From NCBI RefSeq assembly GCF_001695855.1, contig NZ_MBSS01000001.1, positions 434,001 through 498,000 on the forward strand: 64,000 nt of DNA. Direction: 5' to 3'. Below, in pieces: positions 1-64,000 of this stretch. How positions within the stretch are numbered: the first letter of the stretch is position 1; each line of letters begins with the position of its first letter. A program made the position numbers and the translations under genes. The notes beneath the pieces are model-generated. The model saw only the letters and a program-made list of their open reading frames with translations. It was not told the origin of the DNA and ran no database searches. The stretch is from Ensifer sp. LC163. GTDB taxonomy: Bacteria; Pseudomonadota; Alphaproteobacteria; Rhizobiales; Rhizobiaceae.

Positions 1-34
1 AACGGTCAGATGCTCCTAGGCAATACGCCTGTGC

Positions 35-1180
35 TCAGATGCACTCCTTGAACAGCTTCTTGGCCGCATCGAGCGTCAGCTCGACCGGGTTGCCGCCGGC
101 CGTCGGGTCGACGATCGCCATTTCCGACATCTCGTCGATGCGGTCGGTGCCGACGCCGAGTGCGGAGAGTTTGTCGGGAACGCCGAGTTCTTTGCGCAGC
201 TTCAGCACGTAGTCGTAAAAACCGTCGAACCCGCCGGAGATCCCGAGATAGGCGGCAGCCCGTACGATCTTGTCCTCGATCGCGGAGCGGTTGAAGCGCA
301 GCACCGGCGGCATGACCACGGCATTGGTCATGCCATGATGGGTGTTGTAGATCGCGCCGACCGGATGGGAGAGCGAGTGGATGGCGCCGAGCCCCTTCTG
401 GAAGGCGACAGCGCCCATGGCGGCCGCGCTCATCATGTTGGCGCGAGCCTCGATATCGGTCCCGTCCTTGTAGGCGCGCGGCAGATATTCCTTGACCAGC
501 CGCATGCCCTCAAGCGCGATGCCGGCCGACATCGGATGATAGAACGGCGAGGAATAGGCTTCCAGGCAATGGGCAAACGCATCCATGCCGGTGCCGGCGG
601 TGATGACCTTCGGCATGCCGACCGTCAGTTCCGGGTCACAGATGGTAACGGCAGGCAAGAACTTCGGATGAAAGATCACCTTCTTGACGTGGCTCGCCGA
701 GTTGGTGATGACGCTGGCGCGGCCGACTTCGGAGCCGGTGCCCGCTGTCGTTGGCACGGCGACGATCGGCGCGATGCCCTCGACGCTCGCACGGGTCCAC
801 CAGTCGCCGACATCCTCGAAGTCCCAGACCGGGCGGCTCTGGCCGGCCATGAAGGCCACGCACTTGCCGAGGTCGAGACCCGAGCCGCCGCCGAAGGCGA
901 CGACGCCGTCATGGTCGCCGTCCTTGAAGGCCTTCACGCCCGCGGCCAGATTGACATCGTTCGGGTTCGGGTCGACGTCGGCGAAGATCGCCCGGCCAAG
1001 GCCGTTGGCCTCGAGGATATCGAGCGCGTTCTGCGTGATCGCCATCGGCGCCAGGCCACGGTCGGTGATCAAGAGCGGCTTCTTCATGCCGGCGGCCTTG
1101 CAATGGTCGGCAAGCTCCTTGATCCGGCCGGCGCCGAACTTGATGGCGGTCGGATAGCTCCAGTTCGCGGTGATCGTCAT
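35..1180 (-). CDS. iron-containing (group III) alcohol dehydrogenase
   Basis: A 381-residue Fe-ADH family protein that would oxidise a primary alcohol to the aldehyde with NAD(P). Visible are the dinucleotide-binding GGGSGLDLGK (about residues 97-106) and the metal ligands of the family: D200 and H204 in DAFAHCLEAY, H268 in IHSLSHP and H282 in THHG. I start at ATG 1180 (MTITANWSYP). The reading frame is open further upstream, but only as shadow of the preceding gene. The start overlaps the stop of the aldehyde dehydrogenase gene by 4 bases (ATGA), so the two are translationally coupled and the aldehyde made here probably passes to that enzyme. The substrate cannot be read from sequence; a gamma-glutamylated amino alcohol is inferred from the neighbours. 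Confidence 0.88.
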   Translation of the reverse strand: MTITANWSYPTAIKFGAGRIKELADHCKAAGMKKPLLITDRGLAPMAITQNALDILEANGLGRAIFADVDPNPNDVNLAAGVKAFKDGDHDGVVAFGGGSGLDLGKCVAFMAGQSRPVWDFEDVGDWWTRASVEGIAPIVAVPTTAGTGSEVGRASVITNSASHVKKVIFHPKFLPAVTICDPELTVGMPKVITAGTGMDAFAHCLEAYSSPFYHPMSAGIALEGMRLVKEYLPRAYKDGTDIEARANMMSAAAMGAVAFQKGLGAIHSLSHPVGAIYNTHHGMTNAVVMPPVLRFNRSAIEDKIVRAAAYLGISGGFDGFYDYVLKLRKELGVPDKLSALGVGTDRIDEMSEMAIVDPTAGGNPVELTLDAAKKLFKECI

Positions 1181-2562
1181 GCGGTGACTTTCTTCAGATG
1201 GTAGGATTTCGGACGGGTAAGGTTCTGGAAGCCGATGACCGAAAGCGAGCCGCCGCGGCCGGTTTCCTTGACGCCGGTCCAGCACAATGCCGGATCGAGG
1301 TAGTCGGCGCGGTTCATGAACACGGTGCCGGTTTCGAGATCGCGGCCGATGCGCGAGGCGCGGTCAGCATCCTGGGTCCACAGCGACACGGTGAGCCCGT
1401 ATTGGCAATCGTTCATCAGCTCGATCGCCTGGCTGTCGCTCTTCACCTTCATGATGCCGACGGCCGGGCCGAAGGTTTCCTCGCGCATGAAGGCCATGGA
1501 GTGATCGACATCGACCAGCACCTGCGGCGCGAGATAGGCGCCGCCGTCGTCCTGCGGAAACAGTTTTGGGTCGACCAGCGCCTTGGCGCCCTTCGAGATC
1601 GCATCGCTGATCTGCTCGCGAACGGTTGCGGCGAAGCGCTTGTGCGCCATCGGTCCAAGCGTCGTTTCCGGATCGAGCGGATCGCCGAGCTTGTAGTTCG
1701 ACACCCAGGCGACCGACTTCTCGACGAAGGCGTCATAGAGCGATTCATGCACATAGATGCGCTCGATGCCGCAGCAGCATTGGCCGGAATTGAAGGTGGC
1801 GCCATCCATCAGCGTGTCAACGGCCGCATCGAGATCGGCGTCTTCCATGACGTAGCCAGGATCCTTGCCGCCGAGTTCGAGGCCGAGACCGGTAAAGGTT
1901 CCGGCAGCCGCGCGTTCGATCGACCGGCCGCCTTCGACCGAACCGGTGAAGTTGATGAAGTCGAAGCTCTTGGCCGCGATCAAGGCTGCCGTCGTCTCAT
2001 GGTCGAGGAAGACGTTCTGGAACACGTCGGCCGGAACGCCGGCTTCGACGAAGGCGCGCACCATGCGTTCACCCACCAGGATGGTCTGGCTGGCGTGCTT
2101 GATGATGACGGTGTTGCCGGCCATCAGCGCCGGCGCGACCGTATTGATCGCGGTCATATAGGGGTAATTCCACGGCGCGATGACGAAGACCACGCCATGC
2201 GGCTCGCGCTCGATACGACGACCGAAGCGGTCGCTTTCCTCGACAAGGATCGGTTTCAGCGCATCGGCGGCAATCGAAGCGACATAGTTCGAGCGCTCGT
2301 TGAATCCCCTGAACTCGCCGCCGTAGCGCACCGGCCGGCCCATCTGCCAGGCCAGTTCCGGCACGACCTCGTCGACCATCTCGTTGAGACGGGCGACACC
2401 GGCCAGCACCAGATTGACGCGCTCGTCCAGCGGGCGGCGCGCCCAGCTTTTCTGCGCCTGACGGGCGTGGGCGACCGCCTGTCTCGCCAGCTCCAGCGGC
2501 AAGGCCGGGCGCTCGGCATAAACCTCTCCGTTCACCGGAGAAATGCACTTGATCATGCTCAT
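1177..2562 (-). CDS. NAD(P)-dependent aldehyde dehydrogenase
   Basis: A 461-residue member of the ALDH superfamily oxidising an aldehyde to the carboxylate. The cofactor-binding APWNYP is at about residues 129-134, the general base E229 sits in LELGGKDP, and the nucleophilic Cys lies in the GQCCC segment (C263 by the GQxC pattern). Three consecutive cysteines here are unusual but not unprecedented. ATG 2562 (MSMIKC) follows a GGAAG ribosome site; a second ATG lies at 2556. It is downstream of the glutamine-synthetase-like gene (gap 86) and coupled to the alcohol dehydrogenase, suggesting a two-step alcohol-to-acid oxidation of one amide-linked substrate. Confidence 0.88.
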   Translation of the reverse strand: MSMIKCISPVNGEVYAERPALPLELARQAVAHARQAQKSWARRPLDERVNLVLAGVARLNEMVDEVVPELAWQMGRPVRYGGEFRGFNERSNYVASIAADALKPILVEESDRFGRRIEREPHGVVFVIAPWNYPYMTAINTVAPALMAGNTVIIKHASQTILVGERMVRAFVEAGVPADVFQNVFLDHETTAALIAAKSFDFINFTGSVEGGRSIERAAAGTFTGLGLELGGKDPGYVMEDADLDAAVDTLMDGATFNSGQCCCGIERIYVHESLYDAFVEKSVAWVSNYKLGDPLDPETTLGPMAHKRFAATVREQISDAISKGAKALVDPKLFPQDDGGAYLAPQVLVDVDHSMAFMREETFGPAVGIMKVKSDSQAIELMNDCQYGLTVSLWTQDADRASRIGRDLETGTVFMNRADYLDPALCWTGVKETGRGGSLSVIGFQNLTRPKSYHLKKVTA

Positions 2563-2648
2563 GATCGTCTTCCTGCTTCCATTTCGAATGACGGCGTGGC
2601 CGGCCTTGGCTATGGACCGGCCACTGAAACTTTGACTATCCGGCCTCG

Positions 2649-4013
2649 TCAGGCCCGCTCGAAACCGCGCGCCACTTCCCAGTCGGTGACGCGCCGGTCG
2701 TATTCTTCCTGTTCCCACTCGGCCGCGCGGACATAGTGGTCGATAACCTCGTCGCCAAAGGCGGCGCGCAACATCTCGGAGCCGGTCAGCGCCTCGGTGG
2801 CCGCACGCAGGGTGCGCGGGATTTCGCGCACGTTCTTGCCGCCATAGGCGTCGCCGACGAAGGGCGCCTCGAGTTCCATCTTGCCTTCGATACCGGAAAT
2901 GCCGGCTGCGAGCAAAGCTGCGAAAGCGAGATAGGGGTTTAGGTCGGAGCCGCCGACGCGGCACTCGATGCGGATCGCCTTGGTGTCTTCGCCGCACAGG
3001 CGATAGCCGGCCGTGCGGTTATCCTTGCTCCACACCGCCTTGGTCGGCGCGAAGGTGCCGGCCATGAAACGCTTGTAGGAATTGATGTAGGGCGCGAGGA
3101 AATAGGTGATCTCGCTGGCGTGGCTGAGCAGGCCGGCCACATATTGGCGCATCTGCTCCGACATGCCGTATTTACCGTCCATGTCGAAGAATTTGGGCGT
3201 CTTGCCATCGGCGCTCCACAGCGACTGGTGGATATGCGAGGACGAACCGGCCGCCGAATAGTTCCACTTGGCAAGGAAGGTGATCGCCTTGCCGCGCGAC
3301 CAGGCGATTTCCTTGCAGCCGTTCTTGATGATCGCGTGCCGGTCTGCCATCGTCAGCGCGTCGGCATAGCGCACGTTGATCTCTTCCTGGCCGGCGGAGG
3401 CTTCACCCTTGGAGTTCTCGACCGGGATGTCGGCGCCCTGCAGACCGTTGCGGATCGCCCGCATCACATCCTCTTCCTTGGTGGTCTGGAAGATGTGGTA
3501 GTCCTCGTTGTAGCCGCTGACGAGCTGCAGATTGCGATAGCCGGACCGGCGCGCATCGTCATAGGTCTGATCGAAGAGGAAGAATTCGAGCTCGCTTGCC
3601 ATGAAGGCCTTGAGGCCCATCGCCTCCAGCCGCGCGATCTGCTTCTTCAATATGGCGCGCGGCGAATGCGGCACTTCGGCGTGGGTGTGATGGTCGAGCA
3701 TGTCGCACAGCACCAGCGCGGTGCCTTCGAGCCACGGGATGCGCCGCAGCGTCGAAAGGTCCGGCTTCATCGTATAGTCGCCGTAGCCCTTCTCCCAACT
3801 CGTCGCCTTGTAGCCGGAGACGGTCTCCATCTCCAGGTCGGTTGCCAGCAGGTAGTTGCAGCTATGCGATTCCTGCCAGGCGCTGTCGACGAAATATTGT
3901 GCGTGGAAGCGCTTGCCCATCAGCCGGCCCTGCATGTCGACCTGGCAGGCGAGAACCGTATCGATGCGGCCGGCGGCGACATCCTCTTTCAATTGCTCGA
4001 ACGAATAGCTCAT
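2649..4013 (-). CDS. glutamine-synthetase-family gamma-glutamyl amine ligase
   Basis: A 454-residue GS-fold enzyme that would ligate glutamate through its gamma carboxyl to ammonia or an amine using ATP. The metal-binding SELEFFLF, the GQEEINVRYADAL segment, the GSSSHIHQSL loop and the Arg-rich NRTAGYR and IRIECR motifs of the fold are all visible. It is closer in style to PuuA and GlnA4-type amine ligases than to GlnA: it is short at the N-terminus, and I see no GlnA-type adenylylation-loop tyrosine motif. ATG 4013 was chosen; a TTG at 4016 is also in frame. Its position with an alcohol dehydrogenase, an aldehyde dehydrogenase and an APC permease supports glutamylation of an imported amino alcohol. 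Putrescine or an amino-acid amide cannot be excluded. Confidence 0.85.
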   Translation of the reverse strand: MSYSFEQLKEDVAAGRIDTVLACQVDMQGRLMGKRFHAQYFVDSAWQESHSCNYLLATDLEMETVSGYKATSWEKGYGDYTMKPDLSTLRRIPWLEGTALVLCDMLDHHTHAEVPHSPRAILKKQIARLEAMGLKAFMASELEFFLFDQTYDDARRSGYRNLQLVSGYNEDYHIFQTTKEEDVMRAIRNGLQGADIPVENSKGEASAGQEEINVRYADALTMADRHAIIKNGCKEIAWSRGKAITFLAKWNYSAAGSSSHIHQSLWSADGKTPKFFDMDGKYGMSEQMRQYVAGLLSHASEITYFLAPYINSYKRFMAGTFAPTKAVWSKDNRTAGYRLCGEDTKAIRIECRVGGSDLNPYLAFAALLAAGISGIEGKMELEAPFVGDAYGGKNVREIPRTLRAATEALTGSEMLRAAFGDEVIDHYVRAAEWEQEEYDRRVTDWEVARGFERA

Positions 4014-4056
4014 CAAATTTCATCCCATGTTTCGGCAAGCGGCCGTTCCCGTGGCC

Positions 4057-4092
4057 GCAAAAAGAAAGCGGGAGCAGCCCATGCGCTCCCGC
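4057..4092 (-). terminator. intrinsic terminator after the APC permease gene
   Basis: On the minus strand an 8-bp perfect stem (GCGGGAGC/GCTCCCGC) with a 9-base loop is followed by TTTCTTTTT. It lies between the permease stop and the ligase start, so the permease transcript should end here or be partly attenuated. The ligase-ALDH-ADH genes then depend on readthrough or on a promoter squeezed into about 45 bases. Confidence 0.8.
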
Positions 4093-4107
4093 CCATTTTA
4101 TTATTGG

Positions 4108-5655
4108 TTAGACTTGGCCGACCGCCTTTTCGGCAGCGGCGATTTCCGCCTGGCGGCGTGCCACTTCATCACCGATCGGCGGGCCGCGGAAGCGGCGGTT
4201 TTCCAGACCGAACCAGATGATCGCGGTCAACACCAGGAAGCCGACGGTGATGTAGAGCGCCCAGTCGTTCGGCGGCTGGATGCCGAGAACGAAGATCAGC
4301 ACCATGGCGATGATCGAGAGCACGGCGAAAAGCTTGAACATGCCTTCGCCCAGGCTCCATGGACCCATCTTGTCCCATTTCGACGTACCCCAGGCGAACA
4401 GACCGAGTGTGATCGGGATCGCGAAGGAGAAGAACAGGAAGATGACCGTGCACGACACGACGATCGTGTAGACCGGCGTTGCACCGATCGAGACGAGCGA
4501 CGAACCCCAGACGAAAAGCACGGAGAGGATCGAGCCGGTCCAGATCGCGGAAACCGGCGTACGGTAAGTCGGGCTGACCTTCGACAGCGCTTTCGACGCG
4601 GGCAGGCCGCCGTCGCGCGAGAAGGCGAAGATCATGCGGGAAGCCGACGTCACGGTCGCCAGCCCGCACAGCCACTGGCTGACGAGGATGGCGAGATAGA
4701 GGATGTCCTTGATGACCGGGTTGACTTGGCTGTCCATTGCCCAGAAGAACACGTTCCAGCCCTGCTTGGCGGCTTCGTCCATGTTCGGGATCATCAGCAC
4801 AAAGGCGCACAGCATGATGTAGCCGAACAGCGCCGACCAGAGCACCGAGGAGATCATGCCGCGCGGCACGGAATGGGCGGCCTTGACCGTTTCCTCCGAC
4901 GTGTGCGCCGAGGCGTCATAGCCGGTGATCGTGTAGATCGGCAGCAGCAGGCCGAGCAGGAAGACCCAGGTGCCGGATGTTTGCGGCCAGACGTTTCCGC
5001 CAGCTTCGCCCGAGTAGTTCGAGAAGGTGAAGAGCCGGGCGATGTCGTAGCTGTCGGCGGCCGCAAGGCAAACGAGGGCAAGCAGGATCGCGGTCGCGAA
5101 GATCAGGTAGCCGGAGAAATCGGTGAGTTTCGCCGTCAGCCCGATACCCATATGGTTCACCAGCGCCTGCGCGCCCGTGATGATCGCCAGGAAGACGATG
5201 CGGGTGGTCGTCGAGTCTTCGAGACCGAGATACGGCGTCCCGAACGAGCCCATGAAGAAATAGTAGGTGCCGACGTTGATCGCGCCGAGAACCGTGACGA
5301 GGCCGAGCAGGTTGAACCAGGCCGTCACCCAGCCGGTGAAGCGGTTGCCGAGGATCGAACCCCAGTGGTAGAGGCCGCCGGCGGTCGGATAGGCGGAGCT
5401 GATCTGCGCCATCGCAACGGCGAAGACGAGCGAGATAAAGCATCCGAGCGGCCAGCCGATGCCGATCGCCGCCCCGCCCGCGCCGGCCGTCGCCTGCGCC
5501 AGCGAGTTGATGCCGCCTGACAGAATGCAGATGATGGAGAATGAGACCGCGAAGTTCGAGAACTGGCTCATCCGCCGCTCGAGCTCCTGGGCATAGCCCA
5601 TCGAGTGCAGGACCTGCATGTCCTGCTTTTTGTCGAGATCAGTGTAGTCTGACAT
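4108..5655 (-). CDS. APC-superfamily amino acid/amine permease
   Basis: A 515-residue inner-membrane secondary transporter with about 12 hydrophobic segments and a hydrophilic N-terminus of about 45 residues. The FSIICILSGGINSLAQA stretch at the start of TM1 carries the unwound-helix signature of the amino acid/choline transporter (ACT) branch, to which GABA, polyamine and ethanolamine permeases belong. ATG 5655 (MSDYTDLDKK) follows AGGGGAAGA, an excellent ribosome site; the frame is open another 200 bases upstream without one. It is the likely uptake step of the 35-6550 cluster. The terminator just downstream makes it the end of an at least partly separate transcript. Confidence 0.87.
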   Translation of the reverse strand: MSDYTDLDKKQDMQVLHSMGYAQELERRMSQFSNFAVSFSIICILSGGINSLAQATAGAGGAAIGIGWPLGCFISLVFAVAMAQISSAYPTAGGLYHWGSILGNRFTGWVTAWFNLLGLVTVLGAINVGTYYFFMGSFGTPYLGLEDSTTTRIVFLAIITGAQALVNHMGIGLTAKLTDFSGYLIFATAILLALVCLAAADSYDIARLFTFSNYSGEAGGNVWPQTSGTWVFLLGLLLPIYTITGYDASAHTSEETVKAAHSVPRGMISSVLWSALFGYIMLCAFVLMIPNMDEAAKQGWNVFFWAMDSQVNPVIKDILYLAILVSQWLCGLATVTSASRMIFAFSRDGGLPASKALSKVSPTYRTPVSAIWTGSILSVLFVWGSSLVSIGATPVYTIVVSCTVIFLFFSFAIPITLGLFAWGTSKWDKMGPWSLGEGMFKLFAVLSIIAMVLIFVLGIQPPNDWALYITVGFLVLTAIIWFGLENRRFRGPPIGDEVARRQAEIAAAEKAVGQV

Positions 5656-5767
5656 TTTTCTTCCCCTGATTACTTCAGATCCGACCGCCCCATTGCGGCA
5701 GGGTCCCATCACCACCTGCCCCGGCAAGCCGGAACAGGACCGCGGCCAGGCCGCTCCCCAGGGTCTT

Positions 5768-6550
5768 TTATTGTTTTGAAAGTGCTGCCACGCCTTGGGC
5801 GAGCAGCCCTTCCAGATAATCGGCCATGACCCTCTGGCCGATCTCGTTTCGAATGAGATCATTGCGGATCTCGATCATCACATTCGGCAGTCCGTTTTGG
5901 ACGCCGTATTCGATCAGGCTGTGCGTAACCCCATCGGCCGGCCCATAGGGCTCGTTGCGGCGGATGTCGTAGGCAACCTTGCCCCTGGTTGCGAAGATCA
6001 GCATCTGGTCGGCGAGCCGGCTGTCGCTATCGTGCAGGATGCCGACTTCGACTGCGCGCGGCTTGCCGAAATAGACCGGCGTGAACGAGTGCATGGTAAC
6101 AACCACCGGCGGCCGGCCTCTGGCCTTGCGCTCGGAGACGAACCGGGTGACGGCGTTGCGAAACGGCAGGTAGATCTCGTCTACCCGTGCCTGCCGTTCC
6201 TCGCCCGGCATGTTGCGATTGCCCGGAACCTCGTAGACTTCGCTGACGGCCGGCATTGCGCCCGCGGCTTCCGGCGGACGGTTGCAATCATAGGCAAGGC
6301 GCGAGAAGCGCTGATAGATCAGGGCTGCGTCGAGCTTGCGCGACAGAAGCTCGGCGACAGCGAGCGCACCCGGGTCCCACGCAATGTGACTTTCGAGCGC
6401 CTGCTGGGAAAGGCCGAGCGAACCGAGACGCTCCGGCACCCGGCGTGACGCATGTTCGCAAACGAGGACGAGATCGCCTCTCCCGGCCGCGTTCTCGATC
6501 GCAACCGGATCACCGTCTGTTTCGGTCAAAAGTCGCGTCAACACCGGCAT
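5768..6550 (-). CDS. N-formylglutamate amidohydrolase family protein
   Basis: A 260-residue FGase/HutG2-type metal-dependent amidohydrolase. The family motifs LVLVCEHAS (residues 28-36), the TMHSFTP block and YDIRRNEPYGP are intact. Such enzymes cleave an amide with a carboxylate-bearing acyl donor. In this cluster, with a gamma-glutamyl ligase and no histidine genes nearby, I infer release of glutamate from a gamma-glutamyl product rather than N-formylglutamate hydrolysis. ATG 6550 is preceded by GCAAGAGGGG. It is the promoter-proximal gene of the minus-strand operon and diverges from the RpiR regulator. Confidence 0.8.
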   Translation of the reverse strand: MPVLTRLLTETDGDPVAIENAAGRGDLVLVCEHASRRVPERLGSLGLSQQALESHIAWDPGALAVAELLSRKLDAALIYQRFSRLAYDCNRPPEAAGAMPAVSEVYEVPGNRNMPGEERQARVDEIYLPFRNAVTRFVSERKARGRPPVVVTMHSFTPVYFGKPRAVEVGILHDSDSRLADQMLIFATRGKVAYDIRRNEPYGPADGVTHSLIEYGVQNGLPNVMIEIRNDLIRNEIGQRVMADYLEGLLAQGVAALSKQ

Positions 6551-6646
6551 CCCCTCTTGCCCCGTTAGACGTTCGTTAATGAAAAGATTTGTTCAGAGAT
6601 AAGCGAGTGTCAATCGAAATCTGAAACGATCTCTTCAAAATTGCGA

Positions 6647-6676
6647 TTGACTTCAATTGTGACAGCGATGTTTAAT
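6647..6676 (+). promoter_or_regulatory. sigma70-type promoter of the RpiR regulator gene
   Basis: TTGACT (6647-6652), 18 bases, then TTTAAT (6671-6676), in the 166-base divergent gap. It points at the regulator gene 41 bases downstream. Confidence 0.6.
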
Positions 6677-6684
6677 CTGTCACA
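6658..6684. promoter_or_regulatory. inverted repeat TGTGACA-N13-TGTCACA, candidate RpiR operator
   Basis: A perfect 7-bp inverted repeat straddling the -10 box of the regulator promoter. Centre-to-centre spacing is about 20 bp, suiting a dimer bound on one helix face. One half-site copy (TGTCACA, 7710-7716) recurs upstream of the ABC transporter operon. Autoregulation and control of the transporter are inferred. Confidence 0.5.
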
Positions 6685-6716
6685 AACTGGCGTTAGACCA
6701 GTTCAGGGGAACGAAT

Positions 6717-7595
6717 TTGACCAGCAAGGCGACATCCACGACGGTGTCGGATGTGATCAATGCCCACTTCGCCGCGCTGACCCGCGCGGAAAGACAGTTG
6801 GCCGAGACACTTCTCGACAATTATCCGGTATCGGGGCTCGGTTCGATCACCACGGTCGCCGAGAATGCCGGCGTATCGACGCCGACCGTCGCCCGCATGG
6901 TGCAAAAGCTTGGTTTCAAAGGCTTTCCTGATTTCCAGTCACGGCTGCATCAGGAGCTGGAAGCCACCATTTCCAACCCGATCAGCAAGCATGACCGCTG
7001 GGCCGCGAGCGCGCCCGGCACCCACACGCTCAATCGCTTTGCCGATGCCGCCATGAACAACATGCGCGAGACGCTGGCGCAGATCGAGCCACAGGAATTC
7101 GACGAGGCGGTCGCGCTTGTCGCCGACCGCAGGCGCAACGTCTATCTGCTCGGCGGCCGCATCACCCGCGCCGTTGCCGATTATCTCTTCACGCATCTGC
7201 AGGTGATCCGCCCGGGCGTGACCGAGATCGCGTCGAATGCCAGCGCCTGGCCGCATTACGTGCTCGACATGCGCCACGGCGACGTGCTGATTCTCTTCGA
7301 CATCCGCCGCTACGAGCAGGAAATGGAGACGCTGGCGAAATCGGCGCGCGAACGCGGCGTCGAGATCGTGCTCTTCACCGATCGCTGGAGTTCGCCGGTG
7401 GCAAAATCCGCCTCCAAGGTCTTCCGCTCGCAGATCGAGGTGCCCTCGGCCTGGGACAGTTCGGTGGTGATCCTGTTTCTGGTCGAGGCCCTGATCGAAG
7501 CCGTTCAGAGCACCAACTGGGACGCCACCCGCGACCGGATGAAGACGCTCGAGGGGCTGTTCGATTCGACCCGCATCTTTCGCAAGCCGGTTTAG
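6717..7595 (+). CDS. RpiR-family (HTH-6/SIS) transcriptional regulator
   Basis: A 292-residue regulator with an N-terminal HTH-6 domain (about residues 8-85, including ITTVAENAGVSTPTVARMVQKLGFKG) and a C-terminal SIS domain (about 125-255, with VYLLGGRITRAVADYLF and VLILFDIRRY) that usually senses a phosphosugar or related metabolite. I accept the TTG start at 6717 because AGGGGA lies at the right spacing and no ATG precedes the HTH. It diverges from the gamma-glutamyl/alcohol operon and lies upstream of an ABC importer, so it may control either or both. Confidence 0.88.
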   Translation: MTSKATSTTVSDVINAHFAALTRAERQLAETLLDNYPVSGLGSITTVAENAGVSTPTVARMVQKLGFKGFPDFQSRLHQELEATISNPISKHDRWAASAPGTHTLNRFADAAMNNMRETLAQIEPQEFDEAVALVADRRRNVYLLGGRITRAVADYLFTHLQVIRPGVTEIASNASAWPHYVLDMRHGDVLILFDIRRYEQEMETLAKSARERGVEIVLFTDRWSSPVAKSASKVFRSQIEVPSAWDSSVVILFLVEALIEAVQSTNWDATRDRMKTLEGLFDSTRIFRKPV

Positions 7596-7782
7596 GAGGG
7601 GCAGCCGGCACGTTCACGGAATTTTATGCACGTGTGTTTCAGTGAAGGCGTCGTGTCGGAAAAAGAATTGCTCTTCCAACGACATGCGCGGCGCGAACAG
7701 ACACATCGCTGTCACACAAGTTTCATCGCATCTCATTAACAGCATCGCCGAAATTGACTGAAAACCCATAAGGAGAACGCCA

Positions 7783-8889
7783 GTGATTTCAAAGACTCAA
7801 CGCCTGCTCTCGCTTTCCACCGCCATTCTTCTGGCAACGACGGCGATTGCCGCTGCCGAGCCGAGCGCAGAGCTCATCGAAGCCGCCAAGAAAGAAGGCA
7901 TGCTGACCACCGTCGCTCTGCCCCATGACTGGTGCGGCTACGGCGACGTCATCGCCTCCTTCAAGGCCAAGTACCCGGAAATTCAGGTCAACGAACTGAA
8001 CCCCGACGCCGGCTCTGCCGACGAAGTCGAGGCGGTCAAGGCTAACAAGGACAACAAGGGCCCGCAGGCGCCTGACGTTGTCGACGTCGGCCTCGCCTTC
8101 GGTCCGCAGATGAAGGCCGAAGGCCTGCTGCAGCCTTACAAAGTGTCCACCTGGGACGAAATTCCCGATAGCGTCAAGGATGCCGAAGGCTACTGGTACG
8201 GCGACTATTACGGCGTGATGTCGTTCCTCGTGAACAAGGACCTCGTCGCCAATTCGCCGAAGGACTGGACCGATCTGCTGAAGCCGGAATATGCCGGTCA
8301 GGTAGCACTCGCCGGCGACCCGCGCGCCTCGAACCAGGCGATCCTCGGCGTTCTCGCCGCCGGCCTCGCCAAGGGCGCTAAGTCGGGCAAGGAAGCCGGC
8401 GAAGCCGGTCTCGGCTATTTCGCCGAGTTGAACAAGGCCGGCAACTTCGTTCCGGTCATCGGCAAATCGGGCACGCTGGCCCAGGGCTCGACCCCGATCA
8501 TCGTCGCCTGGGACTACAACGCGCTTGGCTGGGGCAAGACGCTGGCCGGCAACCCGCCGACCGAAGTCGTGGTTCCGGCCAGCGGCGTTCTCGCCGGCGT
8601 CTACGTTCAGGGCATCTCGGCCTACGCGCCGCACCCGAACGCAGCGAAGCTGTGGATGGAGCACCTCTACTCGGACGAAGGTCAGCTCGGTTGGCTCAAG
8701 GGCTTCTGCCACCCGGCCCGCTTCAACGCCATGGTCAAGGCCGGCAAGGTTCCGCAGGAACTGATCGACGCCCTGCCGCCGGCAGCGGCTTACGAAAAGG
8801 CCTACTTCCCGACGCTCGAAGAAGTCGACGCCAACAAGGCTGCCGTCACCGGCGGCTGGGATGCCGTCGTCGGCGCGAACGTCCAGTAA
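7783..8889 (+). CDS. ABC transporter periplasmic substrate-binding protein
   Basis: A 368-residue extracellular solute-binding protein of the PotD/Fe3+/phosphonate-type class. It has a Sec signal peptide (residues 1 to about 25, ending IAAAEP) and an SBP_bac fold in which DVVDVGLAFGPQMKAEGLL, YGVMSFLVNKD and IVAWDYNALGWG are recognisable hinge and ligand segments. GTG 7783 follows AAGGAG at ideal distance. It is first in a four-gene importer operon but separated from the permeases by 209 bases holding two strong hairpins. The ligand is unknown; an amine or small organic cation is plausible from the class and from the neighbouring amine catabolism. Confidence 0.87.
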   Translation: MISKTQRLLSLSTAILLATTAIAAAEPSAELIEAAKKEGMLTTVALPHDWCGYGDVIASFKAKYPEIQVNELNPDAGSADEVEAVKANKDNKGPQAPDVVDVGLAFGPQMKAEGLLQPYKVSTWDEIPDSVKDAEGYWYGDYYGVMSFLVNKDLVANSPKDWTDLLKPEYAGQVALAGDPRASNQAILGVLAAGLAKGAKSGKEAGEAGLGYFAELNKAGNFVPVIGKSGTLAQGSTPIIVAWDYNALGWGKTLAGNPPTEVVVPASGVLAGVYVQGISAYAPHPNAAKLWMEHLYSDEGQLGWLKGFCHPARFNAMVKAGKVPQELIDALPPAAAYEKAYFPTLEEVDANKAAVTGGWDAVVGANVQ

Positions 8890-8905
8890 GCCTTTCCACA
8901 GCCAT

Positions 8906-8937
8906 GCCGTCCCGGCCGGTCTTCCGGCCGGGACGGC
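8906..8937 (+). other. 14-bp perfect hairpin immediately after the binding-protein gene
   Basis: A G/C-rich stem (GCCGTCCCGGCCGG and its complement) with loop TCTT begins 17 bases after the stop. No T-run follows, so it is better read as an RNA-stabilising or attenuating structure than as a full terminator. Confidence 0.65.
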
Positions 8938-8947
8938 TACGTTATTC

Positions 8948-9047
8948 CTGCATGTTTCCTTAAATCCCAGCCGATTTAAGGAAACATGCAGCAATTCAAA
9001 GTGCTACAGCGACCTTCGCACGTCTGATAAGGCGGGCGGCGCTGTAG
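8948..9047. repeat. composite palindromic repeat (19-bp hairpin plus CTACAGCG...CGCTGTAG)
   Basis: 8948-8991 is a perfect hairpin with 19-bp arms (CTGCATGTTTCCTTAAATC) and a 6-base loop. 9004-9047 is bounded by CTACAGCG and CGCTGTAG. The same two modules occur in the opposite order at 63264-63369, so this is a mobile-type intergenic repeat, inserted here within an ABC operon. Confidence 0.8.
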
Positions 9048-9098
9048 AAAATTCAATGAACGACCGCGTCCGCAACGCGGCTTTTCGGGGCGAACGGA

Positions 9099-9980
9099 AT
9101 GTCACCTGCTAAACCCGACGCCAGTCCGCCTGCGCGTCGCCTACCGCTTCACTGGCTGGGTATTCTGCCCTTTGCCGCGTTCGTGACGCTGTTTCTCATT
9201 CTGCCGACGATGAAGATCGTGGTCGGCGCGTTTCAGACACCGGACGGCAGCTTCACCTTCGACAATATCCGGGGCCTGTTCACGCCTTCGATCCTTGCGG
9301 CCTATTGGATCTCCATCAAGATCAGCATCGCCTCGGCGCTTCTCGGCTGCCTGATCGGCTTTGCCATGTCCGCGGCAATCGTCTTCGGCGGATTGCCGAA
9401 GGGGATCCGCGGGCCGCTTCTGACCTTTTCCGGCGTTGCCTCCAACTTTGCCGGCGTGCCGCTCGCCTTCGCCTTTCTCGCGACGCTGGGGCCGGTCGGC
9501 ATTCTCACCGCCTTCCTGCGCTCGAATTTCGGTTTCGACCTCAGAATGCTCGGCTTCAACCTCCTGTCCTTCTGGGGACTGACGATTACCTATCTCTTCT
9601 TCCAGATCCCGCTGATGATCCTCATCATCACGCCGGCGCTCGACGGGCTGAAGCGCGAGTGGCGCGAGGCGGCCGAGATCCTCGGCGCCACCGGCCTGCA
9701 ATACTGGCGCATGGTCGCTTTCCCGATCCTGCTACCTTCGCTGCTCGGCACCTTGGCGCTGCTCTTCGCCAATGCCTTCGGCGCCGTCGCGACTGCCATC
9801 GCGCTCACCGGCTCGTCACTGTCGATCGTGCCCATCCTGCTCTTTGCCCAGATCCGTGGCGACGTGCTCGGCAATCCGCACCTCGGCTACGCGCTCGCCT
9901 TCGGCATGATCGTCGTCACCGGCATCGCCAACGCGATCTACATCTGGCTTCGCGCCCGCAGCGAGAGGTGGCTGAAATGA
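9099..9980 (+). CDS. ABC transporter permease (PotB-like)
   Basis: A 293-residue inner-membrane protein with about six hydrophobic helices. The BPD_transp_1 coupling segment EWREAAEILGATGLQYWRMV carries the conserved EAA loop that docks the ATPase. ATG 9099 was chosen; the ribosome site is weak. Its stop overlaps the next permease start (ATGA). It forms the channel with the 9977 gene product for substrate delivered by the 7783 binding protein. Confidence 0.87.
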   Translation: MSPAKPDASPPARRLPLHWLGILPFAAFVTLFLILPTMKIVVGAFQTPDGSFTFDNIRGLFTPSILAAYWISIKISIASALLGCLIGFAMSAAIVFGGLPKGIRGPLLTFSGVASNFAGVPLAFAFLATLGPVGILTAFLRSNFGFDLRMLGFNLLSFWGLTITYLFFQIPLMILIITPALDGLKREWREAAEILGATGLQYWRMVAFPILLPSLLGTLALLFANAFGAVATAIALTGSSLSIVPILLFAQIRGDVLGNPHLGYALAFGMIVVTGIANAIYIWLRARSERWLK

Positions 9981-10759
9981 AGAAGATCTGGGCCTGGGGC
10001 GCCCTCCTTTTCGGCCTCCTCTATTTCACTCTGCCGCTCATCGGCATGACCAATTTCTCGCTCAAGATGCGTCGCGGCGAATATTCCTTCGATGCTTACG
10101 GGAAGGTTTTCAGCGATCCGCGGTTCCAAGAGACCTTCACCTATTCGGTGATGCAGGCGCTGTTCACCATCGTCTTCGGCGTGCTGCTCGTCGTGCCGAC
10201 GGCCTACTGGGTTCGGCTCAAGCTGCCGCGGCTGCGTCCCTATATCGAGTTCATCACGCTGCTGCCGCTCGTCATCCCGGCGATCGTCATAGTCTTCGGC
10301 TATATCCGGCTCTACAACACCTCGAGTTGGCTGCCGCTGACCGGCTCGCTCACCGGCACCAACATGCTGCTGATGTTCGGCTATGCCACGCTTGCACTCC
10401 CCTATATGTACCGGGCGGTGGACACGGGGCTGAGGACAATCGACATCGCCACACTGACCGAAGCCGCACAAAGCCTCGGGGCGGGATGGGCCACCATTCT
10501 CGGACGGATCATCCTGCCGAATGTTCTTGTCGCGGTGCTCTCGGGCGCCTTCCTGACCTTCGCCATCGTTATTGGCGAGTTCACCATGGCGGCGCTTTTG
10601 AACCGGCCGGCATTCGGTCCGTATATGCAGCTTCTCGGCGCCAACCGCGCCTATGAGCCCGCCGCGCTCGCCGTGATCGCGTTCGGCATCACCTGGGGCT
10701 GCCTCGGCCTCATCCAGCTCGTCTCGCGCTTCCAAAAAAGCGCGCCTCCCAAGGCCTGA
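9977..10759 (+). CDS. ABC transporter permease (PotC-like)
   Basis: The second channel subunit, 260 residues, about six hydrophobic helices, EAA-type loop in TLTEAAQSLGAGWATILGRIILP. ATG 9977 overlaps the upstream stop by 4 bases, so translation is coupled. In-frame sequence further upstream is shadow of the first permease gene. Confidence 0.87.
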   Translation: MKKIWAWGALLFGLLYFTLPLIGMTNFSLKMRRGEYSFDAYGKVFSDPRFQETFTYSVMQALFTIVFGVLLVVPTAYWVRLKLPRLRPYIEFITLLPLVIPAIVIVFGYIRLYNTSSWLPLTGSLTGTNMLLMFGYATLALPYMYRAVDTGLRTIDIATLTEAAQSLGAGWATILGRIILPNVLVAVLSGAFLTFAIVIGEFTMAALLNRPAFGPYMQLLGANRAYEPAALAVIAFGITWGCLGLIQLVSRFQKSAPPKA

Positions 10760-10771
10760 GGATCGTTCCGC

Positions 10772-11833
10772 ATGAGTTTCCTGACACTGACCAACATCCA
10801 GAAATCCTTCGGCCCCGTGCAGGTCGTGCATGGCTTCGACATGTCGATCGAAAAGGGCGAGTTCGTGTCCTTCCTCGGCCCGTCGGGCTGCGGCAAGACG
10901 ACCGTCCTGCGCATGATCGCCGGCTTCGAGACACCCTCCAGCGGATCCATCGTCATTAATGGCAAGGACCAGGGAACGCTGAAGCCAAACCAGCGCAATA
11001 TCGGCATGGTGTTCCAGGCCTATGCGCTGTTTCCCAACATGAACGTGCAGGACAACGTCGCCTTCGGCCTCAAGGTCGCCGGCGCGCAGAAGGCGGAGAT
11101 CGACACACGCGTCAAGCAGATGCTGAGCCTGATCAAGCTCGAGCACCTGGCCGATCGCTTCCCCTACCAGCTTTCCGGCGGCCAGCAACAGCGCGTCGCG
11201 CTCGCCCGCGCGCTCGCCGTCAAGCCGCAGGTGCTGCTGCTCGACGAGCCGCTGTCGGCACTCGACGCCAAGATCCGCGTGTCGCTGCGCGAAGAAATCC
11301 GCCAGATCCAGCACCAGCTCGGCATCACCACCGTGTTCGTTACCCATGACCAGGAAGAGGCCCTGTCGATCTCCGATCGCATCGTCGTCATGAATGCCGG
11401 CCGCGCCGACCAGATCGGCACGCCGTTCGAGATCTACAACACGCCTGCCACCCGCTTCGTCGCCTCCTTCGTCGGCACGCTCAACATCATCGAAGCCAAG
11501 GTCGCCGACCCGGCCGCAGGCGCCGTCACTATCGGCAACCAGCAGGTTTCCCTGAGGGATGCGATCGCCGGCATGAAGGGCGGCGACAACATTTCGCTGG
11601 CGCTGCGCCCGGAGGCAGGCTCGATTGCCGACAGCGCCAAGGGCGACACCGCGCTTGCCGGCCAGGTGGTATCGACCAGCTTCCTCGGCTCGGTCATCCG
11701 CACCAGGTTGCGCGTCGGCGGCGACGTCATCTCCTTCGACATGTTCAACGATCCGGGCGTGACGCCGCCGGTCTCTGGCGACAACGTGACGCTGCGTTTC
11801 GCCGCCAAGGACCTGTTGGTCATCCGCGAATAG
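10772..11833 (+). CDS. ABC transporter ATPase (PotA-like)
   Basis: A 353-residue nucleotide-binding subunit: Walker A GPSGCGKT (about residues 36-43), Q-loop VFQAYALFPN, signature LSGGQQQR, Walker B VLLLDEP, switch His in VTHDQEE. A TOBE-type beta domain from about residue 240 is typical of the PotA/FbpC/UgpC class. It lies 12 bases downstream of the second permease, closing the operon. All catalytic residues are present. Confidence 0.9.
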   Translation: MSFLTLTNIQKSFGPVQVVHGFDMSIEKGEFVSFLGPSGCGKTTVLRMIAGFETPSSGSIVINGKDQGTLKPNQRNIGMVFQAYALFPNMNVQDNVAFGLKVAGAQKAEIDTRVKQMLSLIKLEHLADRFPYQLSGGQQQRVALARALAVKPQVLLLDEPLSALDAKIRVSLREEIRQIQHQLGITTVFVTHDQEEALSISDRIVVMNAGRADQIGTPFEIYNTPATRFVASFVGTLNIIEAKVADPAAGAVTIGNQQVSLRDAIAGMKGGDNISLALRPEAGSIADSAKGDTALAGQVVSTSFLGSVIRTRLRVGGDVISFDMFNDPGVTPPVSGDNVTLRFAAKDLLVIRE

Positions 11834-12684
<851 letters not shown>

Positions 12685-13035
12685 TCTGCCAGTAGGCCAT
12701 AGCATCGGACCTGAAACCGGCTGCCCCCCTCATCCGGCCTGCCGGCCACCTTCTCCCCGCACGCGGGGAGAAGGAAACGCGGGGCGCGCGCTGCGAACCA
12801 TGATCTCGGCAGACCTACCGGAAAGCGTGCGACCGCCGTCACACTGCATCGTGCCTCTGCAGCGCCTGCGCGGGAGGATACGCCCACGGCACGCTCGGCC
12901 GTCCCATCTCACCGCCCGCGGGGAGAGGGCTAGTTTCCACACATCTTTAACGCCCATAGCCTTTGAATCAATCTCTGAGACGCGTGATTCAAATCCGCAA
13001 CGGACGGTCACAAGCCGCTGTTTCGACTCGCGAAA
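12685..13035. repeat. RIME-like palindromic mosaic element between ribH and ltrA
   Basis: No gene in 351 bases. 12724-12780 holds CCTCATCCGGCCTGCCGGCC and a TTCTCCCCGC/GCGGGGAGAA hairpin; 12908-12931 holds a second CCGCCCGCGGGGAGAGGG arm. This is the two-palindrome layout of rhizobial intergenic mosaic elements, also present near 35420, 40036 and 51058. The two flanking genes converge on it. Confidence 0.75.
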
Positions 13036-14319
13036 TCAATGCGCCGCTTCGCTCTTGCGCAAACTGCGCTCCAGCGCGGCCATCCGGTGACGGTGGCCGG
13101 CCGCCTCGTAGCCGACGATGGTCACGACCGGCGCAAACATCAGGATGATCAGGCACTTCGCCATGCCGACCCCGGCCAGGGCCGCGACCACAGAGGCAGC
13201 CAGCACGAGCGCCGTGCCCATGAGCAGCCAGAGATGCAGGCGGTCCGCCTGCTGCATCAGATAGGTGTACATCGCATAGAGGAGCCCGATGTAGAACGCG
13301 ACGGGCACCGCGACCGTCAGCACCGTCGCGACCGAGCCGATATGGGCCTTGTGCTCGATATAGTAAGCGGCCACGTGCAGGCCCGCGCCGGTCGCAACGA
13401 TCGAGGCGAAGATCGGCATGTGGCCGTAGCCCCAGACGAAGGCCCGCTTGAGCCGGTAGTGATGCAGCACCTCGGCGCTCGGCAGCAGGAAGTAGATCCA
13501 CCACATGCCGAAGGTGAGCCCGGTGCCCGCGAGGCAGACGAGCGCGACATCGAGATTCCAGCCCTGCCCCTCGACCACGGCCGAGATCGACGCAACTGTG
13601 CCGACAACCCCTTCCCCGAGTGCGATAATGGCGAGAAGCCCGTAGCGCTCGGCGATGTGGTGGGCGTGCCAGGGCGTACCTCCATGCCGCGTCTCGGCCA
13701 GATAGGGTCCGAGCATTTCGATCGCCGTCAGCGCGACGACCATGGCGAAGGTCACGACAAGCGAAAAGTCGATGAAGATCAGCACGACCCAACCGAACTG
13801 GGCGACGCTGATCGCCTTCACATAGGTGAGGCACGCGCCGCGCCGTGCCGGGTCCTGCCGGCTCGCGCGCAGCCATTGGAAAAGCATCGCCACGCGCATG
13901 ACGACATAGCCGAGAACCATCACGCCGTTGTCGAGGTGCTCGCCCTTGTCGATCGACTCGAACATTGGCGGCAGACCGATCGCCAGGATCAGAACGCCGA
14001 CCATCTGCACCATGGTCACGCTGCGAAAAATCCAGTCATCCGTGTCATAGGCGGACGCGAACCAGCTGAAATTGATCCAGGCCCAGCAGATCGAGAAGGT
14101 CGCGAGCGCAAAGCCGAACAGCCCGGCAAAATAGTGCCCTTCCGCGAGAAAATGGGCGAGTTGCGAAGCCGCCAGGCTGAACGCGATGACGAAGGTCAAG
14201 TCGAACAGAAGTTCGAGCGTCGTCGCCGTCCTATGATGTTCGTGCGTGTCGCGGCCGCTCATCCGCGCCACATGGTGATGGGCGCTCGGATGCGGCTCTG
14301 TCGAGGTTCCTTCACTCAT
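13036..14319 (-). CDS. LtrA-family (low temperature requirement A) membrane protein
   Basis: A 427-residue multispanning membrane protein of the LtrA family, named for Listeria cold growth but biochemically uncharacterised. The signature N-terminal LELLFDLTFVIAFSLAASQLAH, the WINFSWFAS block and the ERYGLLAIIALGEGVVG motif are present, with about 12 hydrophobic segments. The first 40 residues are His-rich (HPSAHHHVA, THEHH). ATG 14319 has a GGGGCG ribosome site; an upstream in-frame TTG (14361) lacks one. It appears to be a single-gene transcript and convergent with ribH. No functional link to neighbours is visible. Confidence 0.85.
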   Translation of the reverse strand: MSEGTSTEPHPSAHHHVARMSGRDTHEHHRTATTLELLFDLTFVIAFSLAASQLAHFLAEGHYFAGLFGFALATFSICWAWINFSWFASAYDTDDWIFRSVTMVQMVGVLILAIGLPPMFESIDKGEHLDNGVMVLGYVVMRVAMLFQWLRASRQDPARRGACLTYVKAISVAQFGWVVLIFIDFSLVVTFAMVVALTAIEMLGPYLAETRHGGTPWHAHHIAERYGLLAIIALGEGVVGTVASISAVVEGQGWNLDVALVCLAGTGLTFGMWWIYFLLPSAEVLHHYRLKRAFVWGYGHMPIFASIVATGAGLHVAAYYIEHKAHIGSVATVLTVAVPVAFYIGLLYAMYTYLMQQADRLHLWLLMGTALVLAASVVAALAGVGMAKCLIILMFAPVVTIVGYEAAGHRHRMAALERSLRKSEAAH

Positions 14320-14399
14320 GAGATGACGCCCCTGCATTTGACAATCCGCAAGCATATTCAAATATTTGCAGAAGCTTCGTCAAGGCGCGGCGCGAGCCC

Positions 14400-14432
14400 G
14401 AAAAAGAAAACGCCCGGCATCTCTGCCGGGCG
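14400..14432 (-). terminator. intrinsic terminator of the rpiB-tpi-DeoR operon
   Basis: On the minus strand a 9-bp perfect stem (CGCCCGGCA/TGCCGGGCG) with a 4-base loop is followed by TTTTCTTTTT. It lies about 60 bases past the rpiB stop and just ahead of the ltrA promoter region. Confidence 0.88.
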
Positions 14433-14490
14433 TCTCGCCGCAATGCGCGAGGGAGGATCAACGTGCATCGCGGTAATGGTGGTCGGATGC

Positions 14491-14928
14491 TTACTTCGCC
14501 GTATCGAGGCGATCGATCGCCTCGACATTGCCGGCCGACGGGCCGTTAGGGTCAAACTCGGAGGCAAGCCAGGCATCGACAATCGACTTTGCAAGTTCCG
14601 GCCCGATGACGCGCGCGCCCATGGTGATGATCTGGGCGTTGTTCGACTTGGCCGCCCGCTCGGCGGAATAGGTGTCGTGGGTCAGTGCGGCGCGGATGCC
14701 CGGCACCTTGTTGGCCGAGATGCAGACGCCGATGCCGGTGCCGCAGAACAGGATGCCGCGCTCGTTCTCGCCATCGACGATGGTCTGTGCCAGCTTCTGC
14801 GACAGGTCGGCGTAGAAGCCGGACTGGCTGAGGTCGTTGACTTCGAGATCGGCCTTCCCCTTGAGATGGGCGGCGATGACCTCGAGCAAGGGCTTGCCGG
14901 CGCTGTCTGCTCCGATTGCGATCTTCAT
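14491..14928 (-). CDS. rpiB: ribose-5-phosphate isomerase B-type isomerase (EryI/RpiB)
   Basis: A 145-residue RpiB/LacAB-fold aldose-ketose isomerase. The GADSAGKPL start, the active-site Cys in [11 protein letters not shown] (about residues 64-74), [10 protein letters not shown] and the [14 protein letters not shown] segment are typical. Next to erythritol genes it is expected to do the job of Brucella EryI: D-erythrulose-4-phosphate to D-erythrose-4-phosphate, which enters the pentose phosphate pathway. It is the last gene of the DeoR-tpi-rpiB operon, 43 bases after tpi and followed by a terminator. Generic ribose-phosphate isomerase activity is possible, but context favours the tetrose role. 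Confidence 0.9.
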
Positions 14929-14971
14929 GATTTTCCTTTCCGTCCGTGTTGATCTGCGGCGTGCGGGGGGC

Positions 14972-15739
14972 TCAGATCGCCTTCGAGACGCGCTGCAGAA
15001 TGTCGAGATAGCCGTTGACGTCCCAGGCGGAGCGGCCGATGAACAGGCCGTCGATATGCCCCTGGGTGATCAGTTCTTCGCAATTGCCCGGGTTGACGCT
15101 GCCGCCATAGAGAACGGGAACGCGAACACCGAGGGCGCCTTGCGCGACATCGGCGATCCGCTTGTGACGGGCATCGGCATAGTCGGCCGTCGCCGGAATG
15201 CCGTTGACGCCGATTGCCCAGACGGGCTCATAGGCAAGCAGGACCGTGGCCTTGCGGGCGTCGCCTTCCAGCAGTTCCAGCGCGCCTTCCACCTGCCGCT
15301 TCAGGACGGTATCCGCCTCGCCCGCCTCGCGCTCCGCGAGCGTCTCGCCGATGCAGATCAGCGGCACCAGGCCATGGCGCACGGCCGCTGCCGTCTTCAG
15401 GCCCACAGTCCGGTCAGTCTCGCCGAAGTGCTCGCGCCGTTCGCTGTGGCCGAGCTCGACGACGTCGAGGTTGCAATCCCGAAGCATCACCGGCGAAACC
15501 TCGCCGGTCCAGGCGCCGGCGTCATCCCAGTGCATGTTCTGCGCGCCGACCTTGACGCTCGTTGCCGCGAGCCGATCCTTGACCTGCCGGGCAGCGGTGA
15601 AGGGCGGAATGACAAAACGCTGGATGCGCTCGTCGCGGGCGCCATCCGCTGCCGCCAGTCCGTCGGCAAAGACCATGGCTTCCGCCAGCGTCTTGTTCAT
15701 CTTCCAGCTTGTGCCCACCCAGAGCTGAGGCTTGTTCAT
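14972..15739 (-). CDS. tpiB: triosephosphate-isomerase-family enzyme (EryH/TpiB)
   Basis: A 255-residue TIM. The active-site Lys in [11 protein letters not shown], the electrophilic His in LGHSERR, the catalytic Glu in [10 protein letters not shown] and the GGSVNPGN loop are all intact. In the Brucella pathway the paralogue EryH (TpiA2) interconverts tetrulose phosphates rather than triose phosphates, and this gene has the same setting with a DeoR regulator and rpiB. ATG 15739 overlaps the regulator stop by 4 bases. A housekeeping tpiA is expected elsewhere on the genome (not seen here). Confidence 0.9.
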
Positions 15740-16527
15740 GCTTTCTCCGATGCTTTTCGATTGTCGACCTTGACCAGGCGGATGCCGGCCTCGCCGAGCG
15801 CCGCGGCGTGCTCGTCCGCCACCTCGGCGCCGGTCAGCACCGCATCGAAGGCATCGAGCCCGGTCAGGAAATGCAGGGCAGACCGCCCGAACTTGTCGTG
15901 ATCCACCAGGAGATATTTGCGCGCCGCCGACTTCGCCATCAGCCGCTTGGCCTGTACGACCTCCTGGTCCTGGTGGAAGGCTGCCGTTCCCTCGACCGCG
16001 GAACTGGAGAGGAAGGCGATATCGACGCGCAGCGAGCGCAGCGCCTCTTCCGTGACGATGCCGAAGAAACCGTTGAACTTCTTGCTGTACTGGCCACCAA
16101 GCGCGATGACGTTGATGCCGGGCGCTCCGGACAGGCTGGCGATCACGCCGAGATTGTTGGTGATGACGGTCAGCGGCCTGATATCCCTGACGTAGGCGGC
16201 GATCGCACCGGCCGTCGAACTGTCGTCGATGAGAATGCTCTGCCCCGGCTCGATCAGGCTCGCCGCATATTCGGCAATGCGGTTCTTTTCGGCGGCGGCA
16301 ATCTTCTCGCGGTAGCGGAAATCGCTTTCGAACTGCGGGCTCGACTGGATCGAGGCGCCGCCATGCACCTTGCGCAGCAGGCCGGCCTGTTCGAGATCGT
16401 CGAGATCGCGATGCACCGTCATCTTGCTGACGCCAAAACGAAGCGACAGGTCTTCGACGGAAGCCGTGCCGGCCTCCATCAAAACATCCATGATCGCCTG
16501 TCGCCTGTCTTCGGGCTTCATCGTCAT
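15736..16527 (-). CDS. DeoR/GlpR-family transcriptional regulator
   Basis: A 263-residue repressor-type protein: N-terminal winged HTH with VEDLSLRFGVSKMTVHRDL and the HGGA linker (about residues 18-56), then a DeoRC sugar-phosphate sensor domain (IDDSSTAGAIAAYV, VITNNLGVIASL, GGQYSKKFNGFFG). ATG 16527 (MTMKPEDRR) has AAGGCGG just upstream; ATG 16521 is the near alternative, and 16563 lacks support. It is first in the operon with tpi and rpiB, matching the DeoR-type regulator of the Brucella ery region. Its effector is probably a tetrose phosphate (inference). Confidence 0.9.
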   Translation of the reverse strand: MTMKPEDRRQAIMDVLMEAGTASVEDLSLRFGVSKMTVHRDLDDLEQAGLLRKVHGGASIQSSPQFESDFRYREKIAAAEKNRIAEYAASLIEPGQSILIDDSSTAGAIAAYVRDIRPLTVITNNLGVIASLSGAPGINVIALGGQYSKKFNGFFGIVTEEALRSLRVDIAFLSSSAVEGTAAFHQDQEVVQAKRLMAKSAARKYLLVDHDKFGRSALHFLTGLDAFDAVLTGAEVADEHAAALGEAGIRLVKVDNRKASEKA

Positions 16528-16624
16528 CCGCCTTGATCCGATGCCGCGAGAGCGCGGCATCACTCCTGGGAAGATAACACCTGAATGTTATATTTCAATG
16601 TTCAATGTGAGATTTTGTGATATT
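16528..16624 (-). promoter_or_regulatory. AT-rich promoter/operator region of the DeoR-tpi-rpiB operon
   Basis: A 97-base gap between the eryC stop and the regulator start, strikingly AT-rich against its surroundings between 16575 and 16630. It contains repeated TTCAATGTT/CAATGTGA and TTTTGTGAT/TTTTAGTGTGA motifs that could be regulator half-sites. No exact operator can be assigned by eye. Confidence 0.4.
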
Positions 16625-17563
16625 TTAGTGTGATTTTGATGGCCTGTTGAAGCCGGTATCGATGTAGGGCTCCCAGAATTCCACCGACTCTCGGATCATC
16701 TCGACGACGTTATGGTCGGTCGGCTCCCGCTCGCGGAAGGAAAGCTCCAGGCAGATCTCGTTGTCGGTGCCGCCGCCGGCCTTGACCGCACCGATCAGCT
16801 TCTCCGGCGTGATGCGGCCGTCCCGGTTGTAGGTGGCGGTAAACGGCCAGTGCCCACCCTTGTTCATTGATGACTGCTTGATGTGGATGATCGGCGAGCG
16901 CTCAGGAAACGCCCCTGCCCAGGCATAGGGGTCGATGTCGGCGGGATTATCGGACGTGACGTCCCCATGATCGATATCGACCATCATCTTCATCGGGATC
17001 GGCAGCTCCGCTTCGGCGAGCCGCCGGTCGAGCGAGCGGCACTCGACGATCGTGTGGCCGAATTCGCGCCCGACCGACATCGGCTCCCAGAACACATAGG
17101 AAAGACCGGCAGCCTTGCCGTGTTCCGCCACTTCGCGCCAGCAGTCGATGGCGATCTTCATCAAGTCCTCGCGCCGGGCCGGATCGTCATAATCCCTCAG
17201 CGTGAAGATCGCGAACTGCGTGCCCATGCCGGATGCGCCGAGCTCGGCCGAGATATCGGCGAAGGTCTTGAACCAGTCGACATAGTAGCGCCGCACATCC
17301 GGGTCCGGATGGCCGAAATGATTGAGCCTGCCATAGGGGCCTGTCATCCCCGAGGTGATCTTGACGCCGGTGCGGCCGAGCGCTGCCCTGAATTGACGGA
17401 TGGTCTTGGAGATCGTTGCCGCCGGCCAGCCCGGATTGACGAACTCGTGCGTCAGTTGCACGTAGCCGATGCGGATCTCTTCGCCGATCGTCTCGATCAG
17501 ATCGTCAGGCTCGGCAAAACGATTGACCAGCGGATTGGTGTTGAGCGACAGCGTGAAAGCCAA
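16625..17563 (-). CDS. eryC: erythrulose-phosphate epimerase/isomerase EryC (TIM-barrel family)
   Basis: A 312-residue AP-endonuclease-2/xylose-isomerase-like TIM barrel. Acidic and His metal ligands appear in KMMVDIDHGDVTS, the VFWEPMSVGRE segment, IIHIKQSS and ICLELSFRERE near the C-terminus. The EryC family, once called a dehydrogenase, converts L-erythrulose-1-phosphate to the D-erythrulose phosphate used by the Tpi/Rpi isomerases. Length agrees with Brucella EryC (about 309). TTG 17563 is taken as start because AGGAG lies at proper spacing and no ATG exists nearby. It is the last gene of the long ery operon, 14 bases after the HAD gene. Confidence 0.82.
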   Translation of the reverse strand: MAFTLSLNTNPLVNRFAEPDDLIETIGEEIRIGYVQLTHEFVNPGWPAATISKTIRQFRAALGRTGVKITSGMTGPYGRLNHFGHPDPDVRRYYVDWFKTFADISAELGASGMGTQFAIFTLRDYDDPARREDLMKIAIDCWREVAEHGKAAGLSYVFWEPMSVGREFGHTIVECRSLDRRLAEAELPIPMKMMVDIDHGDVTSDNPADIDPYAWAGAFPERSPIIHIKQSSMNKGGHWPFTATYNRDGRITPEKLIGAVKAGGGTDNEICLELSFREREPTDHNVVEMIRESVEFWEPYIDTGFNRPSKSH

Positions 17564-17577
17564 GGCGGTACTCCTGA

Positions 17578-18417
17578 CTACCAGAGAAATTTCGGGAGGA
17601 TGAAATCGGGTGTGGCGCCATGCTCGGCAAAGAGCTTTCGGCGCTCCTCGTCGGAGGCGTGCTCCAGAATGCCCGTGGTCACCAGCACCGAAGCGAGGCC
17701 GGCGCTCGCCGCCCCGGCGATATCGTGCTCGACGCTGTCGCCGATCGCGCAGACGCGAGAGGGGTCGGGATGACCGAGGAAGTCGAGGGCGAAATCGTAG
17801 ATGTCGGCAAAGGGTTTGCCGATCCAGCGCACCGTCCCGCCGAGTTCCTCGTAAAGTTCAGCGATCCGTCCGGCTCCAAACGCCGTTCCGGTCTTCGTCA
17901 GCATCACCTTGTCAGGATTGGTGCAAAGGCACGGCACGCCGCGCCGCGCCGCCGGTGCCAGCAACGCCTCGTAGTGCGACAACGACAGCACATCGCCTTC
18001 GCTCGCCGCCAGGAGCACGAAGTCCGCATCCGCACCGTTTTCGGTGCGCTCGAGGCCGAGCCCGGTGAGCGGCGATAGATCGCCGTCGCGGCTGATCAGC
18101 AGGCATTTGCTCAGGCGTCCGCTTGCCTGCGCGCCTTCCGTCTTCAGGATCTGCCAGGCAACTTCGCCCGAGGTCAGGAACCAGTCCCAGCTGCCGGCGA
18201 CGAAGCCGAGATCGACGAGGCGGCGGTCGTTTTCCGCCGAGCGCTTGCCGGAATTCGAAAGAATGATGACGCGCTTGCCCTGATCCTTCAGCCGCACCAG
18301 CGTTTCGGCGGCACCGGGATAGGGTCCGCGACCGTCGCGCAGCACGCCGAACTGGTCGATCAGGAAGGCATCGTAGCGATCAGCGATATCGGCAAGGCCG
18401 GAGATGACGGTACTCAT
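17578..18417 (-). CDS. HAD-superfamily class IIA phosphatase
   Basis: A 279-residue haloacid-dehalogenase hydrolase of the NagD-like IIA subclass, probably a sugar-phosphate phosphatase. Motif I is degenerate-looking but recognisable as FLIDQFGVLRDG (about residues 16-27), motif II is IILSNSGKR, motif III includes the Lys of IGKPFADIY, and motif IV is CAIGDSVEHDIAGA. Class IIA proteins normally have DxDGxL at motif I; here it reads DQFGVL, so the second acidic residue is replaced by Phe. It is coupled to the FGGY kinase gene by ATGA overlap. It may salvage dead-end sugar phosphates of the pathway (inference). Confidence 0.82.
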   Translation of the reverse strand: MSTVISGLADIADRYDAFLIDQFGVLRDGRGPYPGAAETLVRLKDQGKRVIILSNSGKRSAENDRRLVDLGFVAGSWDWFLTSGEVAWQILKTEGAQASGRLSKCLLISRDGDLSPLTGLGLERTENGADADFVLLAASEGDVLSLSHYEALLAPAARRGVPCLCTNPDKVMLTKTGTAFGAGRIAELYEELGGTVRWIGKPFADIYDFALDFLGHPDPSRVCAIGDSVEHDIAGAASAGLASVLVTTGILEHASDEERRKLFAEHGATPDFILPKFLW

Positions 18418-19700
18418 AGCACACCTGCCTGTCTTGCGCCGGCAAGCGCCAGTCGCGCCGTTCCGGCTGCTGCCTCTTCGGAACGTACCGTCAGGAACGG
18501 CACGCCGAGCTTGCGCGCGCGGATTGCCGACCACGCCGCATTTCTGGCGCCGCCACCGACGGTGCGGATGGAGCCGAGCTTGGGGCCGCCCAGCGACGTC
18601 AGCCTGTGATAGGCGAGGCTTTCGACGCCGGCGATGCCTTCGAATATCGCCTTGAGAAACACCGCATCATCCTGTGGTCGCGGCGTCAGGCGCGGCTGGA
18701 AATTCGGATCGGCGATGGGAAAACGCTCGCCCGGCTTCGTCAGCGGGTAATAGTCGAGCCCGGTAGCAACAGCCGGATCGATGCCGGCGGAAAGCGTGTC
18801 GATGCGCTCGGCGGAAAAATACTCGGCCAGAACCACGCCGCCCGTATTCGACGCGCCGCCGGCCAGCCACATGTCGCCGATGCGATGGCTGTAAAGGCCG
18901 TATTCCGGCGCAAACAGCGGCCGGTCGGAAAGCAATTTTACAGTGAGCGTGGTGCCGAGTGCGCTGACGCCGTCACCCGGGCGGTCGGCACCTGTCGCCA
19001 GAAATGAGGCGCAGCCATCGGTCGTGCCGGCAACCACGACCACGTCGCGCGAAAGGCCGAAGGCTTCGGCAGCCACCGGCGAGATCGTCGCGACCGGCAC
19101 GCCGGCCGGCAACACGTCCGGCAACAGGTCGACGCGCACGCCGGTCTTTTCGATCCACTCCGGCCAGCATCGCGCCACCGGGTCGTAGCCGGTCTTCAGG
19201 GCGTTGTTCTCGTCGGAAACGTCGTAGAGCCCGGTAAAGTGCCCGGCGAGCCAATCGGCCTGGTGGATGACACGGAAGACACCCGGAACCGCCTGGAACA
19301 CAAGCACCTTGGCAAGGCCGGAGGTCGCGCCGTGGGCAGCACTTTCCGTCGGCGCATGGGCGGCAATCGCCTCCAGGATCGCGCCATCGGAAACCGGATC
19401 GTTGTACATCATCGGCGCGGCAAGCGGCGCGCCATCGACTGCCACCGGCAGCATCGTGCCGGAGGTGCCGTCGATGCTGATGGCCCGTATCCGCTGACGA
19501 TCGATTGCCTTGAGCACGCCGCCAAGCGCCGCCCGCACCGCCTTCCACCAGCCGACCGGATCGCGGTGGTCATCGGAAAAAGCTGAGAGCTTGGTCGCGC
19601 CGGATGCGACGATCGTACCGTCGGCCGCCATCGCCACGGCACGCGCACCCGACGTGCCGATGTCGATGCCGATGACCAGGGCGTGCTGATTTCCGCTCAT
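18414..19700 (-). CDS. FGGY-family carbohydrate kinase (second kinase of the locus)
   Basis: A 428-residue sugar/polyol kinase with the phosphate-1 motif GIDIGTSGARAVA at the N-terminus, ISIDGTSGTM, VVAGTTDGCASFLATG (adenosine side) and VGGGARNAAWSAIRA near the C-terminus. It is shorter than most FGGY kinases (about 490-520), like the small D-ribulokinase/xylulokinase group. Both ends overlap neighbours by 4 bases (ATGA), so it is tightly coupled to the aldolase and the HAD gene. A keto-sugar such as a pentulose or tetrulose is the likely substrate; it is not the erythritol kinase, which is the 23328 gene. Confidence 0.86.
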   Translation of the reverse strand: MSGNQHALVIGIDIGTSGARAVAMAADGTIVASGATKLSAFSDDHRDPVGWWKAVRAALGGVLKAIDRQRIRAISIDGTSGTMLPVAVDGAPLAAPMMYNDPVSDGAILEAIAAHAPTESAAHGATSGLAKVLVFQAVPGVFRVIHQADWLAGHFTGLYDVSDENNALKTGYDPVARCWPEWIEKTGVRVDLLPDVLPAGVPVATISPVAAEAFGLSRDVVVVAGTTDGCASFLATGADRPGDGVSALGTTLTVKLLSDRPLFAPEYGLYSHRIGDMWLAGGASNTGGVVLAEYFSAERIDTLSAGIDPAVATGLDYYPLTKPGERFPIADPNFQPRLTPRPQDDAVFLKAIFEGIAGVESLAYHRLTSLGGPKLGSIRTVGGGARNAAWSAIRARKLGVPFLTVRSEEAAAGTARLALAGARQAGVL

Positions 19701-20749
19701 TGCAGCGCCTGCCCTGCCCGGTTGAGCTGCTGGCGATATTTCTCCGCGTCCCAGCCGAGCAGTTCCGCGTTCTCGGCGTCGCTCAGATAGCGGAGCCGAG
19801 CCGTCGCCGGGATGCGGGCCGTGACGTCGGCAAGGCAGCGCGCCATGGCGAGCGCGCCTGCAGAAATGGTCTTCTCGACCAGCACTCCCTTGCCGGGAAA
19901 GAGCAGCAGCGGCGGCAGGCTTTCGCTCGGTTCCGTCCTGGCGGTCTCGATCGAAACGGCGGTCTCGCCCGGCGCGGCGATGACGGAACCCTTGCCGAGG
20001 AAGATGACATGGTCGGGATAGAGGCTGCCGCCGGCGGCAATCCGGCAGCTTTCAAGATCGGTTGCAACGGCATGCAGCCGCACATCGTCGGGCAGGCAAT
20101 AGGCACTGTCGACCGCAAGGCGCGACAGTGCTGCCAGATCGGTGGCGGGTGCCTGGCGGCGCTGCGCCGTCAACCGGCGCGAGACGTCGGTCAGGAGCAT
20201 CGCCGCATCGGCGACGGTCTCGGCCGCCACCGCAAGACCGTGATTGCCGAGGATCAGCACCGAGGTATTCTCCTGCAACCGCTCGGCAATCGCCTTGGCA
20301 AGCGGCAGGCCCGGCCGCGCATACGGCACGAACACATGCGGGATGCCGGCCAGGCGTTCGGCGGTGATGGCAGCGCCGTTCGTCTGCACCGCGGTCGCGA
20401 TGGTTTCGACGCAATGGACATGGATCACCACCTTCTGCGGCATCAACGCATGCACCGTCGTCTCGATCGACGGGCGCAGGCCGGAAGGGTTCATCTCGGA
20501 AATGACGAAATGCTGCGCCTTTTCCGTCGCGGGATCATTGCGCTCCAGCGCTTCGAGCAACGGGTCGAGCGCCACCGGCACCATGACGTCGCGCTTTCGG
20601 GCATGAGCAAGCCAGAGGCCGGAAGCCTTGATCCAGAGCGTGCCGACCTCCTTGATCGACGTGTTTCCGCCCGCCCCCTGCACCAGTAAGGGATCGGCGC
20701 CGACACGCGCCGAGATATCGAGCAAGGCCTCGAATTCCAGACTGCGCAT
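19697..20749 (-). CDS. class II aldolase (FucA/RhaD-like), long form
   Basis: A 350-residue protein with an aldolase/adducin domain: VQGAGGNTSIK phosphate-binding segment (about residues 23-33), Zn ligands in VIHVHCVET and the third His in ILGNHGLAV. It would cleave a ketose-1-phosphate to dihydroxyacetone phosphate plus an aldehyde. About 140 extra residues follow the aldolase domain (from about 210), resembling the tail of the aldolase half of long RhaD-type proteins, so it is much longer than FucA (about 215). It is coupled to the FGGY kinase, together forming a kinase-aldolase pair for a pentitol, deoxysugar or tetrulose branch. Confidence 0.82.
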   Translation of the reverse strand: MRSLEFEALLDISARVGADPLLVQGAGGNTSIKEVGTLWIKASGLWLAHARKRDVMVPVALDPLLEALERNDPATEKAQHFVISEMNPSGLRPSIETTVHALMPQKVVIHVHCVETIATAVQTNGAAITAERLAGIPHVFVPYARPGLPLAKAIAERLQENTSVLILGNHGLAVAAETVADAAMLLTDVSRRLTAQRRQAPATDLAALSRLAVDSAYCLPDDVRLHAVATDLESCRIAAGGSLYPDHVIFLGKGSVIAAPGETAVSIETARTEPSESLPPLLLFPGKGVLVEKTISAGALAMARCLADVTARIPATARLRYLSDAENAELLGWDAEKYRQQLNRAGQALQ

Positions 20750-20761
20750 TCCTGCTCTCCT

Positions 20762-22276
20762 TCAGGCCGCCACTTGCTGGCGTTCCAGCCAGCCGGTGAA
20801 AGCCAGCCTTTCGGCCGGCGTCATGTGCAGGCCGTGTTTCGTCCGCCGCTCCAAGAGGTCGTCTGCCGTCGCAGCCCACTCGTTGTCGATCAGGAAGCGC
20901 GCCTCGCGCTCGCGAAACAGCGGGCTGAAGACGGTGCCTAGGTCGTCGAGCGACCTGGCATTGCCGATCAGGTCATGCGCGCGCGTGCCGTAGAGCCGCG
21001 CGTAATGCTTGGCGAGGTCTGCCGTCAGCCAACGATAGCGCGCCCTGAGATCGCCAAGGAACTGCTCGAAATCGGCATTGGCCATGTCGCCTCCCGGCAG
21101 ATGCGCCCTGGCGGTCCAGGCTTGACCCATCCGAGGGAAGAACGGCTTCAGCCGTTCCAGCGCATGCTCCGACAGCTTGCGGAAGGTGGTGATCTTGCCG
21201 CCGAAGACGGAGAGAAGCGGCGCCTGGCCGTTCGCCGCATCGACCTCGAAGATATAGTCGCGGGTGACCGCCGACGGGTTCTCGGCATTGTCGTCGTAGA
21301 GTGGGCGCACGCCGGAGAAGGAATGGACGATATCGTCTTCGGTGAGTTGCTGCTTGAAGTAGCGGTTCACCGATTTCAGCAGATAGGCGACCTCGTTGCC
21401 ATCGGCCGACACGTCCTCGGGACGTCCCTCGTAGGGGATATCCGTCGTGCCGATCAGCGCCAGATCGTTCTGATAGGGGTTGATGAAGATCACCCGCTTG
21501 TCCGGGTTCTGCACGAGATAGGCCTGCCGCCCCTCCCAGAATTTCGGCACGACGATATGGCTGCCCTTGACCAGACGCACGCTGCGGCTGGAATTGAGCC
21601 CGGCGACCCGGCCGATGATGTCGTTGACCCATGGCCCGGCGGTGTTAACGACGCAGCGCGCCTTGACCTCGGATTTCACGCCGGTGCGCAGATCCGTCAT
21701 CTCCACCTGCCAGAGGCCGTCGACGCGGCGCATCGCGTTGCAGGCGGTGCGCGTCAAGACCCGCGCGCCCTTCTTCTGGGCATCGAGTGCATTGAGCACG
21801 ACAAGCCGGGCGTCATCCACCCAACAGTCGGAATATTCGAAGGCCTTGCGATAGTCCCGCTTGATTGGCGCGCCCTCGGGCGCGGTTCTCAGATCGAGAC
21901 TGCGTGTGCCCGGCAGACGCTTGCGGCCGCCGAGGTGGTCGTAGAGGAAGAGCCCGAGCCGGACGAGCCAGGCGGGCCTGTCGGCCGGATTGTGCGGCAG
22001 GACGAAGCGCATCGGCCAGATGATGTGCGGGGCGGATGAGAGCAGCACCTCGCGCTCGATCAGCGCCTCGCGCACCAGCCGGAACTCGTAATATTCGAGA
22101 TAGCGCAACCCGCCATGCACCAGCTTTCCCGAGCGCGAGCTCGTGCCCTGCGCCAGATCGTCCTTCTCGCACAAGAGGACCGAGAGCCCGCGCCCGGCGG
22201 CATCGCGCGCAATCCCGGCGCCGTTGACGCCGCCGCCGACGACGAAAAGATCATATATTCCGGTCTCGGAACCCAC
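20762..22276 (-). CDS. eryB: FAD-dependent erythritol phosphate dehydrogenase EryB (GlpD family)
   Basis: A 504-residue GlpD-type flavoprotein, membrane-associated, passing electrons to the quinone pool. It has the FAD Rossmann motif VVGGGVNGAGIARDAAGRG at the N-terminus, the family LVHGGLRYLE and a C-terminal DAO_C domain. In the ery pathway it oxidises the phosphate made by EryA to L-erythrulose-1-phosphate. I start at GTG 22276 because GGAGG precedes it by 7 bases; ATG 22294 (overlapping the upstream stop) and GTG 22300 are alternatives adding 6-8 residues. Length matches Brucella EryB (about 502). A plain glycerol-3-phosphate dehydrogenase is the other reading, less likely next to eryA and eryC. 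Confidence 0.85.
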   Translation of the reverse strand: MGSETGIYDLFVVGGGVNGAGIARDAAGRGLSVLLCEKDDLAQGTSSRSGKLVHGGLRYLEYYEFRLVREALIEREVLLSSAPHIIWPMRFVLPHNPADRPAWLVRLGLFLYDHLGGRKRLPGTRSLDLRTAPEGAPIKRDYRKAFEYSDCWVDDARLVVLNALDAQKKGARVLTRTACNAMRRVDGLWQVEMTDLRTGVKSEVKARCVVNTAGPWVNDIIGRVAGLNSSRSVRLVKGSHIVVPKFWEGRQAYLVQNPDKRVIFINPYQNDLALIGTTDIPYEGRPEDVSADGNEVAYLLKSVNRYFKQQLTEDDIVHSFSGVRPLYDDNAENPSAVTRDYIFEVDAANGQAPLLSVFGGKITTFRKLSEHALERLKPFFPRMGQAWTARAHLPGGDMANADFEQFLGDLRARYRWLTADLAKHYARLYGTRAHDLIGNARSLDDLGTVFSPLFREREARFLIDNEWAATADDLLERRTKHGLHMTPAERLAFTGWLERQQVAA

Positions 22277-22293
22277 GTTCTTGCCTCCTGTCA

Positions 22294-23331
22294 TCAGCAC
22301 GGATTGACCGGCGGCAGGCCGGCGATGTAGCGGCGCACCTCTTCGGCGGCCATCTCGGCGGCGTAGGTGACGGTGCGCACAGAAGCGCCGGCGATATGCG
22401 GCGTCAGCGTCACGTTCGCAAGCTGCAGCAGCGGCCAGTCCTCCGGCACCGGCTCGACAGAGAACGTCTCGAGCATAGCCGCCGAGACGTGGCCGCTCAC
22501 CAGGTTTTCGTAGAGCGCCTCGTAGTCGCAGAGCGGCCCGCGCGCTGTGTTGACGAAGATCGCGCCGGGCTTCATCTTCGCGAAGGTCTCGGCATTCATC
22601 ATGTTCCTGGTTTCCTCGGTGACGCGCGGATGCAGCGTCACCAGATCGGAGCGCGACAGGAGATCGTCGAGCGACACATGCTCGACGCCCGCATTCAGAT
22701 CATCGGCGGAGAGCTGCACATAGGGGTCGTGCACCAGAACCTTGGTGCCGAAGGCCCTGAGCAGCCGCACCACCTTGGTGCCGATATTGCCGTAACCGAT
22801 GACGCCGACGGTCATTTCCGAAAGCTCGCGGCCGGTCCGGTCGGCGCGGTAGAGGTCGCCGCGCCACTCGCCCTTGCGCAACGCCTCATGGCCGGTGCGG
22901 ATCAGCCGCGTCTCGGCAAGGATCGCGCCCAGCGTGAATTCGGCAACGGCGCTGGCATTGCGGCCGGGCGTGTTGACGACGCTGATGCCAGCGTCGCGCG
23001 CTGCGGACATGTCGATATTGACTGGACCGCCGCGCGAGACGGCGACGAGCTTCAGCCCGGGCAGCGACGTCAGCATGCCGCGCGACAGGGGCGCAAGCTG
23101 CGTCACCAGGATTTCCGCGTCGCCGATGAATTCGACGATATCGTCCGCCTTGCCCAGATATTCCTTCAGACCGTCCATGCCTTCGACGGTGTAACCGTGC
23201 TCCATCGGCACATCCGGCCAGGGCAGCTCGAGGGTGCGGATCTCATGGCCGTCGCCGCTTGCTTCGACGATCTTGTCGCGAAACACGTCCGGCAGCATGA
23301 ACCGGTCGCCGATGATGGCTATCTTTTTCAT
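22294..23331 (-). CDS. D-isomer-specific 2-hydroxyacid dehydrogenase
   Basis: A 345-residue NAD-dependent dehydrogenase of the SerA/PdxB family. NAD fold at VGVIGYGNIGTKVV (about residues 173-186), catalytic Arg in NTARGPL, Glu in the ETFSVEP stretch and the His in LTPHIAGAS near residue 312. It is embedded between eryA and eryB with 4-base coupling to eryA, so it must serve the same regulon, perhaps oxidising a tetronate or a side-product hydroxyacid such as phosphoerythronate (inference). The core erythritol pathway does not need it. Confidence 0.85.
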   Translation of the reverse strand: MKKIAIIGDRFMLPDVFRDKIVEASGDGHEIRTLELPWPDVPMEHGYTVEGMDGLKEYLGKADDIVEFIGDAEILVTQLAPLSRGMLTSLPGLKLVAVSRGGPVNIDMSAARDAGISVVNTPGRNASAVAEFTLGAILAETRLIRTGHEALRKGEWRGDLYRADRTGRELSEMTVGVIGYGNIGTKVVRLLRAFGTKVLVHDPYVQLSADDLNAGVEHVSLDDLLSRSDLVTLHPRVTEETRNMMNAETFAKMKPGAIFVNTARGPLCDYEALYENLVSGHVSAAMLETFSVEPVPEDWPLLQLANVTLTPHIAGASVRTVTYAAEMAAEEVRRYIAGLPPVNPC

Positions 23332-24905
23332 TTCAGTTTTTCCTGTTGTGGTCCCGAAGCCGCATCCTCAGAGAGTGCGTGCCACACGGGTCGAAGCGCG
23401 ATGCGCGACTGCTGGTAGGAGGGGAAGAGGCCGTCGTAGCGGCGCGCAAGCGCCTCGTCGGCAGGTTCGGCGGCGCGCTGATGCGGCGACACCCAGTCGC
23501 TGACGCATGCGGCCATCGACGGGTAGATGCCGAGCGACACGGCCGCGATCATGGCAGCGCCCGCCGCGCCCGCCTCCTCCCGCTCGCTGGTCTGGACGCT
23601 GGCGCCGAGCGCGCCCCCGAGAATGCGCCGAAGCGAGGCGCTGCGCGCCGCACCGCCGGTCAGCCGGATGCGGCCCGGAAGCGGCCCCATCTCGGCGTAG
23701 CAATCGCGTGCCGCCATGGCGAGCCCGTCGAAGACCGCCTTCACCATGTCGCCGAAGCCGTGGGTGATCGAAAGCCCGACGAAGGAGGCGCGCGCCGATG
23801 CATCAACGAAAGGCCCGCGCTCGCCCGCATCCGAGATGTAGGGCTGGAACAGCAACGAAGTATCCTTGGCTTCGGCCAGCCAGCCGTCGACATGGGACAG
23901 AAGTTCGCCCTTGGTCTTCTCGACGCCCATGCCCTTCAGCAGGTCGCCGGCAACCGACAGGATCCAGTCGATGTTCAGCGTTGCCGCCATGTTCGACTGC
24001 ATCTGCGCATAGGTGCCCGCGATCGGCATGCACATGGTGTAGCCGGTGAGATCGCGGTTGAGCCGCACGTCGTCGGCGCTCTCGGCAAGCCGCATGTGCA
24101 TGCCGGTCGAGCCGATGATCGAGCAGCCGGTGTCGGTGCCCGGATCGTAGAGCCCGGCGCCAAGTGCGGTGCAGACGACGTCGACATAACCGAGCACCAC
24201 CGGCGTCCCCTGGGGAAGGCCGGTGACGGCCGCCGCATCCACTGAAAGCAAATGATGCGACGTTGCCCCGTCGACGATCTCCGGCAGGAAATGCTTGAGC
24301 TTCTGAAGGCCGAGAAAGCGGATGACGTCGTCGTTGTAGCTGCGGGTGCGGAAATTGCCGAAGGTGAAGTTGGCTTCGGACGGATCGGTCGCGCGCATCT
24401 GCGTCAGCTTGAAATAGAGCCAATCCTTGCAGTGAAACGTGGTTGCGACGCCGGACAGCATTTCCGGCGCGTTGTCGCTCATCCAGCGCAATTGCGCGCC
24501 CTGCTGGCAGGCGGCAAGCCCGGAGCCGGTGCTGGCGAACCGTTCGACATCACCGCTGTCGCCCCGCAGGCGCTCGACCGTATCGCCGGCGCGCGCGTCG
24601 AGCCAGAGCCAGCCTTTACCGATAGGTTCGCCCGCCTTGTCGATCATCCAGGTGCCATCGCCCTGACCGGTCACCGCGATCGCGGCCACGCGCTGAGCGA
24701 GATTCTCGATCCTGCCCGAAAGCTCGGTCAGGGTGGTGACGGTATCGGCCCAGGTGCGGTTGAGGTCCTGCACGCTGCCGGTCCTGCCGACGGCCTCATA
24801 GGCGTTCGGCACCGCGGCAATCGCGATCTGCCGCCCGCTGAGGTCGAAGACCACCGACTTGATGACCGACGTTCCCGCATCGATACCGATGAGGATGTCC
24901 CGCAT
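23328..24905 (-). CDS. eryA: erythritol kinase EryA (FGGY family)
   Basis: A 525-residue FGGY polyol kinase phosphorylating erythritol, the committed step. Motifs: GIDAGTSVIKSVVFD at the N-terminus, VTGQGDGTWMID, IGSTGMHM (ATP side) and LTGGAARSASLRRILGGAL near the C-terminus. Length agrees with Brucella EryA (about 519). ATG 24905 shares its A with the stop of the upstream ATPase gene (TGATG). It directly follows the five-gene ABC transporter, which argues that the imported polyol is its substrate. Glycerol or ribitol kinase activity cannot be excluded by eye. Confidence 0.84.
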   Translation of the reverse strand: MRDILIGIDAGTSVIKSVVFDLSGRQIAIAAVPNAYEAVGRTGSVQDLNRTWADTVTTLTELSGRIENLAQRVAAIAVTGQGDGTWMIDKAGEPIGKGWLWLDARAGDTVERLRGDSGDVERFASTGSGLAACQQGAQLRWMSDNAPEMLSGVATTFHCKDWLYFKLTQMRATDPSEANFTFGNFRTRSYNDDVIRFLGLQKLKHFLPEIVDGATSHHLLSVDAAAVTGLPQGTPVVLGYVDVVCTALGAGLYDPGTDTGCSIIGSTGMHMRLAESADDVRLNRDLTGYTMCMPIAGTYAQMQSNMAATLNIDWILSVAGDLLKGMGVEKTKGELLSHVDGWLAEAKDTSLLFQPYISDAGERGPFVDASARASFVGLSITHGFGDMVKAVFDGLAMAARDCYAEMGPLPGRIRLTGGAARSASLRRILGGALGASVQTSEREEAGAAGAAMIAAVSLGIYPSMAACVSDWVSPHQRAAEPADEALARRYDGLFPSYQQSRIALRPVWHALSEDAASGPQQEKLK

Positions 24906-26029
24906 CAGGCAAGCTCCTCGCCGTGGCTGATCGCCTTGCCGCTGTAGCCATCGAACACGTGCAGGCTCGACGGGTCGAGATGAATGCCGATCGGCTGGCC
25001 GACGGCAAGCTCCGTGCGGTCATGCTCGACCAGCACCATGGTGCCGCCGGCGAAATCCGCCGCGATATGGGTCTGGTCGCCGAGCCACTGGTTGACGGCC
25101 ACCCGGCCGGCAACGCCGTCGGCGCTTCGGCGCACGGAATAAGGCCGGATGCCGAGCACCACCTTCTGCCGCTTCATCAGCGCATCGCGCACGGCATGGG
25201 AGAAGTCCGACGCCGGATATTCCAGCCTGACGCCGTCCTTGAGGCCGAAGGCGACCTTGGCTTCCGAACCGGTGACGCTCGCCTCGAACACGTTCATCGG
25301 CGGCTCGCCGACGAAGGTGCCGGTGAAGAGGTTGGCCGGACGCTCCTTGATCTTCTGCGGCGTGTCGAACTGCTGCAGCACGCCGCCTTCCATGACGGCG
25401 ATGCGGTCGGCTAGCGCATTCGCCTCGGTCTGGTCGTGGGTGACGAGGATCGCCGTCAGCCCGCGTTCCTTGATGTAGTGCTTGATGCGGCCGCGCAGCA
25501 CGGCGCGCAGCTGCGGCTCGAGTTGGCCCATCGGCTCGTCGAGCAGGTGCAGGTTGGCGTCGCGGATCAGCGCCCGCCCGAGCGAGGCGCGCTGCTGCTG
25601 GCCGCCGGAGATCGAGCTCGGATAACGGCCGAGAATGTCCTCGATCTCGAGCAGCTTGGCAATACTCGCTACCTTCTCGTCGACGACGCTTTGCGACAGC
25701 TTGGAAGCCTTGAGCGCAAAGGCGATGTTTTCGCGCACCGTCAGCGGCGGATAGAGCGAATAGCCCTCGAACGCCATGGCGACGTTGCGGCGCACCGGAG
25801 CAAAGGTCTGGACCTCGCGCCCACTGAGCGAGATCGTGCCGCGCGACACCGCCTCGAAGCCGGCGACCATGCGCAGCGTCGAGGTCTTGCCGCAGCCGGA
25901 CGAACCCAAAAGCGCGATGATCTCGCCCTTCCTGACATCCATGTTGAGCTTCTTGACGGCGTGAACGCCGTAGTCGATCGGACCGTAGAACTTGTCGACG
26001 TCCTTGATCAAAAGAGCGGTGTCGTTCAT
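24905..26029 (-). CDS. ABC transporter ATPase, polyol importer subunit 2
   Basis: A 374-residue UgpC-class ATPase. Walker A GSSGCGKT, signature ISGGQQQR, Walker B LHLLDEP and switch His VTHDQTE are intact. The Q-loop reads MAFEGYSLYP (Glu in place of the usual Gln), and the D-loop reads GQLEPQLR instead of the usual LDAKLR. It is the partner of the 26026 ATPase; together they resemble the GlpS/GlpT pair of the rhizobial glycerol importer. It overlaps both neighbours. Confidence 0.88.
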   Translation of the reverse strand: MNDTALLIKDVDKFYGPIDYGVHAVKKLNMDVRKGEIIALLGSSGCGKTSTLRMVAGFEAVSRGTISLSGREVQTFAPVRRNVAMAFEGYSLYPPLTVRENIAFALKASKLSQSVVDEKVASIAKLLEIEDILGRYPSSISGGQQQRASLGRALIRDANLHLLDEPMGQLEPQLRAVLRGRIKHYIKERGLTAILVTHDQTEANALADRIAVMEGGVLQQFDTPQKIKERPANLFTGTFVGEPPMNVFEASVTGSEAKVAFGLKDGVRLEYPASDFSHAVRDALMKRQKVVLGIRPYSVRRSADGVAGRVAVNQWLGDQTHIAADFAGGTMVLVEHDRTELAVGQPIGIHLDPSSLHVFDGYSGKAISHGEELA

Positions 26030-27144
26030 GCCGCTTCTCCATTGCGCTTGGATGCGATGTCGGCGCGCGGCAGAAGCCGGCCGCTCGCCTTGTCGAAGAG
26101 GAAGGCCTGGGCGCCGTTGACGGCGATATGGGCGGGCCCTGCCGCGGGCCCTGGCGTTCCGGCCGGACGCGACACGAGGATTTCGCGACCGCGCGCCGTC
26201 ATCGCCAGCGTCACGGTCTTCTCGTTGAGCGGCGTCTCCGCCTCGACCGTCACTGGGATAGCACCCGGCGCCGACGCATCGACAAAGACGATGGTTTCAG
26301 GGCGAAGACCGAGAACGCAGGATTTGCCCGAAGCGTCGCCGTCATAATCGGCAAGCCGCACCCTGACATTGGAGAGCTCGACGAAGACGCCGTCGCCGCT
26401 CTTCTGCGGCACCACGTCCAGAAGATTGATCGTCGGATCGCCGAAAAGGCGCGCAATCTCGATATCGGCGGGCGCGTTGTAGATCTCCTGCGGCGTGCCG
26501 ATCTGGCGGATACGCCCCTGCGACATCACGGCGATCCGGTCGCCAAGCGCCATCGCTTCCTTGTAGTCCTGGGTGACGTAGACGACGGTCGCACCCTCAG
26601 CTGCCAAAAGCCGCGGCAGCTCCAGCCGCATCTCGAAGCGCAGCTTCGCGTCGACATTACGCAAGGGATCGTCGAGCAAGAGCAGCGGCGGCGAGCCGAC
26701 CAGCGCGCGGGCCAATGCCGTGCGCTGCTTCTGGCCGTTGGAAAGCGCCTTCGGGTGGTGGCTCAGCACATGGTCGATCTTGAGGAGCTTCGCCACCTTG
26801 TGCACGCCCGCGGCAATCGCATCCTTCGACGACCTCGTCGCCGTCAGCGGGCTGGCGATATTGTCGAAGGCGCTCATGTGGGGGAAGAGCGCGAAGTTCT
26901 GGAAGGCCATGCCGACGCCGCGATGTTCGGCATCGACATCGGTCATGTCCTCGCCGCCGATCAGCACCCTGCCCTCATCAGGCTCGATGACGCCGGCGAC
27001 GAGACGCAGCAGCACCGTCTTGCCCGCGCCGGACGGGCCAAAGAGCACCAGGCGTTCGCCATCGGCGACATCGAGCGACAGGTCGTCGAGAACCGTCTGG
27101 CTCTTGTAGCGCTTGACGATGTTTTTCAGTTGCAGCGTGGTCAT
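26026..27144 (-). CDS. ABC transporter ATPase, polyol importer subunit 1
   Basis: A 372-residue ATPase with Walker A GPSGAGKT, canonical Q-loop FQNFALFPHM and D-loop VDAKLRF. The Walker B motif ends LLLLDDP (Asp at the catalytic Glu position), and the signature is LSNGQKQR rather than LSGGQ. One of the two ATP sites of a heterodimer with the 24905 product is therefore expected to be weakened. ATG 27144 lies 4 bases after the permease stop. Confidence 0.88.
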   Translation of the reverse strand: MTTLQLKNIVKRYKSQTVLDDLSLDVADGERLVLFGPSGAGKTVLLRLVAGVIEPDEGRVLIGGEDMTDVDAEHRGVGMAFQNFALFPHMSAFDNIASPLTATRSSKDAIAAGVHKVAKLLKIDHVLSHHPKALSNGQKQRTALARALVGSPPLLLLDDPLRNVDAKLRFEMRLELPRLLAAEGATVVYVTQDYKEAMALGDRIAVMSQGRIRQIGTPQEIYNAPADIEIARLFGDPTINLLDVVPQKSGDGVFVELSNVRVRLADYDGDASGKSCVLGLRPETIVFVDASAPGAIPVTVEAETPLNEKTVTLAMTARGREILVSRPAGTPGPAAGPAHIAVNGAQAFLFDKASGRLLPRADIASKRNGEAA

Positions 27145-27147
27145 GTC

Positions 27148-28005
27148 TTACCCTTTCACCGCGCCAAGCGACAGGCCTTCGACGAGGTAGCGCTGAGCGT
27201 AGAGTGCGAGCGCCAGCGTCGGCGTGACCGAGAGAACGATGGCCGAGGCAATCTGCCCGTATTGGATGCCCGAGGAGGTGACGAAGGCAAGCGCGCCGAC
27301 CGTCACCGGCTGCTTGTCGGCCGAGGCCAGCACCAGCGCGAAGACGAAATTGTTCCAGGCGAAGATGAAGGCAAGCAGGCCGGCGGCAGCAATGCCGGGG
27401 CCGGCAAGCGGCAGGGCGATCTTGCGGAAGGTGGCAAACCAGGAATGGCCGGCAATGCGATAGGCATATTCGACGTCGGCGGAGATGTCCTCGAAATAGC
27501 CGCGCACGATCCACAGGATCAGCGGCAGGCAGATGAGCTGGTAGACCCAGATCAGGCCGAAATACGTGTTGGAAAGGCCGAGCCACTGGAAATACTGGGT
27601 TAGCGGCAGCAGCACCAGCAGCGGCGGCGCAAAACGGAAGGAGAGCAGCGTGAACGCGATGTCCTCCGAGCCCTTGAATTTATGCCGAGCAAAGGCGTAA
27701 GCCGCGGGAACCCCGAGCACCAGCGCCACCGCAACGGAAGCGACCGACAGGAAGATCGAGTTGCCGAGGTTGCGCATGAAGGCGATATCGAGCGTGCCGG
27801 CCGCCGTCTGCAGCTTGCCCGTGATCAGCGCCGCATAGTTCGACAGCGTCGGTGAAAACACGATCGACGGCGGAATGGTCAGGATCGTCTCGTTCGTCTG
27901 GAACGACATCAGGAAGATCCAGAAGATCGGGAACATGAAGAAGACAACGACGAGCGTCAGGGCGACAGCGCGCAGGAGCCGTTCGATGGGAGACGTGGTT
28001 TCCAT
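27148..28005 (-). CDS. ABC transporter permease (MalG/UgpE-like), polyol importer
   Basis: A 285-residue CUT1-type permease with about six hydrophobic helices and the EAA-loop region AYRIAGHSWFATFRKIALPLAGPG. ATG 28005 follows AAGGAGG at 5 bases. It pairs with the 28016 gene product. Order binding protein - permease - permease - two ATPases mirrors the rhizobial glycerol (GlpVPQST) and erythritol/polyol (Mpt) importers. Confidence 0.88.
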   Translation of the reverse strand: METTSPIERLLRAVALTLVVVFFMFPIFWIFLMSFQTNETILTIPPSIVFSPTLSNYAALITGKLQTAAGTLDIAFMRNLGNSIFLSVASVAVALVLGVPAAYAFARHKFKGSEDIAFTLLSFRFAPPLLVLLPLTQYFQWLGLSNTYFGLIWVYQLICLPLILWIVRGYFEDISADVEYAYRIAGHSWFATFRKIALPLAGPGIAAAGLLAFIFAWNNFVFALVLASADKQPVTVGALAFVTSSGIQYGQIASAIVLSVTPTLALALYAQRYLVEGLSLGAVKG

Positions 28006-28015
28006 TTGAACCTCC

Positions 28016-28939
28016 TTACGCTTCGCCGCGGGCGCGTTCGCGCAGGCGCAGCCAGTTCTTGATGAAGACGTTGGAGAGCGTGTAGGTGATCGCCCACAGG
28101 ATGATCAGAAGCGCTGCCGAACGGCCGACATTGGTCGACTGGAAGAAGTTGAGATAGGCCTCGACCTGGAAGACGGTCAGCGTGTTGCCGGGCCCCCCTT
28201 GCGTCATCGCATAGATGATGTCGAACTGCTGGATGCTATCGAGCAGACGGAACAGCGTTGCCGTCAGAATGTAGGGCGTGAGCATCGGCAGGGTGATGCG
28301 GAAGAACACGAAGCTCCTCGGCACGCCATCGAGTGCCGCCGCCTCGAATGGCTGGGTTGGCAGCGACCTGAGGCCGGCCAGGAGCAGGATCATGATGAAG
28401 GGCGTATAGACCCAGATATCGACGAGAATGACGGTCAAGAGCGCGGTGTCCGGCGACGACGCCCAGCGGAAATCGTTGAGGCCGATCAGGCTGGCAAGAT
28501 AGCTCAGAATGCCGAAGCTCGGATTGGTCATCAGCTTCCACATCAAGGCGGCGAGCGCCGGCGCGATCATCAGCGGCAGAAGCAGCATGATCGAGATGAA
28601 GTTGTTGATGGTGGAGCGGCGCTGCAACAGCAGCGCGATGCCGAGGCCGAGCAGCAGTTCCAGCGCCACGGTGATGCCGGCATAAAGCAGCGACACCTTC
28701 AGGGTGTTCCAAAAGGCCGGGTCGGTGACGAAGTTCAGGTAGTTTTCGCCCCAGTTGAACTGGCGCGCCCAGGGCTGGCTCAGCCGGTAGCGCTGGAACG
28801 AATAGATCACCGCCGTGAAGAAGGGGATGAGAATGCCGATGCAGACGAGCAACGCCGGCAGGCTCAGCACGTAGGGAAGCATCTTCCTGCTGATCCTGAA
28901 ACCTGACGCCGGTTTGCGGAGGGTTGCTGTTGAAGCCAT
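28016..28939 (-). CDS. ABC transporter permease (MalF/UgpA-like), polyol importer
   Basis: A 307-residue permease with a hydrophilic N-terminus of about 25 residues, about six hydrophobic helices and an EAA-type loop in EAAALDGVPRSFVFFRITLPML. ATG 28939 has a CGGAG ribosome site. It is separated from the binding-protein gene by 197 bases containing a large nested hairpin, and from the next permease by 10 bases. Confidence 0.88.
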   Translation of the reverse strand: MASTATLRKPASGFRISRKMLPYVLSLPALLVCIGILIPFFTAVIYSFQRYRLSQPWARQFNWGENYLNFVTDPAFWNTLKVSLLYAGITVALELLLGLGIALLLQRRSTINNFISIMLLLPLMIAPALAALMWKLMTNPSFGILSYLASLIGLNDFRWASSPDTALLTVILVDIWVYTPFIMILLLAGLRSLPTQPFEAAALDGVPRSFVFFRITLPMLTPYILTATLFRLLDSIQQFDIIYAMTQGGPGNTLTVFQVEAYLNFFQSTNVGRSAALLIILWAITYTLSNVFIKNWLRLRERARGEA

Positions 28940-29053
28940 GTCGAGCTCCGTTCTCTAAAGTCTTGAAGAAAGCACGCGGCACGCGAGGTCGAGCCCCGCG
29001 CCAGTCCATCGGCATCTCAGGTTGGTATTGGCGGCTTTGAGCCGATCTCGCGG

Positions 29054-29122
29054 GATGCCCGGCGCTAGAGCGTCCTTTGTGCGTCCATTTGAACGCACGG
29101 CGCTCTAGTTGCGCCGGGCATC
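29054..29122. repeat. nested inverted repeat between binding-protein and permease genes
   Basis: Outer arms GATGCCCGGCGC (29054-29065) and GCGCCGGGCATC (29111-29122) enclose a CTAGAGCG...CGCTCTAG palindrome (29065-29108) of the abundant rhizobial intergenic type. The RNA would fold into one long stem in the middle of the transporter transcript. Confidence 0.8.
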
Positions 29123-29136
29123 GCTTGGGAGGCGTA

Positions 29137-30582
29137 TCAGCCGAGACCAGCTTCCTTCAGCTGGCGATCGATGCTTTCGACGAGCTGGTCGAGACCTTCA
29201 TCGACCGGCACCTGCTTGGCGACCATCTTCTGCAGTGTCGCCGCCCACTCGGTGGTGACGTCGAAGAACAGCGGCTGGGCGGTGAAATGGATCTTCGCGC
29301 CCGGGGCGGAAACGTCGTGCATCTCCACATAGCCCGGATAGCTCTTGTTCAGTCGCTCGCGGAATATTTCGTCCTTCCAGACCGAGGCGCGGACAGGGTT
29401 GACGAAGTCCATCTTCGTTGCGCCGAAGATCGCATGTTCGAGACCCGTGGCCCACTGCAGGAAGTACCAGGTCGCGTCCTTGTCCTTGGCGAAATTGGAC
29501 ATGGCAAGCGACCAGATCCAGATGTTCGGCGTCGGCGCAGACGCCGCAGGATTGGCGGTGAACGGCGCGTATGCCAGCTTGCCGGCCATCTTGTTGTCGC
29601 CACCGTTCATGAAATAGCCGAGAATGTCGGCGTCGTAGATCATGGCGGAAGCGCCGGCACCGAGGTCGGTGCCGACCTGGTACCAAGTATAGGTCGACCA
29701 GTCCTTCGGACCGCTTTCCTGGATCATCTGCACCCATTTGGTGTGGAAGGCCTTGGATTCGGCCGTATTCATCGCCGCGGAAAGCTTGCCATCAGCCGAA
29801 ACATTCAGGTCCTTCTGGCCAAAATTGGCATAACCCGAAAGGAAGCCCGGATGGATCGTCGCCCAGGAGCGCGAACCACGCACCCCGACGCCGTAGACAC
29901 CGCCGCCGACATCCTTGGTTAGCTTCGCCGCGGTGGTCGCGAGTTCGTCGAGGTTTTTCGGGACGCTGACGCCCACTTTGTCGAGCATTTCCTGGTTGAA
30001 CGAGAGATTGTTCTGTTCATAGCCCCACGGAATGCACCATTGCTTGGCGTCTTCCGAACCGAGCGCCCCGCCCGGCTGGCCGTTCCAGGCGCAGGAGTTC
30101 TTCACACCGGCGAGGAAATCGTCCCAATTGTAGTTGGGGTTGGTCTTGGTCGGATCCTTGATCCATTCGTTGAGATCGGCGATCCAGCCGGCCGGACCAT
30201 AGGTCCAGGTCATATAGGCGCCGGTCATGAAGGCGTCGTATTCGGACGACCCCGAGGAAAGCGCTGCCGTCACCTTGTCGAAATAGACGTCTTCCGGAAA
30301 CACGTCGTAGGTGACTTCGATACCGGTCAGATCCTTGAAGGCCTGAAGGTTGGCAATCATCGCGTCGGCATAAGGATGCTTGTTCAACAAGAGCTTCAGC
30401 GACTTGCCGGAATGCGCCTTCCAGTCGAAGTCGGCGGCCAGCGCCTGGCTCGACATCATGTTGAAGAGCGTCCCGGCCGAGCCGGCGGCAATGCCTGCAG
30501 CACCGAGACCCTTAAGCATGCCGCGACGATCTACCTCTCCGCGCAGAAACGCGCCGATGAGGTCTTTCTCCTTCTCGTACAT
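29137..30582 (-). CDS. ABC transporter substrate-binding protein, polyol importer
   Basis: A 481-residue extracellular binding protein of the CUT1/glycerol-binding type. The N-terminus has a Tat-like signal (DRRGMLKGLGAAGIAAGS, then a hydrophobic run ending ALAAD at about residue 50). Start ATG 30582 (MYEKEKD) follows GGAGGAG. The protein is long, rich in Trp/Tyr (YMTWTYGPAGW, WSTYTWYQV) as sugar and polyol binders are, and heads the operon that leads into eryA. Erythritol or another C4-C5 polyol is the inferred ligand. Confidence 0.86.
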   Translation of the reverse strand: MYEKEKDLIGAFLRGEVDRRGMLKGLGAAGIAAGSAGTLFNMMSSQALAADFDWKAHSGKSLKLLLNKHPYADAMIANLQAFKDLTGIEVTYDVFPEDVYFDKVTAALSSGSSEYDAFMTGAYMTWTYGPAGWIADLNEWIKDPTKTNPNYNWDDFLAGVKNSCAWNGQPGGALGSEDAKQWCIPWGYEQNNLSFNQEMLDKVGVSVPKNLDELATTAAKLTKDVGGGVYGVGVRGSRSWATIHPGFLSGYANFGQKDLNVSADGKLSAAMNTAESKAFHTKWVQMIQESGPKDWSTYTWYQVGTDLGAGASAMIYDADILGYFMNGGDNKMAGKLAYAPFTANPAASAPTPNIWIWSLAMSNFAKDKDATWYFLQWATGLEHAIFGATKMDFVNPVRASVWKDEIFRERLNKSYPGYVEMHDVSAPGAKIHFTAQPLFFDVTTEWAATLQKMVAKQVPVDEGLDQLVESIDRQLKEAGLG

Positions 30583-30827
30583 AAGTCTTCTCCTCCGTTG
30601 CGGGTATGATTGCGTCATGCGATCACCGGCTACCCGACCGGTATTCCTCCCCTTTGAGGCCTTAGAGCGCCGCGCGTCCGTTCGGACGCGCAAAGGACGC
30701 TCTAACTCCTTGAGCCGGCGCATCGAGCTTTCCAAAAATCGATTCCGATTTTTGGGCCGATGCGCTGATGGCGAAACCTCCTCGCCGCCCTGCTCCCCGG
30801 GCCTCATTCGATTCCGTCAGACACTCC
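30583..30827 (-). promoter_or_regulatory. promoter region of the polyol transport/ery operon, with repeats
   Basis: 245 bases without a gene. A near-palindrome TGATTGC-N5-GCGATCA (30607-30625) close to the binding-protein gene is a candidate operator. 30662-30705 is a TTAGAGCG...CGCTCTAA rhizobial palindrome and 30732-30755 is a hairpin with 10-bp arms CCAAAAATCG. Because eryD is co-oriented upstream, the operon may also be read through from eryD. Confidence 0.45.
30662..30755. repeat. two rhizobial palindromic repeats (AGAGCG type and AAAAATCG type)
   Basis: 30662-30705 has TTAGAGCG/CGCTCTAA ends with an inner CGCGCGTCCG/CGGACGCG hairpin. 30732-30755 has perfect 10-bp arms around ATTC. The first shares ends with the elements at 29065 and 60961. 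Confidence 0.75.
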
Positions 30828-31796
30828 TCATTTACCGTCCGCGGCGAGCGCCCGGGCCGTCTTCTCGTCGGTGATGAGACCGCTCAACAGTCCGCTTGCA
30901 AGCACGGCGCGGATGGCGGGCGTCTTGATCTTGCCGCCGGCGACCGCAACGGTGCGGCGATCTTTCAGGTCGTCGCGGCTGAGCGTGAAAGTGCGGTTCG
31001 ACAGCGTCGTCTCGATCGGGCGGCCGTCCTCATCGAAGAAGTGGCCGAGCAATTCGCCCTTGCCCCCGCCCTTCTGGATTTCCTCGATCTCGCTCATCTC
31101 GATCATCCCTGTCGAGACCAGCGACGCCTCACGCTCTGCCGTACCGATGCCGACCATCAGGAGGTCGGCGGTCTTGGCGAGATCGAACACTTCGCGCACG
31201 CCGCGCTGGCTGAAGAGCACGTCGCGATCCTCGACGGTGTTGGCGAAGAACGGCACGGGCATGACATAGGCCTCCGCGCCGGTGCGCTCGGCAAGCCGGT
31301 GGATCACGTCATGCGGGTTTGCCGAGAACTTGCGGGTAAGCCCGCCGAGCAACGAGACGAAACGGGTCTTGTTACTGGTGGTGCGCGGCAGATATTCGAC
31401 GCAGGCGGCGAGCGTGCGGCCGTGTCCGACGCCGACGAGCGCGGTTTCGTCTCGCTCGATCTCGCGCTTCAGGAACTGCGCGCCTGATATGCCGAGCGCC
31501 TTCAGCGGCAGGTCGTCGGCATCGAAATCGGGAACGACCTCGCAATAATCGAGGCCGTAACGTGCCGAGAGCTTCTGCTCCAGCTCGACGCATTCCGAGA
31601 CTTCGCCATCGATATAGACCTTCACCAGGCCTTCCTGGTTGGCCTTCATGATCAGGCGGTGAGCCTTGAGCGATGTCAGACCCAGCCGCTTGGCAACCTC
31701 CGCCTGGGTCAGGCCGCCGGCATAGTGCAGCCACGCGGCGCGCGTCGCCATGCTGGTTTCGTCGTCGCGAAGATTTGCACCACCGATGATCGCCAT
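30828..31796 (-). CDS. eryD: SorC-family transcriptional regulator EryD
   Basis: A 322-residue SorC/DeoR-type regulator: N-terminal HTH (YAGGLTQAEVAKRLGLTSLKAHRLI, about residues 25-50) and the SorC sugar-binding domain (VGVGHGRTLAACVEYLP, VSLLGGLTRKF, LMVGIGTAE, AVAGGKIKTPAIRAVL). In Brucella EryD represses the ery genes and responds to erythritol. Length (about 316 there) and position agree. ATG 31796 is chosen; GTG 31805 is an alternative, and both have mediocre ribosome sites. It lies upstream of the transporter-ery operon on the same strand. Confidence 0.85.
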   Translation of the reverse strand: MAIIGGANLRDDETSMATRAAWLHYAGGLTQAEVAKRLGLTSLKAHRLIMKANQEGLVKVYIDGEVSECVELEQKLSARYGLDYCEVVPDFDADDLPLKALGISGAQFLKREIERDETALVGVGHGRTLAACVEYLPRTTSNKTRFVSLLGGLTRKFSANPHDVIHRLAERTGAEAYVMPVPFFANTVEDRDVLFSQRGVREVFDLAKTADLLMVGIGTAEREASLVSTGMIEMSEIEEIQKGGGKGELLGHFFDEDGRPIETTLSNRTFTLSRDDLKDRRTVAVAGGKIKTPAIRAVLASGLLSGLITDEKTARALAADGK

Positions 31797-32098
31797 CGTC
31801 TCCACCCGGATCCGTTATGCTGCAACGCATGATAAATTTTGCATTGCATGATATTTTTATCTCGCTGATGAAATAAATTTCATGTCGTGAAAAAAATGTC
31901 AAGCGAGAACATGCGAAGACCGATCACGGTTTGTGGATCGTTGCGAATGACGAGGAGAAACCTGACAGACGTCAGGTCGCTGGATTCCGGCTCAGGGCCG
32001 GAATGAAGAAAAAGGGCATGCTTTCGACCTCGAGCAGGCATTCCCAGGAGATTGCCAGCACGGTGACCCGCCGAAAAGGCCGGTTTGCCGCCGTGACC
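31797..32098 (-). promoter_or_regulatory. eryD promoter/operator region and downstream repeats
   Basis: A 302-base gap. The AT-rich part (31820-31900) holds two direct repeats GCATGATA (31827-31834 and 31846-31853, 19 bp apart) and a perfect palindrome ATGAAAT-AA-ATTTCAT (31868-31883). These are good candidates for EryD autoregulatory sites. The remainder (31961-31976 CCTGAC/GTCAGG; 31984-32004 ATTCCGGC/GCCGGAAT) is repeat-derived hairpin downstream of the LuxR gene. Confidence 0.5.
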
Positions 32099-32902
32099 TT
32101 ACTGGCCGAGATTGCGCAGATAGAGCGAAAGAAGCTGCGTCTGCGAGGAGATGCCGAGCTTGCGGTAGACGTTGCGGCGGTGAACCTTGACCGTGCCGGT
32201 CGAGATTCCAAGCTTCAGGCCGATCGATTCCGACGAATGCCCCTGCAGCACCAGTTCGATGATCGAGGCTTCGCGCTCGGTCAGATTGAGGTGCTGCCAG
32301 ACGCCGTCTGCGGGCGGATGCGCAGATTTCCTGCGACTGCGCCCGGTCTTTGCCAGCGCCGCGTCGAACCTGCGCCCGAGATCCGCCCAATGGTGGCGGA
32401 CCAGTGCCGAGACCAGCGGCTCGACCTTCTTCAACAGGGCGAATTCCGCGGCACTGAAGGACCCGGTCGCCTCGCGCCGCATCAGCGACAGGACAACGGT
32501 GATCTCGCCGCTGATCGGCACGAAGAAGCCGACCTCCTCCGCCAGGCCGGTCTGCACGTAATAGGTCCTATAGTATTCACTGGAGAAGAACCGGTCCGGC
32601 GCCCGTTCGCGCATACGCCAGACGCCCGGCTTGCCCTCGCAGGCCGCGTGGTAGAACGGATCGAGCAGATAGGGGCCGGCCTGGTAGAGGCTGACGAACA
32701 GAACGTGGTCCTTGGCGTTGAAGGTGCTGTAGAGGTCGATCGGCCGTTCCTTGCCGCGATAGGCGAAAACCACGACATAATCAAAAGTCATCAGCGTCGA
32801 CATCAATTGCCGATAGGCTGTGCCGACCGCCTCGTCGTCCATGGCCGCGCCGTCGACCATCGGCGCCAAGACCTGAAATAGTCCCTCGAGATCGATGCCC
32901 AA
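32099..32902 (-). CDS. LuxR-family transcriptional regulator
   Basis: A 267-residue regulator with a C-terminal LuxR/GerE HTH (LNLTEREASIIELVLQGHSSESIGLKLGISTGTVKVHRRNVYRKLGI split across about residues 205-250) and an N-terminal sensor region of about 190 residues without an obvious autoinducer-domain signature. TTG 32902 is taken as start with GGGAG upstream. It diverges from the Pot-type ABC operon and is its likely regulator; short GGTATATACC-type boxes lie in the 185-base gap. Confidence 0.85.
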   Translation of the reverse strand: MGIDLEGLFQVLAPMVDGAAMDDEAVGTAYRQLMSTLMTFDYVVVFAYRGKERPIDLYSTFNAKDHVLFVSLYQAGPYLLDPFYHAACEGKPGVWRMRERAPDRFFSSEYYRTYYVQTGLAEEVGFFVPISGEITVVLSLMRREATGSFSAAEFALLKKVEPLVSALVRHHWADLGRRFDAALAKTGRSRRKSAHPPADGVWQHLNLTEREASIIELVLQGHSSESIGLKLGISTGTVKVHRRNVYRKLGISSQTQLLSLYLRNLGQ

Positions 32903-32932
32903 ACCGCTCTCCCGCCGATCCGGCTCTGTTCA

Positions 32933-32990
32933 GGGTATACTCCTCCCACAAGCCAATTCGCGTTGAAATACCTCTCTCGGGGTATATACC
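32933..32990. promoter_or_regulatory. GGGTATA boxes in the LuxR/ABC divergent promoter
   Basis: GGGTATAC at 32933-32940 and a perfect palindrome GGTATATACC at 32981-32990, with an inverted AATACC copy at 32968-32973 between them. Similar boxes at helical spacing in a divergent regulator promoter suggest operator sites. This is inference from pattern only. Confidence 0.4.
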
Positions 32991-33087
32991 GGCACCGGCC
33001 GCTTTGACTAGGCTGCCTGTCAATGACGGTGGGACGTCAGGGCATCAGAGCCTTGGCGGTATCCGACAACAACCGCAGGGAACAGAC

Positions 33088-34176
33088 GTGACATCCGCTT
33101 CGACGAACGACATCGAGTTCCGTTCGGTGGTCAAACGCTATGGCAGCGTGACCGCCGTTTCGGACATCAACTTCGCGGTGCCCCGGGGCGCCTTCATGGC
33201 GCTGCTGGGTCCCTCCGGCTGCGGCAAGACCACCTGCCTGCGCATGATCGGCGGCTTCGAGCAGCCGAGCGAAGGCACGGTCTATATTAACGGCGAGGCG
33301 ATGAACGGCGTTGCCGCCTATCGGCGCCCGGTCAACATGGTGTTCCAGCACTATGCGCTGTTTCCGCATCTCGACGTCGAGCAGAACGTCTCCTACGGAC
33401 TGAGACAGATGCTGCCGCGCATCGCCAGCCCCGAGATTTCGCGCCGCGCCCAGGAGGCGCTGGAAATGGTCCGCCTCGGCGGCTTCGGCAAGCGCGGGAT
33501 CCATGAAATGTCCGGTGGCCAGCAACAGCGTGTCGCGCTCGCCCGCGCCATCGTCAACAAGCCGAAGGTGCTTCTGCTCGACGAGCCGTTGGCAGCCCTC
33601 GACAAGAAGCTGCGCACCGCCATGCAGATCGAACTGCAGACGTTGCAGCGCGAACTCGGCATCACCTTCGTGCTGGTCACCCACGACCAGGAAGAGGCGC
33701 TGTCGATGAGCGACTTCGTCTGCGTCATGAATGCCGGTCGCATCGTCCAGGTCGGGCCGCCGCAGGAAATCTACGATCGCCCGGCGAGCCTGTTCGTCGC
33801 CGATTTCGTCGGCAAGACCAACCGGATCACGGCAACCGTCGACACCGGCGGCGCCTCGATCCTTTTTGCCAACGGTGCGCGGTTTGCAGCGCCTGCCGCC
33901 ACGACACCGAGCACAGGTGCGGCCATGGTCGCGCTGCGCCCCGAGGCGATCAGCCTGAAACGCAATGGCGCGGCCGGCACCGCCGCTCTCTCCGGCACCG
34001 TCACCCACCGCATTTTCCTCGGCTCGTCCGTCGAATATTCCGTCGATGTCGACGGCCTTGGCGACTTTCTCGTCACCGCCGACCGACGGGCGCTCGGCGA
34101 CAGCGATCTCGTCGAGCCCGGCGACAAGGTCGGCCTCGCCTTCGATCCCAATGCGCTCCATGTCTTTCCGGCCTGA
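33088..34176 (+). CDS. ABC transporter ATPase (PotA-like)
   Basis: A 362-residue ATPase with Walker A GPSGCGKT, Q-loop VFQHYALFPH, signature MSGGQQQR, Walker B VLLLDEP and His switch VTHDQEE, all canonical, plus a C-terminal TOBE domain. GTG 33088 follows AGGG by 7 bases; a longer in-frame start at 33004 lies within the promoter. It leads an ATPase - binding protein - permease - permease - SDR operon. The class imports polyamines, betaines and similar cations. Confidence 0.9.
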   Translation: MTSASTNDIEFRSVVKRYGSVTAVSDINFAVPRGAFMALLGPSGCGKTTCLRMIGGFEQPSEGTVYINGEAMNGVAAYRRPVNMVFQHYALFPHLDVEQNVSYGLRQMLPRIASPEISRRAQEALEMVRLGGFGKRGIHEMSGGQQQRVALARAIVNKPKVLLLDEPLAALDKKLRTAMQIELQTLQRELGITFVLVTHDQEEALSMSDFVCVMNAGRIVQVGPPQEIYDRPASLFVADFVGKTNRITATVDTGGASILFANGARFAAPAATTPSTGAAMVALRPEAISLKRNGAAGTAALSGTVTHRIFLGSSVEYSVDVDGLGDFLVTADRRALGDSDLVEPGDKVGLAFDPNALHVFPA

Positions 34177-34248
34177 AATGTGTTTCCGGCCTGATCCGGC
34201 CGGCCCCTGCTGCCTTGCATGAACGTCAACGATAAAGGGAACAGCGTC

Positions 34249-35409
34249 ATGACCAAATGGTACAGAGAAAATGCCCCGATCACCGCCGAGCAACTGGCCG
34301 ACGAGCTGATGCGCCTGAAGCGCGGCTCGGTCACCCGCCGCCACTTCCTCGGCGTCACCGGCCTCGGACTTGCGACGGCGGTGCTGGCGCGCCAGCCTGG
34401 CCTGTTCAATTCGACGGCCTTTGCCGGTGATCTCGGCACGCAGATGTCGATCGCCACCTGGCCGAACTACCATGATCCCGCCACCTTCGAGGCGTTCCAG
34501 GCCGCAACCGGCGTTGCCGTCGAGGTCAACGTCTTCGGCTCGAACGAGGAAATGCTCGCCAAACTCCAGGCCGGCGGCACCGGCTGGGACCTGTTTGTGC
34601 CGACCAATTACACGATCTCCACCTATGTGAAGCTCGGCCTCATCGACGAACTCGATCTCTCCAAGCTGCCGAACTACGACGCCTCGACCGAGACCGCGCG
34701 CTTCACCAACGAGGGCGTCGTCGACGGCAAGACCTATGCCGTGCCGAAGAACTGGGGCACCACCGGCATCGCGCTCAACTCGAACAAGATCAAGACCCCG
34801 GTCACCAGCTGGAAGGACTTCTTCGAGGTCGCCATGACCGAGGCCGACGGCCGCGCCATGGTCCACGACTACCAGCTGACCACCATCGGCAACGCCCTCG
34901 TCTCGCTCGGTTACTCCTTCAATTCGACCAAGCCGGACGAGCTCGCCAAGGCCGAGGAACTGCTGATCAAGGTGAAGCCGCATCTCTACGCCATCAACAG
35001 CGACTACCAGCCGTCGATGCGCGCGACCGACGCCTGGATGACCATGTGCTGGACCAATGACGGCGCGCAGCTCAACCGCGACATGCCGGAAATCCAGTTC
35101 GTGCTCGGCAAGGACGGCGGCGAAATCTGGTCGGACTTCTACGCGATCCCGAAGAGCGCGGCCAACAAGGCGGCCGGCTACGCGCTGCTCAACTACCTGA
35201 TGGCCCCGGAAAACGCCGTCAAGGAGCATATCGCCAACGGCGCGCCGACCACCGACAGCCGCGTCCTGAAGCTGCTGCCGGCCGACGTCACGGGCAACAA
35301 GATCGTCTATCCCGACGATGCTTCGCTGACGCCGCTCGAATTCGGCGCCGCGGTAACCTTGACCGACCCGGGCCGCGCCGAACTGATGGCACGGTTCAAG
35401 TCGGCCTAA
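34249..35409 (+). CDS. ABC transporter substrate-binding protein (PotD/PotF-like)
   Basis: A 386-residue periplasmic binding protein with a twin-arginine signal (TRRHFLGVTGLGLATAVLA, about residues 27-45). The mature part begins with a typical SBP_bac_8 strand (MSIATWPNYHDPATFEAFQ) and carries DLFVPTNYTISTYVKLGLIDELD and MTMCWTNDGAQ segments seen in polyamine/betaine binders. ATG 34249 has AAAGGGA at 8 bases; ATG 34219 has no ribosome site. Because the neighbouring catabolic block looks directed at a histidine betaine, ergothioneine is a candidate ligand (inference only). Confidence 0.87.
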   Translation: MTKWYRENAPITAEQLADELMRLKRGSVTRRHFLGVTGLGLATAVLARQPGLFNSTAFAGDLGTQMSIATWPNYHDPATFEAFQAATGVAVEVNVFGSNEEMLAKLQAGGTGWDLFVPTNYTISTYVKLGLIDELDLSKLPNYDASTETARFTNEGVVDGKTYAVPKNWGTTGIALNSNKIKTPVTSWKDFFEVAMTEADGRAMVHDYQLTTIGNALVSLGYSFNSTKPDELAKAEELLIKVKPHLYAINSDYQPSMRATDAWMTMCWTNDGAQLNRDMPEIQFVLGKDGGEIWSDFYAIPKSAANKAAGYALLNYLMAPENAVKEHIANGAPTTDSRVLKLLPADVTGNKIVYPDDASLTPLEFGAAVTLTDPGRAELMARFKSA

Positions 35410-35419
35410 CTCCACGTTT

Positions 35420-35533
35420 GCCCCTCACCCTAACCCTCTCCCCGCCAGCGGGGAGAGGGAACGAGGCCAGCGCCGCGAGTCCCTTCGCCCCGCAAAGCGG
35501 GGAGAAGGTGGCCGGCAGGCCGGATGAGGGGCG
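35420..35533. repeat. RIME-like element between binding-protein and permease genes
   Basis: Two palindromes facing each other: CCCTCTCCCCGC/GCGGGGAGAGGG and CTTCGCCCCGC/GCGGGGAGAAG, bounded by CCCCTCACCC and GGATGAGGGG ends. Same family as the elements at 12724, 40036 and 51058. Confidence 0.8.
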
Positions 35534-35566
35534 GAACTCGACAATCATTTCTACGGACCAAATCTC

Positions 35567-36433
35567 ATGCCCGCGGCAACGAACACGAAGAGAAACCTGG
35601 TGACGGCAGCGCTGGTGGCGCCGGCGGCGGCATGGCTGATGATCTTTCTCGTCCTGCCGTTCATCGCCATGCTGGTCTTCGCCTTCGGCGAGCGCGCGCC
35701 GGAAGGAGGCTATCAGGCGGCCTTCACCTTCGCCCAGTTCGCGAGGCTCCCGACACGCGCGGCTGCCTTCTGGAACACGCTGGTGCTGGCGCCGGTCGGC
35801 GCGCTGCTCTGCCTGCTGGTCGCCTACCCCGTCGCCTATTACCTCGCCGTCAAGGCGGACCCACGCTACCGCCTGATCCTCGTGTCGCTGGTCGTGGTGC
35901 CCTTCTGGACGAGCCTGCTCGTTCGTACCTATGCCTGGATGTATATCCTCGGCTCGCGCGGCATCCCGAACCTGTTGTCGATGGTCGGTTTTGAGGATGT
36001 GCGCCTGCTCAATACGCCGGGCGCCGTGCTGCTCGGCATCGTCTATGGCTACCTGCCGCTGATGATCATGCCGATCTATGTCAGCCTCGAAAAGCTCGAT
36101 CGGCGTCTGCTCGAAGCTTCCGCCGATCTTGGCGCCAGGCCGGTCTCGACCTTCTTCGGTGTCACACTGCCGCTGTCGCTCCCGGGCGTCATGACCGGCG
36201 TCGCGCTCGTCACCATCCTGCTGCTCGGCGAGTACTTGATCCCGCAGCTGCTGGGCGGCGGCAAGGTGTTCTTCATCGGCAACGCGCTGGTCGATCTCTT
36301 CCTGCAATCGAGAAACTGGCCCTTCGGCTCGGCGATCGCCGTGACGCTGGTGGCCGTCGTCGTGGTGATCCTGATGGTAGCGATGCGCATCGCCTTCAAA
36401 GTCGCCGGCACAAGACAGGTGGATCTCGTCTGA
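35567..36433 (+). CDS. ABC transporter permease (PotB-like)
   Basis: A 288-residue permease with about six hydrophobic helices and an EAA-type loop in RRLLEASADLGARPVSTFFGVTLPLS. It starts 34 bases after the RIME element; its stop shares bases with the next start (TGATG at 36431-36435). It pairs with the 36433 gene product and the 33088 ATPase. Confidence 0.88.
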   Translation: MPAATNTKRNLVTAALVAPAAAWLMIFLVLPFIAMLVFAFGERAPEGGYQAAFTFAQFARLPTRAAAFWNTLVLAPVGALLCLLVAYPVAYYLAVKADPRYRLILVSLVVVPFWTSLLVRTYAWMYILGSRGIPNLLSMVGFEDVRLLNTPGAVLLGIVYGYLPLMIMPIYVSLEKLDRRLLEASADLGARPVSTFFGVTLPLSLPGVMTGVALVTILLLGEYLIPQLLGGGKVFFIGNALVDLFLQSRNWPFGSAIAVTLVAVVVVILMVAMRIAFKVAGTRQVDLV

Positions 36434-37251
36434 TGCGCGCCTTCATCTCCTCGGTCTATCTCTTCCTCTACGCACCGATCGCGCTGGTCGTCTTGTTCTC
36501 GTTCAATGCCGGACGCAGCGCCAGCGAGTTCACCGGCTTTTCGACCGCCTGGTACGGCAAGGCGCTGAGCAATACCTTCCTGGTCTCGGCCCTGCAGAAC
36601 AGCCTGATGATCGCCTTTACCAGCGCCACCCTCGCCGCGATCTTCGGCACCATGGCCGCGCTCGGCATGGAGCGGCTTGCCCCGCGCAACCGGGCGATCT
36701 TCGACGCGCTCTTTGCCGCGGCCATCGTCGTGCCCGGCGTCGTCATCGGCATCGCCACGCTCGTCGCCCTTGTTGCCGTCTTCTCCTTCGTCAATCCGGC
36801 GCTGACGGCGATCTGGCCGGGCGACCAGCCGCCACAGCTCGGGCTCGGCTATGGCTCGATCATCGCCGCCCACGGCCTGTTCTCGATGGCGCTCGTCACC
36901 ATGATCGTCAAGGCGCGCATCGCCAGCCTCGGGCGTGATATCGTCGAGGCATCGAGCGACCTCTATGCGACGCCGCTCACCACCTTCCGGCTGATCGTGC
37001 TGCCGCAGATCCTGCCGTCGATCCTCGCCGGCTTCCTCTTGGCCTTCACCTTCTCCTTCGACGATTTCATCATCGCCTTCTTCGTCGCCGGCTCGAAGAC
37101 GACGCTGCCGATCTACGTCTTCGCCTCGATCCGCCGCGGCGTCACGCCGGAGATCAACGCGATCGCGACGCTGGTGCTCGTCGCCTCGCTGCTTCTGATC
37201 CTGACTGCCCGCATCCTGATGCGGGAAAAGAAAACGAAATCCGGGGAGTGA
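36433..37251 (+). CDS. ABC transporter permease (PotC-like)
   Basis: A 272-residue permease, about six helices, EAA loop in DIVEASSDLYATPLTTFRLIVLPQIL and the SFDDFIIAFFVAG segment typical of PotC. It is translationally coupled to the preceding permease. The SDR gene begins 4 bases after its stop. Confidence 0.88.
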   Translation: MRAFISSVYLFLYAPIALVVLFSFNAGRSASEFTGFSTAWYGKALSNTFLVSALQNSLMIAFTSATLAAIFGTMAALGMERLAPRNRAIFDALFAAAIVVPGVVIGIATLVALVAVFSFVNPALTAIWPGDQPPQLGLGYGSIIAAHGLFSMALVTMIVKARIASLGRDIVEASSDLYATPLTTFRLIVLPQILPSILAGFLLAFTFSFDDFIIAFFVAGSKTTLPIYVFASIRRGVTPEINAIATLVLVASLLLILTARILMREKKTKSGE

Positions 37252-37255
37252 ACAG

Positions 37256-38017
37256 ATGATCCTGAAAGACCGGGTCGCGATCGTGACCGGAGCGGGCTCC
37301 GGGATCGGTCAGGCGGGCGCCGCCATCATGGCGCGCGAGGGCGCCCATGTCGTCGTCGTCGACCGCAGCCCCGAGGCGGGCAGCCTGACCGCCGACACCA
37401 TTCGCGCCATGGGCGGCAAGGCCGAAGCCGTCACCTTCGACGTCACCGACGACGGAGCACTTGCAGACGGCATCGCCGATATCCTCTATCGCCACGGCCG
37501 CATCGATATCCTGCACAACCACGCCGGCGCACAAGTTGCAGGCGATCTCGAAGAGGTCGAAGTCTCCGGCTTCGACCGTTCGTGGAACCTCAACGTGCGC
37601 GCCCATTTCATGGCCGCCCGCCTGGTCATGCCGTCGATGAAGGCGGCGCGGCGCGGCGTCATCGTCAATACCTCGTCATCATCAGGTGTGCTCTACGACC
37701 GCGAGATGATCGCCTATACGACGACAAAACATGCGGTCATTGCCATGACCAAGCAGATGGCCGGCGACTACGCCCAGTATGGCATCCGCGTCAACGCGCT
37801 CTGCCCCGGCTGGGTCGATACGCCCTTCAACGAGCCCTTCATCGCCCAGATGGGCGGCCGCGGCGCGATCGAGGCCTATATCCGCGAAAAGGTGCCGCTC
37901 GGCCGCTGGGCTAGCGTCGACGAAATCGCCGAGTCGATCCTCTTCCTCGTCTCGGACCGCTCGTCCTACATGACCGGCCAGATCCTGGTGGTGGATGGCG
38001 GCGAGACGGTCGTTTGA
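37256..38017 (+). CDS. short-chain dehydrogenase/reductase
   Basis: A 253-residue classical SDR. Cofactor motif TGAGSGIG (residues 10-17) with an Asp after the second strand (VVDRS), suggesting NAD preference; catalytic Ser in NTSSSSG, YTTTK for Tyr and Lys, and PGWVDTPF after the active site. It is the last gene of the LuxR-controlled ABC operon, so it probably oxidises the imported compound or an early product. Substrate unknown. Confidence 0.88.
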   Translation: MILKDRVAIVTGAGSGIGQAGAAIMAREGAHVVVVDRSPEAGSLTADTIRAMGGKAEAVTFDVTDDGALADGIADILYRHGRIDILHNHAGAQVAGDLEEVEVSGFDRSWNLNVRAHFMAARLVMPSMKAARRGVIVNTSSSSGVLYDREMIAYTTTKHAVIAMTKQMAGDYAQYGIRVNALCPGWVDTPFNEPFIAQMGGRGAIEAYIREKVPLGRWASVDEIAESILFLVSDRSSYMTGQILVVDGGETVV

Positions 38018-38338
38018 TATTCAGGCGTGCAGGGCTGCAGCACATCCCGCCGCCTCAGTTTGGTGCGTGCCGTAGTCGGCCCGTAGCGGTCCCACCCCTC
38101 CTCATTCCTGTGCTCGTCACAGGTTGCCAGCCACGGCGCGCCCGCGCCGTGAATGACTGTTGCGGGACACGGGGCGAGCGAGTCTCCGGCGCCGCCGACG
38201 CGGCACCGCCGGCCTCCGTCAACTGTTCAGTTTGGGTGTCTAAAGGCGGGTGGAGGACCCAGAGCCAGCAAACGGTCTCTCACGACCAGGATCCCTGTGA
38301 CAGGCACATGGATGAGGGTCGGCGCGCAGCGAAGGCCG
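38018..38338. repeat. gene-free interval with an imperfect 23-bp inverted repeat pair
   Basis: 321 bases with no gene between the SDR and the urocanase-like gene, which converge. An arm CTCATTCCTGTGC...CACAGG near 38100-38123 is mirrored by CCTGTGACAGGCAC...GATGAG near 38294-38316 with a few mismatches, giving a roughly 217-bp unit with terminal inverted repeats and no coding content. It resembles a non-autonomous repeat of rhizobial genomes. Confidence 0.5.
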
Positions 38339-39997
38339 TCACACTTTCACATGCCCGATGCCCTTGGCGGCGATCTCCTCGAAACTCTCGTCGTAACCGG
38401 CATCGGCATAACGGATGACGCCGAGCGCGGTGTCGTTGGTGAGCGCGTGGTCGAGCCGCTCGTCGGCAGCTTGCGTGCCGTCGGCAACCACCGTCACGCC
38501 GCAGCTCGTCATGTAGCCGGCATAGCCGCCGCCGCCCGAATGCACGACGACGAGGTCGGCCATCGATGAGCACAGCAGCATGGCGTCGAGCAGCGGCCAG
38601 TCGGCGATGGCGTCGGATCCGTCCTTCATCCGCTCGGTCATGATGTTGGGGTGCGCCATGGCGCCGGCATCGAGGTGGTCGCGCGAAAAGGCGACCGGCC
38701 CCTTGAGCGCGCCTGAGGCCACCAGTTCGTTGACGCGGCGGGCAAGCGCCGTGCGCTCGCCATGCCCAAGCCAGGCGATGCGCGCCGGCAGGCCCTCGAA
38801 GGGAATATGCTCACGCGCGAGCTTGATCCAGTTGGTGACGATCCGGTTGTCCGGGAACATTTCCAAGAGCAGGTCGTCGATGCGGGCGATGTCGCTCTCC
38901 TCGCCGGACAGCGCCATCCAGCGGAACGGCCCGATGGCCCGGGCAAAGAGCGGGCGCAGATAGGCCTCGGTGAAGATCGGAATGTCGAAGGCGTTGGCGA
39001 CGCCGCCCTCGCGCGCCTGGGTGCGGATGAGGTTGCCGTTGTCGAAGACTTCCGCGCCTTGTCTCTGGAAGTCGAGCATCGCCGTCACATGCTCGACGAT
39101 CGAGGCGCGGCTTGCGGCCATCAACTGCCCCTGGCCGTCGTCGCGCAGCGATTTCACCTGATCGACCGTCATGCCCTTCGGCACATAGCCGTAGACGAGA
39201 TCGTGGGTCGAGGTCTGGTCGGTCACCACGTCGGGCACGATGCCGCGCCGGGCGATTTCCGGGTAGATTTCCGCCGCATTGCCGACGAGGCCGACGGAGA
39301 GCGCGCGCTTGTCCTTCACCGCCGCATCGATCATCGCAAGCGCCGTATCCAGATCCGGCGCAATCTCCTGGAGATAGCCGACTTGCTGGCGCTTCTTCGC
39401 CCGCTCCGGGTCGATGTCGACGCAGAGGATAGCGGCCCCGGCCATCCGTCCGGCAAGCGGCTGCGCCCCCCCCATGCCGCCGAGCCCGGCCGTCAGCACG
39501 AAGCGGCCGGAGAGATCACCGCCGAAGCGCCGCTCGGCGATGCGCATAAAGATTTCGTAGGTGCCCTGGATCACCCCTTGGCTGCCGATATATTGCCAGG
39601 CGCCGGCCGTGAGCCCGCCCCAGCAGATCAGCCCCTTGCGCTGCAGCTCGTAGAAGACCTCGGCCTTGGCCCATTGGCCGACGATGTTGCAATTGGCCAT
39701 GATCACCAGCGGCGCTTTGGCATGAGTCTTCAAGAGCCCGACCGGCTTGCCCGACTGGATGATCAGCGTCTGGTCCTCGTCCATCTCGATCAGCGCCTTG
39801 ACGATGGCGCGGTGGGCCGGCCAGTTGCGCGCCGCCTTGCCGAGTGCCGCATAGACGACGAGATTGTCCGGGTCCTCGCCGACGGAAAGTACGTTTTCCA
39901 ACAGCCGCAGCAAGGCTTCCTGCCGCCAGCCCTTGGCACGCAGCTCCGGCCCGCCGGGGATCGGGAAGTCAGGATGACGGGGATTGGCCTTGGGCAT
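38339..39997 (-). CDS. urocanase-family hydratase (candidate thiourocanate hydratase)
   Basis: A 552-residue urocanase homologue. The NAD-binding core TAGLGGMGGAQPLA and the QSGKPVG, DHLDAG and DGSDA blocks are conserved, so the fold and the bound NAD are safe. Where HutU has HHGGGVGMGFSQHSG this protein has VHSGGGGYAGYMTSCG. HutU YGGIGRAARNW becomes YAALGKAARNW, and MYGQMTAGSW becomes CWGGLTAGAW. These changes cluster in the imidazole-binding regions, so I favour a modified substrate such as thiourocanate or a methylated urocanate. Adding water gives an imidazolone-type propionate. It is the last gene of the minus-strand block; no hutI, hutF or hutG lies nearby. Confidence 0.82.
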   Translation of the reverse strand: MPKANPRHPDFPIPGGPELRAKGWRQEALLRLLENVLSVGEDPDNLVVYAALGKAARNWPAHRAIVKALIEMDEDQTLIIQSGKPVGLLKTHAKAPLVIMANCNIVGQWAKAEVFYELQRKGLICWGGLTAGAWQYIGSQGVIQGTYEIFMRIAERRFGGDLSGRFVLTAGLGGMGGAQPLAGRMAGAAILCVDIDPERAKKRQQVGYLQEIAPDLDTALAMIDAAVKDKRALSVGLVGNAAEIYPEIARRGIVPDVVTDQTSTHDLVYGYVPKGMTVDQVKSLRDDGQGQLMAASRASIVEHVTAMLDFQRQGAEVFDNGNLIRTQAREGGVANAFDIPIFTEAYLRPLFARAIGPFRWMALSGEESDIARIDDLLLEMFPDNRIVTNWIKLAREHIPFEGLPARIAWLGHGERTALARRVNELVASGALKGPVAFSRDHLDAGAMAHPNIMTERMKDGSDAIADWPLLDAMLLCSSMADLVVVHSGGGGYAGYMTSCGVTVVADGTQAADERLDHALTNDTALGVIRYADAGYDESFEEIAAKGIGHVKV

Positions 39998-40035
39998 CGT
40001 CTTGTTCCTCTTCGTTGTCCCAGCGAGAGGTGGCT

Positions 40036-40234
40036 GCCCCTCACCCTAACCCTCTCCCCGCAAGCGGGGAGAGGGGATGGCTTAGTGCTTGTGGCGAGCG
40101 CCGCATGCGATCTCCACCGCTCTGCTTTCTTCCATCCTCGGAGAGAGAATGGTGCACCGACTGCCGCACCGCTACATGCAAAGGCGGTCTCGTCCCCTCT
40201 CCCCGCCCGCGGGGAGAGGGTTAGGCTGAGGGGC
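40036..40234. repeat. RIME-like composite repeat
   Basis: Left palindrome CCTCTCCCCGC/GCGGGGAGAGG (about 40050-40075) and right palindrome CCCTCTCCCCGCCCGCGGGG (about 40196-40219), bounded by CCCCTCACCCTAA and TTAGGCTGAGGGG. It separates the urocanase-like gene from the TfoX-like gene. Confidence 0.78.
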
Positions 40235-40260
40235 AAGACATCGCTCGCCCGTTCTCTCAT

Positions 40261-40590
40261 TCACTTCGGCGGCAACGTCTCGATGAAGGCGAGCGCCGCA
40301 TCGATGAGCCGCTTGCGCAAGCCGTCGTCGCCATAGGCGTCTGCCCCCGCGCGCACCCACCCGTGCATCGCCCGCCCGTTCATCACCATCAGCTCGATAT
40401 CGGGCAGTGCCAGCGCCCAGCCGTCATTGCCCTTGCCGAGCCGCACCAGCAGCGAGCCCTCGCGGGCACCACAGATCAGATTGCCGTTGAGCAGAAACGC
40501 CCAGCCGCCGAACATGGCCTTTTCCGACAGTCCGGATCGGTTGCCGAGCTCTTCCCGGATCAGCTCTTCCAGTCCTGCATCGCGTGCCAT
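40261..40590 (-). CDS. TfoX/Sxy N-terminal-domain protein
   Basis: A 109-residue single-domain protein with the TfoX_N pattern (KAMFGGWAFLLNGNLICGA, LLVRLGK, MNGRAMHGWVRA). Full-length TfoX/Sxy activates competence genes, but stand-alone N-domains are common in Rhizobiales with unknown role. ATG 40590 follows GGGAGAAAGG; an in-frame extension to 40698 lies inside the DUF917 gene. It sits 13 bases after the DUF917 stop and is flanked downstream by a RIME element, so it looks like a passenger in the catabolic cluster. Confidence 0.82.
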   Translation of the reverse strand: MARDAGLEELIREELGNRSGLSEKAMFGGWAFLLNGNLICGAREGSLLVRLGKGNDGWALALPDIELMVMNGRAMHGWVRAGADAYGDDGLRKRLIDAALAFIETLPPK

Positions 40591-40603
40591 GACCTTTCTC
40601 CCA

Positions 40604-41701
40604 TCATTGCCGCTCAGCGAGCGCGTAGCGGGCAAGCTCAATACCCATCGCCTTTTCCACCGAGGGGTAGACGCTCGGGTCGAGCACGCTGGAGGCAAGC
40701 GGGATCACCGTCTTCGGCACATGCAGCACGAAGATCTTCATGCCGACCTGCAGTTGGCCGACGCTCAAGGGTTCCCCCTCCGGCGAAAGCGTGGTGATGA
40801 CGTCGGGGAAGGTGGCGAGCCTCTCACCTTCCGCAGAGTCAACCGCCATGTATTCGTTCATCACGCGCAATATCGTTGAGTCAGCGCCCTTCCCCAGCGT
40901 CACCGTGCCGATGTCGAAAGCTTCCTTGGTGTAGACGACCGACTTGTCGGTGATCACGCCTTCGGCGAGCAGCGCGCCATTGGTCGTCTTGACGATCGCG
41001 TCGATGATGGCGCTGCCACCCTTGGCTTCGGCGGCAATGATCGCCTCGCCCAGCTTGAGCGCCAGCGAGATGCCGCCGAGTGCCGCATTGTCCCTAACGT
41101 AGGAGGCGCGCACCGGATTGCGGCAGGAGGCGATGAAGCCGCCGGACATGTCGGAGGCCGTGCGCAGGATCGGCGAGACCTTGGCGGTCGCGCCGCGCAC
41201 CACCAGCTCGATATAGCGGTTCTCCTCGCGGTTGCCCCCGACGGCCGTCTGGATCATCCGCTCGGGCGAGCCGGCAAGGCCGATCGAGCCCATGTCGCCG
41301 GTCGGATGCGCCCGGATGTCGCCGACGGCATCGACCACCTTGGTGCCGAGGATTGCCGATGGCAGCCAGCCGTTGAGCGTCGAGGACTTGCCGTTCTGGC
41401 CGATGATCAGGCCCGAGAGCTTCTCGCCGAGCGCCTCCTGCAGCAATTGCACCGCCTTGACGTAATCGACGCCGCGCATCTCCCAGGGTGTGGTCGAGGC
41501 CGGTGCGCCGATGGCCGCCGCCGTCGCCACCCAGTCGTTGGCGTCGAGTTCGTCGATCGACACCAGCTCCGGCTTGCCGATCGAGACCGCGGCATAGCCG
41601 AGCATGCGGCCGTGATCGGCCCAGCCGCCGCCGCCGGCTGCATAGACGGAACCGCCCTTGACCGCAGCCTCGACATCCTTTTCCGTCAATATCCGGCCCA
41701 T
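40604..41701 (-). CDS. DUF917 protein (S-methyl-thiohydantoin desulfurase-like)
   Basis: A 365-residue DUF917 protein. From memory, the Pfam domains of this family now carry names referring to S-methyl-thiohydantoin desulfurase. Recognisable features are the N-terminal GGSVYAAGGGGWADHGRMLGYAAV with Gly-rich turn and Asp-His, the TPWEMRG segment, IIGQNGKSSTLNGWLPS and the AHPTGDMGSIGLAGSP block. In an ergothioneine pathway this enzyme would strip sulfur from 2-thioxo-imidazolidinone propionate, giving hydantoin-5-propionate. It is 1 base from the M20 gene, so it shares its transcript. The family call is firm, the reaction is inferred. Confidence 0.78.
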   Translation of the reverse strand: MGRILTEKDVEAAVKGGSVYAAGGGGWADHGRMLGYAAVSIGKPELVSIDELDANDWVATAAAIGAPASTTPWEMRGVDYVKAVQLLQEALGEKLSGLIIGQNGKSSTLNGWLPSAILGTKVVDAVGDIRAHPTGDMGSIGLAGSPERMIQTAVGGNREENRYIELVVRGATAKVSPILRTASDMSGGFIASCRNPVRASYVRDNAALGGISLALKLGEAIIAAEAKGGSAIIDAIVKTTNGALLAEGVITDKSVVYTKEAFDIGTVTLGKGADSTILRVMNEYMAVDSAEGERLATFPDVITTLSPEGEPLSVGQLQVGMKIFVLHVPKTVIPLASSVLDPSVYPSVEKAMGIELARYALAERQ

Positions 41702-41702
41702 C

Positions 41703-42974
41703 TCAAACCTTCTCCTGCAATCGTTTATCGAGCCTCTTCACCGCATCGAAGAGAACGGCGGCGCCAAGCGCGATATCATCGTTTTCCGCCCATTCTTCCG
41801 GCGCATGCGAGCGTCCGCCGAGGCACGGAATGAAGATCATCGCCGAGCGGGTGATGCGCCCCATCCAGGCGGTATCGTGCCCGGCGCCGGAGGCCATGCG
41901 CCGATGTTTCGCGCCGATCTCCACGCAGCTTTCTTCGAGCGTCGAAAGCAAGAGCGCGTCGCCCGGCGTCGGATGGTTGTCGGAGAGAACATTGGCGGGC
42001 GCGATGGTTACGCCGGCTTCGCCGGCAACCCGCTCGGCAAGCGCACCCAGCTCGGCGATGAACCGCTCCATCTGCGGCCGCAGCTCGGCACGGGCATCGA
42101 TCAGCAGCCGCGCCCGCGACGGCACGACATTGGCCGCGTTCGGTTCGATCGAGAATTCGCCGACCGTCGCCGTGAAATGCCCCTCGCCCTTGGAAAATTC
42201 CGTCGCCAGCGTCTCGATCGCCAGCACCAGCCGGGAGGCGGCGACCAGCGCGTCGCGCCGATGGCCCATCGGCGTGGTGCCGGCATGGTCCGCCTGGCCT
42301 TCGACGATGATCTCGATGCGGGTGATGCCGGAGATCGCTGTGACGACACCGATATCCAGGCGCCCGGTCTCCAGCACCGGCCCCTGCTCGATATGCAGTT
42401 CCAGAAACGCCTTGATGTCGGAGCGCTTGAGCGCCGACAGCCGCGACGGATCGCCGCCAGCCTCGACGATACCCTGCCGCAGGCTGAGCTCACCCTGCAC
42501 CCGGCTCAGCCAGCCATCCGGCAGGATGCCCGCCATGCCGCGGCTGCCGACGCAGGAAACGCCGAAGATCGACACTTCCTCGGCGAGGAAGTCGACGATC
42601 TCCAGGTCGTGATCGAGTTCGATGCCGGCATCCGAAAGCGCGCGCGCCACTTCAAGCGCGGCGGCGACGCCGGCAATGCCGTCGAAGCGGCCGCCCTCCG
42701 GCACCGTGTCGGAATGGGAGCCGAGCATCAGCGTGCCAAGCGCCGACTTGCGCCCCTTGCGCCGGCCGATGAGATTGCCGGCGGCATCGATGCGCGTCTC
42801 CAGCCCCGCCGCACGGAAGCGACGGTCAAGGAACGCCCGACCTTCCAGGAACAGCGGCGTAAAAGCCCGGCGCGTATAGGGCCGGTCCGGCTCGGTGATG
42901 CCCGCAAGGCCGTTGACGATGCCGGCAATCCGGCTCGCATCCACGGGCAGATTGGTCTTGACGCTCGTGCTCAT
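41703..42974 (-). CDS. M20-family N-carbamoyl-amino-acid amidohydrolase / ureidohydrolase
   Basis: A 423-residue M20 peptidase-fold enzyme of the L-carbamoylase/allantoate amidohydrolase group. Metal ligands are visible: GSHSDTV, GRFDG, FLAEE, LHIEQGP and the late GRSHAPEE. The carbamoyl-binding Arg/Gln blocks (HAGTTPMGHRRDA, EPNAANVVPSRA) are present. It would convert N-carbamoyl-L-glutamate to glutamate, CO2 and ammonia at the end of a hydantoin-propionate route. ATG 42974 overlaps the hydantoinase-like stop by 4 bases, an arrangement typical of hydantoinase-carbamoylase pairs. Confidence 0.85.
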   Translation of the reverse strand: MSTSVKTNLPVDASRIAGIVNGLAGITEPDRPYTRRAFTPLFLEGRAFLDRRFRAAGLETRIDAAGNLIGRRKGRKSALGTLMLGSHSDTVPEGGRFDGIAGVAAALEVARALSDAGIELDHDLEIVDFLAEEVSIFGVSCVGSRGMAGILPDGWLSRVQGELSLRQGIVEAGGDPSRLSALKRSDIKAFLELHIEQGPVLETGRLDIGVVTAISGITRIEIIVEGQADHAGTTPMGHRRDALVAASRLVLAIETLATEFSKGEGHFTATVGEFSIEPNAANVVPSRARLLIDARAELRPQMERFIAELGALAERVAGEAGVTIAPANVLSDNHPTPGDALLLSTLEESCVEIGAKHRRMASGAGHDTAWMGRITRSAMIFIPCLGGRSHAPEEWAENDDIALGAAVLFDAVKRLDKRLQEKV

Positions 42975-44350
42975 CGGGCCTCCTGCAACGGCAACGTCTG
43001 GAGCGGGCGAACGAAGGCGCCAGTGCCGGGCTTCGCGACGACGGTGCGCCCGTCAAAGGCAGGCGCTCCGCGCAGATAGGTCGCCGACACCCGCCAGGGC
43101 AGTCTGATCCCGTTATAGGGCGACCATCCCACGACATTGTTACCGCTTTCGGCCGCGTCATAGGTGTAGGGCTCGGGCGTCATGACGATGATATCGGCGT
43201 CCTTTCCGGCCTCAAGCGCACCCTTTCGATGGTCGAGGCGGAAATGCCGTGCCGGGTTCAACGTCATCAGCTCGGCCGCCCGCGTCAACGGAATGCCGCG
43301 CTCAAGAGCGCCCTTGACGAACAGCGGCACCATCACCTCGAGGCCCGGCACGCCGGAGGCATTGGCGAGCATGTCAGGGTTGGTCTTGCGATCCTCCGAC
43401 CAGCTGACATGGTCTGTCGAAACCATCGTCACCGTGCCGTCGGCCACATGCCGCCAGAGCTTTTCCACCTCGGCGCGCGGACGGATCGGCGGATTGATCT
43501 TCGCCTTGCCGCCGAGCCGACGGACGTCGTTCTCCTCGTCAAGCGTCAGGTAGTGGATGCAGCATTCGATCGTCGCCGCGTGGCCCTGGGCCCGGTAAGC
43601 GGCGGCGATCTCATAGCCGCGTCCGAGCGAGCAATGCACGACATGCGCCGGGCACCCGGTCGAAGCACCCGTCTCGTAGATCTGGTTGGTCGCCAAAAGC
43701 TCGGTCAGCGGCGGCCGAGAAAGGCCGTGGGCACGATAGTCGGTAATGCCTGCGGCCCTGACCCTTTCGATCGCGCCGCGCACCGCCTCGTCATCCTCGT
43801 TATGCACCCCGGCGGTAAGCCCCGTCGGCGCAATCGCGCGAAAGCAATCCTCGAGCAGCGCTGCGGGAATGCGCGGAAAGCGTTTCGGGTCGGTGCCGAA
43901 GGTCGAGAACTTGAAGGCGGCGACACCGGCTTCGACCATTTCGACAATGCGGGCTGGCCCCTCCTCGGGGTCAACCGTGCCATAGAGGGCGAAATCGACG
44001 CGCGCCTGCGGGCTCGCATGCTCGACCTTGCGTGCGACTGCCTCGGCCGAGCAGACGAGATTGCCCTCGTCATAGGGCATGTCGACGATAACAGTCACGC
44101 CGCCGGCGGCGGCCGAACGGGTCGACCAGACGAAATCCTCCTGTTTCTTCTGCGACAGCGAATGCACCTGCGCATCGATGGCACCGGGCAGGATCATAGC
44201 GTTTCCAAGATCGTGGCGTTCACGGGCGGCAGGTGCCGCCCCCTGCCCGACATGCACGACCTTGCCGTCGCGCACGGCCACATGCCCGCCCTCGACGAGC
44301 CTGTGCGGGAGAACAACGGTGCCTTTCAGGACAAGATCGAAATCGGACAT
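42971..44350 (-). CDS. dihydropyrimidinase/hydantoinase-like cyclic amidohydrolase
   Basis: A 459-residue amidohydrolase-superfamily enzyme. The carboxylated Lys in AFKFSTFGT, His ligands in GVHNEDD and HVVHCSLGRG, and the Asp of STDHVSW are conserved. The usual N-terminal HxH reads Q61-V-H63 (DAQVHSLS), so one metal-binding His is Gln. A one-metal or altered binuclear centre is therefore expected. Proposed reaction: ring opening of hydantoin-5-propionate to N-carbamoylglutamate, fed by the DUF917 protein and drained by the M20 enzyme. It follows the ammonia-lyase-like gene by 18 bases. Allantoinase is the alternative, but no purine genes are nearby. Confidence 0.82.
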   Translation of the reverse strand: MSDFDLVLKGTVVLPHRLVEGGHVAVRDGKVVHVGQGAAPAARERHDLGNAMILPGAIDAQVHSLSQKKQEDFVWSTRSAAAGGVTVIVDMPYDEGNLVCSAEAVARKVEHASPQARVDFALYGTVDPEEGPARIVEMVEAGVAAFKFSTFGTDPKRFPRIPAALLEDCFRAIAPTGLTAGVHNEDDEAVRGAIERVRAAGITDYRAHGLSRPPLTELLATNQIYETGASTGCPAHVVHCSLGRGYEIAAAYRAQGHAATIECCIHYLTLDEENDVRRLGGKAKINPPIRPRAEVEKLWRHVADGTVTMVSTDHVSWSEDRKTNPDMLANASGVPGLEVMVPLFVKGALERGIPLTRAAELMTLNPARHFRLDHRKGALEAGKDADIIVMTPEPYTYDAAESGNNVVGWSPYNGIRLPWRVSATYLRGAPAFDGRTVVAKPGTGAFVRPLQTLPLQEAR

Positions 44351-44368
44351 CGTGTTCTCCTCGTTGAA

Positions 44369-45907
44369 TCACTTGCCCAGTGCAAAGAAGTCGTCGAATT
44401 CCGGCATCGGTGCCATGGAGACGAAGGCGCGCAGCAGGTCATGGCAGGTGAAGGCGTCCTGCAACGCTTCGATCTCCTTCGAAAGCGGCCGGTCCTTCAG
44501 GTAGATCGGGCTGATCGATCGCGTGCGATCATGCGCGAGCTTGACGATCCCCTGCGGGGCGTCGCCGACGAGGTCGATCGCCTGCGCCGACAGGATCGCC
44601 TCGATCGCCGCCAGCTGCCGGAGGTCCCGCACCTGCGTTTCCATGCGCTCGACGATCAAAGGCAGGAAGGTCGCCTCTTCCTCCAGTCCGCCGGCAACGA
44701 CGATCGACTGGGCCGAAAGCGGCACCGCCATCGACTGCACGCGCATGTAGAGCTCGACCGCAAGCTTCATCAGCGGGCCGAGACCGGTGGCGACTTCGCC
44801 CGGCGCCACCAGATTGACCGGCAGATTGCGGCGGCCGCCGTTCGACAACAGGATGCAGCGGTTGAGCACGTTGCGCGCCACATGCGAAAAGGCGATCTGC
44901 GCCGTCTCGACATAGAGCGTCGTCGTCAAAGGCAGCGAAGCGCCCGAGGCATGCACATGGCCGCCGAGCACCACCGGATTGTCGTCGGAGAGATAGGTCG
45001 CCTCGACCAGCCGGCCGGCGGCAACCAGCAACGTATCGACGACGGCGCCGAACACCTGGGCGGTCATGCGCAGGCTCAAGGGATCGTGGATCGCCGTCGG
45101 TAAGGGCCAGTCGGCAACGCCGGACTGGCCGTAGAGCCAGGAGCCGACAAGCGCTTCGCCGCGCGTCGACAGCGTCGCCGCCACCCGCCACGGATCGGCG
45201 GAGGCGCCGAGCGCCAACGACGACGTCACCCCGGTAACCAAGAGCACGCGGATTGCTGCTGCCGCCTCGCGCAGCACATCGGCTGCCGCCGAATAGGCGA
45301 TGGCGTTGACGCTGAGGGCGGCAAGCGCATCGCGCGGCCGCATCACCAGCGGCTTCAGTCCGGCATCGGCGAGCGCCGTTTCGGCCGGCACCAGCCGGCC
45401 GCGATGATAGGCTTCACCGACCCCGGTCAAGACAGCCGCGATCTGCCCCATCAGGCCGATATCGGCGCAGCCCATCGAGCCATGGCGGCGCACCGCCGGA
45501 ATGATGTCGTGCTCGATGAGCGCCAGGAAGGCGGTGATCAGCTCGGGACTGCAGCCGGTGTGACCACGCATCGCGGTGTTGCAGCGGATGGCGATCGCCT
45601 TGCGCACGATCGGGACAGTGAAAAATTCGCCGGTGCCGAAATGGTGGGCGCGCACCAGAGAAGTGTTGAACTCGGCCAGATCGTCCGCCGTCCAGAGCCG
45701 GTCCTTCATCGAGCCGACACCGGTGTTGGAACCGTAGACCGGCAGGCCGAGCGCGATGCGATCGGCAATCACCTTGTGGGCCGCCGCCACCCGCTCCATG
45801 CCGCCATCGTCCGCGACCGGCCGCGCCGCGCCCGAGCCGATTTCCTCGAGGGTCGCGAAGTCGAGCGGTTTCCCGCAGAGAACAATGGTTTTGACCTGTT
45901 GCAGCAT
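44369..45907 (-). CDS. MIO-less histidine-ammonia-lyase homologue, candidate ergothionase
   Basis: A 512-residue member of the aromatic amino acid lyase fold with the conserved VYGSNTGVGSMKDR Tyr loop and the NAIAYS and helix-bundle blocks. HAL builds its electrophilic MIO cofactor from Ala-Ser-Gly inside GSxGASGDL. Here residues 143-150 read GSMGCADI, so the triad is Cys-Ala-Asp and MIO cannot form in the normal way. Ergothionase, which eliminates trimethylamine from ergothioneine, is a known HAL-fold lyase that does not use MIO because trimethylamine is a good leaving group. With urocanase-, DUF917-, hydantoinase- and carbamoylase-like genes behind it, ergothioneine trimethylammonia-lyase is my first choice. 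A lyase for another histidine betaine is second. It is the first gene of its operon, divergent from the LysR gene. Confidence 0.8.
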   Translation of the reverse strand: MLQQVKTIVLCGKPLDFATLEEIGSGAARPVADDGGMERVAAAHKVIADRIALGLPVYGSNTGVGSMKDRLWTADDLAEFNTSLVRAHHFGTGEFFTVPIVRKAIAIRCNTAMRGHTGCSPELITAFLALIEHDIIPAVRRHGSMGCADIGLMGQIAAVLTGVGEAYHRGRLVPAETALADAGLKPLVMRPRDALAALSVNAIAYSAAADVLREAAAAIRVLLVTGVTSSLALGASADPWRVAATLSTRGEALVGSWLYGQSGVADWPLPTAIHDPLSLRMTAQVFGAVVDTLLVAAGRLVEATYLSDDNPVVLGGHVHASGASLPLTTTLYVETAQIAFSHVARNVLNRCILLSNGGRRNLPVNLVAPGEVATGLGPLMKLAVELYMRVQSMAVPLSAQSIVVAGGLEEEATFLPLIVERMETQVRDLRQLAAIEAILSAQAIDLVGDAPQGIVKLAHDRTRSISPIYLKDRPLSKEIEALQDAFTCHDLLRAFVSMAPMPEFDDFFALGK

Positions 45908-46116
45908 GCCATATGAACCTTACCACGCGACCCGCCTCGACGCCGAAACGATGCGTGGATGAAAAGACTTGATGCGATCCCGCCGCCGTGGACGAGGGAT
46001 CGCCTGCCCGCATGCTATGCGTTTTGCTCGCTGTCGTGATATATCCCAAATCCGGAACGGCCGATGCCAAAGCCGGAACACAACTGCAGCGGCGATACCG
46101 GTGGAGAATTTACGCA

Positions 46117-47313
46117 ATGGATATCGCCACGATCCTGCTCGTCGAAGCCGTCATGCGCGAAGGCGGCATCAGGCGCGCCGCCACCCTGAGCGGTCGCGCG
46201 CCGTCGAGCGTCAGCGCCGCCGTTCGCCGCTTCGAGCAGGCCATTTCCATTCCCCTCTTCCGCCGCGACGGCAGCCTTATGGCTTTGACCTTGGAGGCTC
46301 GTGCGCGACAGGCCGATGTGACCGCGGCCAGCGCAACCATCCGGGCGCTGCTCGCCACTGCCAACGCGGAGCCGCCGAGCGCGATCCCACCCGTTGGCCT
46401 CGTCACACTCGATCGTTTCGTGCGGATCGCCCGGGCAGGCAGCATTCGGGCAGCTGCCCGCACGTTGGGCCTCGGCCAGCCGCAACTGACGCGGCAGATC
46501 GCCGACCTCGAACGTCATCTCCAGTGCCGATTGCTTGAGCGCTCCCATGGCGGCATCGTCTGCACGCCGGCCGCCCTCGACATCATCCCGCATGTCGAGC
46601 GCCTGCTCGACATCTGGACGCGGCTGACGCGCGCCTCGGCCGACCGGTTCCGTCGCGACGTCACCACCTGGCGCCTCGGCGCCGTCATGCCGCTTGGGCC
46701 GGAGAGCGAGATCGCCCGCATGCTGGCGGCGCTGACGGCCGCCTGGCATCGCTCCCGCCCGCGGCAATCGCTGTTCATTTCCAGCACCACCGCCGACGAG
46801 CTTCTGGCCGGCCTCAAGAGCCGACGCTTCGACGCCGCCCTGCTCGATGTTGCCGGCATTCCCAACGACTTCGACGGCCGGCTCGTGTCCGAAACGCCGC
46901 TGGTGCTAGCCGGCCCGGCGCCGGCCCTTTCCGAAATGGCCGGCGATCTCCCGCGGCTACTCGCCACCTGCCCGATCGCCGTGCCGAGCGCACGCAGCGG
47001 CCTGCGCCGGGAGGTGACCCGCTTCCTCGAAGACACGCTCGGCGAGGCGGAACGTCGCCGCGTGACGCTGGTCGAGGTCGATTCCATTCCCGTCATCATC
47101 AACCTGGTCAGCCATCACGGCTACCTCTCGGTGCTGCCGGAAACCTCGCTGTCACGCGTCCAGCGGCCGCCCGCCATGATCCGGCTGGGGCCGCTCTACC
47201 GCCAGTCGCTGACCCTCGTCTGGCCGCGCGGCGCCTTTTCCAGCGAGGTCGGCGACCTGATGATCGGCATGATGAAAGCGGGTCCGCAGGCGACGACGGC
47301 GTTGCCGACGTAA
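46117..47313 (+). CDS. LysR-type regulator with two N-terminal HTH domains
   Basis: A 398-residue regulator. A first LysR-like HTH covers about residues 3-62 (GGIRRAATLSGRAPSSVSAAVRRFEQ, IPLFRRDG), and a complete second LysR HTH follows at about 92-150 (AGSIRAAARTLGLGQPQLTRQIADLERHL, CRLLERSHGG), then a normal LysR effector domain (about 175-385). Ordinary LTTRs are about 300 residues with one HTH. ATG 46117 follows GGAG at 10 bases; GTG 45988 and other in-frame starts lie in the promoter. It diverges from the MIO-less lyase gene across a 209-base gap and is its probable regulator. Confidence 0.85.
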   Translation: MDIATILLVEAVMREGGIRRAATLSGRAPSSVSAAVRRFEQAISIPLFRRDGSLMALTLEARARQADVTAASATIRALLATANAEPPSAIPPVGLVTLDRFVRIARAGSIRAAARTLGLGQPQLTRQIADLERHLQCRLLERSHGGIVCTPAALDIIPHVERLLDIWTRLTRASADRFRRDVTTWRLGAVMPLGPESEIARMLAALTAAWHRSRPRQSLFISSTTADELLAGLKSRRFDAALLDVAGIPNDFDGRLVSETPLVLAGPAPALSEMAGDLPRLLATCPIAVPSARSGLRREVTRFLEDTLGEAERRRVTLVEVDSIPVIINLVSHHGYLSVLPETSLSRVQRPPAMIRLGPLYRQSLTLVWPRGAFSSEVGDLMIGMMKAGPQATTALPT

Positions 47314-47452
47314 CCATGATCGGGATCGCCGGAATCACTTCATTACGATCCACCGCTAAACAACTGAAACGACTCGGCAAAATCGCGCCGCTGAATCAAC
47401 CCATGAGGTTGTTGGATCGGCGCTTCCAAACCCGCGTTTCCCTGCGAGCAAA

Positions 47453-48490
47453 TTAGGGATGTCCTGACGCCTTGTCCTTGCCGGCCACGCCATCGAGCTG
47501 GCGGTTGCGATCCTCGGCACCATGGCCGAGCTTCAGCCGCCGCCGTGTCTCGCTCGGGCTTTCGCGGTAGTGCGCGCGGTAGCTGCGCGAGAACGACGAC
47601 GACGAGTTGAAACCCGAGATCGCGGCGATGTCGGCGAACTCCATGCGCGTCTCGATCACCTTGCGCCGCGCCGCATTGAGGCGCAGCGCCAGGTAATGTT
47701 CGTGCGGCCCCACCCCCATCGTGTCGCGAAACAGGTCCTGCAGATGCCGGACGCTGACGCCGATGCGGCGGGCCAGGCGCTGAAGCGTCAACGGCGCCTC
47801 GACCGTTTCCTCCATCAGCTTGACCGCGGCGCCGACACGCGGGTCGAGGATGCGCATGTTGCCGATCGCCGGCATCTGCAGGAGGTCGCCGCGGGTGCGC
47901 TCCTGCTCGTAGATGAACAGCCGCGACACTTCGAGCGCCAGCGAATAGCCGTGCGCCCGGCGGATCAGCTCCAGCATCAGGTCGAGCGTCGGCAGGGAGC
48001 CACCGGTGGTGATGCGCTTGCCGTCGATGACGAACCGTTCGCGCACCATCGTGACCTGCGGATAGGTCGTGGTGAAATCCTCGAAATCCTCCCAGTGGGT
48101 GGTGGCCTTTGAATTGTCGAGCAGGCTCGTTTCGGCAAGCAGCCAGGAGCCGGATTCGATGCCCGCCATCATCTCGCGATGCCGCGCTGTCTGCGACAGC
48201 ATCATCTTCAGCTGCGAGGTCGCACTCCTCTGCCAGTTGTAGCTCGACAGGATGAAAAGCGGCGCCGTTTCGCGCTGCGGCCGGAACGCACCCGAAACCG
48301 GAATGGGAATGCCGCTCTTGGTTTCGATCGGCTCGCCGTCCGGGCTGTAGAGCGTCCAGCTGTAGAGCGGCCGTCCGGCAATGCGGTTGGCGGCGCGCAT
48401 CGGTTCGATCACCGAGGCAACGAGGATCAGATTGGTCTCCGGCAACACCAGGATATCGGCATGCTGCACCTGCGAAACGCTCTGATCCAT
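47453..48490 (-). CDS. cdhR: GlxA-family AraC-type regulator (CdhR-like)
   Basis: A 345-residue regulator with an N-terminal DJ-1/PfpI (GATase-1-like) domain (about residues 10-190) and a C-terminal AraC HTH pair (LTLQRLARRIGVSVRHLQDLFRDTMG and IAAISGFNSSSSFSRSYRAHYRESP). Members of this family (CdhR, GbdR, SouR) control carnitine, glycine betaine and sarcosine use. The gene diverges from a carnitine catabolic operon exactly as Pseudomonas cdhR does. ATG 48490 has GGAGAAG at 7 bases; TTG 48496 is less likely. Activation by L-carnitine is inferred from the family. Confidence 0.83.
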   Translation of the reverse strand: MDQSVSQVQHADILVLPETNLILVASVIEPMRAANRIAGRPLYSWTLYSPDGEPIETKSGIPIPVSGAFRPQRETAPLFILSSYNWQRSATSQLKMMLSQTARHREMMAGIESGSWLLAETSLLDNSKATTHWEDFEDFTTTYPQVTMVRERFVIDGKRITTGGSLPTLDLMLELIRRAHGYSLALEVSRLFIYEQERTRGDLLQMPAIGNMRILDPRVGAAVKLMEETVEAPLTLQRLARRIGVSVRHLQDLFRDTMGVGPHEHYLALRLNAARRKVIETRMEFADIAAISGFNSSSSFSRSYRAHYRESPSETRRRLKLGHGAEDRNRQLDGVAGKDKASGHP

Positions 48491-48598
48491 TTGCAAACTT
48501 CTCCATCTCGTTGCCGATAATGTACAATCTAGTACTGATTATGAAAAGCAGCGCCGTCGTTCTTGGCTCGTAATGGCCGCAATAAAAGGGAGACAGCA
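48491..48598. promoter_or_regulatory. divergent promoter region between cdhR-like regulator and BKACE genes
   Basis: 108 bases. GTAC-AATCTA-GTAC (48520-48534 region) within an AT-rich core ATGTACAATCTAGTACTGAT is the only symmetric motif and a candidate activator site. AAAAGGGAGA supplies the BKACE ribosome site. Confidence 0.35.
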
Positions 48599-49501
48599 AT
48601 GCCGCTCAGCATGAACCGCGAGGTATTCATCACCTGTGCCGTCACCGGCGCCGGCGACACCGTTTCAAAGTCCAGCCACGTTCCGATCACGCCGAAGCAG
48701 ATTGCCGACGCGGCGATCGAGGCCGCCAAGGCGGGTGCTGCCGTGGCCCACTGTCACGTCCGCGATCCGGAGACCGGCGCGCCTGCCCGCAGGCTCGACC
48801 TCTACCGCGAAGTGACCGATCGCATTCGCTCCGCCGATGTCGATGTCGTGCTCAATCTGACGGCCGGCATGGGCGGGGACCTGGTTTTCGGCAACGTCGA
48901 AAGCCCCTTCCCGGTCAACGAGAAAGGCACCGACATGGCCGGCGCCACCGAGCGCGTCGCCCATGTGGCAGACTGTCTGCCGGAGATCTGCACGCTCGAC
49001 TGCGGCACCATGAACTTCTCGCTCGGCGACTATGTCATGACCAACACGCCGTCGATGCTGCGCGAAATGGCCCGCCAGATGACGGCGCTCGGCGTGCGCC
49101 CCGAGATCGAGGCCTTCGACACCGGCCACCTCTGGTTCGCCAAGCAGCTCGCCGAGGAAGGGCTGATCGAGGATCCGGTGCTGATCCAGCTCTGCATGGG
49201 CATTCCGTGGGGGGCGCCCGACGATCTCAACACCTTCATGGCCATGGTCAACAACGTGCCGGCCAACTGGACCTTCTCGGCCTTCTCCATCGGCCGCAAC
49301 GCGCTTGCCTATCCGGCAGCGGCGATCCTTGCCGGCGGCAACGTGCGCGTCGGCCTCGAAGACAACCTCTATATCGGCAAGGGCCAGCTCGCCACCAACG
49401 GCCAGCTCGTCGAAAAGGCGGTCGGCGTCATCGAGGGCATGGGCGCCAAGATCATCGGGCCGGACGAGGTCCGCAAGAAACTGAAGCTGACGAAGCGCTG
49501 A
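48599..49501 (+). CDS. cdhC: beta-keto acid cleavage enzyme, 3-dehydrocarnitine:acetyl-CoA type
   Basis: A 300-residue BKACE (DUF849) enzyme: Zn-binding HCHVRDP near residue 49, FITCAVTGAG at the start, LNLTAGMGGD, the EAFDTGH block and the GGNVRVGLEDNLY motif. In carnitine breakdown this enzyme reacts 3-dehydrocarnitine with acetyl-CoA to give betainyl-CoA and acetoacetate. ATG 48599 follows AAAAGGGAGA. It is 11 bases upstream of the carnitine dehydrogenase fusion gene, its functional partner. Confidence 0.88.
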   Translation: MPLSMNREVFITCAVTGAGDTVSKSSHVPITPKQIADAAIEAAKAGAAVAHCHVRDPETGAPARRLDLYREVTDRIRSADVDVVLNLTAGMGGDLVFGNVESPFPVNEKGTDMAGATERVAHVADCLPEICTLDCGTMNFSLGDYVMTNTPSMLREMARQMTALGVRPEIEAFDTGHLWFAKQLAEEGLIEDPVLIQLCMGIPWGAPDDLNTFMAMVNNVPANWTFSAFSIGRNALAYPAAAILAGGNVRVGLEDNLYIGKGQLATNGQLVEKAVGVIEGMGAKIIGPDEVRKKLKLTKR

Positions 49502-49512
49502 GCGGGGATATC

Positions 49513-51003
49513 ATGAGCCTTATTGAGAAAGCAGCCTGCGTCGGTGGCGGCGTCATCGGCGGCGCCTGGGTGGCCCGCTTCGCGCTTGCCGGCATCGACG
49601 TGAAAATTTTCGACCCGCATCCGGAAGCCGAGCGCATCATCGGCGAAGTCATGGCCAATGCCGAGCGCGCCTATGCTATGCTGACCATGGCGCCGCTGCC
49701 GCCGAAGGGAAAACTCACCTTCTGCAAAAGCATCGAGGAAACGGTCAAGGACGCTGATTGGATTCAGGAAAGCGTGCCGGAACGGCTGGAGCTGAAGCGC
49801 GGCGTCATCACCCAGATCGACGCGGCTGCAAGGCCCGACGCGCTGATCGGCTCGTCGACATCGGGCCTGCTGCCCTCCGACCTGCAGGCCGAGATGAAGC
49901 ATCCCGAGCGCATGTTCGTGGCGCATCCCTATAACCCCGTCTACCTCCTGCCGCTGGTCGAACTCGTCGGCGGCAAGAAGACCTCGAAGGCGACGATCGA
50001 GCGCGCCATGCAGGGTGTCGAGCAGATCGGCATGAAGGGCGTCGTCATCGCCAAGGAGATCGAGGCCTTCGTCGGCGACCGCCTGCTGGAAGCGCTCTGG
50101 CGCGAGGCGCTGTGGCTGATCCAGGACGACATCTGCGATACCGAAACGCTCGACAACGTCATGCGTTACTCCTTCGGCATGCGCTGGGCGCAGATGGGCC
50201 TGTTCGAAACCTATCGCATCGCCGGCGGCGAAGCCGGCATGCGCCACTTCCTCGCCCAGTTCGGCCCTTGCCTCAAATGGCCCTGGACCAAATTCACCGA
50301 CGTCGTCGACCTCGATGATGCGCTGGTGGAAAAGATCGGTGCGCAGTCGGACGCACAGGCCGCCGGCCGCTCGATCCGCGAGCTCGAACGCATCCGCGAC
50401 GAAAACCTCGTCGGCATCATGCACGCGCTGAAATCGGGCAATGGCGGCGAAGGTTGGGGTGCGGGCAAGCTGCTCGCCGATTTCGAGGCAAAGCTTTGGG
50501 CCAACGCCCGGAAGCCTGAAGCCGATCTCGGTGACGTCAAGCCGTTGCGCATCCTCGACACCAAGGTCAGTGCCGCCTGGGTCGATTATAACGGCCACAT
50601 GACCGAGCACCGCTATCTCCAGGTGTTCGGCGACACCTCGGACGGCCTGCTGCGCTTGATCGGCGTCGACCTCGACTATGTCCGCGACGGCCACAGCTAC
50701 TACACGGTCGAGACCCATATCCGCAACCTCGGCGAGGCCAAGCTCGGCGACGCGCTCTACTCGACCTGCCAGCTCCTGTCCTCGGACGAGAAGCGGCTGC
50801 ACATCTTCTCGACCATCTACAATGCCGAGACCAACGAGGCAGTCGCGACCGCCGAGCAGATGATGCTGCATGTCGACAGCAAGGCCGGCAAATCCGTCGC
50901 TACCCCGGCGAGGATCCTGGACAAACTGAAGGCGATCACCGAGGCCCATGCCGGCCTGCCGACTCCAGAAGGTGCCGGCCGGTTCGTCGGCCAGAAGCGC
51001 TGA
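49513..51003 (+). CDS. L-carnitine dehydrogenase-thioesterase fusion
   Basis: A 496-residue two-domain protein. Residues 1 to about 320 are a 3-hydroxyacyl-CoA-dehydrogenase-like NAD enzyme (GGGVIGGAWVARFALAG, VPERLELK, SSTSGLLPSDL, HPYNPVYLLPLVELVGG) oxidising L-carnitine to 3-dehydrocarnitine. Residues about 345-496 are a hotdog thioesterase (VSAAWVDYNGHMTEHRYLQVF) that would hydrolyse betainyl-CoA to glycine betaine. The same fusion is known from Sinorhizobium, while Pseudomonas has separate cdhA and cdhB. ATG 49513 is used; open frame upstream is shadow of the BKACE gene. A RIME-like element follows. Confidence 0.9.
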   Translation: MSLIEKAACVGGGVIGGAWVARFALAGIDVKIFDPHPEAERIIGEVMANAERAYAMLTMAPLPPKGKLTFCKSIEETVKDADWIQESVPERLELKRGVITQIDAAARPDALIGSSTSGLLPSDLQAEMKHPERMFVAHPYNPVYLLPLVELVGGKKTSKATIERAMQGVEQIGMKGVVIAKEIEAFVGDRLLEALWREALWLIQDDICDTETLDNVMRYSFGMRWAQMGLFETYRIAGGEAGMRHFLAQFGPCLKWPWTKFTDVVDLDDALVEKIGAQSDAQAAGRSIRELERIRDENLVGIMHALKSGNGGEGWGAGKLLADFEAKLWANARKPEADLGDVKPLRILDTKVSAAWVDYNGHMTEHRYLQVFGDTSDGLLRLIGVDLDYVRDGHSYYTVETHIRNLGEAKLGDALYSTCQLLSSDEKRLHIFSTIYNAETNEAVATAEQMMLHVDSKAGKSVATPARILDKLKAITEAHAGLPTPEGAGRFVGQKR

Positions 51004-51057
51004 GATTAGCCTTCCGTCTTCGGAGGGTGTGCCGGCGGGCAATGTCGGGCGACGACC

Positions 51058-51204
51058 GCCCCTCAGCCCGCTGCCGCGACCTTCTCCCCGTGAACGGGGA
51101 GAAGGGGAGTGCCGCAGCCGCTCGTTCCTCTCGCCATCGGGAGTGCGAGCGGCAAAAGCGTCCCCTCTCCCCGCCTGCGGGGAGAGGGCTAGGGTGAGGG
51201 GCAG
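51058..51204. repeat. RIME-like composite repeat splitting the carnitine cluster
   Basis: CCTTCTCCCCG/CGGGGAGAAGG near 51080-51105 and CCCTCTCCCCGC...GCGGGGAGAGGG near 51166-51188, bounded by CCCCTCAGCC and GGTGAGGGGC. It lies between the dehydrogenase fusion and acyl-CoA dehydrogenase genes. Confidence 0.78.
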
Positions 51205-51273
51205 ACAAGCATGCCGGCGGCCGATGGAGAGATCGGCCACAGGGCGGGCAGGAAAAATCGCGAGGGAGAACAA

Positions 51274-52434
51274 ATGAATTTCGCACTGACCGAAGAACAG
51301 CAGATGATCGTCGACACGGTCAGGAGCTTCGTCGAGACCGAAATCTATCCGCATGAGGACGAGGTCGAGCGCACCGGCATCGTGCCGCGCGAACTCGGCC
51401 AGGATATCGCCCGCAAGTGCAAGGAAATCGGCTTCTTCGGCTGCAATTTCCCCGAAGAGGTGGGCGGCGCCGGGCTCGACCATACCTCCTTCACGTTGGT
51501 CGAGCGCGAACTCGGTCGCGGCTCGATGGGCCTGACCGTCTTCTTCGGCCGCCCGTCGGGCATCCTGATGGCCTGCAACGACGAGCAGCGCGAAAGATAC
51601 CTGCTACCGGCGGTCAGGGGCGACAAATTCGATGCGCTGGCCATGACCGAGCCGGATGCGGGCTCCGACGTGCGCGGCATGAAGTGTTTTGCCCGCAAGG
51701 ACGGCGACGACTGGATCGTCAACGGCACCAAGCATTTCATCAGCCATGCCGACATCGCCGATTTCGTCATCGTCTTCATCGCCACCGGCGAGGAAGACAC
51801 GCCGCACGGACCGAAGAAGAAGATCACCTGCTTCCTCGTCGACCGCGGCACCCCCGGCTTCGAGATCCGCAAGGGATACAGCTCCGTCTCCCACCGCGGC
51901 TACAACAATTGCATCCTGACGTTCGACGATTGCCGCCTGCCCTCCGCCCAGATCCTCGGCGAAGTGCACAAGGGCTTCGACGTCGCCAACGACTGGCTGT
52001 TCGCCACGCGGCTGACGGTGGCGGCGACCTCGGTCGGCCGGGCGCGCCGCGCCTTCGATTATGCGCTGAACTATGCCGCCGAGCGCAAGCAGTTCGGCAA
52101 GCCGATCGGCGCCAACCAGGGCGTCTCGTTCAAGCTCGCCGACATGATCACCGAGATCGACGCCGCCGACCTTTTGACGCTTTCGGCCGCCTGGCGCCTC
52201 GACCAGGGCCTGCCCTCCAATCGCGAGATCGCCTCTGCCAAGGTCTTTGCCACCGAGATGCTCGCACGCGTCACCGACGAGGCGATCCAGATCTTCGGCG
52301 GCATGGGGCTGATGGACGACCTGCCGCTCGCCCGCTTCTGGCGCGACGCCCGCGTCGAGCGCATCTGGGACGGCACCTCCGAGATCCAGCGCCACATCAT
52401 CAGCCGCGACCTGCTACGGCCGCTGGGAGCGTGA
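51274..52434 (+). CDS. acyl-CoA dehydrogenase (gamma-butyrobetainyl-CoA dehydrogenase candidate)
   Basis: A 386-residue FAD acyl-CoA dehydrogenase: ALAMTEPDAGSDV (flavin/substrate site), the RKQFGKPIGANQ block, and the C-terminal catalytic region QIFGGMGLMDDLPLARFWRDARVERIWDGTSEIQ. It would desaturate gamma-butyrobetainyl-CoA to crotonobetainyl-CoA. ATG 51274 follows GAGGGAGAA. It is followed after 7 bases by the CoA synthetase and then a hydratase, the set described for gamma-butyrobetaine-to-carnitine conversion in Sinorhizobium meliloti. Confidence 0.88.
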   Translation: MNFALTEEQQMIVDTVRSFVETEIYPHEDEVERTGIVPRELGQDIARKCKEIGFFGCNFPEEVGGAGLDHTSFTLVERELGRGSMGLTVFFGRPSGILMACNDEQRERYLLPAVRGDKFDALAMTEPDAGSDVRGMKCFARKDGDDWIVNGTKHFISHADIADFVIVFIATGEEDTPHGPKKKITCFLVDRGTPGFEIRKGYSSVSHRGYNNCILTFDDCRLPSAQILGEVHKGFDVANDWLFATRLTVAATSVGRARRAFDYALNYAAERKQFGKPIGANQGVSFKLADMITEIDAADLLTLSAAWRLDQGLPSNREIASAKVFATEMLARVTDEAIQIFGGMGLMDDLPLARFWRDARVERIWDGTSEIQRHIISRDLLRPLGA

Positions 52435-52441
52435 TCGGCCG

Positions 52442-54499
52442 ATGACACGCTCCCTCGACCGCCTGATCCGACCGAAATCCATCGCCGTCTTTGGCGGCAA
52501 GGAGGCACGACGGGTCATCGAACAATGCGACAAGATGGGCTTTGCCGGCGATATCTGGCCGGTGCATCCGAGGGAAGATGAGATCCTCGGCCGCAGGTGC
52601 TACCGCTCGGTCGCCGACCTTCCCGCAGCACCGGACGCCTCCTTCGTCGGCGTCAACCGGCAGCTCACCATCGACATCATAGCAGCCCTTTCGGCACGCG
52701 GTGCCGGCGGCGCTGTCTGCTACGCCTCCGGTTTTCGCGAGGCGGCAAGCGAACTCGACGACGGCAACGACATGCAGGAGGCGCTGGTCGCGGCCGCCGG
52801 CGACATGCCGATCGTCGGCCCCAATTGCTACGGCTTCATCAACATGCTCGACGGCGCCCTGCTCTGGCCCGACCAGCATGGCATGCAGCGCGTCGAAAAG
52901 GGCGTCGCCGTCCTGACGCAATCCTCCAACATTGCCTGCAACGTCTCGATGCAGACACGCGGCCTGCCGCTCGCCTATCTCATGACCGCCGGCAACCAGG
53001 CGCAGACCGGTCTTTCCGACATTGCCTGCGCCGTGCTCGAAGATCCGCGCGTCACCGCCGTCGGCCTGCATATCGAAGGGTTCGACAGCGTTGCCGCGCT
53101 CGAACGGCTGGCAACCCGCGCCCGTGAACTCGGCAAGCCGGTGGTGACTTTGAAGGTCGGCAAGTCGGAAGCGGCCCAGCTCGCCACCGTCTCGCACACG
53201 GCCTCGCTTGCCGGCAACGACCGGGTCTCCTCGGCGCTGCTCGCCCGCCTCGGCATTGGCCGCGTCGATACACTGCCGGCGCTGCTCGAAACGTTGAAGC
53301 TGCTGCATGTCGCCGGCCCGCTCGAAAGCAACGAGATTTCGTCGATGAGCTGTTCGGGCGGCGAGGCCTCGCTGATGGCCGATGCCGGCGTGCGCTATCG
53401 GGTGAATTACCGTGCGCTTCGTGACGAGCAGCGCAAGCCCCTGAAAGAAGCGCTCGGCGAGATGGTGACGATCGCCAATCCGCTCGATTACCACACCTTC
53501 GTCTGGGGCAACCGCGAGAAGCAGACGACCGCCTTCGGCGCGATGATGAAGGGCGGCTATGCGCTCAACCTCATCGTGCTCGACTTTCCCCGCCAGGACC
53601 GCTGCGACGCCGCCGACTGGGTAACGACCTGCGACGCGGTGATCGACGCAGCGAAGGCGACCGGCGCGCGCGCCGGCATCGTCGCCAGTCTCAGCGAAAA
53701 CATGCCGGAACAGACGGCACTGTCGCTGATGGCGGCCGGCGTCATCCCCTTTTTCGGCATCGACGAGGCGCTGGCGGCAGTGGAAACCGCGGCCGGCATC
53801 GGCGCCGCCTGGGCCAGGCCCGCACCACCAAAACTCCTGAACGGCGGCGCTTCCGACGGCGGCAATGCCATCACTCTTAGCGAGCATGAAGCCAAGACCG
53901 AGCTTTCCGCCTCCGGCCTCCAGATACCGCCGGGCAAGACCGCATCGACGCCGCAGCAGGCTGCCAGCGCTGCCGAAAACCTCGGCTTCCCCGTGGTGCT
54001 CAAGGGTTTGGGCGTCGCCCACAAGACCGAGGCCGGTGCCGTCAAGCTGAATCTGACAAGCCGCGCCGAGGTGCTTAGCGCCGCGGAGGGCATGGCTTCG
54101 GTGGCATCGGGATTTCTCGTCGAGAAGATGGTGGCAAAGCCCGTCGCCGAACTCATCATCGGCGCGACGCGCGACCCGGTGGCAGGCCCGGTGCTGACCA
54201 TCGGCGCCGGCGGTATCCTTGTGGAACTGCTGGATGATTCCGCAATTCTGACGCTGCCGACGACGCCGGAGCTGATCCGCGAGGCGATCGACAGCCTGAA
54301 GATCCGCAAGCTGCTCGACGGTTATCGCGGCGGACCGAAAGGCGATTTCACAGCCCTTGCCGACGCTGTCGCCGCTGCGGCATCCTATGTCGTTTCAAAC
54401 GCTTCAAAGCTCGAAGAACTCGATATCAATCCTTTAATGGTGTTACCGGAAGGCCATGGAGCCATCGCCGCCGACGCCCTGATCCGCCGGAGGAACTGA
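52442..54499 (+). CDS. NDP-forming acyl-CoA synthetase (betaine-CoA ligase candidate)
   Basis: A 685-residue ADP-forming acyl-CoA synthetase: CoA-binding Rossmann domain (about residues 7-105, with SIAVFGGKEARRVIEQC), succinyl-CoA-ligase-like domains with the phosphorylatable His in ATVSHTASLAGND (about residue 256), and a C-terminal ATP-grasp domain (about 475-685, including FPVVLKGLGVAHKTEAGAVKLN). It would activate gamma-butyrobetaine, crotonobetaine or carnitine as CoA thioesters. ATG 52442 lies 7 bases after the previous stop. Confidence 0.87.
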   Translation: MTRSLDRLIRPKSIAVFGGKEARRVIEQCDKMGFAGDIWPVHPREDEILGRRCYRSVADLPAAPDASFVGVNRQLTIDIIAALSARGAGGAVCYASGFREAASELDDGNDMQEALVAAAGDMPIVGPNCYGFINMLDGALLWPDQHGMQRVEKGVAVLTQSSNIACNVSMQTRGLPLAYLMTAGNQAQTGLSDIACAVLEDPRVTAVGLHIEGFDSVAALERLATRARELGKPVVTLKVGKSEAAQLATVSHTASLAGNDRVSSALLARLGIGRVDTLPALLETLKLLHVAGPLESNEISSMSCSGGEASLMADAGVRYRVNYRALRDEQRKPLKEALGEMVTIANPLDYHTFVWGNREKQTTAFGAMMKGGYALNLIVLDFPRQDRCDAADWVTTCDAVIDAAKATGARAGIVASLSENMPEQTALSLMAAGVIPFFGIDEALAAVETAAGIGAAWARPAPPKLLNGGASDGGNAITLSEHEAKTELSASGLQIPPGKTASTPQQAASAAENLGFPVVLKGLGVAHKTEAGAVKLNLTSRAEVLSAAEGMASVASGFLVEKMVAKPVAELIIGATRDPVAGPVLTIGAGGILVELLDDSAILTLPTTPELIREAIDSLKIRKLLDGYRGGPKGDFTALADAVAAAASYVVSNASKLEELDINPLMVLPEGHGAIAADALIRRRN

Positions 54500-54503
54500 C
54501 GCC

Positions 54504-55286
54504 ATGACCGGACCGATCCTTACCCGCCGCGAAGGCGGCATTCTCGAAGTCACGATCGACCGGCCGAAGGCCAACGCCATCGACCTGAAGACCAGCCGGG
54601 TGATGGGCGAGATCTTCCGCGACTTTCGCGACGACGACACCCTGCGCGTCGCCATCATCACCGGCGCCGGAGAAAAGTTCTTCTGTCCGGGATGGGACCT
54701 GAAGGCGGCGGCGGCCGGCGATGCGGTCGATGGCGACTATGGCATCGGCGGCTTCGGCGGCATGCAGGAACTGCGCGACCTCAACAAGCCGGTGATATCA
54801 GCCGTCAACGGCATCTGCTGCGGTGGCGGTCTCGAAATCGCGCTCTCCACCGACCTGATCCTGGCGGCCGAGCACGCAACCTTCGCGCTACCGGAAATCC
54901 GCTCGGGCACCGTTGCCGACGCCGCCTCGATCAAGCTGCCGAAGCGCATCCCCTATCACATCGCCATGGACATGCTTCTGACCGGCCGTTGGCTCGACGT
55001 CGTCGAAGCCAACCGCTGGGGCTTCGTCAACGAGATCCTGCCTGCCGACAGGCTGATGGCGCGCGCCTGGGAGCTCGCCCGACTGCTCGAGAGCGGACCG
55101 CCGCTCGTCTATGCCGCCATCAAGGAAGTGGTGCGCGCCGCCGAGGGCGAGACCTTCCAGACGACGATGAACAAGATCACCCGTCGGCAGTTCAAGACCG
55201 TCGACATTCTCTATTCGAGCGAGGACCAGCTGGAGGGCGCAAAGGCGTTTGCTGAGAAGCGCGACCCGGTCTGGAAGGGCCGCTGA
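54504..55286 (+). CDS. enoyl-CoA hydratase family, carnitinyl-CoA dehydratase (CaiD-like)
   Basis: A 260-residue crotonase-fold enzyme. Oxyanion-hole segments (FFCPGWDLKAAA and NGICCGGGLEIAL) and the two CaiD-type acidic residues in the GLEIAL and LPEIRSG blocks are visible. It would hydrate crotonobetainyl-CoA to L-carnitinyl-CoA. It starts 4 bases after the synthetase stop and closes the carnitine operon. A generic enoyl-CoA hydratase is the fallback reading. Confidence 0.85.
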   Translation: MTGPILTRREGGILEVTIDRPKANAIDLKTSRVMGEIFRDFRDDDTLRVAIITGAGEKFFCPGWDLKAAAAGDAVDGDYGIGGFGGMQELRDLNKPVISAVNGICCGGGLEIALSTDLILAAEHATFALPEIRSGTVADAASIKLPKRIPYHIAMDMLLTGRWLDVVEANRWGFVNEILPADRLMARAWELARLLESGPPLVYAAIKEVVRAAEGETFQTTMNKITRRQFKTVDILYSSEDQLEGAKAFAEKRDPVWKGR

Positions 55287-55624
55287 CGGACGCTGCCACA
55301 GGCGGCGCAGTACTGACAACGAGCCGGTGGACCGGCGGAACGACGTCACCGAACGCGCGGGGCCATCTGCGTGCCGCCGAAGGCTTATCCATAAGCGCCG
55401 CTTATGGAAATGAATTATAATTTAGGACGTTACAAGGCGCATCCAAGCGATTAGGCTTATCGATCTGGACCTGCAGCGTCCGCCCGAGAAAGGAGAAACA
55501 AGGCAATCGAAGACAAAGAATGGCCCAAACGGCCGATCCGAAAGCCATCCATAAGGTGGCGGTACGCAGCAATCTCTACCAACCACAACGAACGGCGAAT
55601 GCCGACACAGAAGGGAACAGGGGA
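55287..55624 (+). promoter_or_regulatory. promoter region of the dipeptide-type ABC operon
   Basis: 338 bases without a gene. A perfect 10-bp inverted repeat TCCATAAGCG-C-CGCTTATGGA (55388-55408) lies directly upstream of a TATAAT box (55416-55421), suggesting an operator or activator site. AAAGGAGAAACAAGG at 55490-55505 looks like a ribosome site for an in-frame ATG at 55520, but the signal peptide fits the start at 55625 better. The first 90 bases show nothing recognisable. Confidence 0.5.
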
Positions 55625-57214
55625 ATGAGCGATTACAAGGATTACCTCACACGACAGGTCATGCTCGGCAAGATGAACCGGCGTGAATTTCTCGGACGCG
55701 CGGCTGCAGCCGGCATCCTCGCATCGACGGCAGGCACGCTGTTTGCCACCAGCGCCGCGGCCCAGGAGCCGAAGCGCGGCGGCCACCTGAAGCTCGGCCT
55801 CGAAGGCGCTGCCGCGACCGACTCGAAAGATCCGGCCAAGGCACTGTCGCAATTCATGTTCGTCGTCGGCCGGAACTGGGGCGACATGCTGGTCGAAAGC
55901 CACCCGACCACCGGCGCACCTGTGCCGGCGCTCGCCGAATCCTGGGAACCGTCGGCCGATGCCTCGACCTGGACCTTCGCCATCCGCAAGGGCGTAAAGT
56001 TCCACGACGGCAAGGAATTGACAGTCGACGACGTGATCAAGACCCTGCTGCGTCACACCGATGACAAGTCGGAATCGGGCGCACTCGGCGTGATGAAGTC
56101 GATCAAGGAAATCAAGGCCGACGGGGACAAGCTCGTGCTGGCACTGACGGAAGGCAACGCCGACCTGCCGTTGCTGCTTTCCGACTACCACCTCATCATC
56201 CAGCCGAACGGCGGCTTGGACAATCCCGACGCCATGATCGGCACCGGGCCCTACAAGGTGGCCAGCTTCGAACCGGGCGTGCGCGCCACCTTCGAAAAGA
56301 ATGCCGATGACTGGCGCACGGACCGCGGCTACGTGGATACGATCGAAATCATCGCCATAAACGATGCGACGGCGCGTATCGCCGCGCTTTCCTCCGGTCA
56401 GGTGCACTTCATCAACCGTGTTGATCCGAAGACGGTCAACCTGTTGAAGAAGGCGCCCACTGTCGAGATCCTGAACACCTCTGGCCGGGGCCACTACGTG
56501 TTCATCATGCATTGCAACACGGCACCGTTCGACAACAACGACCTGCGCCTGGCGCTGAAATACGCAATGGATCGCGAGACCATGGTCGAACGCATCCTCG
56601 GCGGCTACGGCAAGGTCGGCAACGACTTCCCGATCAACGACACCTATGCCCTCTTCCCCGAAGGCATCGAGCAGCGCGCCTACGACCCCGACAAGGCGGC
56701 CTTCCACTACAAGAAGTCCGGGCACAGTGGCTCGGTGCTGCTGCGCACCTCCGACGTCGCCTTCCCGGGCGCGGTGGACGCGGCGGTTCTCTACCAGGAA
56801 AGCGCCAAGAAGGCCGGCATCGAAATCGAGGTCAAGCGCGAACCAGGCGACGGTTACTGGACCAACGTCTGGAACGTCCAGCCCTTCTCGACCTCCTACT
56901 GGGGCGGGCGACCGACCCAGGACCAGATGTATTCGACCGCCTACCACTCTGGTGCCGACTGGAACGACACGCGCTTCCAGCGCGAGGATTTCGACAAGAT
57001 CCTGCTCGAAGCCCGCTCCGAGCTGGACGAGGCCAAGCGCAAGGACATGTACCGCACCATGGCGATGATGGTGCGCGACGAAGGCGGCCTGATCCTGCCG
57101 ATGTTCAACGACTTCGTGAACGCCTCCACCAAGCAGGTGAAGGGTTACGTCCACGATATCGGCAACGACATGTCGAACGGCTACGTCGCAACCCGCGTCT
57201 GGCTCGACGCCTGA
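55625..57214 (+). CDS. ABC transporter substrate-binding protein, family 5 (dipeptide type)
   Basis: A 529-residue SBP_bac_5 protein with a Tat signal (NRREFLGRAAAAGILASTAG, about residues 18-37, cleavage near AAAQE). The family marks PALAESWEPSADASTWTFAIRKGVKFHDGKELTVDDV and IGTGPYKV (split here by position, about residues 98-205) are clear. ATG 55625 has AGGGGA immediately upstream. It heads an operon with two permeases and a fused ATPase. The ligand need not be a peptide; its place next to carnitine genes makes a trimethylammonium compound plausible. Confidence 0.88.
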   Translation: MSDYKDYLTRQVMLGKMNRREFLGRAAAAGILASTAGTLFATSAAAQEPKRGGHLKLGLEGAAATDSKDPAKALSQFMFVVGRNWGDMLVESHPTTGAPVPALAESWEPSADASTWTFAIRKGVKFHDGKELTVDDVIKTLLRHTDDKSESGALGVMKSIKEIKADGDKLVLALTEGNADLPLLLSDYHLIIQPNGGLDNPDAMIGTGPYKVASFEPGVRATFEKNADDWRTDRGYVDTIEIIAINDATARIAALSSGQVHFINRVDPKTVNLLKKAPTVEILNTSGRGHYVFIMHCNTAPFDNNDLRLALKYAMDRETMVERILGGYGKVGNDFPINDTYALFPEGIEQRAYDPDKAAFHYKKSGHSGSVLLRTSDVAFPGAVDAAVLYQESAKKAGIEIEVKREPGDGYWTNVWNVQPFSTSYWGGRPTQDQMYSTAYHSGADWNDTRFQREDFDKILLEARSELDEAKRKDMYRTMAMMVRDEGGLILPMFNDFVNASTKQVKGYVHDIGNDMSNGYVATRVWLDA

Positions 57215-58329
57215 TGATGGAAAGCGGACCGATGACTGGTCCGGTTCCGACGGATGGGACCGCGGATGGAGCACATCCGCGGTCCGCCGATCCTTCCGGT
57301 GTACCAGCGAAACCCAACCCCGCCGACGCCACGGGCGAAATCGGCGGCACCTTCTGGCGGCGCTTCACCTTTCGCCGCCCTCTCGCGGCGCTGATCCTTC
57401 AGCGCCTCGGTTTGAGCGTCGGGCTGCTCTTTGCCGTGTCGCTGATGATCTTCGGCGGCATCGAGGCTCTGCCCGGCGACTTCGCCACCACCTATCTCGG
57501 CCAGTCGGCGACCCCGCAGGCCGTGGAAAACATCCGCAAGGATCTCGGCCTCGACCGCCCCTGGAGCGAGCGTTATCTCTCCTGGCTCGGCGGCGCCGTG
57601 CAGGGCGACTTCGGCACCTCCTGGGCCAGCAAGAATTCGGTCGGCGAACAGATTTCCAAGCGTCTCGGCAATTCGCTGTTTCTCGCCTTCTTCGCCGCGA
57701 TCGTCTCGGTGCCGCTCGCCGTCGGCCTTGGCATGCTGGCGGTGCAGTTCCGCAACCGGCTGCCGGACAAGATCATCAACGTCGTGTCGCTTGCGGCCAT
57801 CTCCCTGCCGGAGTTCTTCGTCGGCTATCTCCTGATCATGTTCTTCGCCGTCAAATTCGGCGTCGCGACCTTCCCGGCGACCGTCTATGACAGCATGAGC
57901 TTCACCGAACGGCTTTCGGCAATCGCGCTTCCGGTCGCAACACTTGTGCTCGTCGTTCTCGCCCACATGATGCGCATGACCCGAGCGGCAATTCTCAATG
58001 TGATGTCGTCGGCCTATGTCGAGACGGCCGAGCTCAAGGGCCTCAGCATGTTCCGCATCATCGCCCGCCACGCCGCTCCCAATGCCGTGGCGCCCGTCAT
58101 CAACGTCATCGCGCTCAACCTTGCCTATCTCGTCGTCGGCGTCGTCGTGGTCGAGGTGGTGTTCGTCTATCCCGGCATGGGCCAATACATGGTCGACGCC
58201 GTGACCGTGCGCGACATGCCGGTCGTGCAGGCCTGCGGCCTGATCTTCGCGGCCTTCTACATCTTCCTCAACATGGCGGCCGACATTCTCGCCATTCTCG
58301 CCAACCCGAGACTGAGGCACCCGCGATGA
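57214..58329 (+). CDS. ABC transporter permease (DppB-like)
   Basis: A 371-residue permease with an unusually long N-terminal hydrophilic extension (about 60 residues, Pro/Ala/Gly-rich) before the first helix, then the DppB pattern LPGDFATTYLGQSATPQAVENIRKDLGLDRP and an EAA loop in YVETAELKGLSMFRIIARHAAPN. The start is ambiguous: ATG 57214 overlaps the previous stop (TGATG), while ATG 57232 (MTGPVP) follows AAAGCGGA. The next gene overlaps by 4 bases. Confidence 0.87.
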   Translation: MMESGPMTGPVPTDGTADGAHPRSADPSGVPAKPNPADATGEIGGTFWRRFTFRRPLAALILQRLGLSVGLLFAVSLMIFGGIEALPGDFATTYLGQSATPQAVENIRKDLGLDRPWSERYLSWLGGAVQGDFGTSWASKNSVGEQISKRLGNSLFLAFFAAIVSVPLAVGLGMLAVQFRNRLPDKIINVVSLAAISLPEFFVGYLLIMFFAVKFGVATFPATVYDSMSFTERLSAIALPVATLVLVVLAHMMRMTRAAILNVMSSAYVETAELKGLSMFRIIARHAAPNAVAPVINVIALNLAYLVVGVVVVEVVFVYPGMGQYMVDAVTVRDMPVVQACGLIFAAFYIFLNMAADILAILANPRLRHPR

Positions 58330-59153
58330 ACCTGAGAGCCATTCCCTTCAGCGCCTGGATCGGCATCGCCGGCATCGCCATCGCGATCTTCTGCGCCCTG
58401 TTCGCACCCGTCATCGCCCCCTTCGGCGAACGAGACATCGTCGGCGACATCTGGCTTCCCGCCGGCGGCGACTTCCTGCTCGGCACCGACAATCTCGGGC
58501 GCGACCTGCTTTCGCGCCTGATCTACGGCGCCCGCACCACGATCTTCGTGGCGCTGGCGGCAACTGTGCTGTCCTTCTCGCTCGGCATGATCCTTTCGTT
58601 CACCGCCGCGGTCATGGGCGGGTTCGTCGATCAGTTCTTCTCCCGCTTCAACGACCTGATGATGGCGATCCCGACGCTGATCTTCGCCCTCGTCGTGCTG
58701 GCGGTGCTGCCGCAGCATCTGTGGATCCTGATCCTGGTCATGGCGGTGCTCGATTCTACCCGCGTCTTCCGCATCGGCCGCGCGGTCGCGCTCGATGTCG
58801 CGGTCATGGAGTTTGTCGAGGCGGCACGGCTACGCGGCGAAGGCAGCGCCTGGATCATCTTCCGCGAGATCCTGCCCAACACGCTGTCGCCGCTGCTCGC
58901 TGAGTTCGGCCTGCGCTTCGCTTTTTCCATCCTGTTTCTCTCCACTCTCTCCTTCCTCGGTCTCGGCATCCAGCCGCCGGCCGCCGACTGGGGCGGCATG
59001 GTCAAGGACAACAAGGACGGCATCATCTTCGGCATATCCGCCGCCCTGATCCCCGGGGCTGCGATCGCGACGCTGGCGATCTGCGTCAACCTCGTTGTCG
59101 ACTGGCTGATGAAGAGAACCTCCAGCCTGAAAGGAGGGCGTGGCGATGCCTGA
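58326..59153 (+). CDS. ABC transporter permease (DppC-like)
   Basis: A 275-residue permease with an N-terminal helix, the DppC mark LLGTDNLGRDLLSRLIYGARTT and EAA loop EFVEAARLRGEGSAWIIFREILPN, about six hydrophobic helices. It is coupled to the DppB-like gene (ATGA) and overlaps the ATPase start by 8 bases. Confidence 0.89.
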   Translation: MNLRAIPFSAWIGIAGIAIAIFCALFAPVIAPFGERDIVGDIWLPAGGDFLLGTDNLGRDLLSRLIYGARTTIFVALAATVLSFSLGMILSFTAAVMGGFVDQFFSRFNDLMMAIPTLIFALVVLAVLPQHLWILILVMAVLDSTRVFRIGRAVALDVAVMEFVEAARLRGEGSAWIIFREILPNTLSPLLAEFGLRFAFSILFLSTLSFLGLGIQPPAADWGGMVKDNKDGIIFGISAALIPGAAIATLAICVNLVVDWLMKRTSSLKGGRGDA

Positions 59154-60798
59154 GTCTTCACCTGAAAAGAATGCGCTTCTCTCCGTCAAGAACCTGAAGA
59201 TCGAGGCGACCAGCTATCCCCCCGGCGAACCGCCGAAAACCGTGACCCTGGTCGAAGGCGTGTCCTTCGACCTCCAGAAGGGCAAGGTGCTTGGCCTGAT
59301 CGGCGAATCCGGCGCCGGCAAGTCGACCATCGGCCTGTCGGCGCTCGCCTATGGCCGCGGCGGTGTGCGCATCACCGGGGGCCAGGTACTGCTTGACGGC
59401 AAGGACATCCTGACGCTCGACAAGAACGGCATTTGCTCGATCCGCGGTGCCCACGTCTGCTACGTCGCACAGTCGGCCGCCGCCGCCTTCAACCCGGCAC
59501 ACCGGCTCGGCGATCAGGTGATCGAGGCTTCGCTTCGCCACGGCATCATGAGCCGCGAGGAGGCGACGAAGCGCGCGCTCTATCTCTTTCAGGTCCTCGG
59601 CCTGCCGAACCCGGAAACCTTCGGCGAGCGCTACCCCCACCAGGTTTCGGGCGGCCAGCTGCAGCGGGCAATGACCGCGATGGCGCTCTGCCCCAATCCA
59701 GAACTGATCGTCTTCGACGAACCGACGACGGCGCTCGACGTGACCACCCAGATCGACGTGCTTGCGGCGATCAAGCACGCGATCGAGGAAACGCACACCG
59801 CCGCCCTCTACATCACCCATGATCTCGCCGTCGTCGCCCAGATCTCCGACGACATCATGGTGCTGCGCCACGGCAAGACAGTGGAATACGGCACCACGAA
59901 ACAGGTGATCGAGGCGCCGCAAGAAGATTATACGAGAGCGTTGGTCAGCGTGCGCCAGGCCAAGCGCGACGAGGCGCCGGACCAGACCGGCACGCAATTG
60001 ACGATCGAGCATGTCAGCGCCGGTTATGGCAACGGCTTCAAGGTGCTGCACGACGTTTCCATGCATCTGCCCAAGGGCCAGACGCTGGCGATCGTCGGCG
60101 AAAGCGGCTCGGGCAAGTCGACGCTGGCCCGTGTCATCACCGGCCTGCTGCCGCCGACCGAAGGACGCATCACCTTCGAAGGCAAGGAACTGCCGCGGGC
60201 GTTGAAGGGCCGCAACAATGACGAACTGCGCCGCATCCAGATGATCTACCAGATGGCCGATACGGCGATGAACCCGCGCCAGACGGTGCGCGACATCGTC
60301 GGGCGGCCGCTGTCCTTCTACTTCGGCATGCATGGCGCCAAGAAGACGGCGCGGGTCAAGGAACTGCTCGACCAGATCGAGATGGGAACGCGTTTCCTCG
60401 ATCGCTATCCGGCCGAGCTCTCCGGTGGCCAGAAGCAGCGTGTTGCCATTGCCCGGGCGCTGGCCGCAGAGCCGGAACTGATCCTCTGCGACGAACCGAC
60501 CTCGGCGCTCGACCCGCTGGTGGCCGAAGGCATCCTGAATCTGCTTCTGAAGCTTCAGGAGGAAACCGCTGTTTCCTATGTCTTTATCACCCACGACATC
60601 GCCATCGTCCGGGCGATTGCAGACAGCGTGGCGGTGATGCACCGCGGCCGGCTGGTGCGGTTCGGGCCGAAGTCCAAGGTGCTGGCACCGCCCTTCGACG
60701 ACTACACCGACCTGCTGTTGAAGTCGGTTCCGGAGATGGAGATCGGCTGGCTGGAGCGCGTCTTGAAGACCAGGCGTATGGAAAGCGCCGGCAACTGA
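59146..60798 (+). CDS. ABC transporter double ATPase (DppD-DppF fusion)
   Basis: A 550-residue protein with two complete nucleotide-binding domains. NBD1: Walker A GESGAGKS (about residue 50), signature VSGGQLQR, Walker B LIVFDEP, ITHDLAV. NBD2 from about residue 285: GESGSGKS, signature LSGGQKQR, Walker B LILCDEP, ITHDIAI. All catalytic residues are present in both. I start at ATG 59146, spaced 8 bases from AAGGAGG; GTG 59140 is too close to it. It ends the operon. Confidence 0.9.
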
Positions 60799-60895
60799 GG
60801 CAAGTCCGAAGGGCCAGAAACGACTTTCCTGGACTGCATGGCCAGGCTCAAGGGGAACCGACCGCGCGCGGGCGGCCAGGGTTCCCGCCTCGGCC

Positions 60896-61001
60896 CTAGA
60901 GCATTTCCAGGAAAAGTGCGGAGCGGTTTTCCGTCAGGAAATGCGTGAAAACAAAGAGCTAGAGCGTTTCTGCGACTCCGTCTAAACCGCAAACGCTCTA
61001 G
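60896..61001. repeat. rhizobial palindromic repeat abutting the DUF1127 gene
   Basis: CTAGAGCATTTCC...GGAAATGC (60896-60943) followed by CTAGAGCG...CGCTCTAG (60959-61001), a composite seen in very many copies in Rhizobiaceae. Its last bases supply the TAG stop (60998-61000, minus strand) of the neighbouring DUF1127 gene. Confidence 0.8.
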
Positions 61002-61252
61002 CGCCGCCAGAAGGGCTTGGTCGTCTCGGCAAAAACCTGGACCTTTGTCAGGCCGACATCATTGAGCAGTTCCGGTGTTTGTTCGGCCATCTTTGCGAGC
61101 TGCCGCCGAAAGCGGACACGTTCCTCCCAGACGGTCAGGATATCAAAGGGACCATGGCCGCCGGGTCGGCCGTCAAAGGTTCTGGCGGGCTCGTAAAGAT
61201 CCTGCCAGATGGCGTGATAGAATTCGGACATTCCAGTCAGGAGGCTGCTCAT
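60998..61252 (-). CDS. small DUF1127 protein
   Basis: An 84-residue protein whose C-terminal half is a DUF1127 domain (WEERVRFRRQLAKMAEQTPELLNDVGLTKVQ in pieces, ending ETTKPFWRR). Small DUF1127 proteins in alpha-proteobacteria influence RNA turnover and phosphate/carbon metabolism; stand-alone function here is unknown. The N-terminal half (GMSEFYHAIWQDLYEPARTF) is specific. ATG 61252 is chosen, ATG 61231 possible. The stop codon lies within an intergenic repeat, so the C-terminus may have been set by repeat insertion. It diverges from the LuxR-TPR regulator. Confidence 0.78.
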   Translation of the reverse strand: MSSLLTGMSEFYHAIWQDLYEPARTFDGRPGGHGPFDILTVWEERVRFRRQLAKMAEQTPELLNDVGLTKVQVFAETTKPFWRR

Positions 61253-61420
61253 CGTCGTTCTCGCATCTGCTGAGCCCCTCGGGGCGTTGAAGCAATGCCG
61301 AAACTCTAGGCCCGCCCGCCGATCGCCACATCGCGCAGTTGCTGTGTTTCCTCTCCTGCATTTGTAGTATTTTGCCTGGGCACCGTTGAAACCGGTCCGG
61401 TCGAGTGGCAGGGAGCAGCC

Positions 61421-62872
61421 ATGAACCACATCCAGACGTCACAGGCCGCCACCGAGGCGTTGTCAGACCGCGAGCGCTCCGTCGCGGAGCACTTTGCTGC
61501 CGGCCTCACCTATCGGCAAATCGGCGAGGCGCTCTTCATTGCGCCGTCAACGGTGCGCACGCACCTGGCGACGATCTACGGCAAGCTCGGCGTGCGCAAC
61601 AAGATCGAGCTCGCGTCCTACGTCGCGCAGATGGTGGCCGGCAGGACGGCCACCGAGGCGGTGGCCCCAGTTCGGGTCGTCGAGCCGGCCTGGCCGGTGC
61701 TTGCCCTCTTTCCGATCGAAAGCCTCAATCCGGAGGAGCGTTGGCACCGTTTCGCCGACGGCCTGTCGTCCGATATCTGCGTCGACCTCGCCCGCTTTGC
61801 CGATATCCCCGTGATCGCCTTCCATACGATGAGGCTTCTCGGCAACCGGCCCGAGGCCTTCGAAGACCATGTCCAGGCGGTTGGGGCCGCCTATGCCATC
61901 ACCGGCCAACTGCGCGCCGACGACCGGCGGGTTCGCCTGACGATCCAGCTTTCGGATACGCGCACCGGCATGACGCTTTGGAGCGAGCGCTACGAGCGCA
62001 CCATGGAAGATGTCCTGACCCTGCAGGACAGCCTCTGCGAAAGCGTCATCAATGTCCTGGCGGGGTGTTTCGGCACGCTCGCGGCCCTCGGACGCAAGGC
62101 CAGCCGCCGCAAGGCGCCGGGCAGCCTGCAATCCTACGATTATTATCTTCTGGGCGTCGAGCAGCACAACCGGTTCAACCGCGAGGGCAACGCCGCCGCA
62201 ATACAGTTGCTCTCGCGCTCGCTCGAATTGGACCCGGGTCGTGCGCGGGCCTGGACGGAACTTGCCTATGCCTATTCGGTCCAGGCCTGCAACGGCTATG
62301 CCAAGGATCTGGATGCCGCCCTTCAGGACTGGCGGCGTGCCGTCGACGAAGCGCTGCGGCTGGACCCCACCGACCCTGCCGGCTACACCTGTCTCGGCGA
62401 TCTCAGGGCTTGCCTTGGCGACCTGACGGGCGCCGCCGAGGCGCATGCGCGCGCCTTCGAATTCGGGAAGAACCACGCCGATACCCTGGCGGTGCTTGCG
62501 GGAGGCAAGGCGCTGGTCGTCGGTGATCCCGTCGAAGCTATCCCCCTGATCGAACGCGCCCTCGCCTTGAACCCGCTCGGCCCGCCCTGGTACTACGGCA
62601 TGCTCGGCCGCGTTCTGTTCGTCACCGGTCGTTACCGCGAATGCCTGCCGGCTTTCGAGAAGAGTTCGCAGGAATCGCCGAGCACGCTGATGTTCCAGGC
62701 CATGGCGCATGCTTGCCTCGGCGAAGCGCAGAAAGCGGCAGACGCCGCTCTCAGGCTGCGAAGCGAAATCCCGTCTTTCACCGTCGAGCGCTTCATCGCA
62801 GGCTACCCGGTCACCAACCCGCCCGCCCAGAGGGCCCTTCGGGAGGGAGCTCGGCTGGCGATGCTGGACTGA
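61421..62872 (+). CDS. LuxR-HTH regulator with TolB-like/TPR domains
   Basis: A 483-residue protein: N-terminal LuxR/GerE HTH (LSDRERSVAEHFAAGLTYRQIGEALFIAPSTVRTHLATIYGKLG in pieces, residues 15-60), then the region found in adenylate-cyclase-like TPR proteins (LALFPIESLN, FADGLSSDICVDLARFADIPVIA, YAITGQLRADDRRVRLTIQLSDTRTG, about 85-190) and TPR-like helices to the end. In better known relatives the HTH is OmpR/CadC type; here it is LuxR type. ATG 61421 follows GCAGGGAG. It probably regulates the divergent DUF1127 gene (inference). Confidence 0.85.
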   Translation: MNHIQTSQAATEALSDRERSVAEHFAAGLTYRQIGEALFIAPSTVRTHLATIYGKLGVRNKIELASYVAQMVAGRTATEAVAPVRVVEPAWPVLALFPIESLNPEERWHRFADGLSSDICVDLARFADIPVIAFHTMRLLGNRPEAFEDHVQAVGAAYAITGQLRADDRRVRLTIQLSDTRTGMTLWSERYERTMEDVLTLQDSLCESVINVLAGCFGTLAALGRKASRRKAPGSLQSYDYYLLGVEQHNRFNREGNAAAIQLLSRSLELDPGRARAWTELAYAYSVQACNGYAKDLDAALQDWRRAVDEALRLDPTDPAGYTCLGDLRACLGDLTGAAEAHARAFEFGKNHADTLAVLAGGKALVVGDPVEAIPLIERALALNPLGPPWYYGMLGRVLFVTGRYRECLPAFEKSSQESPSTLMFQAMAHACLGEAQKAADAALRLRSEIPSFTVERFIAGYPVTNPPAQRALREGARLAMLD

Positions 62873-62879
62873 CGGCGCG

Positions 62880-63221
62880 CTACTTCCGCCGGCAGTCGAC
62901 GTCGCCCACCCGTTGCGCCGCCTCACCTTCAAAGGTCACCGTGGCCCCACCCTTGGCAGAGCAATCGCCCTTGGCGCCGCTGCCAGCGCGGAAATGCACG
63001 ACCGGTTGCCCCTCGATCATGATGCTCGGCACCACCTCGTAAAGCTCCGGCGGGCAGTTGGCGACGTCGGAAAGCCGGAGCGCCGGCTGGCCGCCGATCA
63101 TGACGCTGGTGGAACCGGAAAGCGCGCAAGCCGGGATGGGCGGGCGCGCGTCTTCGGCGCCGGACGGCATGGCCGAGACCGCGAGCAGAAGTCCTGACAT
63201 GGCGGCGATCGCAGCTTTCAT
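62880..63221 (-). CDS. small exported PAAR-like repeat protein
   Basis: A 113-residue protein with a Sec signal peptide (MKAAIAAMSGLLLAVSAMP, cleavage near SGAED, residue 22). The mature part has three PAAR-type strands-and-turns: GSTSVMIGGQPALRLSD, VPSIMIEGQPVVHF and GGATVTFEGEAAQRVGD, matching the P-A-A-R repeat pattern, with four cysteines. PAAR proteins cap type VI secretion spikes and normally lack signal peptides, so an exported free PAAR-like protein is odd. ATG 63221 has GAAGGG upstream; ATG 63263 has none. No T6SS genes are in view. Confidence 0.72.
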   Translation of the reverse strand: MKAAIAAMSGLLLAVSAMPSGAEDARPPIPACALSGSTSVMIGGQPALRLSDVANCPPELYEVVPSIMIEGQPVVHFRAGSGAKGDCSAKGGATVTFEGEAAQRVGDVDCRRK

Positions 63222-63263
63222 CGGCTTGCCCTTCTTCGGTGCAGACACGGAATGCAACGCCAT

Positions 63264-63369
63264 CTACAGCGCCGCGCGTCAAATATGACGCGCTAAGGAC
63301 GCTGTAGCACTTATGCTTGGTGCATAATTTTACCCTTAAATCGGATCCGATTTAAGGAATCATGCAGTA
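63264..63369. repeat. composite palindromic repeat, inverted copy of the 8948 element
   Basis: CTACAGCG (63264) to CGCTGTAG (63307) with an inner GCGCGTC/GACGCGC hairpin, then a perfect 22-bp palindrome centred on GGATCC (63335-63356) and CATGCAG. The two modules match those at 8948-9047 but in reverse order, so this is the same element in the other orientation. Confidence 0.8.
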
Positions 63370-63393
63370 GGCGGCGACGCCGGAGCCGCAACC

Positions 63394-64000
63394 TCAATAT
63401 TCGGTCGGCACCGTCAGCACCTCGGCATCCGGCGTTTCGAGAAAGGCCCTGACCGTCTGGGGCATTTGCCGCGATCCGAGGGCGAGCACGCCGCAGCGCG
63501 ACAGCATCTGCCGGATATCAGGCTCCTGGCCGAGAGTGCGCCAGATCATGCGCGAGGCATAGGGCAGGTTTTCCTTGCGCCAGGAGACGCCCATGGTGGT
63601 GCCGCGCAGATAGACGCGCTGATGCACCTCGAACGGTATGAGGATCGTCTGCGACAGCATCGGCTGACGCCCGACGCTGCGCTCGGCGATGAAGATGCGA
63701 TTGCGCCAGAAGGTGACGAGGCCGACATATTTCGAAAACTGCTGGATCTCGTTGGCGGCGTCACGGATGCGCTCGATCGATTTTACCCGGATCGAGCCGC
63801 TCTCCTCATGGATCCTGGCGCAGGAGCAGACGACGCGGCCGGGCCACGACGGCGAGAGATGATAGGTCTGGTAGTAGCCGACATGGCGGCGAAGCCCGGC
63901 GAGATCGCCGGGAAATCCCTCGAGCAGCAGCCCGGCTTCCGAGCGGTCGCGATCGGGCCGGGTCATGCGGGCTTCGAACAGTTTCGACGACAGGGAAAAG
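63394..64000 (-). CDS. conserved protein of unknown function, truncated by window edge
   Basis: The frame stays open to the right edge (codons for FSLSSKLFEAR precede the first internal Met at 63966), so the N-terminus lies outside the window. At least 202 residues are visible, mixed alpha/beta, with YYQTYHLSPSWPGRVVCS and FWRNRIFIAERSV segments and a basic character. I do not recognise the family with confidence. The visible part could be the C-terminal domain of a larger regulator such as an HTH protein, but no HTH is in view. Confidence 0.6.
   Translation of the reverse strand, partial: FSLSSKLFEARMTRPDRDRSEAGLLLEGFPGDLAGLRRHVGYYQTYHLSPSWPGRVVCSCARIHEESGSIRVKSIERIRDAANEIQQFSKYVGLVTFWRNRIFIAERSVGRQPMLSQTILIPFEVHQRVYLRGTTMGVSWRKENLPYASRMIWRTLGQEPDIRQMLSRCGVLALGSRQMPQTVRAFLETPDAEVLTVPTEY

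Follow-up and report, generated by a model that had tools for sequence, protein, structure and literature searches.

A probable ergothionase without MIO, from a divergent Cys-type lineage, in a predicted ergothioneine catabolic operon of Ensifer sp. LC163

The window analyzed here, a stretch of 64,000 nucleotides from Ensifer sp. LC163, carries a homolog of histidine ammonia-lyase (HAL) that has lost the Ala-Ser-Gly triad from which MIO is formed by an established chemical route, raising the question of what such a lyase may do without this group. The gene (44369-45907, minus strand) encodes a protein of 512 aa with a putative MIO-free aromatic-amino-acid-lyase fold, which we interpret as a Cys-type ergothionase and call ErtA, the letter A being our own label. 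Positions 45461-45469 read atcggcgca on the plus strand and hence TGC GCC GAT on the minus strand, and these codons 147-149 (Cys-Ala-Asp) lie in frame within an intact gene of 512 codons (45907-44369), as the initial annotation had stated. Residues 143-151 are GSMGCADIG, the stretch being GSMGCADIGLMGQIA and its aligned counterpart in P. putida HAL GSVGASGDLAPLAHMS. The same annotation had described a one-for-one replacement of Ala-Ser-Gly by Cys-Ala-Asp; the alignment with P. putida HAL, other HALs and aminomutases upheld the loss of the MIO precursor but not this register. GSVG-ASG-DLAPLAH of P. putida HAL is matched by GSMG-C.A-DIGLMGQ, so that Ala142 corresponds to Cys147, Ser143 is absent, Gly144 corresponds to Ala148 and Asp149 is the counterpart of HAL Asp145, leaving the loop of the lyase (45461-45469) one residue short. 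The loss of the precursor appears even clearer than first stated and, judged from the sequence, MIO cannot be formed by the known route in the Cys-type lyase, because Ala-Ser-Gly is absent and the loop is shortened by one residue.

A search of genome contigs (genome_contigs) with the lyase protein returned 56 related loci, titled Ensifer, Sinorhizobium, Rhizobium, Pararhizobium, Shinella, Mycoplana or 'Rhizobiales bacterium'. The motif GS[I/M]GCADIGLMGQ was present in every one of them, in the chosen frame in 55 and in another frame in L055, where the lyase gene is frame-shifted. Nei-Gojobori counting was applied to the lyase gene and its counterparts in 15 of the 56 loci (14 of them Ensifer or Sinorhizobium by title and one 'Rhizobiales bacterium'); dN/dS was 0.041-0.113, and the gene is under purifying selection. 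A pseudogene or sequencing error was ruled out by the motif in 56/56 loci together with these dN/dS values, and the earlier claim that the altered motif is not a frameshift was borne out on the same grounds.

The genes around the lyase, which the initial annotation had not considered, form a candidate pathway. In gene direction, the lyase (45907-44369) is followed by genes for ErtD, hydantoin-5-propionate amidohydrolase (42971-44350, minus strand; NF058538, 792.6 bits, cut-off 600), ErtE, N-carbamyl-L-glutamate amidohydrolase (41703-42974, minus strand; NF058540, 597.2 bits, cut-off 520, with the general Zn-dependent hydrolase model NF009531 scoring higher at 686.5, cut-off 486), a thiohydantoin desulfurase (40604-41701, minus strand; NF058529, 602.5 bits, cut-off 440), annotated as DUF917 family in related records, a small TfoX_N-like ORF overlapping the desulfurase end (40261-40698, minus strand; PF04993, 38.2 bits) and a thiourocanate hydratase (38339-39997, minus strand; NF058530, 1058.9 bits, cut-off 930). 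All four later enzymes of ergothioneine breakdown, i.e., hydratase, desulfurase, ErtD and ErtE, were over their NCBIfam cut-offs. The S-methyl-ergothioneine pathway was considered and rejected, as the hydratase reached 743.1 with the S-methyl model NF058531 (cut-off 880) and the desulfurase 284.7 with NF058532 (cut-off 450). Compared with the five-step bacterial ergothioneine catabolism described by the NCBIfam Ert models, four of the five steps are thus represented over curated models in the window, while the first step would here be carried out by the Cys-type lyase and the gene order is lyase-ErtD-ErtE-desulfurase-hydratase. Bacterial ergothioneine catabolism was reportedly reconstituted in vitro by Beliaeva, Leisinger and Seebeck in 2021. 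No ergothionase model was among the NCBIfam matches of the query, of the Treponema denticola sequence or of the Glu-type sequences described below. At a blastp threshold of E up to 1e-15, 55 of the 56 loci gave matches to all five enzymes, the exception being L024, which lies at a contig end and is without the hydratase; some matches in L055, L056 and L057 span only part of the gene. The TfoX_N-like ORF occurs in many, not all, of the related loci.

Divergently from the lyase runs a LysR-type gene (46117-47313, plus strand; PF00126 in two stretches and PF03466), a homolog of which lies on the strand opposite the lyase in 56/56 loci; it is probably the regulator of the operon. The tandem HTH_1 pair ahead of the substrate domain seems to us an unusual layout. 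In the same region we observed a 45-nt palindromic intergenic repeat (CCCTCTCCCCGC..GCGGGGAGAGGG) in three copies (40046-40090, 40191-40235 and 51159-51203), two of them in the gap that separates the small ORF from the hydratase gene.

Could the lyase nevertheless be an ordinary HAL? With 255.4 bits to PF00221 (cut-off 27.3) it belongs to the aromatic amino acid lyase family, whereas it scored 191 bits against the hutH model TIGR01225, whose cut-off is 539.15. Its Ala-Ser-Gly triad is absent and its neighbors are ergothioneine genes, not hut genes. The identity as an ordinary HAL was rejected on the hutH score far under the cut-off, the missing triad and differing active-site residues. Three lyase homologs, the window gene included, were found in the whole genome (E up to 1e-5). 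One is a canonical hutH (G000:C56:56801-58285) with an intact GSVGASGDL motif and 746.9 bits to the hutH model, followed after 0.9 kb by a urocanase-like gene (C56:59174-60769) under the thiourocanate hydratase cut-off; histidine breakdown is thus provided for outside the operon. The initial annotation had held histidine deamination to be unlikely, and the hutH score, a Leu at the HAL Tyr280 site and this separate hutH all agree with it. The third homolog (L003, G000:C5:99425-100876; L109:9396-10928) has a three-residue deletion (GSVGY---LTH) in which the MIO triad is gone. Its surroundings are hut-like, with a HutF-like amidohydrolase and a HutC-like regulator recognized by eye and a ProX-like binding protein under cut-off, and similar loops occur in Thalassospira (L113), Neorhizobium (L114) and Sodalis (L128), at two separate places in the tree.

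The best PDB sequence match of the lyase was T. denticola ergothionase 6s7j (5.4e-51), followed by a probable HAL (2.6e-35), and 6s7j was also the top Foldseek match (TM 0.85-0.86) of an AlphaFold2 model built from 40 sequences (mean pLDDT 82.1, pTM 0.87). The earlier suggestion to compare the protein with T. denticola ergothionase hence proved right. The structure prediction that had been proposed for the active site delivered the fold match, but not the site itself, since the model is poorest in the active-site loops, with pLDDT under 50 at residues 60-69 and 322-325 and a mean of 58 for 141-150. VIA-align likewise placed 6s7j first (Z 37.4, rmsd 2.4 over 479 residues), in effect a tie with the best HAL at 36.7, and sequence identity hardly separates the two, at 25-27% with the T. 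denticola enzyme and 24-26% with HALs. To judge from the model, fold alone does not decide between ergothionase and HAL.

More discriminating were the active-site residues, compared in an alignment of 34 rows including 22 of the Cys lineage, four of the Glu type and six of the HAL type. The lyase shares its fold with HutH of P. putida (1b8f/1gkj) and keeps HAL Tyr53, His83, Arg283 and Glu414 as Tyr58, His88, Arg280 and Glu409. Tyr58 and its loop are present, in line with the initial annotation, which had the substrate-binding Tyr loop retained, and Tyr58, His88, Arg280, Lys381 and Glu409 are invariant in 22/22 Cys-lineage rows. In contrast to HutH, the lyase has no MIO triad and carries Ser199 for Asn195, Leu277 for Tyr280, Ser324 for Phe329 and Lys381 for a Val. 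Ser199, Asp308, Gly377, Lys381 and Ile150 are common to Cys and Glu types and occur in none of the six HAL-type rows. Leu277 is likewise shared by both types, and is also found in the HAL-like L068, the HutH2-like L003 and the Deinococcus row; at this site the six HAL-type rows comprise four with Tyr, 1gkj, which is a Y280F mutant, and L068 (ACG loop) with Leu. All rows of the alignment have Ser144 and Gly146.

T. denticola ergothionase (6s7j, 6s7q) resembles the lyase in having a HAL fold without MIO and a loop one residue short, and the two have Tyr, Lys, Asp, Ser, Leu and Glu positions in common. The lyase retains Tyr, Lys, Asp and Glu at the sites it has in common with 6s7j, but not the Glu of the MIO site: the T. 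denticola enzyme has Glu there and Phe at the HAL Phe329 site, where the lyase has Cys and Ser. Eleven columns (Thr111, Cys147, Gln155, Trp240, Ser324, Arg345, Gly357, Asn365, Pro378, Leu382 and Glu411) set the Cys lineage apart: they do not vary among its 22 rows and differ from those of the four Glu-type and six HAL-type rows, which at the Ser324 position carry Phe. The Cys type thus differs from the Glu type of T. denticola, a point that, like the surrounding pathway, goes beyond the initial annotation. Identity between the lyase and the Glu-type enzymes of T. denticola and Burkholderia is 25-30%. Proteobacterial Glu-type relatives (L074 of Burkholderia arboris, L077 of Paracoccus denitrificans and L092) resemble the window in having hydratase, desulfurase, ErtD and ErtE homologs clustered with the lyase, but differ by a GEAD motif, by falling in a separate clade and by having no carnitine genes within the stretches fetched.

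The main tree comprised 37 rows; two aminomutases served as outgroup, and the columns of the motif were stripped beforehand. Here all sequences whose loop is shorter by exactly one residue formed one clade (100/99, n=20) apart from the MIO enzymes, made up of 14 Cys-type and four Glu-type rows, a GESD row (Deinococcus) and a GAAD row (Paracoccus aminophilus). The Cys type (100/100) and the Glu type (100/98) were each one clade, while their direct join to the exclusion of the two other MIO-free rows was weak (81/31). Constraining the Cys type to group with seven hutH HALs was rejected (p-AU 0.0043). The AU test thus rejects a scenario in which the Cys lineage arose from hutH HALs by losing MIO on its own, within the limits set by long branches (L087, L080, L112, L089 and L124), of which the program warns. 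The claim of a single MIO-free clade is that of the outgroup-rooted, motif-stripped tree alone: an earlier tree with midpoint root, no outgroup and the motif columns in did not resolve the Cys, Glu and HAL grouping and, unlike the main tree, placed the Deinococcus GESD row with HALs (96/94), which counts against this reading. The GAAD-type lyase with its one-residue-deleted loop (L112, P. aminophilus pAMI4, 198931-200367) lies ~13 kb from a hydratase/desulfurase/ErtD/ErtE module, and with its Ala the first position of such loops is seen to hold three different residues, Glu, Cys and Ala.

Co-occurrence was surveyed in 151 genomes from the family of the window, its own genome included; two draws were taken as the same sample since their handles agree. 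The desulfurase was over cut-off in 16 of the 151 genomes (own included), and a Cys-type lyase (E at most 1e-45) was present in 13 of these 16, again including the own genome, and in 0 of the other 135, counts that are not independent because the sampled genomes are related. Leaving out the own genome, 21 genomes had a hydratase or desulfurase over cut-off, and the lyase in the cluster was of Cys type in 16 (one of them, G262, as GCGD), of Glu type in one (G743), ASG-bearing in one (G086) and lacking in three. In the three genomes G554, G717 and G700 (L090/L133, L093/L134 and L095/L135), the whole-genome search (E up to 1e-5) gave one lyase match each, all of them ASG HALs; these strains are possibly feeders on thiourocanate released by others. 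In G086:C3 (L089, L132), the ASG-intact lyase directly adjoins a thiohydantoin desulfurase and a thiourocanate hydratase, and is perhaps a MIO enzyme acting on a thiohistidine that carries an ordinary amino group. A separate observation concerns the pAt plasmid of Agrobacterium tumefaciens Ach5 (L083), where a hydrolase/hydratase cluster is accompanied by a molybdopterin S/N-oxide reductase in the place at which L082 has hutH.

Taken together, sequence, synteny, family assignments, phylogeny and fold similarity make it very probable that the gene encodes an ergothionase that works without MIO and belongs to a divergent Cys-type lineage, catalyzing the first step of an operon that converts ergothioneine to glutamate; from these data we infer co-transcription, activity, substrate and the role of every residue. 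Ammonia leaves poorly, which is why an ammonia-lyase depends on MIO. The lyase would instead eliminate trimethylamine from ergothioneine, yielding thiourocanate without an electrophilic cofactor: trimethylamine should leave readily from the quaternary ammonium and the developing charge would be taken up by the thioimidazole ring, which together would make MIO dispensable. The known ergothionase is stated to lack MIO (PMC13405746). By homology, Tyr58 may serve as acid/base residue and Lys381, Glu409, Asp308 and Arg280 may bind and activate the substrate, and Cys147 at the former MIO site and Ser324 at the former Phe329 site would reshape the pocket; what Tyr58, Lys381, Glu409, Asp308 and Cys147 do is guessed from position. 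Hydratase, desulfurase, ErtD and ErtE would then carry thiourocanate on to glutamate. We consider it a rather doubtful, though not far-fetched, idea that Cys147 is itself involved in the chemistry, e.g., as acid/base, as a thiolate pairing with the trimethylammonium group or in acting towards oxidized ergothioneine, in which case a single site would have been home to three catalytic devices: an electrophile that the protein makes itself, a carboxylate and a thiol.

Of the other explanations, we speculated if the enzyme is a trimethylamine-lyase of the ergothionase clade that prefers a relative of ergothioneine, e.g., oxidized ergothioneine, and releases a thiourocanate-like product, with the Cys and a wider pocket serving that substrate. 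The eleven invariant columns specific to the Cys lineage, among them Cys147, Ser324 and Glu411, would suit such a shift, and a bacterial ergothioneine sulfonate pathway has been reported, according to a title in the reference list of PMC13405746. However, the downstream enzymes fit the plain thio models and stay below the S-methyl cut-offs, and the Glu-type lyases of L074, L077 and L092 are clustered with these same genes, making this substrate unlikely. Stronger objections meet the notion of a HAL without its motif that is inactive or decaying: the HAL-like score in general libraries speaks for it, but the motif is conserved throughout the 56 loci, dN/dS is low in the 15 compared, a canonical hutH exists elsewhere in the genome and the pathway genes lie alongside, a frame-shifted copy in one of the 56 loci (L055) notwithstanding. 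We therefore regard it as very improbable.

A catalytically dead subunit with a regulatory or scaffolding function in the pathway deserves equally little credence. That the same genome holds a second homolog free of the MIO triad, in a hut-like locus, does mean that a MIO-free lyase need not be an ergothionase, but a protein relieved of catalysis is difficult to reconcile with five putative active-site residues (Tyr58, His88, Arg280, Lys381 and Glu409) invariant across the Cys lineage. Least probable of all, to the point of being hardly worth entertaining, is that the Cys-Ala-Asp loop builds another self-made electrophile in place of MIO; the loop lies at the same site and Ser144 and Gly146 are conserved, yet nothing positive points to such a group, the middle position is without a dehydratable residue, one residue is deleted and the related T. 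denticola ergothionase is stated to lack MIO.

If the lyase is indeed an ergothionase, its substrate probably enters from outside. EgtD had no match in the own genome, which is 96.93% complete, and all EgtB matches in it were below cut-off, so that uptake of ergothioneine is more probable than its synthesis. EgtU, a known ergothioneine transporter, is of the quaternary-amine type (PMC9732360), and in three distant Cys-lineage loci (L086, L087 and L102) a glycine-betaine-type ABC binding protein (OpuAC) adjoins the lyase. The ABC transporter beside the operon in the window (33004-37251, ending beside the hydratase) is of polyamine (Pot) type, and such genes are present in only part of the related loci. 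On the other side of the LysR gene, and outside the ergothioneine operon, lies a carnitine-type cluster consisting of a GbdR-like AraC regulator (47453-48496, minus strand; NF052371, 218.1 bits, below the cut-off of 480) and catabolic genes (48563-55286, plus strand) assigned from NCBIfam, Pfam and synteny as BKACE, a carnitine 3-dehydrogenase fusion, an acyl-CoA dehydrogenase, a CoA ligase and an enoyl-CoA hydratase. The carnitine 3-dehydrogenase reached 913.6 bits with NF005716 (cut-off 592) and BKACE was recognized by Pfam, the remaining members only by matches under curated cut-offs. Homologs of the AraC regulator and BKACE were found in 55 of the 56 loci, the exception (L057) being at a contig end, so that the back-to-back arrangement of the carnitine-type genes (47453-55286) with the lyase operon is a conserved pairing in its own group. 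No carnitine-type genes were seen in the stretches fetched for nine distant Cys-lineage loci (L079, L085-L088, L098, L101, L102 and L104), although some of these stretches extend only a little way on the side of the lyase. The carnitine-type and ergothioneine pathways both begin with a trimethylammonium compound.

A MIO-free ergothionase is already known (6s7j; PMC13405746), as is the pathway, with its NCBIfam models. As far as we can tell from the open-access literature, from which subscription papers are mostly missing, the new element is the Cys-type lineage with its changed pocket across the searched Rhizobiaceae loci: no title or abstract there dealt with a Cys-type lyase, and no paper joined histidine ammonia-lyase, MIO and ergothioneine. 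A characterized Cys-type enzyme may already exist. Passages of PMC9103826, PMC7653990 and PMC8364193 mention ergothionase and not its active site; PMC7653990 cites a report of an Agrobacterium radiobacter ergothionase, and PMC13405746 names the ergothionase of Burkholderia sp. HME13. According to the latter paper (2026), ergothionase is confined to few genera and BLAST with the Burkholderia enzyme gave only HAL-, PAL- and TAL-like hits, with the warning that divergent homologs may be missed (PMC13405746). Just such homologs make up the Cys type, which, if present in that search, would have been just another HAL-like match; the sole Cys-type gene whose annotation was seen (L085) is called an aromatic amino acid ammonia-lyase. 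The series of MIO, Glu and Cys at one site offers a direct test of how a lyase works once the leaving group spares the cofactor. If the activity is confirmed, soil and root bacteria would be a wider sink for ergothioneine, and a wider source of trimethylamine, than has been supposed.
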